A stretch of DNA of 50,864 bases from Parabacteroides distasonis (GTDB taxonomy: Bacteria > Bacteroidota > Bacteroidia > Bacteroidales > Tannerellaceae), in NCBI RefSeq assembly GCF_004793765.1, contig NZ_SRYM01000027.1, positions 1-50,864 on the forward strand, given 5' to 3'. Position numbers and translations under genes: made by a program. Below, one piece after another: positions 1 to 50,864 of this stretch. Position 1 is the first letter of the stretch, and the number at the start of each line of letters is the position of its first letter. Under the pieces are notes generated by a model, which saw nothing but the letters and a program-made list of their open reading frames with translations, was not told the origin of the DNA and did no database searches.

Positions 1-52
1 ACACTCTGATGTTGAAACTTTATGCAAAAATATAACGATTAAATAATATACA

Positions 53-1048
53 ATGGAAACAGGATCATTGCGGATAAGTGATATACGGCCGGATTTTATC
101 TATATGATGGAACAAGCCGTGAAAGCCCCATCGGGGCATAATACCCAACCTTGGTTGTTTCGTGTGCAAAAGGATAGGATACAGATTCTTCCGGATATGA
201 GTAAGTCCCTTCCGGCCGTAGATCCGGATAACCGTGAGTTATTTATTAGCTTAGGATGCGCCACCGAGAATCTTTGCATTGCGGCTGAGGCAAAAGGATA
301 TGCTCCGCTACCGGTTTTTTCAGGATCGGGGGAGATCACCGTGCTCTTGTCGGAGGCATCGATGATTAAAGAGACGAGTGGGCTTATCGAGGAAATTTCG
401 GTCAGACAGACGAATCGAGGCATATATTCCGGGGAAATGATTCCATCGGATCAATTGAGCTATTTGAGGAATACGCCTTTGGAGGAAAATATCAGTCTGT
501 ATTTGTGGTCGAAAGGAGAGTGGGAGTTTGATACGCTTTCTTCTTATATATTTGCCGGGAATAACCGGCAAATGAACGATCATCTGTTTAAACGAGAGCT
601 GAAATCATGGATGCGTTTTAATAAGAATCATGTACGAGCTACATCGGATGGCCTGAGTTATGCGGTGTTCGGGGCGCCGAACCTTCCCCGTCTTATCTCA
701 GAGACAATCATGGGAAGTGTCTTGAAAGCCGGCATACAAAATAGGGGAGACAAGAAGAAGCTGGACTCTTCTTCTCATTTAGCCTTGTTCGCCTTACGGA
801 CAAATACGCTACCGGAATGGTTTGCGCTAGGCCGGAGTTTGCAACGTTTTCTTTTGAGAGCTACGGAAAAGAATATTGCTTTCGCCTTTTTGAACCAGCC
901 TTGTGAGGTGCGTGATCTTTCCAGTTTACTGGCGAAAGACTTGTCTTTTGCCAGCGAGATTCCAGCCTTGATCCTCCGTCTAGGATACGCCAAGCAGAAG
1001 ATGCCATACTCTCCCCGAAAGTCTTGGCGTGAAAGGATGGTTCCGTAG
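53..1048 (+). CDS. Nitroreductase-family protein (Acg-like)
   Basis: The 331-residue product resembles flavin-dependent nitroreductase-family proteins of the Acg-like branch. The N-terminal stretch AVKAPSGHNTQPWLF (about residues 23-37) is the typical signature in which a basic and polar patch contacts FMN phosphate. The C-terminal half holds a second helical segment with ALGRSLQRFLLRATEKN, also typical of this fold. No signal peptide or membrane segment is visible, so a cytoplasmic enzyme is expected. The family reduces nitro compounds or quinones with NAD(P)H, although Acg-type members often have no proven activity. The ATG at 53 is the first in frame and lies in an AT-rich leader. It stands alone: the next intact gene starts more than 500 bp downstream. 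Substrate unknown. Confidence 0.75.
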   Translation: METGSLRISDIRPDFIYMMEQAVKAPSGHNTQPWLFRVQKDRIQILPDMSKSLPAVDPDNRELFISLGCATENLCIAAEAKGYAPLPVFSGSGEITVLLSEASMIKETSGLIEEISVRQTNRGIYSGEMIPSDQLSYLRNTPLEENISLYLWSKGEWEFDTLSSYIFAGNNRQMNDHLFKRELKSWMRFNKNHVRATSDGLSYAVFGAPNLPRLISETIMGSVLKAGIQNRGDKKKLDSSSHLALFALRTNTLPEWFALGRSLQRFLLRATEKNIAFAFLNQPCEVRDLSSLLAKDLSFASEIPALILRLGYAKQKMPYSPRKSWRERMVP

Positions 1049-1077
1049 TGGTTAAGTCAGATAGCGAGTACCTTTGT

Positions 1078-1346
1078 TCATGTTAGCCTGCACGGGATAT
1101 GCCCTACTTTAATGGTCTCGAAACTGGTAAAGAACGTATGGTGATCTATGGACATATCTACGCCCAGCAAGAAGAATGGGATGAATATGGCATTTCCTAC
1201 GAACTCGACACGATTTATCAAGGGTGAGCTTTGCGGAATAGGGTGATTTAGGGCTAGTCCGGGCAAGAACGCCCCGATGATCGCTTCCATACCCGTTGCT
1301 TGACCTAGGAAAGATCTCGAAATACCATCGTCATCTTTCCGTTATA
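1078..1346 (-). pseudogene. Remnant of a cation/proton antiporter
   Basis: The leftward frame encodes EAIIGAFLPGLALNHPI and RVEFVGNAIFIPFFLLGVDM, which match a conserved internal transmembrane segment of CPA2-type Na+/H+ (Kef-like) antiporters. Only about 70-85 codons remain. The frame is open upstream of the ATG at 1290 to a stop near 1344 and ends at 1078, whereas a full antiporter is normally several hundred residues. No flanking antiporter sequence is seen on either side. It is best read as a decayed internal fragment and not a functional small gene. Confidence 0.6.
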
Positions 1347-1464
1347 ATTTGAAACAAAAATGATAAGAATTTACGAAGATTGCAGCGTTTTCGTAAACAT
1401 TGCATCTTTTTTTATAGATAACAATAAATGTATCAGTTTTATAAGTTAAAGTATATGTAAATCT

Positions 1465-1494
1465 TAGTTCATTTGTATGAACTAGTTATATTTG
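1465..1494 (+). promoter_or_regulatory. Operator-like dyad with adjacent -7 box
   Basis: TAGTTCAT (1465-1472) and ATGAACTA (1477-1484) form a perfect 8-bp inverted repeat with a 4-nt spacer. Two bases later comes TATATTTG (1487-1494), matching the Bacteroidales -7 consensus TAnnTTTG. The dyad would cover the spacer between -33 and -7, as expected for a repressor site controlling the 1613 gene. A clear -33 TTTG at standard spacing is not seen. Confidence 0.4.
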
Positions 1495-1612
1495 TACATA
1501 CATTGCATTGAGTTTATTGTTATAAAACTAAAAAGCGTTTAAACCCTTTGCGTAAAAGGGCGTCAAACATGAAAAGAGAAAAATATTTATTTAATGTAGA
1601 GGAGAAACAAAT

Positions 1613-2902
1613 ATGAAACCCATGAAATTGACATCTTTAGTGATGATGCTTCTGATTGCGTTTAGTGCTGCGGCTCAGGAGGAGTTCTTTGATGATGTGT
1701 ATTTCTCTTCCAAAAACAAGAAAAAGAAAGAACAGGTTGAAGAGAAAAAGGTTGTTCAGCCGAAACAGAAGCCTGAAACTCTGGTTGCGGCAGCCAAGAG
1801 CCAAGCTTCTTCGGACAGCCGGGATGTGGATGAATATAACCGTCGTTATACATCAGTCGAGGTGGAGGAGCCTTATCGTGAGGATGATTCCGTCCTCTAT
1901 GAGGATAGCGGTGAGAACGAGTCTTCTTCCGAACGTCGTTCGGATACTGAATATACGGAACGTATCATTCGTTATCATTCGCCGAGTAAGATTACGATCG
2001 CCGGAGCGGATCAGGTGGATTTGTATCTGAGTGACGGATATTATGCTTACGGCTATGATACGGATTACTCGAACGGTAATGCGAATGTGAATTTTAATAT
2101 CAATATCGGCAACGGTTGGGGCTCGCCTTGGTATACGGGGTGGTACGATCCTTGGTTCTATAGCTATAGCCCTTGGTGGACTTATTCCCCTCGCTTCTAT
2201 GGTCCGTCTTGGGGATTCGGTTGGGGCTGGGGAGGCTTTTATGCCGGTTATTATAGTCCGTGGTACGATCCATGGTATGGCCCATCTTGGGGCTGGGGTG
2301 GAGGCTATTGGGGTGGCCATTGGGGACATCACCATCATTACTATCCCGGTTACTACTCGACTCCAAGTAGACATTATTCAAACGGACGTTCCTCTTATCG
2401 AGATAATCGCTCTTATGCGAGTGGCAGAGGTTCCGGTTATACAGGTGGGCGGAGCAGTGGCTCTTCTTCCTTGAGAAATTCCAGATCGACTACAAGACCT
2501 TCGTCTTCAAGTTCCTTGAGCAATGGACGTGCGGGATCTACCCGTAGGGAATCTGCTATTTCCTCTGGTGCGGGACGTCGTTCCTCTTCTTCTGTTAGAA
2601 ATTCGGCAACGACAAGAAGTAGCTCGGGCATAAGTAATAGCTCGGCGAGAACAAGGATTTCCAGAAGTAGTTCTGGAGCCGCATCTTCTTCCGGACGTCA
2701 ATATTCAGCTCCGGTAACACGTTCTTCTTCCAGAAGCAGTAGCGATTTCTCAAATAGTCGCTCTTCTTCCAGTCAATTTAGAAGTTCCTCTCCTTCTCGT
2801 AGTAGTTCGGTAGGTTCTTCTTCCGGTAGCTTCGGTGGAGGTCGTTCTAGTGGAGGCTCTGTTGGTGGCGGAGGTGGCCGTGCCGGTGGGGGTCGCAGGT
2901 AA
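1613..2902 (+). CDS. Secreted low-complexity protein (W/Y/G-rich core, S/R-rich tail)
   Basis: The 429-residue product begins with a signal peptide (MKPMKLTSLVMMLLIAFSAAAQ) followed by a lysine-rich segment (KNKKKKEQVEEKKVV). An acidic, Glu/Asp/Ser/Tyr-rich stretch follows. Residues about 150-255 form an aromatic/glycine-rich region dominated by W, Y, G and P, with a run of four histidines (HWGHHHHYYPGYY). The last 170 residues are almost only Ser, Arg and Gly. No catalytic domain is recognisable. A GGAGAAA ribosome site precedes the ATG. The gene is 30 bp upstream of a FadL-family porin, so co-transcription and an envelope role are likely. The composition suggests an unstructured or self-assembling surface protein; function unknown. 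Confidence 0.75.
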   Translation: MKPMKLTSLVMMLLIAFSAAAQEEFFDDVYFSSKNKKKKEQVEEKKVVQPKQKPETLVAAAKSQASSDSRDVDEYNRRYTSVEVEEPYREDDSVLYEDSGENESSSERRSDTEYTERIIRYHSPSKITIAGADQVDLYLSDGYYAYGYDTDYSNGNANVNFNINIGNGWGSPWYTGWYDPWFYSYSPWWTYSPRFYGPSWGFGWGWGGFYAGYYSPWYDPWYGPSWGWGGGYWGGHWGHHHHYYPGYYSTPSRHYSNGRSSYRDNRSYASGRGSGYTGGRSSGSSSLRNSRSTTRPSSSSSLSNGRAGSTRRESAISSGAGRRSSSSVRNSATTRSSSGISNSSARTRISRSSSGAASSSGRQYSAPVTRSSSRSSSDFSNSRSSSSQFRSSSPSRSSSVGSSSGSFGGGRSSGGSVGGGGGRAGGGRR

Positions 2903-2932
2903 AAGTGTTAGGTTGATAAAATTAGAGATACG

Positions 2933-4543
2933 ATGAAAAGGATAGGAATTATAATGTCGGTGCTTGCCCTGTGTGGCGGCACCGCTTTTTCGCAGTCACA
3001 GTTGGATGCCTTTAAGTATTCCCAGACGGAGTTGAATGGTACGGCTCGTTATTTAGGAATGGGTGGTGCTTTTGGTGCGTTAGGTGGTGATATTTCCGCT
3101 ATGAATACGAACCCGGCAGGCTTGGCGATTTATAAAAGCTCGGAGGTGGTTACGACATTGAGTTTGTCTTCGGCCTCCGCGAAGACCGATTGGCTTGGTT
3201 CGAAGGTGGACAACAGCCGTACGAAGGTGAGTTTCGATAATATCGCTTACGTAGGATATTTCCCGACAGCGAATGATGAGGGTATCGTGAGCTGGAACGT
3301 TGGTTTCTCTTATAATCGCTTGAAGAATTATAACCGGAACTATACGATGGCTACAGGAGGTGATTTGAATACTTCTCTTTCTGATTATGTGGCCATGCGT
3401 GCGGCAGGAATGCCTAGCGGACTGTTGGGGGAGGGTAAAGACTATAACCCTTATAATAACCAAGACTTAGGTGATTGGCTATCTATTCTAGGATACAATG
3501 CCGGTTATATGGATTCATATAACGATAATGATAAAGAGTATTATAGTGCGTTCGGGGATAAAGATGCGGATGGGCAATGGAGTTCGTATTTATTGCAAGG
3601 AGGTCAATTAAAAGTTTCAGAGCGAGGTTCCGTGGATCAATATGACTTGGCTTTCGGTATAAATATATCGGAACTTGTGATGCTTGGCGCTACGGTTGCG
3701 ATTACGGATCTGAACTATAGATATCAGTCATCGTATGATGAGGAATTTACGAACGGCAATAATTTATACTTAGATAATTACTTGGATACGGATGGTACCG
3801 GGTATTCATTTAATGTGGGTGCCATTGTTCGTCCCGCCGATTTTCTTCGCTTGGGTGTGGCTTATAATTCTCCTACATGGTATAAGATGACAGATCGCTA
3901 TTATGGTGAGGCCGGTTCTTATCTGACCTTTATGGATAAAGGGGAGATGAAGGAGCGTAAACTGGATGCGACTACTCCTAATAATGCTTATTATGACTAT
4001 GAATTCCGTTCTCCGGATAAATGGATCTTTAGTGCCGCCGCAATCTTGGGTACGACCGCTTTGATAAGCATTGATTACGAGTTGATGAATTATAAGAATA
4101 TGCGTATGTATCAAACGGATGGTAGCAGTAACGTGTATACTAACCAAGATATAACGGATAATTTCAAATCAATGAATACGATCCGTGTAGGTGCGGAGGT
4201 AAAGGTTACTCCTCAATTTGCCGTAAGAGCAGGTGTCGCCTACAGCGATAGTCCGATCAAGGATAAACTGAAGAATGGAGGGAAAGAGGTCTTTACGGTT
4301 GGTACGATTCCTAATTATACGATCGATAAAGGGGTCATGAATTATACGGTAGGTATCGGTTATCGCTTTACCCCGAACTTCTATACGGACTTGGCTTGTG
4401 TATTCCGTACGCATAAGGAAGATGTTTATGCGTTCTCTAATATGTTTGCGGGAGATGATCCGAAGCCATTCCTCGAAGCCCAACCCGCCACGATGAAAAC
4501 AAACACGACTCGTGTAGCTTTGACATTGGGATACAAGTTCTAA
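2933..4543 (+). CDS. OmpP1/FadL-family outer-membrane transport protein
   Basis: The 536-residue product has a signal peptide ending at AFSQS and then the family hallmark GTARYLGMGGAFGALGGDIS, followed by MNTNPAGLA. This is the N-terminal plug/hatch region of FadL-type channels (expected fold: 14-stranded beta barrel). The rest alternates short polar loops and amphipathic strands, ending in TRVALTLGYKF with a terminal Phe as usual for BAM substrates. FadL proteins let long-chain fatty acids or other hydrophobic molecules cross the outer membrane; the Bacteroidales members have no settled substrate. It is probably cotranscribed with the preceding low-complexity protein and is followed by a clear intrinsic terminator. 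Confidence 0.88.
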   Translation: MKRIGIIMSVLALCGGTAFSQSQLDAFKYSQTELNGTARYLGMGGAFGALGGDISAMNTNPAGLAIYKSSEVVTTLSLSSASAKTDWLGSKVDNSRTKVSFDNIAYVGYFPTANDEGIVSWNVGFSYNRLKNYNRNYTMATGGDLNTSLSDYVAMRAAGMPSGLLGEGKDYNPYNNQDLGDWLSILGYNAGYMDSYNDNDKEYYSAFGDKDADGQWSSYLLQGGQLKVSERGSVDQYDLAFGINISELVMLGATVAITDLNYRYQSSYDEEFTNGNNLYLDNYLDTDGTGYSFNVGAIVRPADFLRLGVAYNSPTWYKMTDRYYGEAGSYLTFMDKGEMKERKLDATTPNNAYYDYEFRSPDKWIFSAAAILGTTALISIDYELMNYKNMRMYQTDGSSNVYTNQDITDNFKSMNTIRVGAEVKVTPQFAVRAGVAYSDSPIKDKLKNGGKEVFTVGTIPNYTIDKGVMNYTVGIGYRFTPNFYTDLACVFRTHKEDVYAFSNMFAGDDPKPFLEAQPATMKTNTTRVALTLGYKF

Positions 4544-4568
4544 TATACATATATTTTAGATCAGTAAA

Positions 4569-4614
4569 GTCCCCTGTTCGTACGTTAAAGGTGCGGGCAG
4601 GGGACATTCTTTTT
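4569..4614 (+). terminator. Intrinsic terminator after the FadL-family gene
   Basis: GTCCCCTG (4569-4576) pairs with CAGGGGAC (4598-4605). The stem extends inward through CGTAC/GTGCG with one G-T pair and is followed by ATTCTTTTT. Confidence 0.8.
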
Positions 4615-4748
4615 ATAATTTGAAATAAAATGTTTGTTGGTTTAAAATATTTTTCGTTCTTTTGCTTTCATAAATAACATTGTATAACAGTTAAACCCCA
4701 TCGCCTATAGCATAAACATTACTCGAATAAACTAAAAATGTGAAAGTA

Positions 4749-5342
4749 ATGAAGACTTTAAAAATGATGACCGACGAGGAATTGGTTGTCCTTTATGCAG
4801 AAGGTAATAATGCCGCTTTCGATATTTTATTAAATCGATACAAAAGTAGCATTCATTCTTACATTTATTTCATAGTACGTAACAAAGAACTTACGGAGGA
4901 TATCTTTCAAGAGACGTTCGTGAAGGTTATCATGACTATAAAGCAAGGTCGTTATACTGAGAACGGCAAGTTTAAGGCATGGATTACTCGTATTGCCCAT
5001 AACTTGATTATCGATAATTTCCGTCAGGAACGTAGCGAGAACACGATCTCGAATGATGAGGTAGAAATCGACTTATTTAATAATATCAAGCTTTGCGATG
5101 GTACGATAGAGGATAATATCGTGCGTCATCAAGTATTGTCTGATGTGAAGAAATTGGTAAAGCATTTGCCGGATAGCCAGCGTGAGGTTTTGGAGATGCG
5201 TTACTATCAAGATCTTAGTTTCAAGGAAATCGCCGATATCACGGGGGTTAGTATTAATACGGCCTTGGGGCGCATGCGTTATGCGATCTTGAATATGCGC
5301 CGTATGGCCGATGAGAACCGTATCGAGCTATCTATGGTGTAA
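4749..5342 (+). CDS. ECF-type RNA polymerase sigma factor
   Basis: This is a sigma-70 family ECF protein of about 197 residues. Region 2 carries EDIFQETFVKVI and a DNA-melting segment ending FKAWITRIAHNLIIDNFRQ. Region 4 carries LPDSQREVLEMRYYQDLSF and the helix-turn-helix FKEIADITGVSINTALGRM. I place the start at the ATG at 4749 (MKTLKMMTDEEL). A GTG at 4740 in the same frame is possible, but no better ribosome site supports it. No FecR-type anti-sigma gene is adjacent; a 57-codon gene follows at 5418 before a terminator. It probably directs RNA polymerase to a small envelope or stress regulon, but the sequence does not show which. Confidence 0.85.
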   Translation: MKTLKMMTDEELVVLYAEGNNAAFDILLNRYKSSIHSYIYFIVRNKELTEDIFQETFVKVIMTIKQGRYTENGKFKAWITRIAHNLIIDNFRQERSENTISNDEVEIDLFNNIKLCDGTIEDNIVRHQVLSDVKKLVKHLPDSQREVLEMRYYQDLSFKEIADITGVSINTALGRMRYAILNMRRMADENRIELSMV

Positions 5343-5417
5343 AATAATTTTCTTTCCATGCAATAAGTCTTAGGTCCCTACGTTTTATTAGCAAACAAGA
5401 TAAAAATAAAGGTGCCT

Positions 5418-5591
5418 ATGAGGAAGTTTTCTACGCAATGCATGGATGATTTGGAGAAAAAAGTGAAAAGTGCCCCGGAGGTAAAAAGTTCGCCTCGAAA
5501 GCAAACGATGGATTTCTTGAAACAGTTTGCGAGGGTTTATCAAGCGGAACCGGCCGTATGTCCGGAGCTCTGTGGGTATGTGTTGAACTAA
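5418..5591 (+). CDS. Small hypothetical protein beside the ECF sigma gene (57 aa)
   Basis: ATG at 5418 opens a 57-codon frame ending TAA at 5589-5591. The product starts MRKFSTQCMDDLEKKVKSAP and ends CPELCGYVLN. It is basic and mainly helical in its middle (MDFLKQFARVY) and has three cysteines, one early and two near the C terminus. It has no signal peptide or membrane span. It sits 75 bp after the sigma gene and just before the shared terminator, so it is probably the last gene of that transcript. From memory, similar short ORFs follow ECF sigma genes in related Bacteroidales, but I cannot confirm this here. Function unknown; an anti-sigma or sigma-accessory role would be speculation. Confidence 0.6.
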   Translation: MRKFSTQCMDDLEKKVKSAPEVKSSPRKQTMDFLKQFARVYQAEPAVCPELCGYVLN

Positions 5592-5599
5592 GAATTACG

Positions 5600-5638
5600 G
5601 AAAGAGAATCTATATTATTAGGTTCTCTTTCTTTTTTT
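5600..5638 (+). terminator. Intrinsic terminator of the sigma/small-ORF transcript
   Basis: GAAAGAGAA (5600-5608) and TTCTCTTTC (5623-5631) form a perfect 9-bp stem followed by seven T (5632-5638). The rpe promoter box TATTTTTG (5642-5649) starts almost at once. Confidence 0.8.
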
Positions 5639-5641
5639 GTG

Positions 5642-5649
5642 TATTTTTG
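5642..5649 (+). promoter_or_regulatory. -7 promoter box for rpe
   Basis: TATTTTTG fits TAnnTTTG and lies 20 bp before the rpe ATG, directly after the upstream terminator. No good -33 TTTG is seen at the usual distance. Confidence 0.45.
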
Positions 5650-5669
5650 CGAAAACAAAAGACAAGATT

Positions 5670-6320
5670 ATGAAGCATTTGGTAGCACCTTCCCTGCTTT
5701 CCGCTAATTTTTTGGATTTGCGGAAGGAGGTGGAGATGATAAATAAAAGTGACGCCGATTGGTTGCATCTGGATATTATGGATGGGGTATTCGTTCCGAA
5801 TATCTCGTTTGGTTTCCCGGTACTTAACGCATTAAAGCCTATGTGCCAGAAGCCGATGGATGTGCACTTGATGATCGTGGAGCCCCAGAAGTTTATCCCT
5901 GAAGTGGCGGCTACGGGAGCCTATATGATGAACGTGCATTATGAGGCATGTACCCATTTGCATCGGACGGTAGCGGCTATTAAGGAAACGGGCATGAAAG
6001 CGGGTGTCACCTTGAATCCGCATACGCCCATCTGCTTATTGGAAGATATAATCCAAGATGTGGACATGGTTCTATTGATGTCCGTGAATCCGGGATTTGG
6101 TGGTCAACGCTTCATTGAGTATTCAGTAGATAAAGTAGCCCGTTTACGGGAAATGATAGACCAGAAGGGACTGAATACATGGATCGAGGTAGATGGTGGG
6201 GTGAATTTAGAGACGGGAAAGCGTTTGGTTGACGCAGGTGCCGATGTCTTAGTCGCCGGCAATTTCGTGTTCAAATCTTCAGATCCGATACAAACAATTA
6301 AAGACTTGAAAGCTTTGTAG
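5670..6320 (+). CDS. rpe: Ribulose-phosphate 3-epimerase
   Basis: The 216-residue TIM-barrel enzyme interconverts D-ribulose 5-phosphate and D-xylulose 5-phosphate in the pentose phosphate pathway. Family motifs appear in order: APSLLSANFLDL at the N terminus, DWLHLDIMDGVFVPNISFG with the catalytic/metal Asp, DVHLMIVEP, NVHYEAC with the metal His, the phosphate loop VNPGFGGQRF, and IEVDGGVN with the second catalytic Asp. I chose the ATG at 5670 because the upstream in-frame ATG (5637) would add 11 residues that overlap the promoter and terminator and precede the conserved start. rpiB and tkt of the same pathway lie 33 kb away in this window. Confidence 0.95.
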   Translation: MKHLVAPSLLSANFLDLRKEVEMINKSDADWLHLDIMDGVFVPNISFGFPVLNALKPMCQKPMDVHLMIVEPQKFIPEVAATGAYMMNVHYEACTHLHRTVAAIKETGMKAGVTLNPHTPICLLEDIIQDVDMVLLMSVNPGFGGQRFIEYSVDKVARLREMIDQKGLNTWIEVDGGVNLETGKRLVDAGADVLVAGNFVFKSSDPIQTIKDLKAL

Positions 6321-6353
6321 AACACATTAATATATCACCAAAACCTAACTATC

Positions 6354-7625
6354 ATGATTGAGGAAATACAAAAGCGGCCTTTTGTACGGCCGCTTTTTTT
6401 ATGGATAACCGGAATTTTATGCTATGCGTTTTTACCTACCTCTTTGCTCTTATATGTTTTAGGGGTTTTATCTGCTCTGATTTTTCTTTTTCTGGGGTTC
6501 TCGTGTGGGAGAGCGCATGCGGAGTTGCGATACGATTCCCGTTGGATATGGGGAGCTATAGTCTCTGTTTTGATTGTATGTTTGGCGGTTGAGGTCTGTT
6601 GGTATAGTGACCGGCGTATAGCGCTTGTAAATGAGCCTGATTCTTCTTTAGGTTTATTGGCTAGCGAGGCCCAATATTCTTTGGTAAATACGTTTGATCG
6701 CTTACGCTTGTCTGATGAGGAGAAATCTATTTTGGCTACATTGACATTGGGATATAAGAAAGCGATGAGCCGGGATACGAAAAAGCGCTTCTCTTTGGCG
6801 GGCGTGTCTCATATATTAGCGGTGAGCGGTTTTCATGTTGCCGTGATTTGTGGATTCTTATCTTTCTTTTGCTCGTTTATGCCAAGATGGGGGATAGGAC
6901 GTTGGGTTCGTTATATCATTCTGGTGGGAAATCTTTGGGGGTTTGTCTTTATCACAGGATTAGCGCCCACGGCGGTACGGGCAGCCTTGATGCTATCTTT
7001 ATATTTAACGGGAAGGGCGCTTAGGCGTGTTACGGATGGATATAATACATTGGCCGCCGCCGCTTTCTGTATGCTGGCCTATGATCCGTATTACCTGTTT
7101 GATATTGGTTTTCAGTTAAGCTATTTGGCTGTGTTTTTTATTTTATTCCTAGTGCCTCGTTTCAAGGAATGGATAGTGGTGAGAAATCCTTTATTGGCCA
7201 TGCCTTGGGAATGGATTACGGTGTCTATAGCTGCGCAGATAGGGACTGCTTTGCTCTGTTTTTATTATTTTGGACAATTTTCGACAGTTTTCTTGTTTAC
7301 GAATCTACCGGTCACTCTCTTGGCTATGTTTTTGATTCCTTTTGCCTTTTTGTGGTTAGGCTATCCGGTGGATTTCTATGGATATGACTGGATACAGAAG
7401 ATCGTAGAAGGGCTGGTTCATGGCATGGTAAGGGTGGTGGACGTGTTTAGCGTTATGCCTTATGCGACGATTACGGGTCGTTTTAGCTTCTTTGAGATGC
7501 TAGGAGGTTATGGGTTTCTTGTTTTATGCTTGATATATATGAAGATACGGGAACCAAAAGTTTTGTTGGCCGCCTTAACCCTTTTGTTAATAATATCAGT
7601 AAAGATCCTTATTGAACTTTTTTGA
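6354..7625 (+). CDS. ComEC/Rec2-family membrane protein (short form)
   Basis: The 423-residue polytopic protein carries the ComEC/Rec2 competence-domain signatures HILAVSGFHVAVICGFL (about 153-169) and GLAPTAVRAALMLSLYL (about 203-219). ComEC forms the inner-membrane channel for single-stranded DNA uptake in transformable bacteria. This member lacks the C-terminal metallo-beta-lactamase-like domain of long ComEC proteins, and its N-terminal soluble part is very short. It is only 34 bp downstream of rpe. Codons 6-15, encoding the repeated RPF/RPL motif, form a terminator-like hairpin (6370-6400), so expression may depend on readthrough or attenuation. Whether the organism is transformable cannot be judged from this gene. 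Confidence 0.82.
   Translation: MIEEIQKRPFVRPLFLWITGILCYAFLPTSLLLYVLGVLSALIFLFLGFSCGRAHAELRYDSRWIWGAIVSVLIVCLAVEVCWYSDRRIALVNEPDSSLGLLASEAQYSLVNTFDRLRLSDEEKSILATLTLGYKKAMSRDTKKRFSLAGVSHILAVSGFHVAVICGFLSFFCSFMPRWGIGRWVRYIILVGNLWGFVFITGLAPTAVRAALMLSLYLTGRALRRVTDGYNTLAAAAFCMLAYDPYYLFDIGFQLSYLAVFFILFLVPRFKEWIVVRNPLLAMPWEWITVSIAAQIGTALLCFYYFGQFSTVFLFTNLPVTLLAMFLIPFAFLWLGYPVDFYGYDWIQKIVEGLVHGMVRVVDVFSVMPYATITGRFSFFEMLGGYGFLVLCLIYMKIREPKVLLAALTLLLIISVKILIELF
6370..6400 (+). terminator. Terminator-like hairpin inside the comEC-like start region
   Basis: AAAGCGGCC (6371-6379) and GGCCGCTTT (6388-6396) form a perfect GC-rich 9-bp stem, extendable by one A-T pair, that ends in a run of seven T (6394-6400). 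It would serve as the rpe terminator, yet it lies in codons 6-15 of the downstream ORF. Confidence 0.6.
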
Positions 7626-7647
7626 TAGCCGGAAACTAAAAAAGTCG

Positions 7648-7655
7648 TACCTTTG
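7648..7655 (+). promoter_or_regulatory. -7 promoter box for nrnA
   Basis: TACCTTTG fits TAnnTTTG and lies 21 bp upstream of the nrnA ATG. A TTTG at 7621-7624 lies 23 bp further upstream, somewhat far for a -33 box. Confidence 0.4.
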
Positions 7656-7676
7656 GGGTGAAAACAAAAAGATTAT

Positions 7677-8726
7677 ATGATCACTAAAATCATTCAAGAA
7701 GAGAAGATTCAGAAAGCCAAAAAATACGTAGAGAAAGGCGAGAGTTTTGTTATCGTGACGCATGTCTCACCAGACGGCGACGCATTAGGTTCATCCCTAG
7801 GTTTATATCATTTCCTATCCGCTTACGGCAAGGATAATGTAGTGGTAGTGGTACCGAACGCATTTCCCTCTTTTTATAGATGGATGCCGGGCGCTAAGGA
7901 TGTCGTGATACATGAGAAATATCCGGATTTCGCCGAGAAATTGATCAAGGAAGCGGATGTTATTTTCTGCCTCGATTTCAATGAACCCAAACGTATCGAG
8001 AAACTGGCTCCGGCGGTGATCGCCTCGGAAGGCCGCAAGGTGATGATCGATCATCATTTGAACCCCGCAGATTTTTGTCGTGTGACGATGTCGTATCCGG
8101 AGATGTCTTCTACCAGTGAGATGATCTTCCGTTTTATTTGTCGTATGGGGATGTTCGATTTATTGAATCGGGATGCCGCCGCTTGTATCTATACGGGTAT
8201 GATGACGGATACGGGATCGTTCACCTATAATTCGAATAAACCGGAGATTTATACGATCGTCAGCGAATTGATCAAGAAGGGGATTGATAAGGATTTGATC
8301 TATCGTAAGGTGAATCAGGTCTATTCCGAGTGCCGTTTACGTATGATGGGATATGTGTTGTATGAGAAGATGAGGGTTTATCCGGAACAACAGGCGGCTC
8401 TTATCACGTTATCGAAAGAGGAACTGGATCGTTTTCAGTACCAGACTGGAGATACGGAAGGCTTCGTGAACTTGCCGTTAAGCATAGAGAACGTAAGCTT
8501 TAGTGTCTTTATTCGTGAGGACAGCGATTATATAAAGGTATCGCTTCGCTCCGTGGGCGATTTCCCTTGCAACCAGTTTGCCTCTATTTATTTCAACGGG
8601 GGTGGACATAAAAATGCGTCCGGAGGTGAGTTCTATGGCTCTTTATCTGAGGCCGTAGCCGTGTTTGAGAAAGGTTTACAGGAATTTAATCCTAATAAAT
8701 CAGAAGATTTAGGCAAACATGCGTAA
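7677..8726 (+). CDS. nrnA: DHH/DHHA1 phosphoesterase, NrnA-like oligoribonuclease/pAp phosphatase
   Basis: The 349-residue product has the complete DHH-family architecture. Motif I is HVSPDGDALGSSLGL (about 29-43), motif II is FCLDFNEP, motif III contains the name-giving Asp125-His126-His127, and motif IV is MMTDTGSFTY. The C-terminal DHHA1 domain has the RNA-binding GGGHKNASGG near residue 310. NrnA enzymes degrade 2-5 nt RNA oligomers and dephosphorylate 3'-phosphoadenosine 5'-phosphate in the cytoplasm with Mn2+. The gene has its own -7 box and is followed by the DUF4827 lipoprotein gene. Confidence 0.9.
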   Translation: MITKIIQEEKIQKAKKYVEKGESFVIVTHVSPDGDALGSSLGLYHFLSAYGKDNVVVVVPNAFPSFYRWMPGAKDVVIHEKYPDFAEKLIKEADVIFCLDFNEPKRIEKLAPAVIASEGRKVMIDHHLNPADFCRVTMSYPEMSSTSEMIFRFICRMGMFDLLNRDAAACIYTGMMTDTGSFTYNSNKPEIYTIVSELIKKGIDKDLIYRKVNQVYSECRLRMMGYVLYEKMRVYPEQQAALITLSKEELDRFQYQTGDTEGFVNLPLSIENVSFSVFIREDSDYIKVSLRSVGDFPCNQFASIYFNGGGHKNASGGEFYGSLSEAVAVFEKGLQEFNPNKSEDLGKHA

Positions 8727-8744
8727 GGTTTGACGAAGATTATT

Positions 8745-8752
8745 TACATTTG
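8745..8752 (+). promoter_or_regulatory. -7 promoter box before the DUF4827 gene
   Basis: TACATTTG fits TAnnTTTG and is 26 bp before the ATG at 8779. This suggests the lipoprotein/glmM group has its own start of transcription. Confidence 0.4.
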
Positions 8753-8778
8753 CGATTCATTCAATTAAAGACTAACAA

Positions 8779-9372
8779 ATGAAGAAAGGTTTTAATATCC
8801 TGTTGATTCTGTGTGCCGCATTAGTTGCTATCTCTTGTAGCAAGACAAAGTCGTACACGGATATGTTGAAAGATGAGAAAAAGGCAATCGAGCGTTTGAT
8901 CGATGAAAATGATTTTGAGATTTTGGACGATTTCCCTAAAGATAGCATCTTCAAGGAGAATCAATTCGTTAAATTGGAGAATGGTGTTTATTTGAATATC
9001 ATAGATAAAGGAAGCGACCAAAGAGCTGTGCAATACAAGACGAAGATATTGTACCGTTGTAATATGCGCTTTTTTATGAATGCTGATACAGTTATTGGTA
9101 ATTACGGGCCACATAGTAATGGAACCTTTCCTTATCCTTCAAATGGGATAAATAGTGTACCATTTACATATGGGGAGTATTCAAGTAGTAGTATGTATGA
9201 GCTGTCATATTCTTTTGTAAGTGAGGGAATACAGGAGCCCTTGAAATATGTAGGAGATAGGGCGAAAGTGAAGATAATAGTTCCCTTTAAGCGGGGAACC
9301 TATTATGACCAGTCGAAAGGTTTGCCTGTATATTATGAAATTCTAGAATATATATTTGAAGAGAATTTGTAA
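8779..9372 (+). CDS. DUF4827-family lipoprotein
   Basis: The 197-residue product has a lipoprotein signal with lipobox LVAISC, so mature protein should be membrane-anchored. The body resembles the Bacteroidales DUF4827 family. It starts with a helical KSYTDMLKDEKKAIERLIDEN segment, continues with short beta-strand segments such as VYLNIIDKG and VQYKTKILYRCNMRFF, and ends in VKIIVPFKRGTYYD and YYEILEYIFE. The overall pattern is reminiscent of FKBP-type peptidyl-prolyl isomerases, but no active-site claim can be made. It lies between nrnA and the crystallin-like lipoprotein. Confidence 0.75.
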   Translation: MKKGFNILLILCAALVAISCSKTKSYTDMLKDEKKAIERLIDENDFEILDDFPKDSIFKENQFVKLENGVYLNIIDKGSDQRAVQYKTKILYRCNMRFFMNADTVIGNYGPHSNGTFPYPSNGINSVPFTYGEYSSSSMYELSYSFVSEGIQEPLKYVGDRAKVKIIVPFKRGTYYDQSKGLPVYYEILEYIFEENL

Positions 9373-9392
9373 TCAATGTTGATTTAAATTTT

Positions 9393-10217
9393 ATGATTAT
9401 GAAAAGAACTTATTATTGTTTGTTAGGATTTGTTTTAATCTTGTGTTTATCTTTAATCTCGTGTGATAATGCTATTGACTCTATGTGTCAGCAGGAATCT
9501 TCTTCTGTGGAAAAACTTGATATAGAAGTTGCAGGTGCCCATTCAATGTTGAAATTTATTTATAATGGTGTGTTGTATACATCGGAGTGTAGAATGGAAG
9601 GTGATTCAACGATCATTTTGGACGAAGAAGTGAAGCGAGTTGCAGACCAAATGGCTTTATTGCCAGAATTGTCTGCTTATGTAAATGGAGATGGTTTGAT
9701 GGAATATTTTGATAATAGTTTTATTGCGGAATCATATTTAGGTAACCCTATTATATCTGCGATTAGTAGCGGTTCAATGGATGGGTGGTACCAAATACAT
9801 GGTGCTACTGCTACTTTATATGATGACACAGATTATCGTGATCGTTCTTTTTCGTTTACAATTAAAGAATCTCAAAAGGGGGATTCCATAGTTGTAACTC
9901 AATTCAAAGATAAGCCTTATGAGTTTAATGATAAGGCTTCTTCGTTAAAAGTTCTCTCTGATAACACGTTTATTGGTCAAGATTATGGAGCTCCTTTTAG
10001 ACGCATAGGTTTAATACTTTTTGAAGATGATAATTTTAGAGGAAACAGTATATGTTTTGATGTTGTGAATTATAGTGTTCCTCAAGGACCTATGCATATA
10101 GATAATAATGTTCGTTCTTTAAAGAACTTCCCATTATCTCCGGGATCTAGTAGAAATTGGAATGATAAAGTAACATCGTTGAAATTAAAATATTTAGGAA
10201 GAGATGGCAATTATTAA
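9393..10217 (+). CDS. Lipoprotein with two beta/gamma-crystallin-like calcium motifs
   Basis: The 274-residue product has a lipoprotein signal (lipobox LISC). In its second half two related segments appear. LYDDTDYRDRSFSF is followed by FNDKASSL, and LILFEDDNFRGNSICF is followed by WNDKVTSL. Both terminal pieces fit the beta/gamma-crystallin calcium-binding consensus (N/D)(N/D)XX(S/T)S, giving N-D-K-A-S-S and N-D-K-V-T-S. A Ca2+-stabilised extracytoplasmic Greek-key domain is the likely fold. Residues 30-130 are unrecognised. The last 14 bp overlap the start of glmM in another frame, so the two genes are translationally close. A start at 9399 (MKRTYY) is equally possible. Confidence 0.7.
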   Translation: MIMKRTYYCLLGFVLILCLSLISCDNAIDSMCQQESSSVEKLDIEVAGAHSMLKFIYNGVLYTSECRMEGDSTIILDEEVKRVADQMALLPELSAYVNGDGLMEYFDNSFIAESYLGNPIISAISSGSMDGWYQIHGATATLYDDTDYRDRSFSFTIKESQKGDSIVVTQFKDKPYEFNDKASSLKVLSDNTFIGQDYGAPFRRIGLILFEDDNFRGNSICFDVVNYSVPQGPMHIDNNVRSLKNFPLSPGSSRNWNDKVTSLKLKYLGRDGNY

Positions 10218-11592
10218 ATCTATTTCCGGTATTCGCGGTACAATAGGCGGTAGCCCGGAAGACGGATTGAATCCGTTAGCTATTGTTAAGTTTGTAGCCG
10301 CTTATGCTACATTCATCCGAAAAAACACAAAAGTGGAGACCAATAAGATCGTTGTAGGGCGTGACGCACGTATCTCCGGTCCGATGGTAAAACAAGTCGT
10401 CCTGGGAACGCTTACCGGTATGGGATTTGATGTGGTGGATATCGATCTGGCCACGACTCCTACTACCGAATTGGCCGTAGCTATGGAAGGGGCTTGCGGA
10501 GGTATTATCCTTACTGCCAGTCATAACCCGAAGCAATGGAATGCCTTGAAGCTTTTGAATGAGAAGGGTGAGTTCTTGAATGCCGTTGAGGGGGCTGAGG
10601 TATTACGTATCGCTGCCGCCGAGGATTTCGAGTTCGCCGACGTGGATCATTTGGGCAAGGTAATCCCGAATACGACTTATAAGCAAAAACATATCGAGAG
10701 CGTCTTGAATCTGGATCTCGTGGACGTGGAGGCTATTAAAGCCGCTAACTTCCGTGTAGCTATCGATTGCGTGAACTCCGTAGGTGGTATCGTGATCCCG
10801 GATTTGTTATGTGCGCTGGGCGTGAAGGAAATCTTCAAGCTGCATTGCGCTCCTCATGGAAACTTCTCTCATAATCCGGAACCCATTCCGGAAAACTTGA
10901 CGGAGATCTCCGATTTGATGGGACATGCGAAAGCGGATGTCGGTTTCGTAGTAGATCCGGACGTAGACCGTTTGGCGATTATCTGCGAGAATGGCGAGAT
11001 GTTCAACGAGGAATACACTTTGGTCGCTGTCAGTGATTACGTATTAAGCCATACTCCGGGTAATACGGTAAGTAACCTGAGCTCCAGCCGTGCGCTTCGC
11101 GACGTTACCCGTGCTCATGGCTGCGAATATAATGCCGCCGCTGTAGGCGAGGTAAATGTGGTTGCCAAGATGAAGGCTACGAATGCCGTGATCGGTGGTG
11201 AGGGCAATGGTGGAGTGATCTATCCGGCCAGCCATTACGGACGCGACGCTTTGGTAGGTATCGCCTTGTTCCTGACTCATCTGGCAAAGAAGAAGATGAA
11301 GACGAGCGAATTGAAAGCTTCTTATCCTCCGTATTTCATCTCCAAGCAAAAAGTCCAGTTAACGCCGGATATCGACGTGGACGCTATCTTGGCGAAAGTA
11401 AAAGAGAAGTTCTCTCAATACGATATTACGGATATCGACGGTGTAAAGATCGATTTCCCGGATAAATGGGTTCATTTGCGTAAAAGCAATACGGAACCGA
11501 TCATCCGTATCTACTCTGAGGCCCATACGATGGAGGAAGCCGAGGAATTAGGCGGTCAATTAATACAGATCATCAACGAGATGTGTAAATAA
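10204..11592 (+). CDS. glmM: Phosphoglucosamine mutase
   Basis: The 462-residue alpha-D-phosphohexomutase fits GlmM of Bacteroidales, which converts glucosamine 6-phosphate to glucosamine 1-phosphate for UDP-GlcNAc and cell-wall synthesis. The phosphoserine loop is TASHNPKQWN with Ser106. The metal loop is DPDVDRLA, the sugar-specificity loop is GEGNGG, and the phosphate-binding loop near the C terminus is RKSNTEPIIRIYSE. The start MAIIKSISGIRGTIGG is the standard one for this family. Its ATG lies inside the 3' end of the crystallin-like gene. Phosphomannomutase activity is the main alternative, less likely because the protein matches the short GlmM form. Confidence 0.88.
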   Translation: MAIIKSISGIRGTIGGSPEDGLNPLAIVKFVAAYATFIRKNTKVETNKIVVGRDARISGPMVKQVVLGTLTGMGFDVVDIDLATTPTTELAVAMEGACGGIILTASHNPKQWNALKLLNEKGEFLNAVEGAEVLRIAAAEDFEFADVDHLGKVIPNTTYKQKHIESVLNLDLVDVEAIKAANFRVAIDCVNSVGGIVIPDLLCALGVKEIFKLHCAPHGNFSHNPEPIPENLTEISDLMGHAKADVGFVVDPDVDRLAIICENGEMFNEEYTLVAVSDYVLSHTPGNTVSNLSSSRALRDVTRAHGCEYNAAAVGEVNVVAKMKATNAVIGGEGNGGVIYPASHYGRDALVGIALFLTHLAKKKMKTSELKASYPPYFISKQKVQLTPDIDVDAILAKVKEKFSQYDITDIDGVKIDFPDKWVHLRKSNTEPIIRIYSEAHTMEEAEELGGQLIQIINEMCK

Positions 11593-11684
11593 CACCCTTT
11601 CGGGGCGTTTTAAAATATTGGGTTCAGTCTTCAGCCGAGGTAAGCTATTTATGCTCTGTTGATTTGACTGAACCCTTTTCTTTT
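11591..11684 (+). terminator. Terminator region after glmM
   Basis: Two hairpins follow the stop. A weak one (11591-11609) pairs AAC/GTT and CCC/GGG around one mismatch and is followed by TT. A stronger one pairs GGGTTCAGTC (11620-11629) with GACTGAACCC (11666-11675), a perfect 10-bp stem with a 36-nt loop, and ends in TTTTCTTTT. Confidence 0.6.
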
Positions 11685-11980
11685 GGATAATTCTCGGTTC
11701 GTGTAATGAATAAACTAATTGACGAAGAGTTTCGTGAAAGAGAACGAATGATTCAAGATGAATATCCGGGTAGAAGGACGGCTTGTCCGGGTATAAAGAT
11801 AATTATATATAGTTACATTCTACAAACCACGGCGTGAACTGTACAGACCACGACGTGAATTATACAAACCATGCCGTGGTCTGTATGATTCACGCCGTGG
11901 TTTGTAGAATGTAACTGTATCTTACGAAGAATAAATAGGCTCTTGAATAACTATTCTAGCCGAAGTGTAGCGTTTTTATC
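11593..11980. other. 388-bp intergenic region
   Basis: It holds the glmM terminator hairpins and the four-unit palindromic repeat at 11811-11916. A 43-codon frame (11706-11837) exists but runs into the repeat and shows no recognisable protein. Otherwise nothing is seen. Confidence 0.6.
11811..11916. repeat. Four-unit palindromic repeat element, 21-bp period
   Basis: The outer arms 11811-11838 and 11889-11916 are perfect 28-bp reverse complements. The inner arms TACAGACCACG (11842-11852) and CGTGGTCTGTA (11875-11885) are also perfect. Four short cores, CACGGCGTG (11829), CACGACGTG (11850), CATGCCGTG (11870) and CACGCCGTG (11891), recur about every 21 bp. Transcribed, it would form one long hairpin. 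It lies between two convergent genes. Confidence 0.85.
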
Positions 11981-12472
11981 TTATAGGAAAATAGCGGTGA
12001 ATTCCTTTTCGAAATTCGGGGTGAATGCGCCTTTCCCCAAATTCTCCTTGATCTCCTCGACCGGCCAGAAACGTCCTCCGTCCAGTTCCTCGGGATCGGG
12101 GGTGATGGGGCCCTCGTAAGTGGTCCGGAAGGTGTTTACCAATTCCTTCTCTATGGAAGACTCGAATATATAACGTTTGATGAAGACAGGCGTAAAATCA
12201 GTAATGCCCAATTCCTCACGAACCTCACGGCGCAGGGCCTCTTCCACGCTTTCTCCATAATCAATATGCCCACCTACGGCCGTGTCCCATTTTCCCGGTT
12301 GTATATCCTTGTTCATGGAACGTTTTTGGAGATATAGATCTCCAGCCTTATTAAAGATATGTAAATGGATTACGGGATGTAGCAACTTACTTCCGCTATG
12401 ACATTCCTTGCGAGTAGCCTTTCCGATCGTCTCACCCTCCTCGTTTACCAGAGGAAACCATTCTGTTCTCAT
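11981..12472 (-). CDS. Nudix hydrolase
   Basis: The 163-residue product contains a complete Nudix box, GX5EX7REUXEEXGU, at residues 68-90 (Gly68, Glu74, Arg82-Glu83, Glu86-Glu87, Gly89). Upstream, WFPLVNEEGETIG and HPVIHLHIFN, with LYLQKRS, resemble the YfcD/IPP-isomerase-like Nudix subgroup. Such enzymes cleave nucleoside diphosphates linked to another moiety. The substrate cannot be inferred. It is divergent from the toxin-antitoxin pair. A TATCTTCG box (reverse complement of 12497-12504) about 25 bp before the ATG is a one-mismatch -7 candidate. Confidence 0.85.
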   Translation of the reverse strand: MRTEWFPLVNEEGETIGKATRKECHSGSKLLHPVIHLHIFNKAGDLYLQKRSMNKDIQPGKWDTAVGGHIDYGESVEEALRREVREELGITDFTPVFIKRYIFESSIEKELVNTFRTTYEGPITPDPEELDGGRFWPVEEIKENLGKGAFTPNFEKEFTAIFL

Positions 12473-12517
12473 ATTTTAAATCGTTTTTATGTGGCGCGAA
12501 GATAAAGAATAAACAAG

Positions 12518-12548
12518 TTTGGTTCGCTGAAAATAATTACTACTTTTG
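12518..12548 (+). promoter_or_regulatory. Promoter of the toxin-antitoxin pair
   Basis: TTTG (12518-12521), a 19-bp spacer and TACTTTTG (12541-12548) match the Bacteroidales -33/-7 consensus in sequence and spacing. A strong AGGAGG ribosome site follows, 8 bp before the antitoxin ATG. Confidence 0.7.
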
Positions 12549-12577
12549 CAAATAACTAATTGATAGGAGGATTAACT

Positions 12578-12826
12578 ATGACAAAAGCGATGATGGCCTT
12601 GGAGGCCGAGAAAGCAGAACTGGCCCGTATGGTGTTGGATCTTGACGATATGGAGTTGGTAAAGAAAGCGAAAGCAGCCCTGAAGCGTATCACGACTCCC
12701 AAGGAAGACCCTTTCTTCACGAACCCGGCGAACCTTGAGCATTTCAGACGATCTGTGAAGCAAAGGGAGAATGGGGAAGTGGTAGAGTTGACAAAAGAGA
12801 TGTGGGAAGAACTTTTATTGAAGTGA
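12578..12826 (+). CDS. Antitoxin of a YoeB-type toxin-antitoxin module
   Basis: The 82-residue product is acidic and helical (MMALEAEKAELARMVLDLDD), followed by a charged segment ending FRRSVKQRENGEVVELTKEM. Length, charge and position directly before a YoeB toxin identify it as the antitoxin. Typically such proteins bind and inhibit the toxin through the C terminus and repress their own promoter. The ATG at 12578 is chosen because AGGAGG, an unusually good Shine-Dalgarno sequence for this phylum, lies just upstream; the earlier in-frame TTG has none. It ends 2 bp before the toxin ATG. Confidence 0.8.
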   Translation: MTKAMMALEAEKAELARMVLDLDDMELVKKAKAALKRITTPKEDPFFTNPANLEHFRRSVKQRENGEVVELTKEMWEELLLK

Positions 12827-12828
12827 TT

Positions 12829-13104
12829 ATGTATGAAGTTATACCGACCAAGCAAGCCTTAGAAGATATAGAGTCTTTTAGAAGAGCCGGAGATAAGGCT
12901 AGTTTGAAGAAAATATACGCTTTGATTGAGGAACTGTATGAACATCCGTATACCGGAACCGGTAAGCCCGAACCATTAAAAGATAATTGGTCTGGCTATT
13001 GGTCCCGGAGAATCAATAAGAAAGATCGCTTGATCTATGCGGTGGAGGAAGACCGAGTCATCGTTACCGTTGTCCAAGCGAAAGAACATTATGACGATAA
13101 GTAA
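12829..13104 (+). CDS. yoeB: YoeB/Txe-family ribosome-dependent mRNA endonuclease toxin
   Basis: The 91-residue product matches Txe/YoeB toxins, which bind the ribosome and cut mRNA at the A site. Conserved pieces are KPEPLK, GYWSRRIN and the C-terminal KEHYDDK. By alignment to E. coli YoeB, catalytic residues would be Glu48, Arg67, His87 and Tyr88, all present. The start at 12829 gives the usual length (E. coli YoeB has 84 residues). A longer frame from 12802 would overlap the antitoxin. The stop abuts the 3' end of convergent topB with no spacer. Confidence 0.9.
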   Translation: MYEVIPTKQALEDIESFRRAGDKASLKKIYALIEELYEHPYTGTGKPEPLKDNWSGYWSRRINKKDRLIYAVEEDRVIVTVVQAKEHYDDK

Positions 13105-15207
13105 TCAAGGCTTTAACTTACTGATAACCGCATTTAACTCCATATCTGTTAAATTATTGCCATAAGTAGCGTAATCCAAGCGGAACGTACATCCATTCTT
13201 GTATTCAGAGCAGCCATAAGCGGTTTTGCCCCGGAGGATAGAGCCTTTGTGACAGATGGGGCAAACGGGCTTTTCTGTTGGTGGAAGCTCCAATTCAGGA
13301 GCAGCCTCCGTTTTCTCTTTCTCTTTCTCTTTCTTGGCACGAGGCTTACGAGGTTTCTTTTCCTTTTTCTCCTTGGGTTTGTCTTTGGGAGTTTCTTTAG
13401 CCGCTTTAGACGTATCCTCAATCGTAATCGTTCGCCGGGTTTGGTCGGAAAGGACGTTTATGACGACCTCGTTTACCATCTGCTTCAACTCATCAAGGAA
13501 AGTACGGGCCTCATAAGTTCCCCGCTCGATCTGGCGAAGCTTTTTCTCCCAAAGACCCGTCAACTCCGCGCTTTTCAGCAGTTCCTCATGGATCGTGCCG
13601 ATCAATTCCGCACCGGTAGCGGTGGGATAAAGATTCTTGCGCTCCTTCCGTATATAATTACGCTTGAACAAGGTCTCGATGATCGCCGCACGGGTAGAAG
13701 GGCGGCCGATACCGTTTTCCTTTAAGGCATCCCGCAGCTCGTCGTTGTCCACCAATTTACCGGCGGTTTCCATCGCCCGCAATAAAGTTGCTTCCGTATA
13801 GGGTTTCGGAGGCTGGGTCCAAGTCTCTTTCAAGATCGGTTTATGCGGGCCACTTTCTCCTTTCACGAAATCGGGCAATACGCCTTCTTCCTCGGTAGGT
13901 TCAGCCTCCGGATCTTTCTGCTCGGCTCCGAATACGACACGCCAACCCGGTTTGAGGATTTGCTTTCCGGTTGCCTTGAATTCCACCTTATCCACTTGCC
14001 CCAAGACCGTAGTGGTCGATATCTCGCAATCCGGATAAAAGGCGGCGATAAAACGACGGGCTACCAAATCGTACACCTTCCGTTCCGTATCCGTAAGATT
14101 GCGGGCGGGGACTCCGGTAGGGATGATCGCATGGTGATCGGTGACCTTCGAGTTATCGAACACCTTCTTGCTTTTCGGCAATTTCTGATTCATCAAAGGG
14201 GCGGTAAGTTCTGCGTAATCCACCAACCCTTTCAGGGTATTGGGTACTTTCGGATAGATATCGTCACTGAGGAAAGTCGTGTCTACACGCGGGTAGGTTG
14301 TCACCTTCTTCTCATAGAGCGATTGGATCAGCTTTAGCGTATCGTCCGCCGTAAACGCGAATTTCTTATTACATTCCACCTGCAACGAGGTCAAGTCGAA
14401 TAGGCGGGGGGCGAATTCCTTCCCTTTCTTCTCGGTGATACTGGTAACAGTAAAATCCTGTTCCTTTACCTTCTCCAGAAAAGCCTCGCCTTCCTCTTTC
14501 TTCGTGAACTTACCTTTCGTGGCGGAGAAAGTCGTATTCCTGTAAATGGTCTTTAATTCCCAATACGGTTCCGGCTTGAAATTGTCGATCTCGGCTTGCC
14601 GGTTTACGATCAAGGCGAGCGTCGGGGTTTGCACGCGGCCGATCGATAATACCTGCCGGTTCTGCCCGTAGCGCAAGGTATAAAGGCGGGTGGCGTTCAT
14701 CCCCAGCAACCAGTCGCCGATGGCACGGGATAGCCCGGCCTCATACAACTTATTGAATTCCGTCTGCTCTTTTAGTTTTTGGAAACCTTCCCGGATCGCC
14801 TCCTCCGTAAGCGAGGAGATCCAAAGGCGGTAGACGGGGCATTTACAACCTGCCTTTTGCATGACCCAGCGTTGGATCAGCTCTCCCTCTTGGCCGGCAT
14901 CACCGCAGTTGATGACCATCTCGGCATTTTGCATCAGGCTCTCGATTACCTTGAATTGTTGCTCATACGTAGGATTCTCGATTAGTTTGATACCGAACCG
15001 GGGAGGGATCATAGGTAGCGACCCCAGACTCCAGCGTTTCCAGTTCTCCGCGTATTCATGCGGTTCTTTCAGGGTACACAAATGCCCGAATGTCCAAGTT
15101 ACCTGATATCCGTTTCCTTCGATATACCCATTCATTCGTTGGGTTGCCCCTAATACTTCCGCGATTTCCCGGGCCACACTCGGCTTTTCGGCGATACAAA
15201 CTTTCAT
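13105..15207 (-). CDS. topB: DNA topoisomerase III (type IA)
   Basis: The 700-residue product is a type IA topoisomerase. It opens with the Toprim domain (MKVCIAEKPSVAREIAEVLG), continues with SIGRVQTPTLALIV, and has the catalytic tyrosine Tyr305 in TTYPRVDTTFLSDD. GIGRPSTRAAIIETL is also typical. The C terminus has a Lys/Glu-rich linker and one four-cysteine zinc-ribbon (CPIC, then GC and GC). It relaxes negative supercoils and decatenates DNA through a transient 5'-phosphotyrosine bond. I place the start at 15207 because the frame upstream (from 15240) adds residues before the conserved first strand. Housekeeping TopB is likely; mobile-element copies also exist. Confidence 0.92.
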   Translation of the reverse strand: MKVCIAEKPSVAREIAEVLGATQRMNGYIEGNGYQVTWTFGHLCTLKEPHEYAENWKRWSLGSLPMIPPRFGIKLIENPTYEQQFKVIESLMQNAEMVINCGDAGQEGELIQRWVMQKAGCKCPVYRLWISSLTEEAIREGFQKLKEQTEFNKLYEAGLSRAIGDWLLGMNATRLYTLRYGQNRQVLSIGRVQTPTLALIVNRQAEIDNFKPEPYWELKTIYRNTTFSATKGKFTKKEEGEAFLEKVKEQDFTVTSITEKKGKEFAPRLFDLTSLQVECNKKFAFTADDTLKLIQSLYEKKVTTYPRVDTTFLSDDIYPKVPNTLKGLVDYAELTAPLMNQKLPKSKKVFDNSKVTDHHAIIPTGVPARNLTDTERKVYDLVARRFIAAFYPDCEISTTTVLGQVDKVEFKATGKQILKPGWRVVFGAEQKDPEAEPTEEEGVLPDFVKGESGPHKPILKETWTQPPKPYTEATLLRAMETAGKLVDNDELRDALKENGIGRPSTRAAIIETLFKRNYIRKERKNLYPTATGAELIGTIHEELLKSAELTGLWEKKLRQIERGTYEARTFLDELKQMVNEVVINVLSDQTRRTITIEDTSKAAKETPKDKPKEKKEKKPRKPRAKKEKEKEKTEAAPELELPPTEKPVCPICHKGSILRGKTAYGCSEYKNGCTFRLDYATYGNNLTDMELNAVISKLKP

Positions 15208-15354
15208 CAATACATCATCCTTTCTTAAATGAACAGACAAAAATACATGATTATTTCCGAATGAGCAAAGATGTTTGTTATCGTGAGTTTATAAAGCTGT
15301 ATGATGGAGTCGCTGATTTTGGTTCAATTTGTTTTTACTTTTGGGTATTTTGCA

Positions 15355-15362
15355 TATATTTG
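15355..15362 (+). promoter_or_regulatory. -7 promoter box before the frameshifted sigma gene
   Basis: TATATTTG fits TAnnTTTG and is 34 bp before the ATG at 15396. No well-spaced -33 TTTG is present. Confidence 0.35.
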
Positions 15363-15395
15363 AACCTATGTAATCGAAGTGGGAGATTAAGTCGA

Positions 15396-15975
15396 ATGGC
15401 AGACATTGATTCAGAGAAAGAAAGAAGACTTGTGGCGGACTTGCTAGAAGGGGACGAGTCGGCCTTTTGTTGAATTATATGCCCTGTATAAGGACCGTTT
15501 GATGTGGTTTTCCTTGAAATTCCTTAAATCCCGGGATATGGCGGAAGATGTTTTTCAGGATGCTTTCGCCTCTATTTGGCAGAATCGTCGTTTCTTGAAC
15601 CCGAATGTACCTTTTGGCCCGTATGTGTATACGATCGTGAAAAATCGGATCTTAAACCTATTGGCGGGACTGGATCGTGAGTTGGAGCTGAGGGATAAGA
15701 TACGGTCTGCCTCATTGGATAGCACGAACGAGACGGAGGATTCGGTATTGGATGCGGATTTAAACGCATTGTTGGATAAGGCGCTTGAAGCATTGACCCC
15801 GCAACAAAAAAAGGTTTTCGATATGAGCCGTAAAGATATGAAATCCCATAAGGAGATAGCCGACAGTTTGGGCATCTCGATATATACGGTACAACAACAT
15901 ATCTCTACGGCCTTGAAAGTGATCTGGGCGTTTCTGGCTAAATATGCGGAGACTTATATGAAGCTACTGCTCTAA
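15396..15975 (+). pseudogene. ECF sigma factor with a single-base frameshift
   Basis: Two frames together encode a normal-length (about 193-residue) ECF sigma factor. The first frame, from the ATG at 15396, gives MADIDSEKERRLVADLLEGD and ESAF, then stops. The second continues seamlessly as VELYALYKDRLMWFSLKFL through region 2 (MAEDVFQDAFASIW) and region 4 (LTPQQKKVFDMSRK, HKEIADSLGISIYTVQQHI). The break is an extra T in the TTTT run at 15465-15468. Removing one T restores the family sequence. The gene lies at the 3' end of, and convergent to, the FecR-SusC-GH123-like-DUF5107 group, whose sigma partner it may once have been. It could be a true mutation, a slippage site or an assembly error. 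Confidence 0.8.
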
Positions 15976-15989
15976 ACACACACCTCCCT

Positions 15990-17792
15990 TTATTCATATT
16001 CCCGATAGGCACCGAACCGGGCTAAGCGATCCTCGCCGAGTTGTTCCGGTACAGGTTGCGGGGAGAGGCCCAAGCCTTCGTTGATCTGTTCCCAAAGTCC
16101 CGTACGGGTGTAAGTTTGATGCACTTTCTGGAAACGGGTGGATAGTAATAAATCCTTGGCTTCTTGATATTGCTTCTTATCAATCAGTAGCTGTACCTTT
16201 CGCTCGGCCACCCATTCATCAGAGGACGCATTTATCTTATCCAACCATTTTTCCCGTTCCGGTAAAGCCTCGGTTCCAAACTTCTTTAATACTTTATCCC
16301 GTTCGATAACCAACTGGGGATGTAGGTTCAACCACGAGGTCTCGGGGATAGCGGCGTAAGTATCTCTCGCCTTTTCCCACGCCTGCCGACGAACATATAG
16401 CCTTGCCAATAAAGCTTTCGCCAGATCGATATCCGGGATGGATAGTTGTTCGATCGCCTCCTCTACACGTTCTCTTCCAGCCAACCAAGTCCCATAGTGG
16501 AATTGCCAATAATCCCGTTCCGGCCGGGGAGATATTTGGATCGCCCAACGAAAAGCATCGTCCAGATCTTCCATGCCGGATGGAGCCCACTGCCCGTCTT
16601 CCGGATAGGGGGCGGTGGGAAGCATGGACTTATTCTTATAGGCATCGGCTAAGGCGATCCAGATGGAAGATTCATTCTTCCGGGCCCAGTCGAATAGCGG
16701 GATGCGATCGATCGGGCGAAGCCTTAATGCCGGAACCTTTAAAGAATAGATATCCAAAGGGTGATCTGTCGGTATCCAATATTCTACGTGATTCTTTTTC
16801 TCGCCGGGACGCAATTCGAGCTTGATAGATTGGTCGCTGATCGGGCCACCTTGGATTTCTACGTAAGGCTGTCGGTCGGGGGTACTGAGCATGGACCATT
16901 CTTTGTCGCCGGCTACGCCATAACTCCATAATTTGATACCGGGCGTACTGGATTCGTCGGCGATATGATAGAGCCCGCTACCCAAGGAGGGAGTGTAGGC
17001 CCCGAAAGCATTCACGTCTTTCGTTTTCCAGAAGTAGCCGGTCATCTCTTTGATATCCCGTTCATGATGGGTTCCTTCGGTTTTCCAGTCGATCGTGTCC
17101 AACGTGGAGGCATGGGATAATACGGTTCCGTTCGGGAAATCGTATTGGGTATCCGGTGCGCAAGGAAGGGCGGCGTTGGACCATGACATCCATGGATAGG
17201 CTTGCTTTCCCGGGTTGTAGTAAACAACCCTTAGGGTAAGGCATTCGTCCTTATCTCCTAAGGAATATTCTACAGACCATTGCATACCGTAATGAGATTC
17301 CCGTTCTCCGCATGTTACATATGTGCGGTCTCCCGTATGATCGATCTGATAAAGCACTGGCTCATTTTGCGTGGGAGAGTGGGAGATCGGGAAACTGACC
17401 TCGATCCCCCCGGCCACGAAATAGAAGCGGGGTAATATCCGTGTGTATTTGATTACGTCCGGCCTGTACAAGACCTCCTTGCCGCTCTCCTTGTGAGTGA
17501 GGGATATTACTTTCCCGCAAAGATCGGGGCAGATGATAGCCTTGACTTTCTCGTTCTCTAGCGAGATCATCCGGTACCTTTTAGGTACCGGACGATTTGA
17601 GGTCTCGCTATAACTCATATAGGGGTATACGCCATTCGGGTCCAAGGCGGTCGGTAGCGGGCCGGTGGGCGTCAATACGTGCGTCAGCTGTATCTGGTCG
17701 AACTCCTCGCAAACAACACCTGTTGTCTGCGAGAAGGCCGGCCCTGCGGCTACGCTTGCCATGAGTGATAGGATTAAACGATATGCTTTCAT
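15990..17792 (-). CDS. DUF5107-family secreted protein with C-terminal TPR-like region
   Basis: The 600-residue product has a signal peptide (MKAYRLILSLMASVAAGPAF). The N-terminal half matches the DUF5107 family, with segments such as YRMISLENEKVKAIICPDLC, GGIEVSFPISHSP and YNPGKQAYPWMSWSNAA. This resembles the aldose-epimerase-like beta-sandwich domains of large secreted carbohydrate-related proteins. The C-terminal third (from about residue 430) is helical, with ALLARLYVRRQAWEKARDTY looking TPR-like. I prefer the ATG at 17792, which has an AGGAAAG site and a clean signal peptide, over that at 17816, which overlaps the upstream stop. It is the last gene of the leftward susC operon. Confidence 0.75.
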   Translation of the reverse strand: MKAYRLILSLMASVAAGPAFSQTTGVVCEEFDQIQLTHVLTPTGPLPTALDPNGVYPYMSYSETSNRPVPKRYRMISLENEKVKAIICPDLCGKVISLTHKESGKEVLYRPDVIKYTRILPRFYFVAGGIEVSFPISHSPTQNEPVLYQIDHTGDRTYVTCGERESHYGMQWSVEYSLGDKDECLTLRVVYYNPGKQAYPWMSWSNAALPCAPDTQYDFPNGTVLSHASTLDTIDWKTEGTHHERDIKEMTGYFWKTKDVNAFGAYTPSLGSGLYHIADESSTPGIKLWSYGVAGDKEWSMLSTPDRQPYVEIQGGPISDQSIKLELRPGEKKNHVEYWIPTDHPLDIYSLKVPALRLRPIDRIPLFDWARKNESSIWIALADAYKNKSMLPTAPYPEDGQWAPSGMEDLDDAFRWAIQISPRPERDYWQFHYGTWLAGRERVEEAIEQLSIPDIDLAKALLARLYVRRQAWEKARDTYAAIPETSWLNLHPQLVIERDKVLKKFGTEALPEREKWLDKINASSDEWVAERKVQLLIDKKQYQEAKDLLLSTRFQKVHQTYTRTGLWEQINEGLGLSPQPVPEQLGEDRLARFGAYREYE

Positions 17793-17815
17793 GTCTTTCC
17801 TGCTATATAAGCCCA

Positions 17816-19561
17816 TTATTTCGCCAAAAGATCGGACAGTTGACGGATGATGAGGTTACCCTTACGTACATCCGCCGAGATCTTGTTCTCATCGAACTCT
17901 TTCTCTTTCGGGAAGATAGACAAATGTTGGTCTAGCTGCTTCAATAAGCCTTGAGCTTGAGCGTTACCCGATTGGGCGGTCAGTTCCCGTAAGATACGGA
18001 CCTTCTCGAAATCCACGATACCTTCTCTCATCTTCTCGAAGCGGATGCAACTTTTGCCTCCCGGATATACCATGTAGCAATCGCCTGCTGCCCAAGAGCC
18101 ATGACGTGCGTCGCGATCGGCATCTTCCGGCCAAGCGTCGTAAGCCCATCGCAAGAAGCCGTCATAACCATACGCCATTACATACCAACTGATCCAACGT
18201 CCCTCGATAGGAGGGGAGAACACGAAGTTGTTCGGGATCGGCGGGTTACAGCATACGTATACGGTGGACGTGCGTCCGGTGGCGGCCCGTGCCTTTTGCT
18301 CGGCGATGGTAGGTTCCTCTCCGTAAAGGAAAGAATAATCGTCCAGCAGTCCGTCCAATTCCTTATGCCAATTGCCGGCGTAAGTGATCTTCCAGCATGT
18401 ATCATGGTTACGCACGACATGGATCGCCGCCAAGGTCTCTTCCATCGGATTCTCGTTGATTCCGATATAGGTGATGTCCAACCAGCTTTTAGCTTCCAGA
18501 TGGAACTTGAAGTCCGTGAGGAAGATATTCCACATCTTCTTGAATTCCTCCGAGCTTGGCGCCCAGTTGATATAAGAATAATCGCCCGTAGCCTTGTCCT
18601 TATAGCGGTGACGGAATCCCCAAGGAATCGGGGTATAGAGGGTGATTGCCTCGTTGATGCCACATTCCATCGCTAATTCTACGTACTCGTCGAAGATCTT
18701 GTAGTCGAAGGCCCATGTGCCGTCCGCTTTCTTGATCCACTCGATCATACCCCCCTCGATCATATAGGAGTTATCGGACCAAGGAGAATGTACTCCATAA
18801 GTCGTGATGTAGGTACCACCCGCATCGGCATAATGCTTCAAATGCTGCTTGAGAAGCATTTTATGTTCTGGTGACCACGGTTCCACGTGATTGTACCATG
18901 CCACGGCCCACGGGTTCTGCCATAGGTCCAGACGGTATTTCCAGTCTTTCGGATAGGGGAGCAACTGGTTTTGCACCACGATCTCCAGATTCAATAGTTG
19001 AGGAGCCTTGCCTTTCGCCCGCACCTCCACCTGTCCTTTATACGTACCGGGAGCGGTTCCTCTCGGCACATCCACCATCATCCATACCGGACGGGTGGTT
19101 TGGGAAGGGAGATCGAAGCGGTCCAGCGTCTCGAAACGGTCTGGCATCAAGAAGCCGGATTTGTAGGGAGATTCCCCGCAGATGGCTTTTTTCTCGGCAT
19201 ACGGATAATTGGACAATACATAACGCACCAACTCGAAGGTAATCCGATCTTTCGGGATGATGTTTCCCTCGGTGCTCCTCAAGTCCTGCGTAGAGACACG
19301 TACTTGTTCCAACGCTTCTGACGACCATACCAATATTTGGGCATTCGCTCTTTCCCCCCTCCAAACGGTCGTAGAGTAGGAAGATGATAAATCGTTGTCA
19401 TGGTTTACGGGTACTTCCTTCCGGAAATAAAGCCGGTCGGTCGATCCGAAGGCGGAATGGATACCCGCCTGATTGCTCCAAGCGGGTTCATTCACGCAAA
19501 AATCAAATGTTAACTCCGGGTCATAGTGGTGACTCCGTACAGGAACAAACGTGGAATCCAT
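17816..19561 (-). CDS. GH123/DUF4091-like glycosidase-family protein (N terminus frameshifted)
   Basis: The 581-codon frame resembles the DUF4091/GH123 class, whose characterised members are N-acetyl-beta-galactosaminidases. An N-terminal beta-sandwich part contains YSTTVWRGERANAQILVWSS and PVWMMVDVPRGTAPGTYKGQ. The TIM-barrel part follows, with GINEAITLYTPIPWGFRHRY and RWISWYVMAYGYDGFLRWAY. At the expected catalytic Asp-Glu pair the sequence reads Asn369-Glu370 (GINENPMEE). The first ATG has no signal peptide. One is encoded just upstream in another frame (19562-19641), separated by a one-base deletion in a G/C run at 19565-19568. Intact, it would be a lipoprotein. It is downstream of susC and upstream of the DUF5107 gene. 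Confidence 0.75.
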   Translation of the reverse strand: MDSTFVPVRSHHYDPELTFDFCVNEPAWSNQAGIHSAFGSTDRLYFRKEVPVNHDNDLSSSYSTTVWRGERANAQILVWSSEALEQVRVSTQDLRSTEGNIIPKDRITFELVRYVLSNYPYAEKKAICGESPYKSGFLMPDRFETLDRFDLPSQTTRPVWMMVDVPRGTAPGTYKGQVEVRAKGKAPQLLNLEIVVQNQLLPYPKDWKYRLDLWQNPWAVAWYNHVEPWSPEHKMLLKQHLKHYADAGGTYITTYGVHSPWSDNSYMIEGGMIEWIKKADGTWAFDYKIFDEYVELAMECGINEAITLYTPIPWGFRHRYKDKATGDYSYINWAPSSEEFKKMWNIFLTDFKFHLEAKSWLDITYIGINENPMEETLAAIHVVRNHDTCWKITYAGNWHKELDGLLDDYSFLYGEEPTIAEQKARAATGRTSTVYVCCNPPIPNNFVFSPPIEGRWISWYVMAYGYDGFLRWAYDAWPEDADRDARHGSWAAGDCYMVYPGGKSCIRFEKMREGIVDFEKVRILRELTAQSGNAQAQGLLKQLDQHLSIFPKEKEFDENKISADVRKGNLIIRQLSDLLAK

Positions 19562-19641
19562 CTGCCCCGGATACTATCCAGCTCACAACTGAATAGTCCT
19601 AAGGTGGCGGATAACGTGATAATTATATTGAATCGTTTCAT
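19562..19641 (-). pseudogene. Detached lipoprotein signal peptide of the GH123-like gene
   Basis: ATG at 19639-19641 encodes MKRFNIIITLSATLGLFSCE, a textbook lipoprotein signal with lipobox LFSC, then LDSIRG. This frame does not continue into the GH123-like protein. Adding one base to the CCCC run (19565-19568 on the + strand) joins it to QMDSTFVPV of the main frame. Confidence 0.75.
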
Positions 19642-19668
19642 AATATTCGTTTTATTAAATAGAAAACC

Positions 19669-22600
19669 TTAGAAAGTCAAGTCGATACCAAATGAGTAGT
19701 AACGTTGGAACGGATAGTTGAAACCTCCGGTGTCAGACTCTGGGTCCCAACCGCCTTTTACCCCGTGTATCTCGAATAAGTCTTGTCCGCTTACATAAAA
19801 ACGAGTCCGCTCAATACCGATCTTCTGCAATAAGCTTTTCGGCAGGGTATATCCGATCTGGATGTTCTTTAGGCGTACGTAAGCGGCGTTGATCTTTTGC
19901 ATCGTAGACGCTTGGTAGTTCCAATGCCTGATATCGCCGTGGGTCAGATGAGGATAATATGCGTCTTGACGATCCTCATTCCAGGTTTGCCCGTAATAGA
20001 ACTGAGGCGGATATCTCCACCAGTCGCTCCAAGGCATGGAGAACTCACCTTCACGGAACAAGGTACGTTTAGCGACTCCTTGGAAGAATACGCTGATATC
20101 AAAGTTGTTCCACTTGGCACCCAAGTTTAATCCGAATGTATATCGGGGAGTGGTTGAGCCGACATACTTAGCGTCGCCGTCGTCCCCTTCCTTATCACCG
20201 TAAGTGGAGATTTTCCCATCGCCATTCAGATCCTTGAATTTGGCATCGCCGATACCGATATTAGAGGGTACGCCTTCCAGCTTCTTGTAAGCGTCCAGAT
20301 CCGCTTGGTCCTTGACTACACCATCATATACATAGGCGAAATAGGAGTTGATGGGATATCCTTCTCTCGTCTTATTCAAGCCTAGCTCATAAGTGTCCGA
20401 GCCTCCGTATTCCACGAGTTTGTTCTTAGCGTCGCTCAATTGGAATTGTGCGGAATATTCGACATTACCGATTTTGTCCGTCCAGTTTAAGGTAAGCTCG
20501 AAGCCATTCGTACGCAATTTGCCCGAGTTCGTATCCGGGGGAGTTGCCCCTAGCATACTGGGATAAGTTACGGGGATCAACATATTATTGTTCATCTTCA
20601 CGAAGTAGTCGAAAGAAAATCCTAAGCGGGAGTCTAAGAAAGCGGCATCAATACCTGCGTTGATATTCTCCAAGATCTCCCATGTGCGATTTACGCCGGC
20701 TAAGACATCCAGCCCCATCGCTTGTGTTTGTGAACCGCTGCCGAAAGGATAGGTCAATTTAGTTCCCCAACCGTCGTCCCTGAATTTTAGCAACTGGATA
20801 TAATCGTATAGACGAATACCTTCTTGATTACCTGTTTGTCCGTAAGAAGCTCTTAGTTTCAATTCGTTGAATACCTTAGAGCTCTTTAGGAATTCCTCTT
20901 GAGAGATACGCCAGCTAGCGGATACGCCGGGGAACATTCTCCAACGGTTACCCGGGGCGAAGCGGGAGGAACCATCGTAGCGGAAGTTTGTCTCCAAGAT
21001 ATACTTATTCTTGAAGCTGTATCCGATACGGGCGAAAGCCGAGCTTGTCGCCCAATGTTTAGCTTTGGCGTCGTTCTTCATATTTCCGGTGCCACCAAGG
21101 TTGAGTTCCCATAATTCGTCTGTGATGAAATTATCTCGGCGTGCCATGAACATACGGACCTCTTCTGCCTCATAAGCCATACCTAACATGGCATCTAAAT
21201 GATGATCCAGTCCGAAGTTCTTATTATAATTCAAGTAAGCCGTATAATTTTGATAGATGGTCTCCTCGGTCGTACGATCTACAGCGGATTGTTCGGGACT
21301 ACCTGCTCCCGTATAATAATTGATGTCACCGTCCCATGTATAGAGCGGGATGGCTTTCGCTATATCCTCGTTATTCTTGTTTTTGTAGTTTAAGCCCACT
21401 TGAGCGTTAAACATGAGTCCGTCCGTGATATCGGCGATCAATCTAAAGTTACCGTTCATCTCCCGGGTATTGAACGTGGCGGTCTCGCTTTCCTTGGCCA
21501 GCGCTATTGCGTTGCTCCAGCCTCCTTGCGTGAAGAACTCTCCGTTGGCGTTATAGATCGGGAAGTTCGGCATATCAAACATCGCCTCGCCGATCACCCA
21601 AGCGCCATTACTTCCTATGTCCGTACGTTTCTGGTTATCCAAAGATACCTTTGTCTCTAATTTTAGCCACTTTGCCAATCGATAATCATAATTCATACGC
21701 AGATTGTATTTGGTATTATTATCGTCTGCGTATTTTACCACGCCAAATTGTTTGCTGTAGCCGGCGGATAGGTAATAGTTAGACTTCTCGCCTCCACCGG
21801 AGATTGTTAGGTTATGGCGATGTTGTACGCCATTGGTCTGCAACTCGTCCATCCAGTCCGTGTTCGTGAAAAAGAGCTTCCAGCCGGGTTGGGTGGGATG
21901 GTCGATAGGGTTCGGATCGTTCGCTAAGATGCGATCCAGAAGCTCTTGGGTGTAGAGTGGGGCGGCACCGTTGTGTATGTTCGCCTCGTTATCCATAATC
22001 GCCATCTCATAATTTGTCGGGGCTTTCATGATTCCGGTCATTTTCGTGATCGCCAAGTTCCCGTTGTAAGTAAGTTTCGGTGCTCCGCTCTTTCCTTTCT
22101 TAGTCGTGATTAATACAACACCTCCGGCGGCACGGGAACCATATATGGAGGCTGAGGCATCTTTCAATACCGAGATAGCCTCGATATCCTGCGGGTTGAT
22201 CATATTCATATCCCCGGGGATTCCGTCGACCAAGACTAGCGGGGTATTCCCTCCGTTCGTGGAGGAGGCGCCACGCACGTTCAAGTCGAATTCCTCGTTA
22301 CCCGGTTGTCCGGATGTTCGCTGAACGACCATACCGGGAATTTCTCCTTGCAAGGCGGACAGGACATTTGTAACCGGCTTAGAGTCGATTACCTCGGAGG
22401 ATATTTTCGAGATCGCTCCGGAAAGATTGCTTCGTTTCTGTGTTCCGTAACCGATCACGACTACCTCATCAAGCTTCTGGGTGTCTTCCTTTAGCTGGAT
22501 ATTGATGGTTTTGTTGTTGCCTACGGCCACTTCTTCCGATAAATAGCCGATGTAGGATATGAGTAGGATCGATTTACCGTTCGCCTCGATGCTGTACTGA

Positions 22601-23076
22601 CCGTTCAGGTCGGTAACCGTACCGTTTGACGTACCTTTTACCACGACGTTCGCTCCGATGATCGGTTCACCCCGTTCATCCGTAATGATACCGGTCACTT
22701 TTCGGTCTTGCGTCACCGGAACGAAGGGGTTGCCTGCGTTTCCAAGGCTGACGGCTATCGTGTTATTCTCCCGTTTAAAATAAAGATTGGCTTGTTGGGT
22801 GATCTCGTTCAATACGCTGTTGATGGGAGCGTTCTTGAACTTTAGGTTAACCTGTACGTTCCGGTTCGCGATGGCTTCTCCATAGAAAAACTTTAATCCT
22901 GTTTGCTTCGACAAATCATCGAAAACTTTTTGTATGGGTTGGTTTTTTACTTGAATCGTTATTCTTTCTTTCTGATTTTCTTGCGCTTGCAGAGGTTCGG
23001 GGGAGCCTAACGCTAAAAAAACTAAAATAATAGAACAACACATCCAATTATACCTAGTAATAGTTGGAAAGTTCAT
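19669..23076 (-). CDS. SusC/RagA TonB-dependent receptor with STN domain (no SusD partner)
   Basis: The 1135-residue outer-membrane receptor has a signal peptide and then an STN domain (ITIQVKNQPIQKVFDDLSKQ), which contacts an inner-membrane FecR protein. A carboxypeptidase-like domain (GIITDERGEPIIGANVVVKG), a TonB box region (KLDEVVVIGYGTQKR) and the plug (SVLKDASASIYGSRAAGGVV) follow. The beta barrel ends in YSFGIDLTF. SusC proteins import glycans or peptides using TonB energy, normally with a SusD lid. Here the next gene is the GH123-like lipoprotein and no susD is nearby. FecR is directly upstream, so regulation by trans-envelope signalling is likely. Confidence 0.92.
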   Translation of the reverse strand: MNFPTITRYNWMCCSIILVFLALGSPEPLQAQENQKERITIQVKNQPIQKVFDDLSKQTGLKFFYGEAIANRNVQVNLKFKNAPINSVLNEITQQANLYFKRENNTIAVSLGNAGNPFVPVTQDRKVTGIITDERGEPIIGANVVVKGTSNGTVTDLNGQYSIEANGKSILLISYIGYLSEEVAVGNNKTINIQLKEDTQKLDEVVVIGYGTQKRSNLSGAISKISSEVIDSKPVTNVLSALQGEIPGMVVQRTSGQPGNEEFDLNVRGASSTNGGNTPLVLVDGIPGDMNMINPQDIEAISVLKDASASIYGSRAAGGVVLITTKKGKSGAPKLTYNGNLAITKMTGIMKAPTNYEMAIMDNEANIHNGAAPLYTQELLDRILANDPNPIDHPTQPGWKLFFTNTDWMDELQTNGVQHRHNLTISGGGEKSNYYLSAGYSKQFGVVKYADDNNTKYNLRMNYDYRLAKWLKLETKVSLDNQKRTDIGSNGAWVIGEAMFDMPNFPIYNANGEFFTQGGWSNAIALAKESETATFNTREMNGNFRLIADITDGLMFNAQVGLNYKNKNNEDIAKAIPLYTWDGDINYYTGAGSPEQSAVDRTTEETIYQNYTAYLNYNKNFGLDHHLDAMLGMAYEAEEVRMFMARRDNFITDELWELNLGGTGNMKNDAKAKHWATSSAFARIGYSFKNKYILETNFRYDGSSRFAPGNRWRMFPGVSASWRISQEEFLKSSKVFNELKLRASYGQTGNQEGIRLYDYIQLLKFRDDGWGTKLTYPFGSGSQTQAMGLDVLAGVNRTWEILENINAGIDAAFLDSRLGFSFDYFVKMNNNMLIPVTYPSMLGATPPDTNSGKLRTNGFELTLNWTDKIGNVEYSAQFQLSDAKNKLVEYGGSDTYELGLNKTREGYPINSYFAYVYDGVVKDQADLDAYKKLEGVPSNIGIGDAKFKDLNGDGKISTYGDKEGDDGDAKYVGSTTPRYTFGLNLGAKWNNFDISVFFQGVAKRTLFREGEFSMPWSDWWRYPPQFYYGQTWNEDRQDAYYPHLTHGDIRHWNYQASTMQKINAAYVRLKNIQIGYTLPKSLLQKIGIERTRFYVSGQDLFEIHGVKGGWDPESDTGGFNYPFQRYYSFGIDLTF

Positions 23077-23265
23077 AATTTTGTATGTTTAAAGGTTGTT
23101 TTTATACACTTTTAAAAACAGGCCGATTTATGTAATCTCCAAGGGGGTTCAATCCAAGGGTGTACATATCGGGAAGGATAAAGGGAGATCGAAGGTCAGA
23201 GGTCGGTTTCCCTTTTTATGTAACTATGCTTAGGTCGTATCTTTCATGGCAAATCGATTTTAAGG

Positions 23266-24279
23266 TTAATAACTCGTTTTGTATAACACGATCCGGCTTC
23301 CTTCCTTCCGGTATCGGATGCCGGTTGAATATTGAATTGCGTTCAGTACGGCTTCCAGACTTTTATTGTCGTGCTCGCCATAGATGTAATCGTCGAATAC
23401 GCTATTCGGATCGAGTACGATCGCTTGGTTATACATCCGTTCCAGATCATGTACAACGCTACTGATAGGTGTCCGGTTGAAATAAAGGCCACCTTGCAAC
23501 CAGGCCGTTACTTTTTGGGCATCCTCATTCTTTTTAAGGATCTCTCCATTTGTGTTATTCACGATTACCTGTTCGTTCGGTAATAGGCGCATTACGCTTT
23601 CGGGCATATCCACCTCAACTTTTCCGGTCCGGACGCTGACGGCCATCAATTCATCCTCTTGATAGGCCTTTACGTTGAAAGAGGTTCCGAGTACTTTTAC
23701 GTCGGCTTTTCGGGTCCGGACGATGAAGGGCTTGCTCTCGTCTCTCATGACATTGAAAAAAGCTTCTCCCTCCATTTCGACCAAACGGATGTCAGAGGTA
23801 AATTCCGTTGGGTATCGCATGACGGTACCGGCGTTTAGATGAACGATCGTGCCGTCGGGAAGGGTGACTTGCTTATGTTCGCCATGATTGACGCTTATTT
23901 TCGTTAGGAGATGTTCGCTGGCAGATGTATGTTGTTCCGTTGGATGACTTAGGTATAGTTTCGCTCCGAATCCGATGGAAACGATAATCGCTATGCTCGC
24001 CGCGTACTTGATGAAAGTGGATAGGGAGATTCTTCTTTCTCTTTTACGTGTCTTATCCAACAGGTCTTGCGCCTCCTTCTTATAAAGCAGATGATCATGG
24101 GAACTGGATTGAGGTAAGTATTGCGCCTTGTTCCAGACCCGGTCCATTTCACTTTCTAATTCAGCCCGCTCGGTTATGGATGCGGCTAGCTTCCGTAAGG
24201 TCTCTATATCGTTCCGTGTATAGAGTCCATTTACATATCGGATTAATAAATCATTTATATGTTTGTTTTCTTCTTTCAT
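23266..24279 (-). CDS. FecR-family anti-sigma factor
   Basis: The 337-residue product has a cytoplasmic N-terminal segment, one membrane span at about residues 90-110 (YAASIAIIVSIGFGAKLYL) and a periplasmic FecR domain (LPDGTIVHLNAGTVMRYP, EGEAFFNV, RTRKADVKVLGTSFNVKAY). The C-terminal DUF4974-type domain (INSSVVHDLERMYN-like GTPISSVVHDLERMY region) follows. FecR proteins hold or activate an ECF sigma factor in response to the STN domain of a TonB receptor. It lies 189 bp upstream of the orphan susC on the same strand and is divergent from the intact sigma gene at 24390. Confidence 0.88.
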   Translation of the reverse strand: MKEENKHINDLLIRYVNGLYTRNDIETLRKLAASITERAELESEMDRVWNKAQYLPQSSSHDHLLYKKEAQDLLDKTRKRERRISLSTFIKYAASIAIIVSIGFGAKLYLSHPTEQHTSASEHLLTKISVNHGEHKQVTLPDGTIVHLNAGTVMRYPTEFTSDIRLVEMEGEAFFNVMRDESKPFIVRTRKADVKVLGTSFNVKAYQEDELMAVSVRTGKVEVDMPESVMRLLPNEQVIVNNTNGEILKKNEDAQKVTAWLQGGLYFNRTPISSVVHDLERMYNQAIVLDPNSVFDDYIYGEHDNKSLEAVLNAIQYSTGIRYRKEGSRIVLYKTSY

Positions 24280-24360
24280 TATTTCTCGTGCTATATTAAT
24301 AGTACAAAGAAGTCCGGGAGAACTGGGATGTCATTAACTTTTATTAGTATATGATTTTAG

Positions 24361-24368
24361 TATCTTTG
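24361..24368 (+). promoter_or_regulatory. -7 promoter box for the ECF sigma gene
   Basis: TATCTTTG fits TAnnTTTG and is 21 bp before the ATG at 24390. It lies in the 110-bp divergent region shared with the leftward fecR gene. Confidence 0.45.
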
Positions 24369-24389
24369 CGAAACGATATGTGATGCTAA

Positions 24390-24932
24390 ATGAAAGAGAA
24401 ACAAATTATAAAGTCATTGAAAGAAGGAGATAGGGAGGCTTTTTCGATGTTGTATAAACAATATTGGGAAAAGGTTTATCATTTCTGCGGGCTTTATTTA
24501 AATAGCCGGGAAGTGATCGAGGATGTGGTACAAGAGGTGTTTATCAAGGTCTGGGAGTCGAGGGAATTTATCCGGGAGGATGATAACTTCAAGGGGCTTC
24601 TGTTTATCATCACCCGTAACTTGATCTTTAACCAACACCGGAAGAACGTGAACGAGGATTTCTATAAAATGACGGTCTTGTCCGCTATGGAGACCTCTTA
24701 CGACTTAGAGGAAGAGATCACCGCCTATAACCTGGGGGAGTATATCGATCATTTGATAGAGGAATTGCCGGAAAGACGCCGGATTATCTTCAATCTAAGC
24801 CGGAAGGAGCATAAAAGCTATAAAGAGATAGCCTTGCAACTCAGTATTTCCGAGAAGACCGTTGAGAACCAGATCAGCGAAGCCTTGAGGTTCCTGAAGA
24901 AAAATATCATGTTACTTATCTGGTTTATCTAA
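24390..24932 (+). CDS. ECF RNA polymerase sigma-70 factor
   Basis: The 180-residue product has sigma region 2 (YLNSREVIEDVVQEVFIKVW, then NFKGLLFIITRNLIFNQHRK) and region 4 (LPERRRIIFNLSRKEHKSY, YKEIALQLSISEKTVENQI). It belongs to the Bacteroidales ECF group that pairs with FecR anti-sigma proteins and drives susCD loci. It lies between two fecR genes: one leftward at 24279, one rightward at 25147. Orientation favours the rightward fecR, susC, susD and sulfatase set as its regulon, but crosstalk with the leftward set is possible because that set's own sigma gene is frameshifted. Confidence 0.9.
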   Translation: MKEKQIIKSLKEGDREAFSMLYKQYWEKVYHFCGLYLNSREVIEDVVQEVFIKVWESREFIREDDNFKGLLFIITRNLIFNQHRKNVNEDFYKMTVLSAMETSYDLEEEITAYNLGEYIDHLIEELPERRRIIFNLSRKEHKSYKEIALQLSISEKTVENQISEALRFLKKNIMLLIWFI

Positions 24933-24968
24933 TTTATCTAGTTGCCTTGACTGAATCCTTTATGCCTG

Positions 24969-25053
24969 CTGCAACCCGCCTTGCAGTAGTACTGCACCGC
25001 ACGTGCAGTGACGCTGCAACAGGCGTGCAGTAACACTGCAAGGCGGGTTGCAG
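24969..25053. repeat. Four-unit palindromic repeat element, 22-bp period
   Basis: Four units of the form CTGCA-N7/8-TGCAG start at 24969, 24992, 25014 and 25036, separated by 5-nt spacers. Units 1 and 4, extended to 24969-24987 and 25035-25053, are perfect 19-bp reverse complements. Unit 2 has its own 7-bp stem (ACTGCAC/GTGCAGT). It lies between the sigma gene and the rightward fecR, and in RNA would form either one long hairpin or a chain of short ones. Confidence 0.85.
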
Positions 25054-25146
25054 TAATCTTACACATAAGTTTTGAGATTTTTTTATCATCCAATAGGGGG
25101 AAGAGAGCCGTGGCGTGTATTTATAAATAGAACAAGAATAATAAAC

Positions 25147-26118
25147 ATGAGCGAAGATACGAGAACGATATTGAAGAAGTTGATGAAGGATGCTCTGGAT
25201 GAGAAAGATCGGCAACATTTGTTGTACGACTCAAAGGTGGAAGAGCGCATGCGTTGCCAATGGGACGAGCCTGCGGATCGCGTGAATCCCGTGGTGGGAA
25301 ATCGTATGTGGAAACGAATCATAGCCCGGACAATGGCGACAAATGGTGTCCGTAAACTTTGGCTCTATAAGATTACGGCGATAGCCGCCTCCATGTTGCT
25401 GCTTTTAGGTGTAGGAAGCGTAGTTCATTGGTCTCATACGAAAGAAGATCAATATATATATGTAATGGCCTCCGGTGTCCGTTGCATAGAGTCGGTTTCC
25501 TTATCGGACGGCACGACCGTGAGAATGGGGCCGAATAGCCAATTGATCTACCCAAAGAGTTTCGATGGCAAGACCCGTGATGTGGAATTAAAAGGGCAAG
25601 CCTTCTTCGACGTAGCGAAAGACCGGGAAAGACCATTTACCGTGCATACCAAGAACATGGATGTAACGGCCTTGGGCACGGCCTTCGAGGTTTTCAATTA
25701 TGATTCCGAGAGCAGGTTGGAGACGATCCTGTTGAACGGTAAGGTGAAGATCGGTTTGGGAGATCCCAATGTGAAGAACAGGCATGAGGTGATATTGAAT
25801 CCGAATGAGATGTTGGTTTTCGACAAACAGGCGAATACCGTGAGAGTTAAGACGGTTAACGCCGAGGACTATTCGGCTTGGCGTAACGGTGTCCTCAGTT
25901 TTGAGAACGAACGCTTGAGTATGATCCTTACCCGTCTGGAGCCTTGGTTCGGGCGGAAGATAAAGTGCCCGAAAGAGATAGCGGAGAAATATCGGTTTAC
26001 GTTTAAGGTACGGGATGAGTCTTTGGAGCGAATCTTGTTTATGTTAAGCAATACGTCACCCATTAAATACAGAGAGAAAGACAATGAATATGAACTATAT
26101 ATAGAGGGAGATAAATGA
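25147..26118 (+). CDS. FecR-family anti-sigma factor
   Basis: The 323-residue product has a cytoplasmic N terminus, a membrane span (ITAIAASMLLLLGVGSVVHW, about 77-96), a FecR domain (SLSDGTTVRMGPNSQLIYP, GQAFFDVAK, HTKNMDVTALGTAFEV) and a C-terminal DUF4974-like domain (MILTRLEPWFGRKI, ILFMLSNTSPIKYREKD). The start at 25147 (MSEDTRTILKKL) follows an AT-rich leader. The longer frame from 25072 would begin just after the repeat element and has no conserved residues. It sits between the sigma gene and susC and probably relays the signal from that receptor's STN domain. Confidence 0.86.
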   Translation: MSEDTRTILKKLMKDALDEKDRQHLLYDSKVEERMRCQWDEPADRVNPVVGNRMWKRIIARTMATNGVRKLWLYKITAIAASMLLLLGVGSVVHWSHTKEDQYIYVMASGVRCIESVSLSDGTTVRMGPNSQLIYPKSFDGKTRDVELKGQAFFDVAKDRERPFTVHTKNMDVTALGTAFEVFNYDSESRLETILLNGKVKIGLGDPNVKNRHEVILNPNEMLVFDKQANTVRVKTVNAEDYSAWRNGVLSFENERLSMILTRLEPWFGRKIKCPKEIAEKYRFTFKVRDESLERILFMLSNTSPIKYREKDNEYELYIEGDK

Positions 26119-26290
26119 GTGTCTAATATTAAATTTTAAGAGATATGTTTGTTAACAGTTCTTGAGTCTAATAAAAAAACAGGAAGAAAAACTAGGTTTC
26201 TCCTCCTGATCAAATGTTCTTGACGGCAGGCGTTAGGAGTTGAGAGGCCGACACACCTGCTAATTTATTCATCAGAAACATTACAAAGTT

Positions 26291-29200
26291 ATGAAAAAAA
26301 TCAGAAAAGTAAACCGAGTCATGAAGATAAGTGCGTTGTTATCCTTGGCTTTCGCATGTACTGTATCCGCTTCTACCTATGGACAGAATTATAAGCTTTC
26401 CATGAATAAACAGGATTGCAGTATATCGGAAGTGCTAAAAGAAATAGAGAAAAATAGTGAGTACACGTTCTTCTTGAATGATAATCAAGTAAATGTAAAT
26501 AGGAAAACGAGTGTAAAAGCAAATAATGCCTCGTTAGAGGAGGTCTTAGAGCAAGCCTTGAAAAATACGGGATACCAATATGAGATTGTAGACCGGCAGA
26601 TTATAATTAAGTCAAAGAGTGTTTCAAGTGTCTCACATCCGAATGCCTTATTCCAGTCTTCGCCACGAAAGATTACCGGGCAAGTAAAAGATGCCTTGGG
26701 AGAACCCATTATCGGGGCGAATGTTGTCGTTAAAGGAACTACGAACGGAACGATTACGGATATCGATGGAAACTTCAGTCTGGAAGTACCGGACAATGCG
26801 ATCTTGGTAGTTTCTTATATCGGTTATACGGATCGTACGGTCGAGGTCGGTAATTCTTCGAAAGTAATGGTCAGTCTGTCCGAGGATACCCAGAAGTTGG
26901 ATGAGGTTGTGGTCGTAGGTTACGGAACGCAGAAGAAAGTGAATTTAACGGGAGCGATCTCCTCTTTGGATGCGGAGACATTGGAGAATCGCCCGATCAC
27001 CAACTCGACCCAAGCGTTGCAAGGTACGCAAGGTGTTTACGTAAATCAAGCGGGCGCTCAGCCGGGAGCGGACGGGGCGACGATTCGTATTCGTGGTCAG
27101 GGAACCTTGAACGATAATAATCCGTTGATTTTGGTGGATGGCATCAAGTTCCCGTTGGAAGCGGTAAATCCGAATGATATTGAGAGTATTTCCGTATTGA
27201 AAGATGCGGCTTCTTCCGCCATCTATGGTTCTCGTGCGGCGAATGGTGTTATCTTGGTGAAGACAAAAGGAGGAAAGAAAGGTAAGTTTACGGTAGATTA
27301 CAACAACTATTTCGGTGTGCAACAAGCCACTTATCTGCCGGATTTCGTGTATGATCCAATTGTCTTTATGGAGCAAAGAAACCAGGCGCAACGCAATGAG
27401 GGAAAACTTACGGTAGATTACTCAGATGAGTTGATCGAGGAGTATCGTCAAGGAATGAAGACGGATCCGATCATGTACCCGCAGAATAACTGGCTGGATA
27501 TCATGTATAACAACGCCTTTATCATGGAGCATAACATGCGTTTCTCAGGAGGTGATGATAAATATACGTATTCTGTATCTTTAGGCTATGGCGATCAGAA
27601 CGGAGTGTTACGTGGTACGGACGCAAATAAGTATACATTGGCCGTGAATACGACCGCGCAGGTAAATAGCCGCTTGAAGATTGGCGCTAATATCAATGCG
27701 CATTACCAGATTCATAACGCTCCGGTATCCGGTGTAGCAAACTTGGTAGAGATGACTTATAAAGCGCAAGCTTTCCACCCGACTTATACCGCTGATGGTC
27801 GTTATGCGGATACATTCATTCGTACTCCGGGACACAATATTTATCGCCATCCATTAGCTCTGGCTGATGAGGGCGAGAATAAACATAAAGCCTTGCGTAT
27901 GTTGGCGAATTTGTCCGCCGAGTATAAGTTGCCGTTTGATATCGTGTATAACTTGAACGTGGGTTTGAATAAGTATGATTATCTACAATCTCGTTTCGCT
28001 CCACAGGTATATGAGTATCAATTGAAGACAAATGAGGAGAAGAAGATCGTTTTTGACGGGCAAAATACAAGAAATGCCTATAAGAAAGACAGGAATGATT
28101 TGTCTGCTACCATATTCAATACGTTGTCTTGGGGAAAGAAATTCAATGATGTTCACGATGTGAAGATCTTGGCCGGTTACAGTTATGAGAGCGTTGACAA
28201 GACGGAATTCTCAGGGAAAATAGAGGGTTTCTTGGGTAATGATCTGCATGAGTTAGGAGCTGGATCTAGTAATTCTTTAGCGGATGGAACTTCTTCCAGA
28301 TCGGTTTTGATGTCCTATTTCGGTCGTGTGAATTATGGGTTCAAGGATCGCTATTTGCTGGAAGGTAATTTCCGTTATGATGGTTCTTCTCGTTTTGCGA
28401 AGGGTAATCGTTGGGGTGTATTCCCATCTTTCTCAGCCGGCTGGCGTTTGAGCGAGGAGGAGTTTATGAAAGATCTTCCTTGGGTATATAATTTGAAATT
28501 ACGTGCTTCGTGGGGACAACTCGGTAATGAGCGTATCGATTTATTCCGTTATGTGGACTTGATGAATCTGGATGCTAAATATTCATTGAATGGTGAGATC
28601 CAGACAGGCGCAGCTGTTACGGCATATAATGATCCGAACATTACTTGGGAGACTACGACGATGACGAACGTCGGATTGGATGCTTCTTTGTTTAATGGTA
28701 ACTTCGATTTCTCATTTGAGTATTTTGATAAACGTACATCTGATATCTTGAGAAAGGTTATTTTGCCTCAACAGGTGGGTAGCTTGGATGGCCCGATCCG
28801 TAATATTGGTGAGGTTAGCAATAAAGGTTTCGAGTTGAATTTAGCCTATCGGAATAATATCGGGGATTTCCGTTATGAGGTAAATGGAAATATGACCTTT
28901 ATCAAGAATAAGATCGTAAGCCTGAAAGATCAGACCATTATTGATGGAATGTTTATTTTGGAGGAAGGAAAGCCTATCGACTCTTATTATATGTTGCATG
29001 CGATCGGAATCTTCCAATCAGAAGAGGAGATCAAGAACAGCCCGTATCAGACAGCCGCTACTAAACCGGGTTATTTGAAGTTCGAGGATGTGAATGGAGA
29101 CGGTAAGATCACCGAGGATGACCGTAAGATCTGTGGAGGTGTTATTCCGAAGATCACGTATGGTTTCAATATCAATTTGGGATATAAGAACTTCGATTTG

Positions 29201-29635
29201 GCAGCGTTCTTCCAAGGTGTTACGGATGTCTATACATATGGAGACCGTATCGGTGCTACCCCATTGTGGTTTGGTTGCGGTTTGCCGGAGCAATGGCTGA
29301 CGGATGCTTGGACTCCGGAACGTGGAACGAGTGCTACGTTACCTATCTTGACTACGTATGAGGGGTGCTTGAATGAGAACTTCCGTACGAATGACTTTTG
29401 GCTGAGAAATGCTTCCTATTTGCGTTTGAAGAACTTGCAGTTGTCTTATAATGTCCCGGCTTCTTTCTTGAAAAACGGTGTTATCAAGAGACTGAAGATC
29501 TTTGCTAATGCGCAAAATTTGTTTACCTTCTCTCCGATGAAAGATTTTGATCCGGAGAAAGATTTGAAGGGAAGTAATTGGTATGCTTATCCATCTGTTC
29601 GGACATATACGGCAGGTGTTAATGTTACATTTTAA
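26291..29635 (+). CDS. SusC/RagA TonB-dependent receptor with STN domain
   Basis: The 1114-residue receptor starts with a signal peptide (cleavage near ASTYGQ) and an STN domain (DCSISEVLKEIEKNSEYTFF). The carboxypeptidase-like repeat (GQVKDALGEPIIGANVVVKG), the TonB box region (KLDEVVVVGYGTQKK), the plug (SVLKDAASSAIYGSRAANGV) and the barrel ending TYTAGVNVTF follow. It imports an oligosaccharide across the outer membrane with the SusD protein encoded 14 bp downstream. The sulfatases further down suggest a sulfated glycan. The STN domain and the adjacent fecR/sigma pair indicate substrate-induced expression. Confidence 0.94.
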   Translation: MKKIRKVNRVMKISALLSLAFACTVSASTYGQNYKLSMNKQDCSISEVLKEIEKNSEYTFFLNDNQVNVNRKTSVKANNASLEEVLEQALKNTGYQYEIVDRQIIIKSKSVSSVSHPNALFQSSPRKITGQVKDALGEPIIGANVVVKGTTNGTITDIDGNFSLEVPDNAILVVSYIGYTDRTVEVGNSSKVMVSLSEDTQKLDEVVVVGYGTQKKVNLTGAISSLDAETLENRPITNSTQALQGTQGVYVNQAGAQPGADGATIRIRGQGTLNDNNPLILVDGIKFPLEAVNPNDIESISVLKDAASSAIYGSRAANGVILVKTKGGKKGKFTVDYNNYFGVQQATYLPDFVYDPIVFMEQRNQAQRNEGKLTVDYSDELIEEYRQGMKTDPIMYPQNNWLDIMYNNAFIMEHNMRFSGGDDKYTYSVSLGYGDQNGVLRGTDANKYTLAVNTTAQVNSRLKIGANINAHYQIHNAPVSGVANLVEMTYKAQAFHPTYTADGRYADTFIRTPGHNIYRHPLALADEGENKHKALRMLANLSAEYKLPFDIVYNLNVGLNKYDYLQSRFAPQVYEYQLKTNEEKKIVFDGQNTRNAYKKDRNDLSATIFNTLSWGKKFNDVHDVKILAGYSYESVDKTEFSGKIEGFLGNDLHELGAGSSNSLADGTSSRSVLMSYFGRVNYGFKDRYLLEGNFRYDGSSRFAKGNRWGVFPSFSAGWRLSEEEFMKDLPWVYNLKLRASWGQLGNERIDLFRYVDLMNLDAKYSLNGEIQTGAAVTAYNDPNITWETTTMTNVGLDASLFNGNFDFSFEYFDKRTSDILRKVILPQQVGSLDGPIRNIGEVSNKGFELNLAYRNNIGDFRYEVNGNMTFIKNKIVSLKDQTIIDGMFILEEGKPIDSYYMLHAIGIFQSEEEIKNSPYQTAATKPGYLKFEDVNGDGKITEDDRKICGGVIPKITYGFNINLGYKNFDLAAFFQGVTDVYTYGDRIGATPLWFGCGLPEQWLTDAWTPERGTSATLPILTTYEGCLNENFRTNDFWLRNASYLRLKNLQLSYNVPASFLKNGVIKRLKIFANAQNLFTFSPMKDFDPEKDLKGSNWYAYPSVRTYTAGVNVTF

Positions 29636-29649
29636 ATAAAGGTATAGTT

Positions 29650-31155
29650 ATGAGACATAAAATATATAATATGATATGTGTAGCTGCCGCATGTATGTGC
29701 TTGGCTGCTTGCGATAGCTGGCTGGATGTAGATCCTTCCGATCAGTATTCTACGGACACATTCTGGAAAACGAAAGAACATGCCCATGCGGGATTGATGG
29801 GATGTTATAATGCGTTGATGCCTTGGCGTTCTTTACATACAATGGAGTTTGATATGTTGACTGCCAATGCAATGCCTTATAATGAGGCAAATGGTACTCA
29901 AGCTATAGGAAAAGGAGAACATCTGTCTACTACGGCGTTAATTGGTTCTTTGTGGAAGAACTGTTATACGGGTATTGGGCGTGCGAACACGTTTATAGCG
30001 AATATGCCTACCGTAGAAATGGAGGAAAAGGCTAAAAATGAGATGATCGGAGAGGCTAAATTCTTGCGCGCTTTTTTCTACTTGAATATGGTAGATAAAT
30101 TTGGAGGGGCTCCTCTGATCACAGAAGCTCCTAATGCGGATACACAAGCGGAATTGCCGAGAAATTCCAAGGAGGAAGTAGTGGATCAAATTCTGAAGGA
30201 TTTGGATGAGGCTGCGGCTGTTTTACCTAAGAGTTATTCAGGATCGGACTTAGGCCGTGTTACGAAAGGTGCGGCTTTGGCTTTGAAAGCACGTGTTTTA
30301 TTGTATAATTCTCGCTGGGTTGAGGCGGCTAAAGCAGCTAAGGAGGTGATGGACTTGGGAGAATATAAGTTGTTTGATGATTATCGTCACTTCTTTAGTG
30401 AGGCAAATAAACACAATTGTGAGGTAATTTTCAATATTGAGACGAGGATACCTGAGTTCTCTACGAACTATGACCAAGATATTTGGCGTTTAAATCGTCC
30501 TGCTCCTTTAAAAGAATTAGTTGATACATATTTGTGTATAGATGGCAAGACGATAGAGGAATCGCCACTTTATAATCCGGCTCAACCTTATGAAAATCGA
30601 GATCCTCGTTTGTTAAAGTCTATTGTTTGTATTGGTTATCCTTATTTGGGAATGACAATTACTAAAGAAAATGTAGCGACTACTGGGTTTGGTGTAAAGA
30701 AATATACCTCTTATGAAGATGATGTAACGATTCCTTTAGTAGAACGTTCCGCTTTTAACTTTATCTTGATTCGTTATGCGGAAGTTTTATTAACGTATGC
30801 TGAGGCTCAGAATGAGGCAAATGGACCAGATCAATCAGTTTATGATGCTATTAATCAGTTGCGTAAACGTCCGGATATCAATATGCCGGAAGTACCAAAA
30901 GGTTTGACGAAAGACCAAATGCGTGAGGTAATCCGCCGTGAACGCCGTATCGAGTTGGCCTTTGAAGGACTCTACTATTCGGATATCTTGCGCTGGAAAA
31001 CCGCCGAGAAAGAGAATAATGGAATGATGCATAATTATGAGGGAATAGAAGTCGTGAAACGTTCTTTTAATCCGAAACGAGATTATTTATGGCCGATCCC
31101 TTATAACCAAACAGTCTTGAACCCTAATTTGGAGCAAAATCCGAACTGGGATTAA
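29650..31155 (+). CDS. SusD/RagB-family glycan-binding lipoprotein
   Basis: The 501-residue product is a lipoprotein (lipobox CLAAC) followed by DSWLDVDPSDQYSTDTFWKT, the usual SusD start. The TPR-like framework is recognisable at EAKFLRAFFYLNMVDKFGGA and GAALALKARVLLYNSRW. The conserved C-terminal part is IRRERRIELAFEGLYYSDIL and YLWPIPYNQTVLNPNLEQNP. SusD caps the SusC barrel and captures glycan at the surface. It is translated with susC and followed by a strong hairpin before the sulfatases. Confidence 0.94.
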   Translation: MRHKIYNMICVAAACMCLAACDSWLDVDPSDQYSTDTFWKTKEHAHAGLMGCYNALMPWRSLHTMEFDMLTANAMPYNEANGTQAIGKGEHLSTTALIGSLWKNCYTGIGRANTFIANMPTVEMEEKAKNEMIGEAKFLRAFFYLNMVDKFGGAPLITEAPNADTQAELPRNSKEEVVDQILKDLDEAAAVLPKSYSGSDLGRVTKGAALALKARVLLYNSRWVEAAKAAKEVMDLGEYKLFDDYRHFFSEANKHNCEVIFNIETRIPEFSTNYDQDIWRLNRPAPLKELVDTYLCIDGKTIEESPLYNPAQPYENRDPRLLKSIVCIGYPYLGMTITKENVATTGFGVKKYTSYEDDVTIPLVERSAFNFILIRYAEVLLTYAEAQNEANGPDQSVYDAINQLRKRPDINMPEVPKGLTKDQMREVIRRERRIELAFEGLYYSDILRWKTAEKENNGMMHNYEGIEVVKRSFNPKRDYLWPIPYNQTVLNPNLEQNPNWD

Positions 31156-31177
31156 TTCTTGGATAAATTAAAAACTG

Positions 31178-31220
31178 TTATCTTTGAAGTGCCAAACATA
31201 GGATGGCACTTCAAAGATAA
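31178..31220. other. Perfect 17-bp stem-loop between susD and the sulfatases
   Basis: 31178-31194 (TTATCTTTGAAGTGCCA) pairs without mismatch to 31204-31220 around a 9-nt loop. There is no T run on the + side; on the - side the hairpin would be followed by TTTTT. It may be a processing or stabilising stem, or a partial terminator that separates susCD from the sulfatase genes. Confidence 0.65.
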
Positions 31221-31239
31221 TATATCAATAAATAATATC

Positions 31240-32670
31240 ATGAAGAATAAACTAATGTTACTGACGGCCGCCTCAGCTTTTTCAATGGCAGGCATAGCCG
31301 CTGATTACACGAATATCGTCCTGATTAATTTGGATGATGTGGGGTACGGAGATTTTTCTTTTAATGGGGCTTACGGATATACCACTCCGAATATCGACAA
31401 AATGGCGGCGGAAGGCGTTCGTTTTACCCACTTCTTGGCGGGACAGCCGATCAGTGGAGCGTCTCGTGCCGGCTTGTTGACCGGTTGTTATCCGAATCGT
31501 ATCGGTTTCGCTGGTGCTCCGGGACCGGATTCGAACTATGGAATTCATCCCGATGAGATGACGATTGCCGAGGTATTGAAACAGAAAGGATATAGTACCG
31601 CTATCTTCGGTAAATGGCATTTAGGCAGCCAAAAAGAGTTCCTTCCCTTGCAAAATGGCTTCGATGAGTATTATGGCTTGCCGTATTCTAACGATATGTG
31701 GCCTTTCCATCCGCAACAAGGTGAGATTTTTAATTTTCCCGATTTACCGACTTATGATGGAAATGAGATTATCGGTTATAATACGGACCAAACACGGTTG
31801 ACTACGGATTATACCACCCGTTCTGTTAATTTCATCAAGAAGAATAAGAATAAGCCTTTCTTCTTGTATCTGGCCCATAATATGCCGCATGTTCCATTGG
31901 CTGTCTCCGATAAGTTCAAGGGAAAGAGCGAGCAAGGCTTGTATGGGGATGTGATGATGGAGATCGATTGGAGTGTAGGTGAGGTACTCAAGACATTGCG
32001 TGAGCTTGGTTTAGAGGATAATACATTAGTGATCTTGACTTCCGATAACGGACCATGGACCAATTATGGAAATCACGCTGGTTCCGCCGGTGGTTTGCGG
32101 GAGGCTAAGGCGACTACCTTTGACGGAGGAAATCGTGTTCCTTGTATCATGTATTGGAAGGGGAAGACCCAGCCGGGCACTACTTGCAATAAGTTGGCTT
32201 CTAATATCGACCTTCTGCCTACTTTCGCCGAGATCAGCCAGGCGCCGCTGCCTACTCGTAAGATCGATGGCGTTAGTATCTTATCATTGATAGAGGGCAA
32301 GAAAGATGCGAATCCTCGTGAATCTTTTGTCTATTATTATAACAAGAATGACTTGGAGGCTGTCACGGACGGTATGTTTAAGCTAGTATTCCCTCATAAG
32401 TATGTTACTTACGGGGCTTATGAGCCGGGTAATGACGGTCAGCCGGGTAAGTTGACGAATTTGGAGATCATGAAACCTGAAATGTATGACTTGCGTCGTG
32501 ATCCGGGAGAGCGTTATAATGTGATCACCCAGTATCCTGAGGAAGCTGCGAAATTGATGAGGATCGCCAACCTGAAACGTCATGAGTTAGGGGATAACCT
32601 AACGCGCGTAAAGGGAACGGAGCGTAGGGAACCGGGTCTAGTACAAGGGAAAAAACGTCATGACCTATGA
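31240..32670 (+). CDS. Serine-type sulfatase (arylsulfatase A-like)
   Basis: The 476-residue S1-type sulfatase has a signal peptide (MKNKLMLLTAASAFSMAGIA). The metal-binding start is NIVLINLDDVGYGDFSFNGA. The maturation motif is Ser72-Gly-Ala-Ser-Arg76 followed by AGLLTGCYPNR, a variant of C/S-X-P/A-S-R that uses Ser and has Ala for Pro. FGKWHLGSQK, HNMPHVPLAV and LTSDNGPWTNYG complete the active site. A radical-SAM maturase (anSME) is needed to form the formylglycine; none is in the window. The ATG at 31240 is preferred over 31159, which would run through the hairpin. Its stop overlaps the next ATG (ATGA). Confidence 0.9.
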   Translation: MKNKLMLLTAASAFSMAGIAADYTNIVLINLDDVGYGDFSFNGAYGYTTPNIDKMAAEGVRFTHFLAGQPISGASRAGLLTGCYPNRIGFAGAPGPDSNYGIHPDEMTIAEVLKQKGYSTAIFGKWHLGSQKEFLPLQNGFDEYYGLPYSNDMWPFHPQQGEIFNFPDLPTYDGNEIIGYNTDQTRLTTDYTTRSVNFIKKNKNKPFFLYLAHNMPHVPLAVSDKFKGKSEQGLYGDVMMEIDWSVGEVLKTLRELGLEDNTLVILTSDNGPWTNYGNHAGSAGGLREAKATTFDGGNRVPCIMYWKGKTQPGTTCNKLASNIDLLPTFAEISQAPLPTRKIDGVSILSLIEGKKDANPRESFVYYYNKNDLEAVTDGMFKLVFPHKYVTYGAYEPGNDGQPGKLTNLEIMKPEMYDLRRDPGERYNVITQYPEEAAKLMRIANLKRHELGDNLTRVKGTERREPGLVQGKKRHDL

Positions 32671-34241
32671 AACAGTCGATCATTAGTATCGGAGTGACTG
32701 CCTGTTGTCTTTCGGGAAACGGGCAGTTTCTCTTTGCCGCCGATAAACCGGCGCAAGAGGAACGTCCCAATATATTGTTTATCCTATCGGATGATCATAC
32801 TTCCCAATCGTGGGGTATTTATGGGGGTGTGTTGGGCGAGTATGCCCGCAACGAGAATATCCGCCGCTTGGCTGCTGAGGGTTGCGTGTTGGATAATTGT
32901 TTTTGTACGAACTCGATCTCTTCTCCGAGTCGTGCGGCGATCTTGACCGGGGCTTATAGTCACGTGAACGGTGTTTACACATTAAGTGATTCTTTTGATT
33001 CGGAACAGGATAATATCGCCAAGCAAATGCAAGCGGGAGGTTATCAGACCGCTTTGGTCGGTAAATGGCATCTGAAAACGCAACCGAAAGGTTTCGACTT
33101 CTATTCCGTGTTTCATGACCAGGGCGAGTACCGGGACCCTACTTTTATAAATTGTACGGAACCTTGGCCGGGGGAACGCAATTTCGGGGAGCGGGTACGC
33201 GGTTTTTCTACGGATATCGTGACGGATAAGGCGATCCGCTGGATGAAAGAGGCCGATAAGAACCGGCCTTTCATGATGTGTTGTCATTTCAAGGCTACAC
33301 ACGAGCCTTGGGATTTCCCGGAACGGATAAGGCATTTGTATGACGGTGTTGTTTTCCCGGAACCGGAGAACTTATTTGATTGGGGGGCAGAGACGAATGG
33401 ACGTACTTTCTCCGGACAACCTTTGGAGGAATTAGCCCGTCGTTGGGATGTGGCATCACAAGATCCTGATAAATGGTGGTGCCGGTATCCGGAGTTGCCC
33501 TTTACGACGAGGGGGATGCACCGATCTGCCGCTCGCGGTGCCGCTTACCAGAAATTGGTGCGAGACTATTTGCGTTGCGGGGCTACGATTGATGATAATA
33601 TCGGGAAGTTATTGAAAGTGCTGGACGATATGGGAATCGCCGATAATACGATCGTGGTGTACGTATCCGACCAAGGTTATTTCTTAGGTGAGCATGGTTT
33701 CTTCGATAAGCGTATGATGTATGAGGAGTCTCTACGTATGCCTTTCGTGATCCGTTACCCGAAAGAGATCCCGGCGGGGACTCGCAATAAGGATATGATC
33801 TTGAACGTGGATTTCGCTTCTTTGCTGGCGGATTATGCGGGCGTGAAAACCCCGAAGGAATCGCAGGGTCATAGTTTCCGCGATAATCTGAAAGGAAATA
33901 CTCCTAAGGATTGGCGTAAGGAGATGTATTATCGTTATTGGACCCAACATTCGAACCGTCCGGCTCATATGGGTATCCGTAATGAACGGTATAAATTGAT
34001 GTTCTTCTATGGCGACCGTCTGAACATGACCGGTTCGGAGGATAAGACCACTACGCCCGCATGGGAGTTTTACGACCTTCAATCCGATCCTCGTGAGAAT
34101 CACAACGCTTACAACGATCCCCAATACGCCGAGATCATCCGGAAAATGAAGGAGGAGATGCTGAAGCTGCGGAAAGAGGTCAAGGATGAGGACACGAATA
34201 CTCCTAGGATGAAGGAGATTATGGATGCCTTTTATTGGTAA
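32667..34241 (+). CDS. Serine-type sulfatase
   Basis: The 524-residue S1-family sulfatase has a signal peptide and opens with RPNILFILSDDHTSQSWGIY, holding the calcium-binding aspartates. The maturation motif is Ser85-Ser-Pro-Ser-Arg89 in NSISSPSRAAILTGAYSH, again serine-type. VGKWHLKTQPKGFDF, CHFKATHEPWDFPE and YVSDQGYFLGEHGFFDKRMM complete the family pattern. It removes sulfate from glycans in the periplasm or on the surface. Its ATG overlaps the upstream stop by 4 bp, so the two sulfatases are translationally coupled and may act on successive linkages. They differ clearly in sequence and are not a recent duplication. Confidence 0.92.
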   Translation: MKQSIISIGVTACCLSGNGQFLFAADKPAQEERPNILFILSDDHTSQSWGIYGGVLGEYARNENIRRLAAEGCVLDNCFCTNSISSPSRAAILTGAYSHVNGVYTLSDSFDSEQDNIAKQMQAGGYQTALVGKWHLKTQPKGFDFYSVFHDQGEYRDPTFINCTEPWPGERNFGERVRGFSTDIVTDKAIRWMKEADKNRPFMMCCHFKATHEPWDFPERIRHLYDGVVFPEPENLFDWGAETNGRTFSGQPLEELARRWDVASQDPDKWWCRYPELPFTTRGMHRSAARGAAYQKLVRDYLRCGATIDDNIGKLLKVLDDMGIADNTIVVYVSDQGYFLGEHGFFDKRMMYEESLRMPFVIRYPKEIPAGTRNKDMILNVDFASLLADYAGVKTPKESQGHSFRDNLKGNTPKDWRKEMYYRYWTQHSNRPAHMGIRNERYKLMFFYGDRLNMTGSEDKTTTPAWEFYDLQSDPRENHNAYNDPQYAEIIRKMKEEMLKLRKEVKDEDTNTPRMKEIMDAFYW

Positions 34242-34259
34242 AAGGGAATGCCTATATTG

Positions 34260-34345
34260 GTATCGCCTCATGCCACTACTCTTGAGGGCTTGAGGCGATA
34301 CTGTTGTAGCCTTACGCCACTATTGCCATCGCCCCTCGTCAATAC
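34260..34345. repeat. Degenerate palindromic repeat element
   Basis: GTATCGCCTCA (34260-34270) and TGAGGCGATAC (34291-34301) are perfect reverse complements. A related segment recurs 44 bp on (CCTCATGCCACTACT against CCTTACGCCACTATT, with three differences). It resembles a decayed version of the four-unit elements at 11811 and 24969. It occupies most of the gap between the second sulfatase and the convergent GH76 gene. Confidence 0.6.
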
Positions 34346-34385
34346 TTGTACAGGACAGCGATGTTTTTAATATATATGATTATCT

Positions 34386-35477
34386 CTATTTCGTTAACTT
34401 ATAAGCCTCTATCACGCACTCCAAAGCGCAGGCGTTTGCTGCCGAGCTTTCCTTGTGGAAAGGGCCGTACCAATAACAACCGAAGCTTTTGGATGTGGGG
34501 TCATAATCTTTCGTGATGATGGATTCTGCGTTTTTCAAGATGAAATCTTTATAAGCCTGATTCTTTGTCACTTCATACAAGAAGGCTAAATGACGGATGA
34601 AGATACCCTTAAATTGGACCCCGTCGTTGCTATCATCGATCTCGGGCTTCATTTCACGGAGAATACCCTCATTGGTTACCAATCGCTTGGTAATGGTAGC
34701 GTTGGCGATCTTTTCCGCTAGCTCCAAGTAAGATTTATCGTTGGTTTGGAGATACATCTCGGCTAAGACGGCGATAGCTACGCCTTGGTTATACGTGTAG
34801 TGGGCGTTGCGGTTGGGGGTACAATCGTCTTTCGTGCCATCCTCGATTTGGTAGATGTCCGTATTGATCATGCCGGTTCGCATATACCAATCCACGTTCT
34901 TCTTGAACCAGTCGAGGTACGCCGGATTTTGGGTCGCTTTATATAATCGGATAGCTGTCAGGGAGAACAGGTTGTTCGCTATGGAGTTTTTGTAATGTAA
35001 AGGGTTCTTTTTCCAGAAGATGCCACCTCCGCAAGCGTCGCTCCAGCCGGTCGTCATATCATCGAATATGATCTCGGCCATATCTAGGTACTTTTTCTCT
35101 CCGGTCAGTTTGGAGGCCTCGATCCATGCCAATGCCCACCAACCCTCGTCATCGTAATAATCGTTGATGAAGTTGTCGCAATAACGGGGAGTGCCGATTG
35201 AGTCTACACCTACTTGGTAATGACGGGCTTTCTCGAATACATCCTCTATGACAGATGGGATGGCCAGATCTTTGGTTACGGCACCGTAGCGAATGGTGGC
35301 GGTTAATACGTTCGCCGAGTTCCACCAGCCAGCTGTTTCCCAAATACCGGTCGTGTCGTTTCTCCAGCTTAGGGAGGTTTGTACGCTTTCTCGCATCTTT
35401 CCCTCAAAAGGGGAAGGTTTGCTACAGGATAGCATGAAAAATACAAGCAATACGCTTGTCAGGAAATGTTTGTACAT
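34386..35477 (-). CDS. GH76-family glycosidase lipoprotein (alpha-1,6-mannanase-like)
   Basis: The 363-residue product is a lipoprotein (lipobox FMLSC). It has the alpha/alpha-barrel GH76 pattern: GWWNSANVLTATIRYG, the catalytic tandem aspartates Asp109-Asp110 in DYYDDEGWWALAWIEAS, CGGGIFWKKNPLHYKN, AHYTYNQGVAIAVLAEMYL and FKGIFIRHLAFLYEV. GH76 enzymes cleave internal alpha-1,6-mannosidic bonds, as in yeast mannan. Its length is typical. It is transcribed alone, toward the sulfatases, with 134 bp to the divergent phosphodiesterase gene. Confidence 0.88.
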   Translation of the reverse strand: MYKHFLTSVLLVFFMLSCSKPSPFEGKMRESVQTSLSWRNDTTGIWETAGWWNSANVLTATIRYGAVTKDLAIPSVIEDVFEKARHYQVGVDSIGTPRYCDNFINDYYDDEGWWALAWIEASKLTGEKKYLDMAEIIFDDMTTGWSDACGGGIFWKKNPLHYKNSIANNLFSLTAIRLYKATQNPAYLDWFKKNVDWYMRTGMINTDIYQIEDGTKDDCTPNRNAHYTYNQGVAIAVLAEMYLQTNDKSYLELAEKIANATITKRLVTNEGILREMKPEIDDSNDGVQFKGIFIRHLAFLYEVTKNQAYKDFILKNAESIITKDYDPTSKSFGCYWYGPFHKESSAANACALECVIEAYKLTK

Positions 35478-35527
35478 ACGTATTTATTAAAATAAGATTA
35501 GATTAAGCCACAAAGATAAATGATCTT

Positions 35528-35557
35528 TTTGAAGTTTATTTAAACTTTGTACCTTTG
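35528..35557 (+). promoter_or_regulatory. Promoter of the phosphodiesterase gene
   Basis: TTTG (35528-35531), an 18-bp spacer and TACCTTTG (35550-35557) fit the Bacteroidales -33/-7 pattern, 54 bp before the ATG at 35612. Confidence 0.6.
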
Positions 35558-35611
35558 TCTGACGGAATCTAAGATACTTCAATATTAATCATAAAAGAAA
35601 AACACGGTAAG

Positions 35612-36547
35612 ATGAAAAAACAAATCTTATTTATTTGTTGTGCGGTGATCGCATACTGCCTGAGCGCCTGTAATACGGCACCTCAGCAAGTGCCTTTGAA
35701 AGAGAAGAATCTGCCAAAGCATGTAATCTTGATTGGTTTCGACGGCTTGAGCGCCCATTGCTTGAATAGTGGGGCGGATATGCCTACTTTCCGTAAGATG
35801 ATGGCGGAAGGTGCCTCCACATTAGAGAATCGTTCGATCCTGCCTTCGTCGAGTGCTTGTAATTGGGCTTCCATGTTTATGGGAGCGGGGCCAGAGTTGC
35901 ACGGATATACGGAGTGGGGATCTCGTACGCCAGAGCTTCCTTCCCGTGTCGTGAATAGCGACAACCGTTTCCCGAATATCTTCGGCATGTACCGGGATAA
36001 GGCTCCCGAGGCCGAGATCGGCTATATCTATGAGTGGGAAGGCATGAATTATCTGGTGGATACCTTGGCCATGAGCTTCCGTAAGCATGCCCCGATGTCG
36101 GCTGAGAACCCGAACGGATGTACCCCGGTAGCCGTTCAGTATATCAAGGAGAAGAAGCCGAACCTTTGTGCGATCATATACGATCAGCCGGATGGTACCG
36201 GACATGGCAAGGGATGGAGTTCCCCTGAATATTTTGCGATGGTGAATCATTTGGACAGTTGCTTGACGCAAGTGATGGACGCTGTTCGTGAGGCGGGTAT
36301 CATGGATGATACGGTGGTTATACTGACGGCCGACCACGGCGGTATCGAGACCGGTCACGGTGGCAAGACGATGAACGAGATGCAAACCCCGATCGTTTTC
36401 TATGGAAAGAACGTAAAGAAAGGCTTCAAGATCCCGGAGAGTACGATGGTATATGATATCGCTGGTACGATCGCTTATTTATTGGATGTGCGGCAGCCGC
36501 AAGTGTGGATCGCACGTCCGATCATGTCTGCGTTTGATAATAATTAA
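35612..36547 (+). CDS. Alkaline-phosphatase-superfamily phosphodiesterase lipoprotein
   Basis: The 311-residue product is a lipoprotein (lipobox CLSAC). It has the type I phosphodiesterase/nucleotide pyrophosphatase fold: HVILIGFDGLSAHCLN with the first metal Asp, SSSACNWASMFMGAGPELHG around the nucleophile region, YDQPDGTGHGKGWSSPEYF and LTADHGGIETGHGG with the remaining metal ligands. Such enzymes hydrolyse phosphodiesters or phosphomonoesters outside the cytoplasm. It is 11 bp upstream of the endonuclease/exonuclease/phosphatase gene, so the pair probably cooperates on a phosphorylated substrate such as a phosphoglycan or nucleotide sugar. Substrate not determinable. Confidence 0.85.
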   Translation: MKKQILFICCAVIAYCLSACNTAPQQVPLKEKNLPKHVILIGFDGLSAHCLNSGADMPTFRKMMAEGASTLENRSILPSSSACNWASMFMGAGPELHGYTEWGSRTPELPSRVVNSDNRFPNIFGMYRDKAPEAEIGYIYEWEGMNYLVDTLAMSFRKHAPMSAENPNGCTPVAVQYIKEKKPNLCAIIYDQPDGTGHGKGWSSPEYFAMVNHLDSCLTQVMDAVREAGIMDDTVVILTADHGGIETGHGGKTMNEMQTPIVFYGKNVKKGFKIPESTMVYDIAGTIAYLLDVRQPQVWIARPIMSAFDNN

Positions 36548-36558
36548 AAATATGGATC

Positions 36559-37479
36559 ATGAGGAAGATACTTTATTCTTTTATTTTAATCTTTTGTGCG
36601 TTGTTTGCGTTACAGGCGGAGACAATGGTGGTTGCTACATATAATTTGCGTAACGCTAACGGCAGCGATTCCACGAATGGTAACGGTTGGGGACAACGCT
36701 ATCCCTACATCGCCCAGCTCGTACAGTTTCACGGGTTCGATATCTTTGGTACCCAAGAGGGCAAATATCCACAATTGCAGGACTTGAGGCAAGCCATGCC
36801 TGGATACGATTATATCGGCGTGGGACGTGACGATGGTAAGCAGGCGGGAGAGTATTCGGCTATCTTTTACCGCACGGACAAGTTCGAGATTTTGGAGCAT
36901 GGCGATTTTTGGTTATCCGAGATCACCAACCGCCCGAATAAAGGCTGGGATGCCGTTCTTCCCCGTATCTGTACGTGGGGTGAGTTCCGTGATAAGCAAA
37001 CCGGTTTCACTTTCTTGTTTTTCAACCTTCATATGGACCATATAGGCGTACAGGCACGTACTGAGAGCGCCAAGCTGATCTTGAAGAAGATCAAGGAGTT
37101 TCCCAAGAAACTTCCCGCTATCCTTACTGGTGATTTCAACGTGGACCAAACAAGTGAGTCCTATGAGTTTTTAGATGGTTCCGGTATCATGCGTGATTCT
37201 TATGAGATCGCTGATTTCCGCTATGCCCCAAATGGTACCTTCAACGGTTTCCATCCGGACCGGAAGACCGAGAGCCGCATTGATCACCTTTTTCTTACGA
37301 AAGAATTTGAGGTGAAGAAGTATGGAATTTTAACGGATACCTATCGCTCCGAGGTGAAAGAAAGCATTCAGAAGGAGCAAAACGGTAATTTCCCGAAAGA
37401 GGTATCATTGAGCAAATATGAGGCCCGTACCCCTTCTGACCACTTTCCCGTAATGATCGTTGTGGAAGTCAAAGACTGA
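36559..37479 (+). CDS. Secreted endonuclease/exonuclease/phosphatase-family hydrolase
   Basis: The 306-residue product has a signal peptide (MRKILYSFILIFCALFALQA). It has every landmark of the EEP fold: VVATYNLRNANGSD with the catalytic Asn, FGTQEGKYPQ with the metal Glu, FFNLHMDHIG, AILTGDFNVDQTS with the Asp-Asn pair, ESRIDHLFLT and TPSDHFPVMIV with the catalytic His. Members cleave phosphodiesters in DNA, lipids or inositol phosphates. A secreted member beside a phosphodiesterase and within a glycan region more likely attacks phosphate esters on polysaccharide or lipid than DNA, but this is inference. Confidence 0.88.
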   Translation: MRKILYSFILIFCALFALQAETMVVATYNLRNANGSDSTNGNGWGQRYPYIAQLVQFHGFDIFGTQEGKYPQLQDLRQAMPGYDYIGVGRDDGKQAGEYSAIFYRTDKFEILEHGDFWLSEITNRPNKGWDAVLPRICTWGEFRDKQTGFTFLFFNLHMDHIGVQARTESAKLILKKIKEFPKKLPAILTGDFNVDQTSESYEFLDGSGIMRDSYEIADFRYAPNGTFNGFHPDRKTESRIDHLFLTKEFEVKKYGILTDTYRSEVKESIQKEQNGNFPKEVSLSKYEARTPSDHFPVMIVVEVKD

Positions 37480-37521
37480 GGTTTTAGAAAAATTGGTTAT
37501 TATTAACCCCGTAATCTTTAT

Positions 37522-37583
37522 CAAATTTGTTTAGATCTTGTTATATAATCAGAATATTGACTAAAACGATCTAAACAAATTTG
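37522..37583. promoter_or_regulatory. Perfect 16-bp inverted repeat at the carboxyltransferase start
   Basis: CAAATTTGTTTAGATC (37522-37537) and GATCTAAACAAATTTG (37568-37583) are perfect reverse complements with a 30-nt loop. The right arm ends 2 bp before the ATG and covers the whole ribosome-binding region. In RNA it would hide the start; in DNA it could be a split operator. Confidence 0.7.
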
Positions 37584-37585
37584 GT

Positions 37586-39163
37586 ATGATACGTAAATTA
37601 TTGATTCGTGATTTGACTCTTTGCGATGGTCAGCAATCGGCATTCGCTACAAGAATGTCTCAAGTGCAGATAGACCGTGTGCTTCCTTACTACAAAGATG
37701 CGGGCTTTTACGCCATGGAAGTATGGGGCGGGGCGGTTCCCGATTCCGTGATGCGTTATTTGGGTGAGAATCCGTGGGACCGTTTAGAGATCATCAAAGA
37801 GAAAATAGGTAATACCTCAAAGCTATCCGCTCTTTCCCGTGGGCGTAATTTATTCGGTTATAATCCTTATCCCGACAAGATTATAGAAGGCTTTTGCCGG
37901 AACTCTATTCGTTCTGGTATTGATATCATGCGTATTTTCGATGCTTTGAACGATGTGGATAATGTAAAATCCACGATCCGTTATGTGAAGAAATTCGGGG
38001 GGAAGGCCGATTGTGCCATCTGTTATACGATAGATCCTCACCATTCTCCGGTAGAACGTATAAAAGCCGCCTTGCATGGACGGCCCTTGCATAAGCCTGT
38101 TTTTACGAATGAGTATTTCTTAAACAAGGCCCTTCAACTGGAGTCGCTGGGCGCTGATATGATCACCCTGAAGGATATGAGTGGTTTGATACCTCCGGCT
38201 CGTACGGCGGAATTGGTGCGATTGTTCAAGAAGAACTTGAAAGTACCAGTGGATTTCCATACGCATTGTACGCCCGGCTACGAATTGGCGTCGGTTGTAT
38301 CTGCCATTATCAATGGGGTGGATATCGTTGATACGAATATATGGAACTTCGCCGGAGGACCGGCCGCTCCCGCCGTGGAGCTGGTCTATATCTTCTGCAA
38401 GAAATTAGGTATAGAGCTGGATCTTGATATGGATGCGATTGCTAAGATCAACAAGGAATTATTGACGATCCGCAAGGAACTTTCTGTGTTCGATACCGCT
38501 AAGAAATTCCCGAGGCCTTTTAATCCTGTAGAGAATAGTTTCCCCGCTGAGATCGACCGCTTCTTCAACGATGCCATCGAGGCCGCTCGGAAAGATAAGG
38601 AGGACGATTTGCTGCTTTATTGCCATGCGATCGAGGAGTATTTTGATTTCCCTGAGCCGAATGAGTTGGTGAAAAAAGCGCAGATCCCGGGAGGTATGTA
38701 TACGAATATGGTTGCCCAGTTGAGGCAATTGGGGCAGATCGACTTGTTGGAGAAGGCGATGTCGCTCATTCCGCAAGTAAGGATGGATGCCGGCTTGCCT
38801 CTGTTGGTGACGCCTACGAGCCAGATTATCGGGGCGCAAGCGGTTTCCTGTGCGTTGGATGAGCTGAAAGGTCGCCCTATGTATAGTAATCCTTCCAATC
38901 AGTTTATCGCCTTGGTAAAAGGAGAGTATGGCAAGACACCGATTCCGGTAGATTCTGCGTTTCGGTTGAAAATCGCCGGCGTACAAAATGAGGTGCCTTA
39001 CGACGGTTCCCATTATGTGATGCAAGAGAATCCGGTATTGGAGGATTTGGAGGTACTATTGGCTGAGAATGAGAAAGAAATACTGTTGCTGGAGTTATTC
39101 CCGACGGTAGCCCGTACATTTTTAACTAAATGGAAAGAACAAAAAGCGAGATCGAATGTTTGA
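37586..39163 (+). CDS. Carboxyltransferase-domain protein (oxaloacetate decarboxylase alpha / pyruvate carboxylase type) without biotin domain
   Basis: The 525-residue product has the HMGL-like TIM barrel: LIRDLTLCDGQQSAFATRM with the metal Asp (family usually has Arg where Cys stands here), YAMEVWGGAVPD, DMITLKDMSGLIPP with the carbamylated Lys, and VDFHTHCTPGYE with two metal His. The conserved carboxylase domain follows (QIPGGMYTNMVAQLRQLG, VTPTSQIIGAQAV). The protein ends without the C-terminal biotinyl domain and its MKM motif, so a separate biotin carrier would be required. It could serve oxaloacetate decarboxylation or pyruvate carboxylation. A bidirectional terminator follows. Confidence 0.82.
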   Translation: MIRKLLIRDLTLCDGQQSAFATRMSQVQIDRVLPYYKDAGFYAMEVWGGAVPDSVMRYLGENPWDRLEIIKEKIGNTSKLSALSRGRNLFGYNPYPDKIIEGFCRNSIRSGIDIMRIFDALNDVDNVKSTIRYVKKFGGKADCAICYTIDPHHSPVERIKAALHGRPLHKPVFTNEYFLNKALQLESLGADMITLKDMSGLIPPARTAELVRLFKKNLKVPVDFHTHCTPGYELASVVSAIINGVDIVDTNIWNFAGGPAAPAVELVYIFCKKLGIELDLDMDAIAKINKELLTIRKELSVFDTAKKFPRPFNPVENSFPAEIDRFFNDAIEAARKDKEDDLLLYCHAIEEYFDFPEPNELVKKAQIPGGMYTNMVAQLRQLGQIDLLEKAMSLIPQVRMDAGLPLLVTPTSQIIGAQAVSCALDELKGRPMYSNPSNQFIALVKGEYGKTPIPVDSAFRLKIAGVQNEVPYDGSHYVMQENPVLEDLEVLLAENEKEILLLELFPTVARTFLTKWKEQKARSNV

Positions 39164-39234
39164 TAGTAGAAAGTCTTCAAATTTGGCATCCGTCATCTAT
39201 TATATGTACGTTGCCGTTTAAACGGTGATACGAA

Positions 39235-39278
39235 AAGGCTCTCCGAATGGTAAACGAACCATGGGAGAGCCTTCTTTT
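39235..39278. terminator. Terminator, probably bidirectional
   Basis: AAGGCTCTCC (39235-39244) pairs with GGAGAGCCTT (39264-39273), with an inner ATGG/CCAT pair (39247-39250, 39259-39262). It is followed by CTTTTATT on the + side and TTTT on the - side. It separates the convergent carboxyltransferase and rpiB genes. Confidence 0.8.
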
Positions 39279-39304
39279 ATTATAAAGTGACTTTTTTGCG
39301 GACT

Positions 39305-39736
39305 TTACAAAGGGATCTTGTCTATACGCCGTTGGTGGCGACCACCCTCAAAAGGTGTATCTAAGAATATTTCAACGATTTTCTTAGCCTCTTCTTGACT
39401 GATAAAACGACCGGGCATTGATAACACGTTTGCGTCGTTATGCTCACGTGCCAGCTTAGCGATATCCTCTTGCCAGCATAAGGCAGAACGGATACCCCGA
39501 TGCTTATTCAAGGTCATACTAATGCCATTTCCCGTACCGCAGACAGCTATTCCCGGATAAACCTCGCCGGCTTCTACGGCCTTGCCCATCAGATGGGCGA
39601 AATCCGGATAATCGCAACTGTCAGAGGAATAAGTCCCAAAATCTTTGTAAGATAATCCCCGTGCGTCGAGGATTGTCTTTATATATTCTTTCAACTCAAA
39701 ACCAGCGTGATCGCTACACAAACCTACTATACCCAT
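39305..39736 (-). CDS. rpiB: Ribose-5-phosphate isomerase B
   Basis: The 143-residue product converts ribose 5-phosphate and ribulose 5-phosphate in the non-oxidative pentose phosphate pathway. It has the RpiB/LacAB pattern: GLCSDHAGFELKEYI at the N terminus, DFGTYSSDSCDYPDFA, the active-site cysteine and anion hole AVCGTGNGISMTLNKH, and REHNDANVLSMPGRFI. The gene begins 2 bp after the transketolase stop on the same strand, so tkt and rpiB are one operon with linked roles in sugar-phosphate recycling. Confidence 0.93.
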   Translation of the reverse strand: MGIVGLCSDHAGFELKEYIKTILDARGLSYKDFGTYSSDSCDYPDFAHLMGKAVEAGEVYPGIAVCGTGNGISMTLNKHRGIRSALCWQEDIAKLAREHNDANVLSMPGRFISQEEAKKIVEIFLDTPFEGGRHQRRIDKIPL

Positions 39737-39738
39737 CT

Positions 39739-41769
39739 TTATGCCAATAATTCTTTTACTTGGTTATAAACATTCTTGGCCGTGAAGCCTAATTTCTCAT
39801 CAAGTACCTTGTAAGGAGCGGAGAAACCGAAGGACTCAAGTCCCCATACCTTACCGTTAGGACCTACCAACCCTTCCAGATTAACCGGAAGACCAGCGGT
39901 TAAGCCGAAAATCCTGCTTTCTGTGGGAAGGATAGATTCTTGGTACTCTTTGCTTTGTGAACGGAATAGACCTTCGGAAGGAACGGAAACGATACGAACC
40001 TTTATGCCATCGGCACGAAGTAGGGCGGCACCCTCGACCAAAGTCGATACCTCGGAACCGGAAGCCAAAAGAATTACATCCGCATTAGCGTCTTCATTGA
40101 CGATATAGGCACCCTTCTCCGCTTGCAAAGCCTCTTGATAACGGTTTTCCTTGGCGGGAAGATCTGTGATATTCTGACGGGAAAGAATCAATGCTGTAGG
40201 AGTGTAAACGTTCTCCATCGCTAGTTTCCATGCGACTGTTGTCTCCACAACGTCTGCCGGACGAAGTACCAACATGGAGCTATGCCCCTTATGATTCTTT
40301 AATTTCTCTAATAAACGAACTTGAGCTTCTTGCTCTACCGGCTCGTGCGTAGGTCCGTCTTCTCCAACACGGAAAGCGTCGTGTGTCCAGATGAACTTAA
40401 CGGGCTGCTCCATCAATGCGGCCATACGTAACGCAGGCTTCATATAATCGGAGAATACGAAGAATGTACCGCAAGCGGCGATCACGCCACCATGTAAAGA
40501 CATACCGATACAGATACAAGCCATAGAAAGCTCGGCTACACCCGCTTGGAAGAAAGCTCCGCTAAAGTCGCCTTTCACGAAAGCATGGGTCTTTTTCAAG
40601 AAACCGTCTGTTTTATCGGAATTGGAAAGGTCGGCGGAAGCGACGATCATGTTTTCTACATGGGTAGCAAGCACTCCTAATACGGTAGCGGAAGCGGCAC
40701 GAGTCGCTTGATTCGCTTTCTGCTCGATAGCGGCCCAGTCGATTTGAGGAGCCTTTCCGGAGAACCATTGCTCCATTTTAGCCGCTAAGTCCGGGTGAGC
40801 TTTCGCCCATACGTCTTTAATGGCGTAACGCTCAGCGATGATTACTTCCAGTTCTTTCGCACGTTTGGCATATAATTCTGCTACTTCAGGGAAGATCGTG
40901 AACGGATGTTCCGGGTCACCACCTAGGTTCTTGATCGTATCTGCGATGGAAGCTCCTGCCGCAGATAAAGGTTGCCCGTGAGTAGATACCTTATTCTCGT
41001 AACAGCTGTTATCAGCGCCGACAGCACCTTTACCCATAATGGTGTTACCGATGATCAAAGTCGGTTTGGAGATCTCGGCTTTAGCCTCTTTCAAAGCCTT
41101 ACGGATCTCGTTTACGTCGTTACCGTTTATTTGAATGACTTTCCAGCCCCAAGCCTCGTATTTCATGGCTACGTTCTCTGCGTCAACGTCTTCTACCTTG
41201 GTAGATAGCTGTACGTTGTTTGCGTCGTAGAACATGATCAGGTTGTCCAGTCCTAAAGTTCCGGCGATACGTCCGGCACCTTGTGAGATTTCCTCTTGGA
41301 TACCTCCATCGGAAATATATGCGTAAATAGTCTGGTTCATTACTTCCTCACCCAGACGTGCTTTCAAGAATTTAGCCGCGATAGCCGCACCTACCGCATA
41401 AGTATGTCCTTGTCCTAGCGGGCCGGACGTGTTTTCGATACCACGCATAACGTCTACCTCTGGATGTCCCGGAGTAACGCTTCCCCATTGGCGGAACTGT
41501 TGAAGTTCATCCAATGTGAATTTGCCGCTTAAAGCCAGTACGGAATAAAGCATCGGAGACATATGTCCCGGGTCAAGGAAGAAACGATCGCGTCCTTCCC
41601 ATTTGGGATTCTTGGGATCGTATATTAAGAACTCTGAGAACAGTACGTTAACAAAGTCTGCACCACCCATAGCGCCACCCGGGTGTCCGGAGTTCGCTTT
41701 CTCCACCATTGACGCAGCCAGTATACGGATGTTATCAGCTGCTTTGTTCATTACTTGAATATCGTTCAT
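39739..41769 (-). CDS. tkt: Transketolase
   Basis: The 676-residue thiamine-diphosphate enzyme moves two-carbon units between sugar phosphates. Motifs: ASMVEKANSGHPGGAMGGAD at the start, LDPGHMSPMLYSVL, the diphosphate/Mg site YAYISDGGIQEEISQGAGR to DANNVQLST, and in the pyrimidine domain GVAELSMACICIGMSLHGG and THDAFRVGEDGPTHEPVEQ. I chose the ATG at 41769 (MNDIQVMNKAADN). The frame to 41811 would include the promoter box. A TATCTTTG box on this strand lies 29 bp upstream. The mobile element begins immediately beyond this promoter. Confidence 0.95.
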   Translation of the reverse strand: MNDIQVMNKAADNIRILAASMVEKANSGHPGGAMGGADFVNVLFSEFLIYDPKNPKWEGRDRFFLDPGHMSPMLYSVLALSGKFTLDELQQFRQWGSVTPGHPEVDVMRGIENTSGPLGQGHTYAVGAAIAAKFLKARLGEEVMNQTIYAYISDGGIQEEISQGAGRIAGTLGLDNLIMFYDANNVQLSTKVEDVDAENVAMKYEAWGWKVIQINGNDVNEIRKALKEAKAEISKPTLIIGNTIMGKGAVGADNSCYENKVSTHGQPLSAAGASIADTIKNLGGDPEHPFTIFPEVAELYAKRAKELEVIIAERYAIKDVWAKAHPDLAAKMEQWFSGKAPQIDWAAIEQKANQATRAASATVLGVLATHVENMIVASADLSNSDKTDGFLKKTHAFVKGDFSGAFFQAGVAELSMACICIGMSLHGGVIAACGTFFVFSDYMKPALRMAALMEQPVKFIWTHDAFRVGEDGPTHEPVEQEAQVRLLEKLKNHKGHSSMLVLRPADVVETTVAWKLAMENVYTPTALILSRQNITDLPAKENRYQEALQAEKGAYIVNEDANADVILLASGSEVSTLVEGAALLRADGIKVRIVSVPSEGLFRSQSKEYQESILPTESRIFGLTAGLPVNLEGLVGPNGKVWGLESFGFSAPYKVLDEKLGFTAKNVYNQVKELLA

Positions 41770-41796
41770 TTTATCAGATGAATTATTTATTTGACC

Positions 41797-41806
41797 GCAA
41801 AGATAC
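41797..41806 (-). promoter_or_regulatory. tkt -7 box and possible CTnDOT-type attachment core
   Basis: On the - strand the sequence reads GTATCTTTGC. The inner TATCTTTG is a consensus -7 box for tkt. The full 10 bp also fits GTANNTTTGC, the known crossover core of CTnDOT-family elements. An IntDOT-like integrase gene starts 350 bp away, making this a plausible element boundary. Other promoters in the window (e.g. rpe) match the same 10-mer, so this is weak alone. Confidence 0.4.
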
Positions 41807-41811
41807 AACAA

Positions 41812-42157
41812 AGAAGCGAAAGTGAGTGCGAAATGGGGAAAGAATGTTGTCTGTTAGCGATTTAACAGTATTTGCCAAGATGTTACAATACCATCAAATG
41901 CCAATGAAAAGCCAAGAAATGACAAAGTTTCGTTACTATACCATTACTTTGATTCTTGATTTCAATGGAGTATATTGGTTGCTGTAACTGATTGAATAGC
42001 AATGTTTGTTAAGCGATTGCAGTTGCAAATATAGGAAAATTTCTCATATCTTCGTTCCTGTTTCGCTTCGGCTGATTCTTTTGCACCGATACGCTGTGTT
42101 TTGCCTATCGTCACTCAACTCTACAAGTAATAATTTCGCAAACAAAAAAGTAGAGTT
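41812..42157. other. 346-bp gap before the integrase
   Basis: No coding sequence is seen. It is AT-rich in its first half and probably holds the element end and arm-type integrase sites. GCAAATATAG at 42025-42034 is a near match (one base off) to the att-like core. Confidence 0.4.
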
Positions 42158-43198
42158 ATGAGCAGAAGCACTTTCAGAGTATTATTCTATCTCAAACGCA
42201 ATGCCCCGAAAAAGAACGGGCTTGTGCCTGTGATGTGCCGCATCACCGTAAACGGCAAGATTTCCCAATTCAGTTGCAAACTGGATGTAGAGGAAAAGTT
42301 ATGGAATGTCAGTCTCGGCAGAATGTCGGGAAGAAGCATTGTTGCACAAGAAACCAACCGAATGTTGGATAAAATCAGAATAGGCATCAACAAGGCTTAT
42401 CAAGAAATTATGGATAGGGATGGTTATGTGTCTGCAGAGAAGGTCAGAAATGCTTTCTTGGGTATGGGACAAAACCATAAAACCCTGCTTGCTGTATTTC
42501 GACAGCACAATGAAGATTACGCCAGACAAGTGGGCAAGATGAAAAGCCAACGCAGTTATTGGAAGTATTGCACCGTTTACGACCATTTGGAAGAATTCAT
42601 CAAGCATCGCTACAAGGTAAGCGATATTGCCTTGCGTGAGCTGTCCCCGGCATTCATCACCGACTTCGAGTTGTTCCTCCGTACTGAGAAGAATCATTGC
42701 ACCAATACCGTATGGTCGTATATGATGCCGTTCCGCAGTATTATATATACAGCCATCAACAACGGTTGGTTACAACGCGACCCGTTTTATGCTTATCGTA
42801 TTACAAAGGAAGAAACCAAAAAAGGATTCTTAACCAAAGAAGAAATCACGATGCTTATCAACGGAACATTCAAGAAGAAAAGTTACGAACTGATTAGAGA
42901 CCTTTTCATTTTCTGTTGTTTCAGCGGATTGAGTTGGAGGGATATGTATAATCTCACAACCGACAATTTACAAACATCATTCGATGGGCATTTATGGATT
43001 AAGACCAATCGACAAAAGACGGGAACGGAAACCAATATCCGATTGCTCGACACTGCCAAACATATCATCGAGAAGTATCAAAGTCTGGCGGAAGGCAATA
43101 AATTGTTGCCTGTACCCTGTTATGCCAATTGCCGACATGGGATAAAGGCTGTGGCTAAACTATGCGGAATTCAAAAGAACGTCTGTTGGCACTCGTAG
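42158..43198 (+). pseudogene. IntDOT-like tyrosine integrase, C-terminally truncated
   Basis: The 346-codon frame starts like Bacteroides ICE integrases (STFRVLFYLKRNAPKKNGLV, then MCRITVNGKISQFSCKLDVE). It has the SAM-like core-binding domain (YWKYCTVYDHLEEFIKHRYK) and the start of the catalytic domain (FLTKEEI, IFCCFSGLSWRDMYNL, IKTNRQKTGTETNIRLL). It stops at CWHS followed by TAG, inside the expected HxxR box. The box II Arg and the nucleophilic Tyr, normally about 60 residues further on, are missing, and no frame downstream restores them. It is therefore predicted to be catalytically dead. Relatives are about 400 residues. Confidence 0.82.
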
Positions 43199-43567
43199 AG
43201 ACACTATGATATGTCTTTTCGTTTGAAAATGAATGGCTTGCAGAAACTTATTTCTTGACAGGTAACGATTTAGAAACGAGCGAAGTTCTGTATTCTGTTT
43301 TGTTCTGCATTACATCAAAAGAACGCCATCTTGAACGCAAAAGTACAAATTTTATTTGGGAATCCAGATAGTTGGAGAAAGAAATTGCTCATAATCGGAA
43401 AAATTCCATAGCACAGATCTGTCTCCGTGTATATTCGCAGAACTTCTTCGGGGTTTGTTTGCCGTTTTGACGAGTAGGCGCTATATTTTTTCATCCTTTT
43501 ATGGACTTATTTCTTTTTGGATGATACACTTCTTCTTCTTACGTTCTTATTTCCCAAATATTTTAGG

Positions 43568-43575
43568 TACTTTTG
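43568..43575 (+). promoter_or_regulatory. -7 box upstream of the structured RNA and three-gene module
   Basis: TACTTTTG fits TAnnTTTG and is 65 nt upstream of the structured element. Transcription from here would include the structure and the DUF1848 operon. The surrounding GTACTTTTGC also fits the CTnDOT-type att core, so it could instead be an integration scar. Confidence 0.4.
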
Positions 43576-43639
43576 CAATTGGATTTGGGTGACCATTTCC
43601 AATAGATTCGAAATAATAGGAGCGTTATGCTACTCTTGT

Positions 43640-43787
43640 AAGTGCGAAGCCTGAGAAACTGAAACACGAAATCAACAAGAATTGGCATGGCAGTTCCCAC
43701 GTTATAGCGTGGGCTGCTTAACCATATCTGTTGATTAAGGTTTTCTCAGGGCCTGCACTTTAAGACGTGGTTACTGGCAGTGCCACG
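43640..43787 (+). ncRNA. Candidate structured RNA or leader upstream of the DUF1848 gene
   Basis: Nested complementary segments build one long bulged hairpin: AAGTGC/GCACTT (43640-43645, 43755-43760), CCTGAGAAA/TTTCTCAGG (43650-43658, 43742-43750), AATCAACA/TGTTGATT (43670-43677, 43729-43736), TGG/CCA (43683-43685, 43722-43724), GCAG/CTGC (43690-43693, 43714-43717) and CCCACG/CGTGGG (43696-43701, 43708-43713). A separate CGTGG/CCACG hairpin (43766-43770, 43783-43787) follows. Six collinear nested stems without crossing strongly suggest selected RNA folding. It ends 34 nt before the DUF1848 ATG. No known class is recognised. Confidence 0.5.
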
Positions 43788-43821
43788 CTTCTCGTTATAC
43801 TAATGCAATATAGGGTGAATT

Positions 43822-44898
43822 ATGAACAAGAAGCAAGAGGACAGAACCATTATTTTGGATAATGGAGAGATTGCTAAAGCGACTTTTCCTGTTGTCGTTT
43901 CTGCAAGTCGAAGCACTGATATACCAGCATTTTATTCCGATTGGTTTTTTGAACGTCTGCAGAAAGGATATTCAGCATGGACCAATCCATTTAATGGGAA
44001 GAAGAGTTATGTGTCTTATGAAGATACTCAGTTCATTGTCTTTTGGTCGAAGAATCCCCGTCCGCTTCTTAATCATATTGACTTCTTAAGAGAGAGAGGT
44101 ATTGGATGTTATATACAGTACACGCTCAATGATTATGAGGAAGAGAAGTTAGAACAGGGCGTACCTCCGCTTGTTGAACGTATTGAGACTTTCAAACTGC
44201 TTGTTGCCAAGCTTGGGATGGGTGCGGTTGTATGGCGATTTGACCCCCTTATTCTTACAGACAAGATTGACATGGATAAGCTTTTGCGGAAGATAGAATA
44301 TATAGGCGACCAACTTAGAGGATATACCGAAAAACTTGTTTTCAGCTTTGCAGATATAGTTTCATACCGCAAGGTTAAAGCTAATCTTGAACGTAGCCAT
44401 GTTAATTATATTGATTGGGCAAATGAGCAAATGATAGAATTTGCGGAGAAGCTCGTTCATCTTAACAAAGTGAAAGAATGGAACTATATTCTTGCTACTT
44501 GTGGTGAAGCTGCTGACTTGGATGGAGTGGAACACAATCATTGCGTGGATGACCGTCTTATGGTGCGTTTCGGATATAAGTCTAAGAAATTGATGGATTT
44601 TCTTGGTGCGAAAATAATAAATTCTAAACATAGTTTATTCTCTGAGATGGATACAATGGAAATACCACAAGGTGCAATCTCACTTGACAATGGCACATTT
44701 GCAACCATTAACAAGAGCAACAGAGACAAAGGACAACGTATAGCATGTGGCTGCATGAAGAGCAAAGACATTGGCGAATACAACACATGCCCGCACTTAT
44801 GTGAGTATTGCTATGCCAATGCCAGCAAGGAAATGGCTGTTGCCAACTGGCGGCGGCACCAATTGAATCCTAACAGTGAAACGATAACTGGAAAATAA
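43822..44898 (+). CDS. DUF1848-family protein with C-terminal cysteine cluster
   Basis: The 358-residue product matches DUF1848: VVVSASRSTDIPAFYSDWF near the N terminus, FIVFWSKNPRPLL, CYIQYTLNDY, GAVVWRFDPLIL, LVFSFADIVSYRK and ILATCGEAADLDGV. The C terminus has five cysteines, Cys309-x-Cys311 and Cys323-x3-Cys327-x2-Cys330 (within NTCPHLCEYCYANASKEM). The last three copy the spacing of a radical-SAM [4Fe-4S] motif, though they stand at the wrong end of the protein. An iron-sulfur or zinc site is likely; biochemical function is unknown. It has a ribosome site (AGGGTGA) and is followed, 1 bp later, by the methyltransferase-helicase gene. Confidence 0.8.
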   Translation: MNKKQEDRTIILDNGEIAKATFPVVVSASRSTDIPAFYSDWFFERLQKGYSAWTNPFNGKKSYVSYEDTQFIVFWSKNPRPLLNHIDFLRERGIGCYIQYTLNDYEEEKLEQGVPPLVERIETFKLLVAKLGMGAVVWRFDPLILTDKIDMDKLLRKIEYIGDQLRGYTEKLVFSFADIVSYRKVKANLERSHVNYIDWANEQMIEFAEKLVHLNKVKEWNYILATCGEAADLDGVEHNHCVDDRLMVRFGYKSKKLMDFLGAKIINSKHSLFSEMDTMEIPQGAISLDNGTFATINKSNRDKGQRIACGCMKSKDIGEYNTCPHLCEYCYANASKEMAVANWRRHQLNPNSETITGK

Positions 44899-44899
44899 G

Positions 44900-47800
44900 A
44901 TGTACGAAGACAAGATAAGGAAGTATCATCCTCTCACAATAGAGCATATAATCCAGATGGCCGAGGCCGACCTTCCTCTAAAATATCGTTCAATGCCATG
45001 GACTTATCAAGACGAGGCAGGCAGAAATCTTGAACGTGGCACGGCGATACTCGAAACAGAGGAACTCTGTTCTGCCTATATGGCGGCCTATGGTCGTATG
45101 CATTGCCACAAACTCAACTATGCTTTAGACAAATCACAAGGGAAAGGAAACTTCCCTTATGGTGAAGTGCGGAATGGCGTTGAGATTTTCGACTGGGGAT
45201 GTGGGCAAGGACTAGGCTCTTTGGCTGTTATTGAAAATCTGAGAAGGGAGGGACTGCTGTCTTGCCTTAAAAAGATAACACTGGAAGAACCTTCTGACAT
45301 AGCACGTGAAAGAGCTCTGTTACATGTGAAGCAGGCACTTGATGATGATTCCTGCACAGTGGTAGAGACTTGTTCCGAATATCTTCCTTCGGACGATGCT
45401 TCGATTAGAGCTATTCAAAGCATCAATGTTGAACAGCCTTGTGTTATTCATATACTTTCAAATGTTCTCGATATTGAGTCCGTAAGCCTTAAAGGGATTT
45501 CCAAACTGATAACCTCTTCTGGGGCAAGGCATATTGTTCTGTGTGTCGGCCCTGCAAATCTCAATGAAAGCCGAATCAATGCCTTTAAGAATTACTTCAG
45601 AGATAATGGCATACGGGTATTTACTGACTTTAGAGAAACCTACTTCGGCAAACATTCGAATGGAAAGGCCTATGGATGTCTCATCAAGAGTTTTATATTC
45701 TCGCTAAAATCCCAAGAAAGCATTCTCCACAAATACAATTGTTTTGCCCCATTGCAATTCTTTGCATGCTATGCAGAGACGATGCCTGAGAAAAGAATCT
45801 CCAATGAAGGTGCTTTTGAGATAATGGCTCCGTTTGACATGACTGTGCGTAGAGGTTTGAATCCCGTTTTTGCACTTGTCAGCAACCTTATATCAAGAGG
45901 TATCCCGACGTACGCAAGTGAGCGCATTACAACTGCTCTTATGCAGCGAGAACAGACTGAGAGGGAAAAGGCACTAAAGGTAATAGCCCGAATACAGAAG
46001 ACCATTATAGAGGCGTTGATAACCGGACGGATTGACCGTTTGTCTGAAGAATGGAAAATCCTTATCATAGATGATTGTACAAACATAGCCAATATCGCCG
46101 TTGAGGATTTTGCAGAGCTCTATGGGAATCTCATTGCAATGACAGAGAAATACGATGGCATGCTGTTGCCGAAAGTGAGTGTAGTTGATGTCCGTTCTGC
46201 AGCTCCTGACGAAGTTTATGATATGGTTATCGACGTGTCGGTTGACAAGTTTGCAGACCCTGAGCATGTGGCATTCTCAAAGTACAGGGCTAAGAATGAT
46301 TGCTATTTCATTGTCCGCTCTTCCGAATCCGTCTACGAACCACGCATATTGTACACAACGGAACGTATTGAATATAAGTCGCTTGCGAAAAAGGAACCCA
46401 GCGGGAAATACATTCAGAACGAGACAACAGTGTCTCATCTTCGTTATTTCTTACAACTTATTTTCAGGAAACAGGATTTTCGTCCTGGTCAATTACCTAT
46501 TCTCAATAGAGCCTTGAGGTTGAAGAGTGTAATTGGTTTGCTGCCGACAGGTGGAGGAAAATCTCTGACTTACCAATTGGCTGCAATGCTTCAACCCGGC
46601 GTAACATTGGTTGTCGACCCATTGAAAGGCTTAATGAAAGACCAATACGATGGCCTGCTCAAGACTGGCATTGATTGTATATCGTATATCAATAGCGATG
46701 TTACGATGTACCATGAGGAGGCCCATAGGCGTGAGCAGGCCCTTACTGGTTCTCAGATACAAATTATGTTTCTCTCCCCTGAACGGTTAAGTATCTATCG
46801 CTTTAGGGAGGTTCTGCGCTCCATGCGCGAGTCAAACGTCTATTTCGCATATGGAGTTATAGACGAGGTGCATTGTGTCTCGGAGTGGGGGCATGATTTC
46901 CGGCTTGCCTATCTGCATTTAGGTCGTAATCTATACAATTATGTGTTGCCAAAGGAGGTAGAAGGTACGGACAATCACATTTCTCTCTTTGGCTTGACTG
47001 CAACGGCTTCGTTCGATGTGTTGGCAGACGTGGAGCGTGAACTCTCCGGCAGTAATTCATATTCTTTGGAAGATGATGCAACGGTCAGATTCGAGAACAC
47101 CAATCGGCTGGAATTGCAGTATAATGTTTATCCTATTGATGCTACAAACGCATCAAAGGCATGGGAAGTCGGAGACCTTAAGGAAACGGCTCTCATTGAT
47201 GCAATCAATGACGCAACTGAAAAAATACAGGAGATACAAAATGAAGATGATATAAGTTATATAAAGGATCATTTCATTGAAAGAGAGAACCTTACTGATA
47301 GCGAAAAGGTATCTGCAATCAGGAATACGAATCTCTACACACACGTAGATAACTGCTGGTGCAAAGCGCAATACACAGATACTGCTGGAATTGTATTTTG
47401 CCTTCGCAAATCAGATAATGAGTATACGAACCTAAGTGTCCCCTCTGTCTCCAGGAAACTTAGGGCATACCGTGTCAGTAATTTCTCCACCTACAAAGGC
47501 GGGGACGATACTTCATGCCAAGATGATTTTCTGCTTGGGAACACACAGCTCATGGTGGCCACAAAAGCCTTTGGTATGGGTATTGACAAATCTAATGTAC
47601 GCCTTACTTTCCATCTGAATTTCCCCAGTTCGTTGGAGTCCTTTGTACAGGAGGCAGGACGTGCAGGAAGAGACCGAAAAATGGCATTGGCAACCATAAT
47701 GTATTCGCCTAAAAAATTTTGGAGTAAAAATGCCAGAACAGATGAATGGAAAGAATACTCTGCTGACTATATAAACAATAAGTTTTTCTATGACAGCAAT

Positions 47801-49036
47801 TTCCTTGGCGAAGACTTTGAGCTGTATGTGATGGAATTACTCATGAGCAGGTTATACGTGCAGATAAGTAACGAGGAAATTCCTGGTATAGAAACTCGCA
47901 AAGTTGGACAAAGTAAAGGTATACTTCAATTCATCAACAGATACTCTAAAGGCACTATTCTTACATATTATGTGTCATATAATGAAGATAATTATGTCCT
48001 TGATGAATATAATAAATGTCTGTATGAAAAGAACATGCCATTGTTCAATACTCCAAATGCCAAAAACCTAAAAACTAAGCAAGGTTTCAAATTTGTATCC
48101 AATTTCGGGTCTACCAATTACAAAGATGCTATCCAAAAGGCTATATACCGAATGTGTGTGATTGGGCTGATCGACGACTTCACCGAAGATTATTCGGCAC
48201 AAATATTTCGTATCACAACAATCTGTCAGGACAGTTCCTGCTACTACGAACACCTCCGTTCATATTATCGTAAGTACTATTCCGAAGACAGGGTAGAAAC
48301 GATGATAGATGAAGTTATGCAGATGGCTAAAAAAGAAGATGTCATCATGGCTTGTCTAAAACATCTTACAGCCTTTGTTTACAGAAGTATTGCCGACAAG
48401 AGAGCCCGAGGTATTTTGGATATGGAGCAATTCTGCAACATGGCTATCACCTCAAAAAAGGATTGGAAGGAAACAAATGAAGACTTAAAGGACTTCATCT
48501 ATTACTACTTCAATTCTAAATATGCCAGGGAAGGATTTGTTACATACGACGCAAGTGTGAAAGCGGAAGTTCCTTTTTCCCTAAAGGATGACACCGATAG
48601 CGACAAGCATTCAGAAGCGGGGACCACGAGTTTTGAGCTGGTCAAGAAATATATGCGGGTAGTTGATGCAGACATTGTAAATAACGATGCCCAGAAAGAC
48701 AATGTGAAGCACCTGCATGGTGCTGTCCGCCTTATTCGTCGGGCTGCTGCAGAAATGAATCCTGTCCTCAATCTGCTGAACATTTTCTGTATACTCTTCC
48801 TTGGTCAACAAGATAATGAAATGTTAGAAGAGGAAATTTGTAACGATTATGAGGAAGTCATTGAATACTATACTTCAAAAAACAACTTAATGTTACTTGA
48901 TGAGTATGCAGATCTGCTCATAAGTCATGCAGCAATTGATGAATCCAGGAAGGATTATCTTCAAAAACTTTCCTCTTATATTCAATTAAAAAGACATCTA
49001 AATAATTTAAAAAACATAGTATCCAAATACCAATAA
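44900..49036 (+). CDS. Methyltransferase-like/RecQ-type helicase fusion protein
   Basis: The 1378-residue protein has at least three parts. Residues 50-300 contain a class I methyltransferase-like motif I (EIFDWGCGQGLGSLAVIENL, Asp98-Gly104). Residues about 515-930 are a RecQ-like superfamily 2 helicase: Q-motif region FRKQDFRPGQ, Walker A LLPTGGGKS with Lys554, motif Ia VVDPLKGLMKDQYDG, Walker B DEVH (655-658) in DEVHCVSEWGHDFR, motif III GLTATAS, and motifs V-VI KAFGMGIDKSNV and QEAGRAGRDRK with arginine fingers Arg921 and Arg924. About 120 residues are inserted between motifs III and IV. The C-terminal 420 residues match no domain I know; RQC and HRDC are not evident. It is the middle gene of a three-gene unit with 1-bp gaps. 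Confidence 0.85.
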   Translation: MYEDKIRKYHPLTIEHIIQMAEADLPLKYRSMPWTYQDEAGRNLERGTAILETEELCSAYMAAYGRMHCHKLNYALDKSQGKGNFPYGEVRNGVEIFDWGCGQGLGSLAVIENLRREGLLSCLKKITLEEPSDIARERALLHVKQALDDDSCTVVETCSEYLPSDDASIRAIQSINVEQPCVIHILSNVLDIESVSLKGISKLITSSGARHIVLCVGPANLNESRINAFKNYFRDNGIRVFTDFRETYFGKHSNGKAYGCLIKSFIFSLKSQESILHKYNCFAPLQFFACYAETMPEKRISNEGAFEIMAPFDMTVRRGLNPVFALVSNLISRGIPTYASERITTALMQREQTEREKALKVIARIQKTIIEALITGRIDRLSEEWKILIIDDCTNIANIAVEDFAELYGNLIAMTEKYDGMLLPKVSVVDVRSAAPDEVYDMVIDVSVDKFADPEHVAFSKYRAKNDCYFIVRSSESVYEPRILYTTERIEYKSLAKKEPSGKYIQNETTVSHLRYFLQLIFRKQDFRPGQLPILNRALRLKSVIGLLPTGGGKSLTYQLAAMLQPGVTLVVDPLKGLMKDQYDGLLKTGIDCISYINSDVTMYHEEAHRREQALTGSQIQIMFLSPERLSIYRFREVLRSMRESNVYFAYGVIDEVHCVSEWGHDFRLAYLHLGRNLYNYVLPKEVEGTDNHISLFGLTATASFDVLADVERELSGSNSYSLEDDATVRFENTNRLELQYNVYPIDATNASKAWEVGDLKETALIDAINDATEKIQEIQNEDDISYIKDHFIERENLTDSEKVSAIRNTNLYTHVDNCWCKAQYTDTAGIVFCLRKSDNEYTNLSVPSVSRKLRAYRVSNFSTYKGGDDTSCQDDFLLGNTQLMVATKAFGMGIDKSNVRLTFHLNFPSSLESFVQEAGRAGRDRKMALATIMYSPKKFWSKNARTDEWKEYSADYINNKFFYDSNFLGEDFELYVMELLMSRLYVQISNEEIPGIETRKVGQSKGILQFINRYSKGTILTYYVSYNEDNYVLDEYNKCLYEKNMPLFNTPNAKNLKTKQGFKFVSNFGSTNYKDAIQKAIYRMCVIGLIDDFTEDYSAQIFRITTICQDSSCYYEHLRSYYRKYYSEDRVETMIDEVMQMAKKEDVIMACLKHLTAFVYRSIADKRARGILDMEQFCNMAITSKKDWKETNEDLKDFIYYYFNSKYAREGFVTYDASVKAEVPFSLKDDTDSDKHSEAGTTSFELVKKYMRVVDADIVNNDAQKDNVKHLHGAVRLIRRAAAEMNPVLNLLNIFCILFLGQQDNEMLEEEICNDYEEVIEYYTSKNNLMLLDEYADLLISHAAIDESRKDYLQKLSSYIQLKRHLNNLKNIVSKYQ

Positions 49037-49037
49037 T

Positions 49038-49445
49038 ATGATTGACGAAAAAATAAACAAAACTCTAACCGAATTAGAAGTTAATCTTCGGAATATAGAA
49101 TCTGCTCGCAGACAAGTTGAAAATACAATCAACTCATACGATGGATTAAAAACGATAACGGCAAATTATGTAAAGAGCCTTTCTACTATAAAAGACAACT
49201 TGGATGCACTTATTGCCACTATTGGAGAGGATTATAAGAATAATACCGAATCGTTTAGACAAGATTGCAAAGAAATCGAAACTTCATGTAATTCCTTAGT
49301 TTCAAAGATCAACGATGCTGTAGATAATATAAAAGGTGAAGTGTCTTCACAAATAGACAAATTCCATAAAAAGTTCATGTATGTAATTATATGTAACGTG
49401 ATTGTCTGGTTTACCATACTAATACTCTTCTTTATAAACAAATGA
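49038..49445 (+). CDS. Small coiled-coil protein with C-terminal membrane anchor
   Basis: The 135-residue product is almost entirely predicted helix with heptad-like spacing (INKTLTELEVNLRNIESARR, SLVSKINDAVDNIKGEVSSQ). It ends in one hydrophobic span (FMYVIICNVIVWFTILILFF, about 113-132) plus NK. No signal peptide is present, so it should be tail-anchored with the coiled coil in the cytoplasm. It starts 1 bp after the helicase stop and is surely part of that operon. Small membrane-anchored partners of this kind are often effectors or sensors in phage-defence operons; that role is inference. The operon ends here, and integrase debris starts immediately on the other strand. Confidence 0.75.
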   Translation: MIDEKINKTLTELEVNLRNIESARRQVENTINSYDGLKTITANYVKSLSTIKDNLDALIATIGEDYKNNTESFRQDCKEIETSCNSLVSKINDAVDNIKGEVSSQIDKFHKKFMYVIICNVIVWFTILILFFINK

Positions 49446-49644
49446 TCAATTAATATCCCGATTCATTACGATATAGATATATTGGCGAGAATTAAAGTAC
49501 GTTTCCTTCGTCCCACTCATCTGCATAGATGCGGTAATCCGTCCTTAGTTGACGGATTACACGCTTATGGATGATTTGGTAATAGATTGTGCCTTCCTTA
49601 CCTATGGTCGAGGAAGGTCTGAACTTCACTTTTATCGAGGCCAT
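49446..49644 (-). pseudogene. N-terminal fragment of a second tyrosine integrase
   Basis: From the ATG at 49644 the frame encodes MASIKVKFRPSSTIGKEGTI, then YYQIIHKRVIRQL and YRIYADEWDEG, the arm-binding domain start of a Bacteroides-type integrase. It stops at 49492 after 50 codons. In another frame the next bases read FNSRQYIYIVMNRDIN, which plausibly continues the same domain, and then all similarity ends at about 49446, beside the stop of the membrane-anchored protein gene. It is 4 bp downstream of the mobA stop. No catalytic domain remains. Confidence 0.65.
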
Positions 49645-49648
49645 ATAA

Positions 49649-50074
49649 TCAACCTTGTCTTGATTGCTCCCACTTGGCATACATCTCCCTCGAAAGCTCC
49701 ACAATCTCCCGGCTCAGTTTCACAAGGTCGATGGTATGTTTCTCCAGCTTGTAGAGCAACGCCATCGCCTTCTTCTCCGAAAAGTGGATGCGCAACTCTT
49801 TAACGACCTGATTGTAGTTCGTACCGATGGCACGGAACTGGGCGTGGAAGTCCGACAGTTTGGTGTAGTAGTCCACCAGCGTCTTGTCCACTTTCAGCAC
49901 CTTGAACTTCTGCCCGAAGAAATGCGCCTTCAGAAAGACGGCTTTCGCATACACGTTCGATTCCTCGTACATCGTCAGGAACCTGTTCCATTCCACATCG
50001 TCGAAGCGCACCATCACGCAGTGCGTCTTCGGATTCAACTTGGGATTTCTCCCGTACTTGCTCTTCTTTTTCAT
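49649..50074 (-). CDS. mobA: MobA-like conjugal mobilisation protein
   Basis: The 141-residue product matches the small MobA proteins of Bacteroides conjugative elements: a basic N terminus (MKKKSKYGRNPKLNPKTH), a ribbon-helix-helix-like start (CVMVRFDDVEWNRFLTMYEE), and the conserved core KVDKTLVDYYTKLSDFHAQF and IGTNYNQVVKELRIHFSEKK. These proteins help the relaxase recognise oriT. The relaxase gene (mobB) usually follows directly downstream. Here the space is taken by an integrase fragment, so the mobilisation operon appears cut. An oriT-like palindromic region lies immediately upstream. Confidence 0.8.
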   Translation of the reverse strand: MKKKSKYGRNPKLNPKTHCVMVRFDDVEWNRFLTMYEESNVYAKAVFLKAHFFGQKFKVLKVDKTLVDYYTKLSDFHAQFRAIGTNYNQVVKELRIHFSEKKAMALLYKLEKHTIDLVKLSREIVELSREMYAKWEQSRQG

Positions 50075-50141
50075 TCTCTTATTCTTTTAATTTTATGGCT
50101 TGTCCATTGTTTAATCTTTGATTAAGGAACCCCGAAATTAT

Positions 50142-50264
50142 CCGACTGCGGAGGATAATTCTACCCACGGCGGTGAAGGTGTTTTCAGTTACTTAGAATT
50201 ATTCGGGTAACTGAAAATATACCTTGCTGTGTCTTTGAGGACACAATAATCCTCCGCTTGTCGG
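50142..50264. other. Candidate oriT region with nested inverted repeats
   Basis: Outer arms 50142-50160 and 50245-50264 share CCGAC/GTCGG and GCGGAGGAT/ATCCTCCGC with one mismatch beyond. Inside, TTTTCAGTTAC (50182-50192) pairs perfectly with GTAACTGAAAA (50207-50217), and TGTGTC (50228-50233) with GACACA (50240-50245). Position directly upstream of mobA is where oriT of such elements lies. No nick site was identified, and it could instead be a transcription terminator plus promoter. Confidence 0.45.
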
Positions 50265-50353
50265 ATTGGTTTGTGAGTATAATAACTCATTTGGAATATC
50301 GGTCAAGCCGATGGAGTATATCCACCGACTTGATTGGTTCTACCGTAATTCGC

Positions 50354-50821
50354 TCAGAGTTTGCGCCACTGCTCGATGTCCTCCCGGTAGGTTTCAAGGT
50401 GCAGGCGGGCGAGGTTCTCGATAAGTCCCGATGCGCTCATGCCACGCCCGCCGAGACGGCGGACAATCCCGTCCAGACGGTCGCGCACCTCGCCGCTGAC
50501 AAACACGGGCTTGCGGTCGGTTATCTTAGGAACTTGCAGGTAAGCGGTACGGTACTCGTCCAGCGACAGCCTGCGTTGTTTGCTGCTGACACGCTTCTGC
50601 GGCACTGCCACTTCTTCGGGCGTTCCGCTTGACGATTCATCCACCGTAGCTGTTTCCGCTTTTTTCGTGATGGTCTTGACGAGTTGTGCCAGATGTCCCG
50701 ACTCCAGACCGATGTTCTTGTAGAAGTCGTCCATAGACTTTTCACTACGGGATTCCCTGCGTCCCATTCTTTCCACGATTTCACGAGCCTGCTGCTCACT
50801 GATACTTGGTTCTCTTTTCAT
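50354..50821 (-). CDS. DUF3408-family conjugative-element protein
   Basis: The 155-residue product has the C-terminal DUF3408 pattern KPVFVSGEVRDRLDGIVRRL and GMSASGLIENLARLHLETYR, ending EDIEQWRKL, preceded by a charged, variable N terminus. The fold of the C terminus is ribbon-helix-helix-like, consistent with DNA binding. In CTnDOT-like elements such genes lie next to a ParA-type gene and upstream of mobA, which agrees with its place here. The ATG at 50821 (MKREPSISEQQ) or 50827 could be used. The rest of the transfer region is beyond the window. Confidence 0.85.
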   Translation of the reverse strand: MKREPSISEQQAREIVERMGRRESRSEKSMDDFYKNIGLESGHLAQLVKTITKKAETATVDESSSGTPEEVAVPQKRVSSKQRRLSLDEYRTAYLQVPKITDRKPVFVSGEVRDRLDGIVRRLGGRGMSASGLIENLARLHLETYREDIEQWRKL

Positions 50822-50864
50822 TGTCATAAAACAGGTTGATTAAGTTATTACTGTGGTCTTGGTC

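Follow-up and report, generated by a model that had tools for sequence, protein, structure and literature searches.

A DUF1848 protein, a methyltransferase-RecQ helicase fusion and an anchored coiled-coil protein form a three-gene module in a defence-like setting in Parabacteroides distasonis

Described systems and the three-gene locus

RqlHI and PsyrTA are systems of one kind, in which a RecQ-type helicase is fused to an additional catalytic domain and accompanied by an adjacent partner. For RqlHI the partner's restraint is known: in the excerpted report, the activity of the extra domain harms the cell unless the adjacent partner restrains it (PMC4670107). The locus described here lies in a 50,864-nucleotide stretch of P. 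distasonis DNA (the window) and shares this layout, and the PADLOC PsyrT model matches its helicase gene, gene 2, across the helicase core (E = 3.1e-49). However, RqlHI and PsyrTA carry a C-terminal PRTase, whereas gene 2 begins with an N-terminal methyltransferase, and their partner is RqlI/PsyrA, whereas here it is DUF1848 or AlkB plus a membrane-anchored coiled coil. Pfam and NCBIfam scans found no PRTase in gene 2, and no PsyrA model was among the matches listed for gene 1 or gene 3. Lacking both PRTase and an RqlI/PsyrA partner, the locus was rejected as a member of PsyrTA.

Two further systems resemble the locus in part. DarTG pairs a toxin that modifies bases with an enzyme that erases the mark (excerpted text of PMC5179494), a logic that is only proposed here, and it uses ADP-ribosylation, whereas the present locus would use methyl transfer and radical-SAM/2OG chemistry coupled to a helicase. 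In human cells, the 3'-5' helicase ASCC3 supplies single strands to ALKBH3 (excerpted text of PMC7608686), and ALKBH3 is the best PDB match (E = 1.4e-41) of an AlkB protein from a related locus, L077. That helicase differs in being Ski2-like rather than RecQ and in serving human housekeeping repair, and the excerpted text mentions no methyltransferase partner.

The first-pass annotation had not recognised the set as a named system. Likewise, no single known PADLOC 2023 system was matched, and the three genes do not jointly match the component models of any one of them. Gene 1 matches RTasDUF1848 only (E = 2.1e-36), which PADLOC places under DRT and which differs in its reverse transcriptase, absent from the three genes; gene 2 matches helicase-type models only, and gene 3 gives weak coiled-coil-like matches. 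Similarity in the helicase core also extends to DpdF of the 7-deazapurine Dpd system: 14 PADLOC DpdF models match gene 2 (best E = 5e-73), with best stretches over the helicase and PDLC02868 alone starting at residue 353. Membership of Dpd was rejected because these matches cover mostly the helicase core and the NCBIfam DpdF model scores 112 bits, below its cut-off of 550. Among the papers listed by literature searches for this or like combinations, no title or abstract opening describes the set, in line with its first designation as undescribed, and no description of it was found in the literature covered, with preprints and most subscription papers outside the search. In the excerpted text of a phosphorothioation and defence survey (PMC10853773), RecQ and AlkB do not appear. 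Our tentative reading, to which we give somewhat less than an even chance, is that the locus is an anti-invader module in which helicase-exposed DNA would be methylated and DUF1848 or AlkB would erase the damage on self.

Genes of the module and their linkage

The three genes are intact open reading frames on the forward strand with gaps of 1 bp, exactly as first annotated (Table 1), and profiles, predicted fold and hydropathy bear out the identities then given to them. That they form a real unit, beyond chance, is well supported. A scan seeded with the helicase C-terminus alone found DUF1848 at all 27 loci whose upstream sequence is available and gene 3 at all 26 whose downstream sequence is. 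Among 25 complete triples, the spacing is -4 to +16 bp between genes 1 and 2 and -4 to +24 bp between genes 2 and 3, in 24 triples each. The first-pass annotation had named homologues occurring mostly alone, or unlinked genes, as grounds against a dedicated system; this objection fails for the methyltransferase (MTase)-bearing clade as well as for genes 2 and 3. DUF1848, by contrast, is common without the module's other genes: among 149 genomes of the host's order, 22 carry it, and 16 of 19 inspected DUF1848 loci of that order have no MTase homologue nearby. DUF1848 distances track those of gene 2 only loosely (Mantel r 0.32-0.34), whereas gene 3 reaches 0.76-0.82; the values in the short clade are 0.43-0.50 for DUF1848 and 0.58-0.82 for gene 3.

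Table 1. Positions of the module genes, the regions of gene 2 and the neighbouring genes in the window
Feature	Position	Strand	Remarks
Gene 1, DUF1848 protein, 358 aa	43822..44898	+	ORF; proposed eraser/repair partner
Gene 2, methyltransferase-RecQ helicase fusion, 1378 aa	44900..49036	+	
Gene 2 residues 11-270, predicted class I methyltransferase domain	44930..45709	+	
Gene 2 residues 285-513, linker domain	45752..46438	+	
Gene 2 residues 515-939, RecQ-type SF2 helicase core	46442..47716	+	
Gene 2 residues 1075-1378, highly conserved C-terminal region	48122..49033	+	winged-helix-like by eye
Gene 3, coiled-coil protein, 135 aa	49038..49445	+	conserved SARxQV motif, predicted C-terminal transmembrane segment
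Neighbour outside the module, tyrosine-recombinase ORF, integrase remnant	42158..43198	+	PF17293, PF13102 above cut-off
Neighbour, mobilisation protein (MobC_2 / Bacteroid_MobA)	49649..50074	-	profile matches

Judged by its sequence, the motor of gene 2 is a RecQ-type SF2 helicase. The motifs GGGKS (K554), DEVH and QEAGRAGRD are intact, and GGGKS, DEVHCVSEWGHDFR and QEAGRAGRD are conserved in the RecQ-type core. Pfam places DEAD at residues 529-708 and Helicase_C at 830-925, and the best PDB match is RecQ (4tmu, E = 4.9e-51); the NCBIfam models recQ (244 of 640 bits) and, narrowly, recQ_fam (213 of 220) stay under their cut-offs. Residues 1-510 and 945-1378 are uncovered among the Pfam and NCBIfam matches listed. 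In the predicted structure, the N-terminal domain has both a Rossmann-like fold and a glycine-rich motif I, and DWGCGQG (98-104), E130 and N188/D191 are invariant in 29 sequences. The nearest solved fold is METTL17/Rsm22, matched in 8om2, the mitochondrial small ribosomal subunit. For residues 1-520, 960 homologues were found at E <= 1e-3 among 7998 candidates scored. The linker of relatives holds a DUF559/MTES_1575-like nuclease insertion, which the window protein lacks. The hydrophobic C-terminal segment of gene 3 starts at residue 115 and has a mean Kyte-Doolittle value of 2.72.

DUF1848 is a predicted radical-SAM enzyme. PF08902 covers gene 1 along the whole profile (Pfam scan, E = 1.9e-85), and the radical SAM cluster motif CX3CX2C (C323, C327 and C330) is invariant in 27 module DUF1848 sequences and recurs in 17 of 17 further DUF1848 ORFs picked out from 19 loci; its placement near the C-terminus is unusual. 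The structure model, which may be a radical-SAM-like barrel, is of middling quality, with a pLDDT of 75 that falls below 50 in the cysteine region (301-336). Foldseek alone gave weak matches only, mostly to assorted TIM barrels, and a sequence search of solved structures gave nothing meaningful (best E = 0.45). DUF1848 (PF08902) goes unmentioned in the literature searched, with subscription papers and preprints largely outside its scope.

RlmN, Cfr and Elp3, enzymes that act on RNA, are among the folds closest to the gene 1 model, ALKBH3 acts on RNA too, and the METTL17/Rsm22 fold resides on a ribosomal subunit. These points suit a reading in which the MTase and DUF1848/AlkB target RNA (tRNA or phage transcripts), the helicase is a sensor, and RNA methylation on activation arrests growth while the eraser keeps the system off. 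We consider this quite unlikely, since gene 2 carries a DNA motor of RecQ type and DNA-targeting systems occupy the flanks.

The wider family and its genomic setting

The core of the wider family is two genes, a RecQ-like helicase, which in many cases includes a DUF559-like nuclease, and an anchored coiled coil. One clade gained a METTL17/Rsm22-like MTase domain, always with an upstream DUF1848 and/or AlkB gene. This MTase-eraser coupling is supported by the counts: where sequence upstream of an MTase-bearing gene is available, DUF1848 and/or AlkB is present in 31 of 31 cases, versus none of 17 MTase-less loci (14 of which have at least 1 kb of upstream sequence). Because the MTase-bearing proteins form one clade, the coupling may stem from one event, and the AlkB occurrence and oxidase pattern described below may likewise be traceable to one. 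A nuclease is detectable in 14 of the 17 MTase-less relatives and undetected in window-type and AlkB-type loci with the MTase pair, as if the MTase had replaced it as effector. The replacement is not a simple one, because the clade L032-L039 has both, with a nuclease domain in L032-L035 and L037-L039. The DUF1848-MTase pair also occurs without RecQ, standing alone and without a nuclease domain of its own at L116, and in SF1-helicase operons at L124 and L122, which also hold a protein with an ADP-ribosyltransferase domain or else a YhcG nuclease.

An AlkB gene lies upstream of gene 2 in L040, L041 and L077. PF13532 matches the three proteins (E = 4.3e-32, 6.2e-33 and 2.4e-32, respectively), and HxD...H and RxNLTFR, read by eye, are kept in all of them, features that place them in the AlkB/ALKBH family with a 2OG-Fe(II) oxygenase domain. 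In L077, AlkB and DUF1848 are adjacent before gene 2, and HsdM/HsdS lie downstream. The AlkB exchange is supported by host respiration: among 30 genomes tested, a heme-copper oxidase is present in 3 of 3 hosts with a module AlkB versus 0 of 27 other hosts.

Domains of the METTL17/Rsm22-like type may bind SAM yet transfer no methyl group, and such a fold need not methylate here. The locus could then be a mobile alkylation-repair operon in which the helicase opens DNA, the ALKBH3-like or radical-SAM enzyme repairs it and the MTase is a SAM-binding regulator, for which ALKBH3-ASCC3 is a precedent (excerpted text of PMC7608686) and with which the position of some modules among housekeeping genes, by eye, would agree. 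We hold this to be quite unlikely: the flanks are defence-rich, spread is patchy (gene 2 relatives occur in 8 of 393 genomes of the host's order), the partner is membrane-anchored and most MTase-less relatives have a nuclease.

The expectation that the module keeps company with defence genes held. At E <= 1e-20, 212 PADLOC families match among 98 ORFs flanking 10 of 23 wider-family loci picked for long contigs (set A8), and 104 among the 126 ORFs that encode 130 aa or more and lie no further than 4.5 kb from one of 20 window-type loci (set A10), versus 5 among 133 control ORFs (set A9; 133 of 142, nine of L140 being left out), these counts being redundant per protein and the control regions being drawn from the A8 and not the A10 genomes. 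The flanking genes include type I, type IIG, McrC, GmrSD and BREX, and one relative, L066, adjoins DarT and a macrodomain gene. A defence-like genomic setting is thus well supported. Several window-type loci, by eye and among those listed, are placed among housekeeping genes.

The restriction-type neighbours also suit a different division of labour, since an eraser could target foreign DNA: DUF1848/AlkB would remove protective base modifications from phage DNA, the helicase would attack it with the nuclease of the long form (L032-L035 and L037-L039) or a neighbouring restriction enzyme, and the MTase would mark self DNA. This reading, which we judge unlikely, leaves unexplained the eraser's link to the MTase, as the 17 MTase-less relatives, 14 with a detectable nuclease, have no eraser, and it does not explain the nuclease-free pair of L116.

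The first-pass annotation had also placed the module as cargo in a mobile element, with a defence or plasmid-control role. The cargo claim stands in part, in that a recombinase ORF lies upstream and, downstream on the opposite strand, MobA/MobC-like and DUF3408 genes. However, the recombinase looks truncated, because Pfam matches its arm and core-binding domains but no catalytic domain above cut-off, and the element cannot be closed because the contig ends with the window. Plasmid control was dropped because no plasmid relatives of the window protein came to light: searches of 72,556 plasmid and 50,697 phage records, with cut-offs of E <= 1e-100 and 1e-60, found none. Plasmid matches of the distant relatives L041 and L042 are confined to Haliscomenobacter and Salinibacter records, and a DNA-level plasmid search matched only mobilisation genes. 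Neither gene 2 nor the alignment of its C-terminus found a locus in viral contigs.

Proposed mechanism and its meaning

In the anti-invader mechanism that we tentatively favour, the RecQ-type motor of gene 2 would load on and unwind invading or aberrantly replicating DNA, and we infer that its N-terminal domain would methylate the exposed single strand. The lesion would be toxic by blocking replication, and N1-adenine or N3-cytosine would be the methyl type to suit the eraser partner. Gene 1 would reverse such lesions on host DNA and would therefore be the antidote; in oxygen-respiring hosts an ALKBH3-like dioxygenase would do or share this job. Gene 3 may oligomerise or regulate the motor at the membrane. 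It is more doubtful that the module represents a new class, reversible base-methylation immunity, with DUF1848 as an oxygen-independent AlkB counterpart that gives way to AlkB, or the reverse, on moves of the module between anaerobic and aerobic hosts, and the DUF1848-methyltransferase pair as a portable toxin-antidote cassette carried by SF1 helicases too.

The exchange of AlkB for DUF1848 yields a testable hypothesis, namely that DUF1848 works anaerobically as a dealkylase or lesion-reversal enzyme. Should this hold, strict anaerobes would have a route to reverse N-alkyl damage without oxygen, a methyl writer-eraser pair would join DarTG in bacterial immunity, and Bacteroides researchers would gain a compact test module roughly 5.6 kb long.

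The three-gene unit and its linkage

Genes 1, 2 and 3 lie exactly where the first-pass annotation had placed them, with 1-bp gaps. A Pfam scan identified the gene 1 product as a full-length DUF1848 protein. The gene 2 protein has an intact RecQ-type helicase core in its middle, and the regions on either side of this core gave no listed Pfam or NCBIfam match. The gene 3 coiled coil bears a hydrophobic segment at its C-terminus. The module had also been described as cargo of a mobile element. The tyrosine-recombinase ORF upstream matched the arm and core-binding domains in the Pfam scan with no match to the catalytic domain, and thus looks truncated; mobilisation genes lie downstream, and the contig ends with the window. 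Cargo is therefore plausible, but the element is not closed.

We searched named genomes using a 176-residue alignment from the gene 2 C-terminus alone, a query that carries no neighbour information, and recovered 29 loci. The conserved neighbourhood implied by the three-gene reading was present: DUF1848 lies upstream of gene 2 in all 27 loci having upstream sequence, and a gene 3 match was found in all 26 having downstream sequence. At one of these (L035; L-numbers denote fetched loci), gene 3 amounts to no more than a 47-aa piece, and the copy there may thus be in decay. The three genes are a unit. Among 25 complete triples, including that of the window, genes 1 and 2 are spaced by -4 to +16 bp in 24 (at the exception, L017, a further 180-aa ORF is present) and genes 2 and 3 by -4 to +24 bp in 24 (exception, L034). 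Going by record titles, the hosts of the 29 loci are nearly all Bacteroidales, with one metagenome bin labelled Bacillota. The module is rare: at E <= 1e-100, 4 of 395 genomes from the class have a gene 2 relative, and at E <= 1e-80, 8 of 393 from the order do, counting the window's own genome. Gene 2 ORFs of L012, L014, L027 and L030 have ~130-310 additional residues ahead of the methyltransferase domain.

Coordinates of features in the window and in related loci
Feature	Coordinates	Observation
Gene 1	window 43822-44898 (+)	DUF1848
Gene 2	window 44900-49036 (+)	methyltransferase-RecQ helicase fusion
Gene 3	window 49038-49445 (+)	coiled coil
Tyrosine-recombinase ORF	window 42158-43198	upstream of module
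Probable polysaccharide utilisation region	window 15990-34241	SusC/SusD-like outer-membrane genes, anti-sigma/sigma pairs, sulfatase-like genes (by eye)
Second DUF1848 gene of the host (L112)	C122:58291-59205	outside module
Gene 3 piece	L035:10925-11068	47 aa
Split gene 2	L018:3213-10918	insertion with 591-aa ORF, possibly a transposase
Long gene 2	L022:5528-10924	1798 aa; window methyltransferase region matched twice, which suggests a duplicated N-domain
Methyltransferase-less relative	L042:10201-19014	operon-like row with YgjP metallopeptidase and HsdR
Four-gene operon (genome G790)	L124:460-5992	DUF1848, SF1 (UvrD-like) helicase, 2CompART ADP-ribosyltransferase-domain protein, 517-aa methyltransferase-bearing protein
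DUF1848-methyltransferase locus (genome G732)	L122:3973-8544	DUF1848, YhcG PDDEXK nuclease, methyltransferase (split across two ORFs) adjoining SF1 helicase

Exchange of DUF1848 and its occurrence outside the module

Within the module, gene 3 distances track those of gene 2 closely (r 0.76-0.82) and DUF1848 distances do so weakly (r 0.32-0.34, exceeded by only 0-1 of 2000 shuffles), as expected if DUF1848 is an exchangeable component. At L040 and L041, an AlkB-type 2OG-Fe(II) oxygenase (E 4e-32 and 6e-33) stands in place of gene 1. At L077, AlkB and DUF1848 lie in tandem ahead of gene 2, and downstream of it come HsdM and HsdS; the top PDB match of this AlkB is human ALKBH3 (E 1.4e-41), followed by ALKBH2, and by eye the protein retains the iron and 2OG ligand motifs. 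In a tree of 41 rows, the methyltransferase-bearing helicases form one group (support 100/99), within which L077 groups with L040/L041 (100/98), adjoining the long DUF1848 forms. The tree and the L077 tandem fit a history in which AlkB would have been gained beside DUF1848, with DUF1848 then lost. Heme-copper oxidase is a marker of aerobic respiration. It was found above cut-off in 3 of 3 AlkB hosts versus 0 of 27 others (the window's own genome and 26 hosts of DUF1848 loci; one had a match under cut-off), a pattern that counts as one event and carries no statistic because the AlkB loci are a single lineage.

Of 149 genomes searched in the order, 22 carry DUF1848, which usually lies apart from gene 2. 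We inspected 19 DUF1848 genes outside the module with wider flanks; a homologue of the methyltransferase domain lies nearby at L116, L124 and L122, and none was found near the other 16. At L116, a stand-alone 253-aa methyltransferase (E 9e-32 against the fused domain) directly follows the DUF1848 gene. Taken together, these three loci indicate that the pair of DUF1848 and methyltransferase recurs with other motors, and the L124 operon is a candidate for a separate conflict system sharing it. By eye, DUF1848 at L115 and L113 adjoins an ATPase/helicase-like gene and a ~700-aa gene, with an HsdM-like gene close by at L115; the 708-aa L115 protein matched zinc-ribbon models alone, all under cut-off.

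The wider helicase family and its genomic setting

Across the phylum, 12 of the 395 genomes covered by a profile search contain relatives. The constant core of the fetched loci is two genes, a helicase of ~1190-1800 aa followed directly by the coiled-coil gene, and the C-terminal end was hydrophobic in all 34 gene 3 proteins examined (19-residue mean 2.1-3.3). A DUF559/MTES_1575-like PD-(D/E)XK domain is common N-terminal to the helicase region. BLAST detected this nuclease in L032-L035 and L037-L039, and in 14 of 17 loci lacking the methyltransferase; it did not detect it in the window protein, L011-L031, L040, L041 or L077. Among six helicases scanned, only L067 exceeded the Pfam cut-off (E 1e-6), with L037 and L064 matching at E < 0.01 under it. 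In an alignment of gene 2 proteins (A7), a cysteine-rich stretch past helicase motif VI is present in L032, L034, L037 and L038, reduced in L040 and L041, and absent from the window type.

The flanks are rich in defence genes. At E <= 1e-20, 98 flanking ORFs from ten wider-family loci matched 212 PADLOC families and 126 from 20 window-type loci matched 104, with 133 control-region ORFs matching 5, these counts being redundant per protein. Named neighbours include BrxA, BrxC, HsdR, HsdM/HsdS, GmrSD, McrC, DarT with a macrodomain protein, and Abi_2. By eye, several window-type loci are placed among ordinary genes.

Proposed mechanism and novelty

Three features suggest that exposed strands are reversibly N-methylated: methyltransferase and eraser are coupled, the enzyme that replaces DUF1848 resembles ALKBH3, and a RecQ motor produces single strands. 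The RecQ motor would yield single strands, the fused domain would write N-methyl marks on them, and DUF1848 or AlkB would erase these marks. The module may kill the cell, may block the invader alone, or may act on RNA. As described in PMC7608686, the human ASCC3 helicase likewise supplies ALKBH3 with single strands. RqlH (PMC4670107) shows that a RecQ helicase bearing an additional catalytic domain can be genotoxic when its partner does not restrain it.

We found no mention of DUF1848 (PF08902) in the literature searched, whose scope largely excluded preprints and subscription papers, and no description of the three-gene set by title or abstract opening. The first-pass annotation had recognised no named system here, and the set is indeed unnamed in PADLOC 2023 and NCBIfam. 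We rate the module as belonging among helicase-based anti-invader systems, as a variant not previously described; if the writer-eraser chemistry were shown, it would be a new class.
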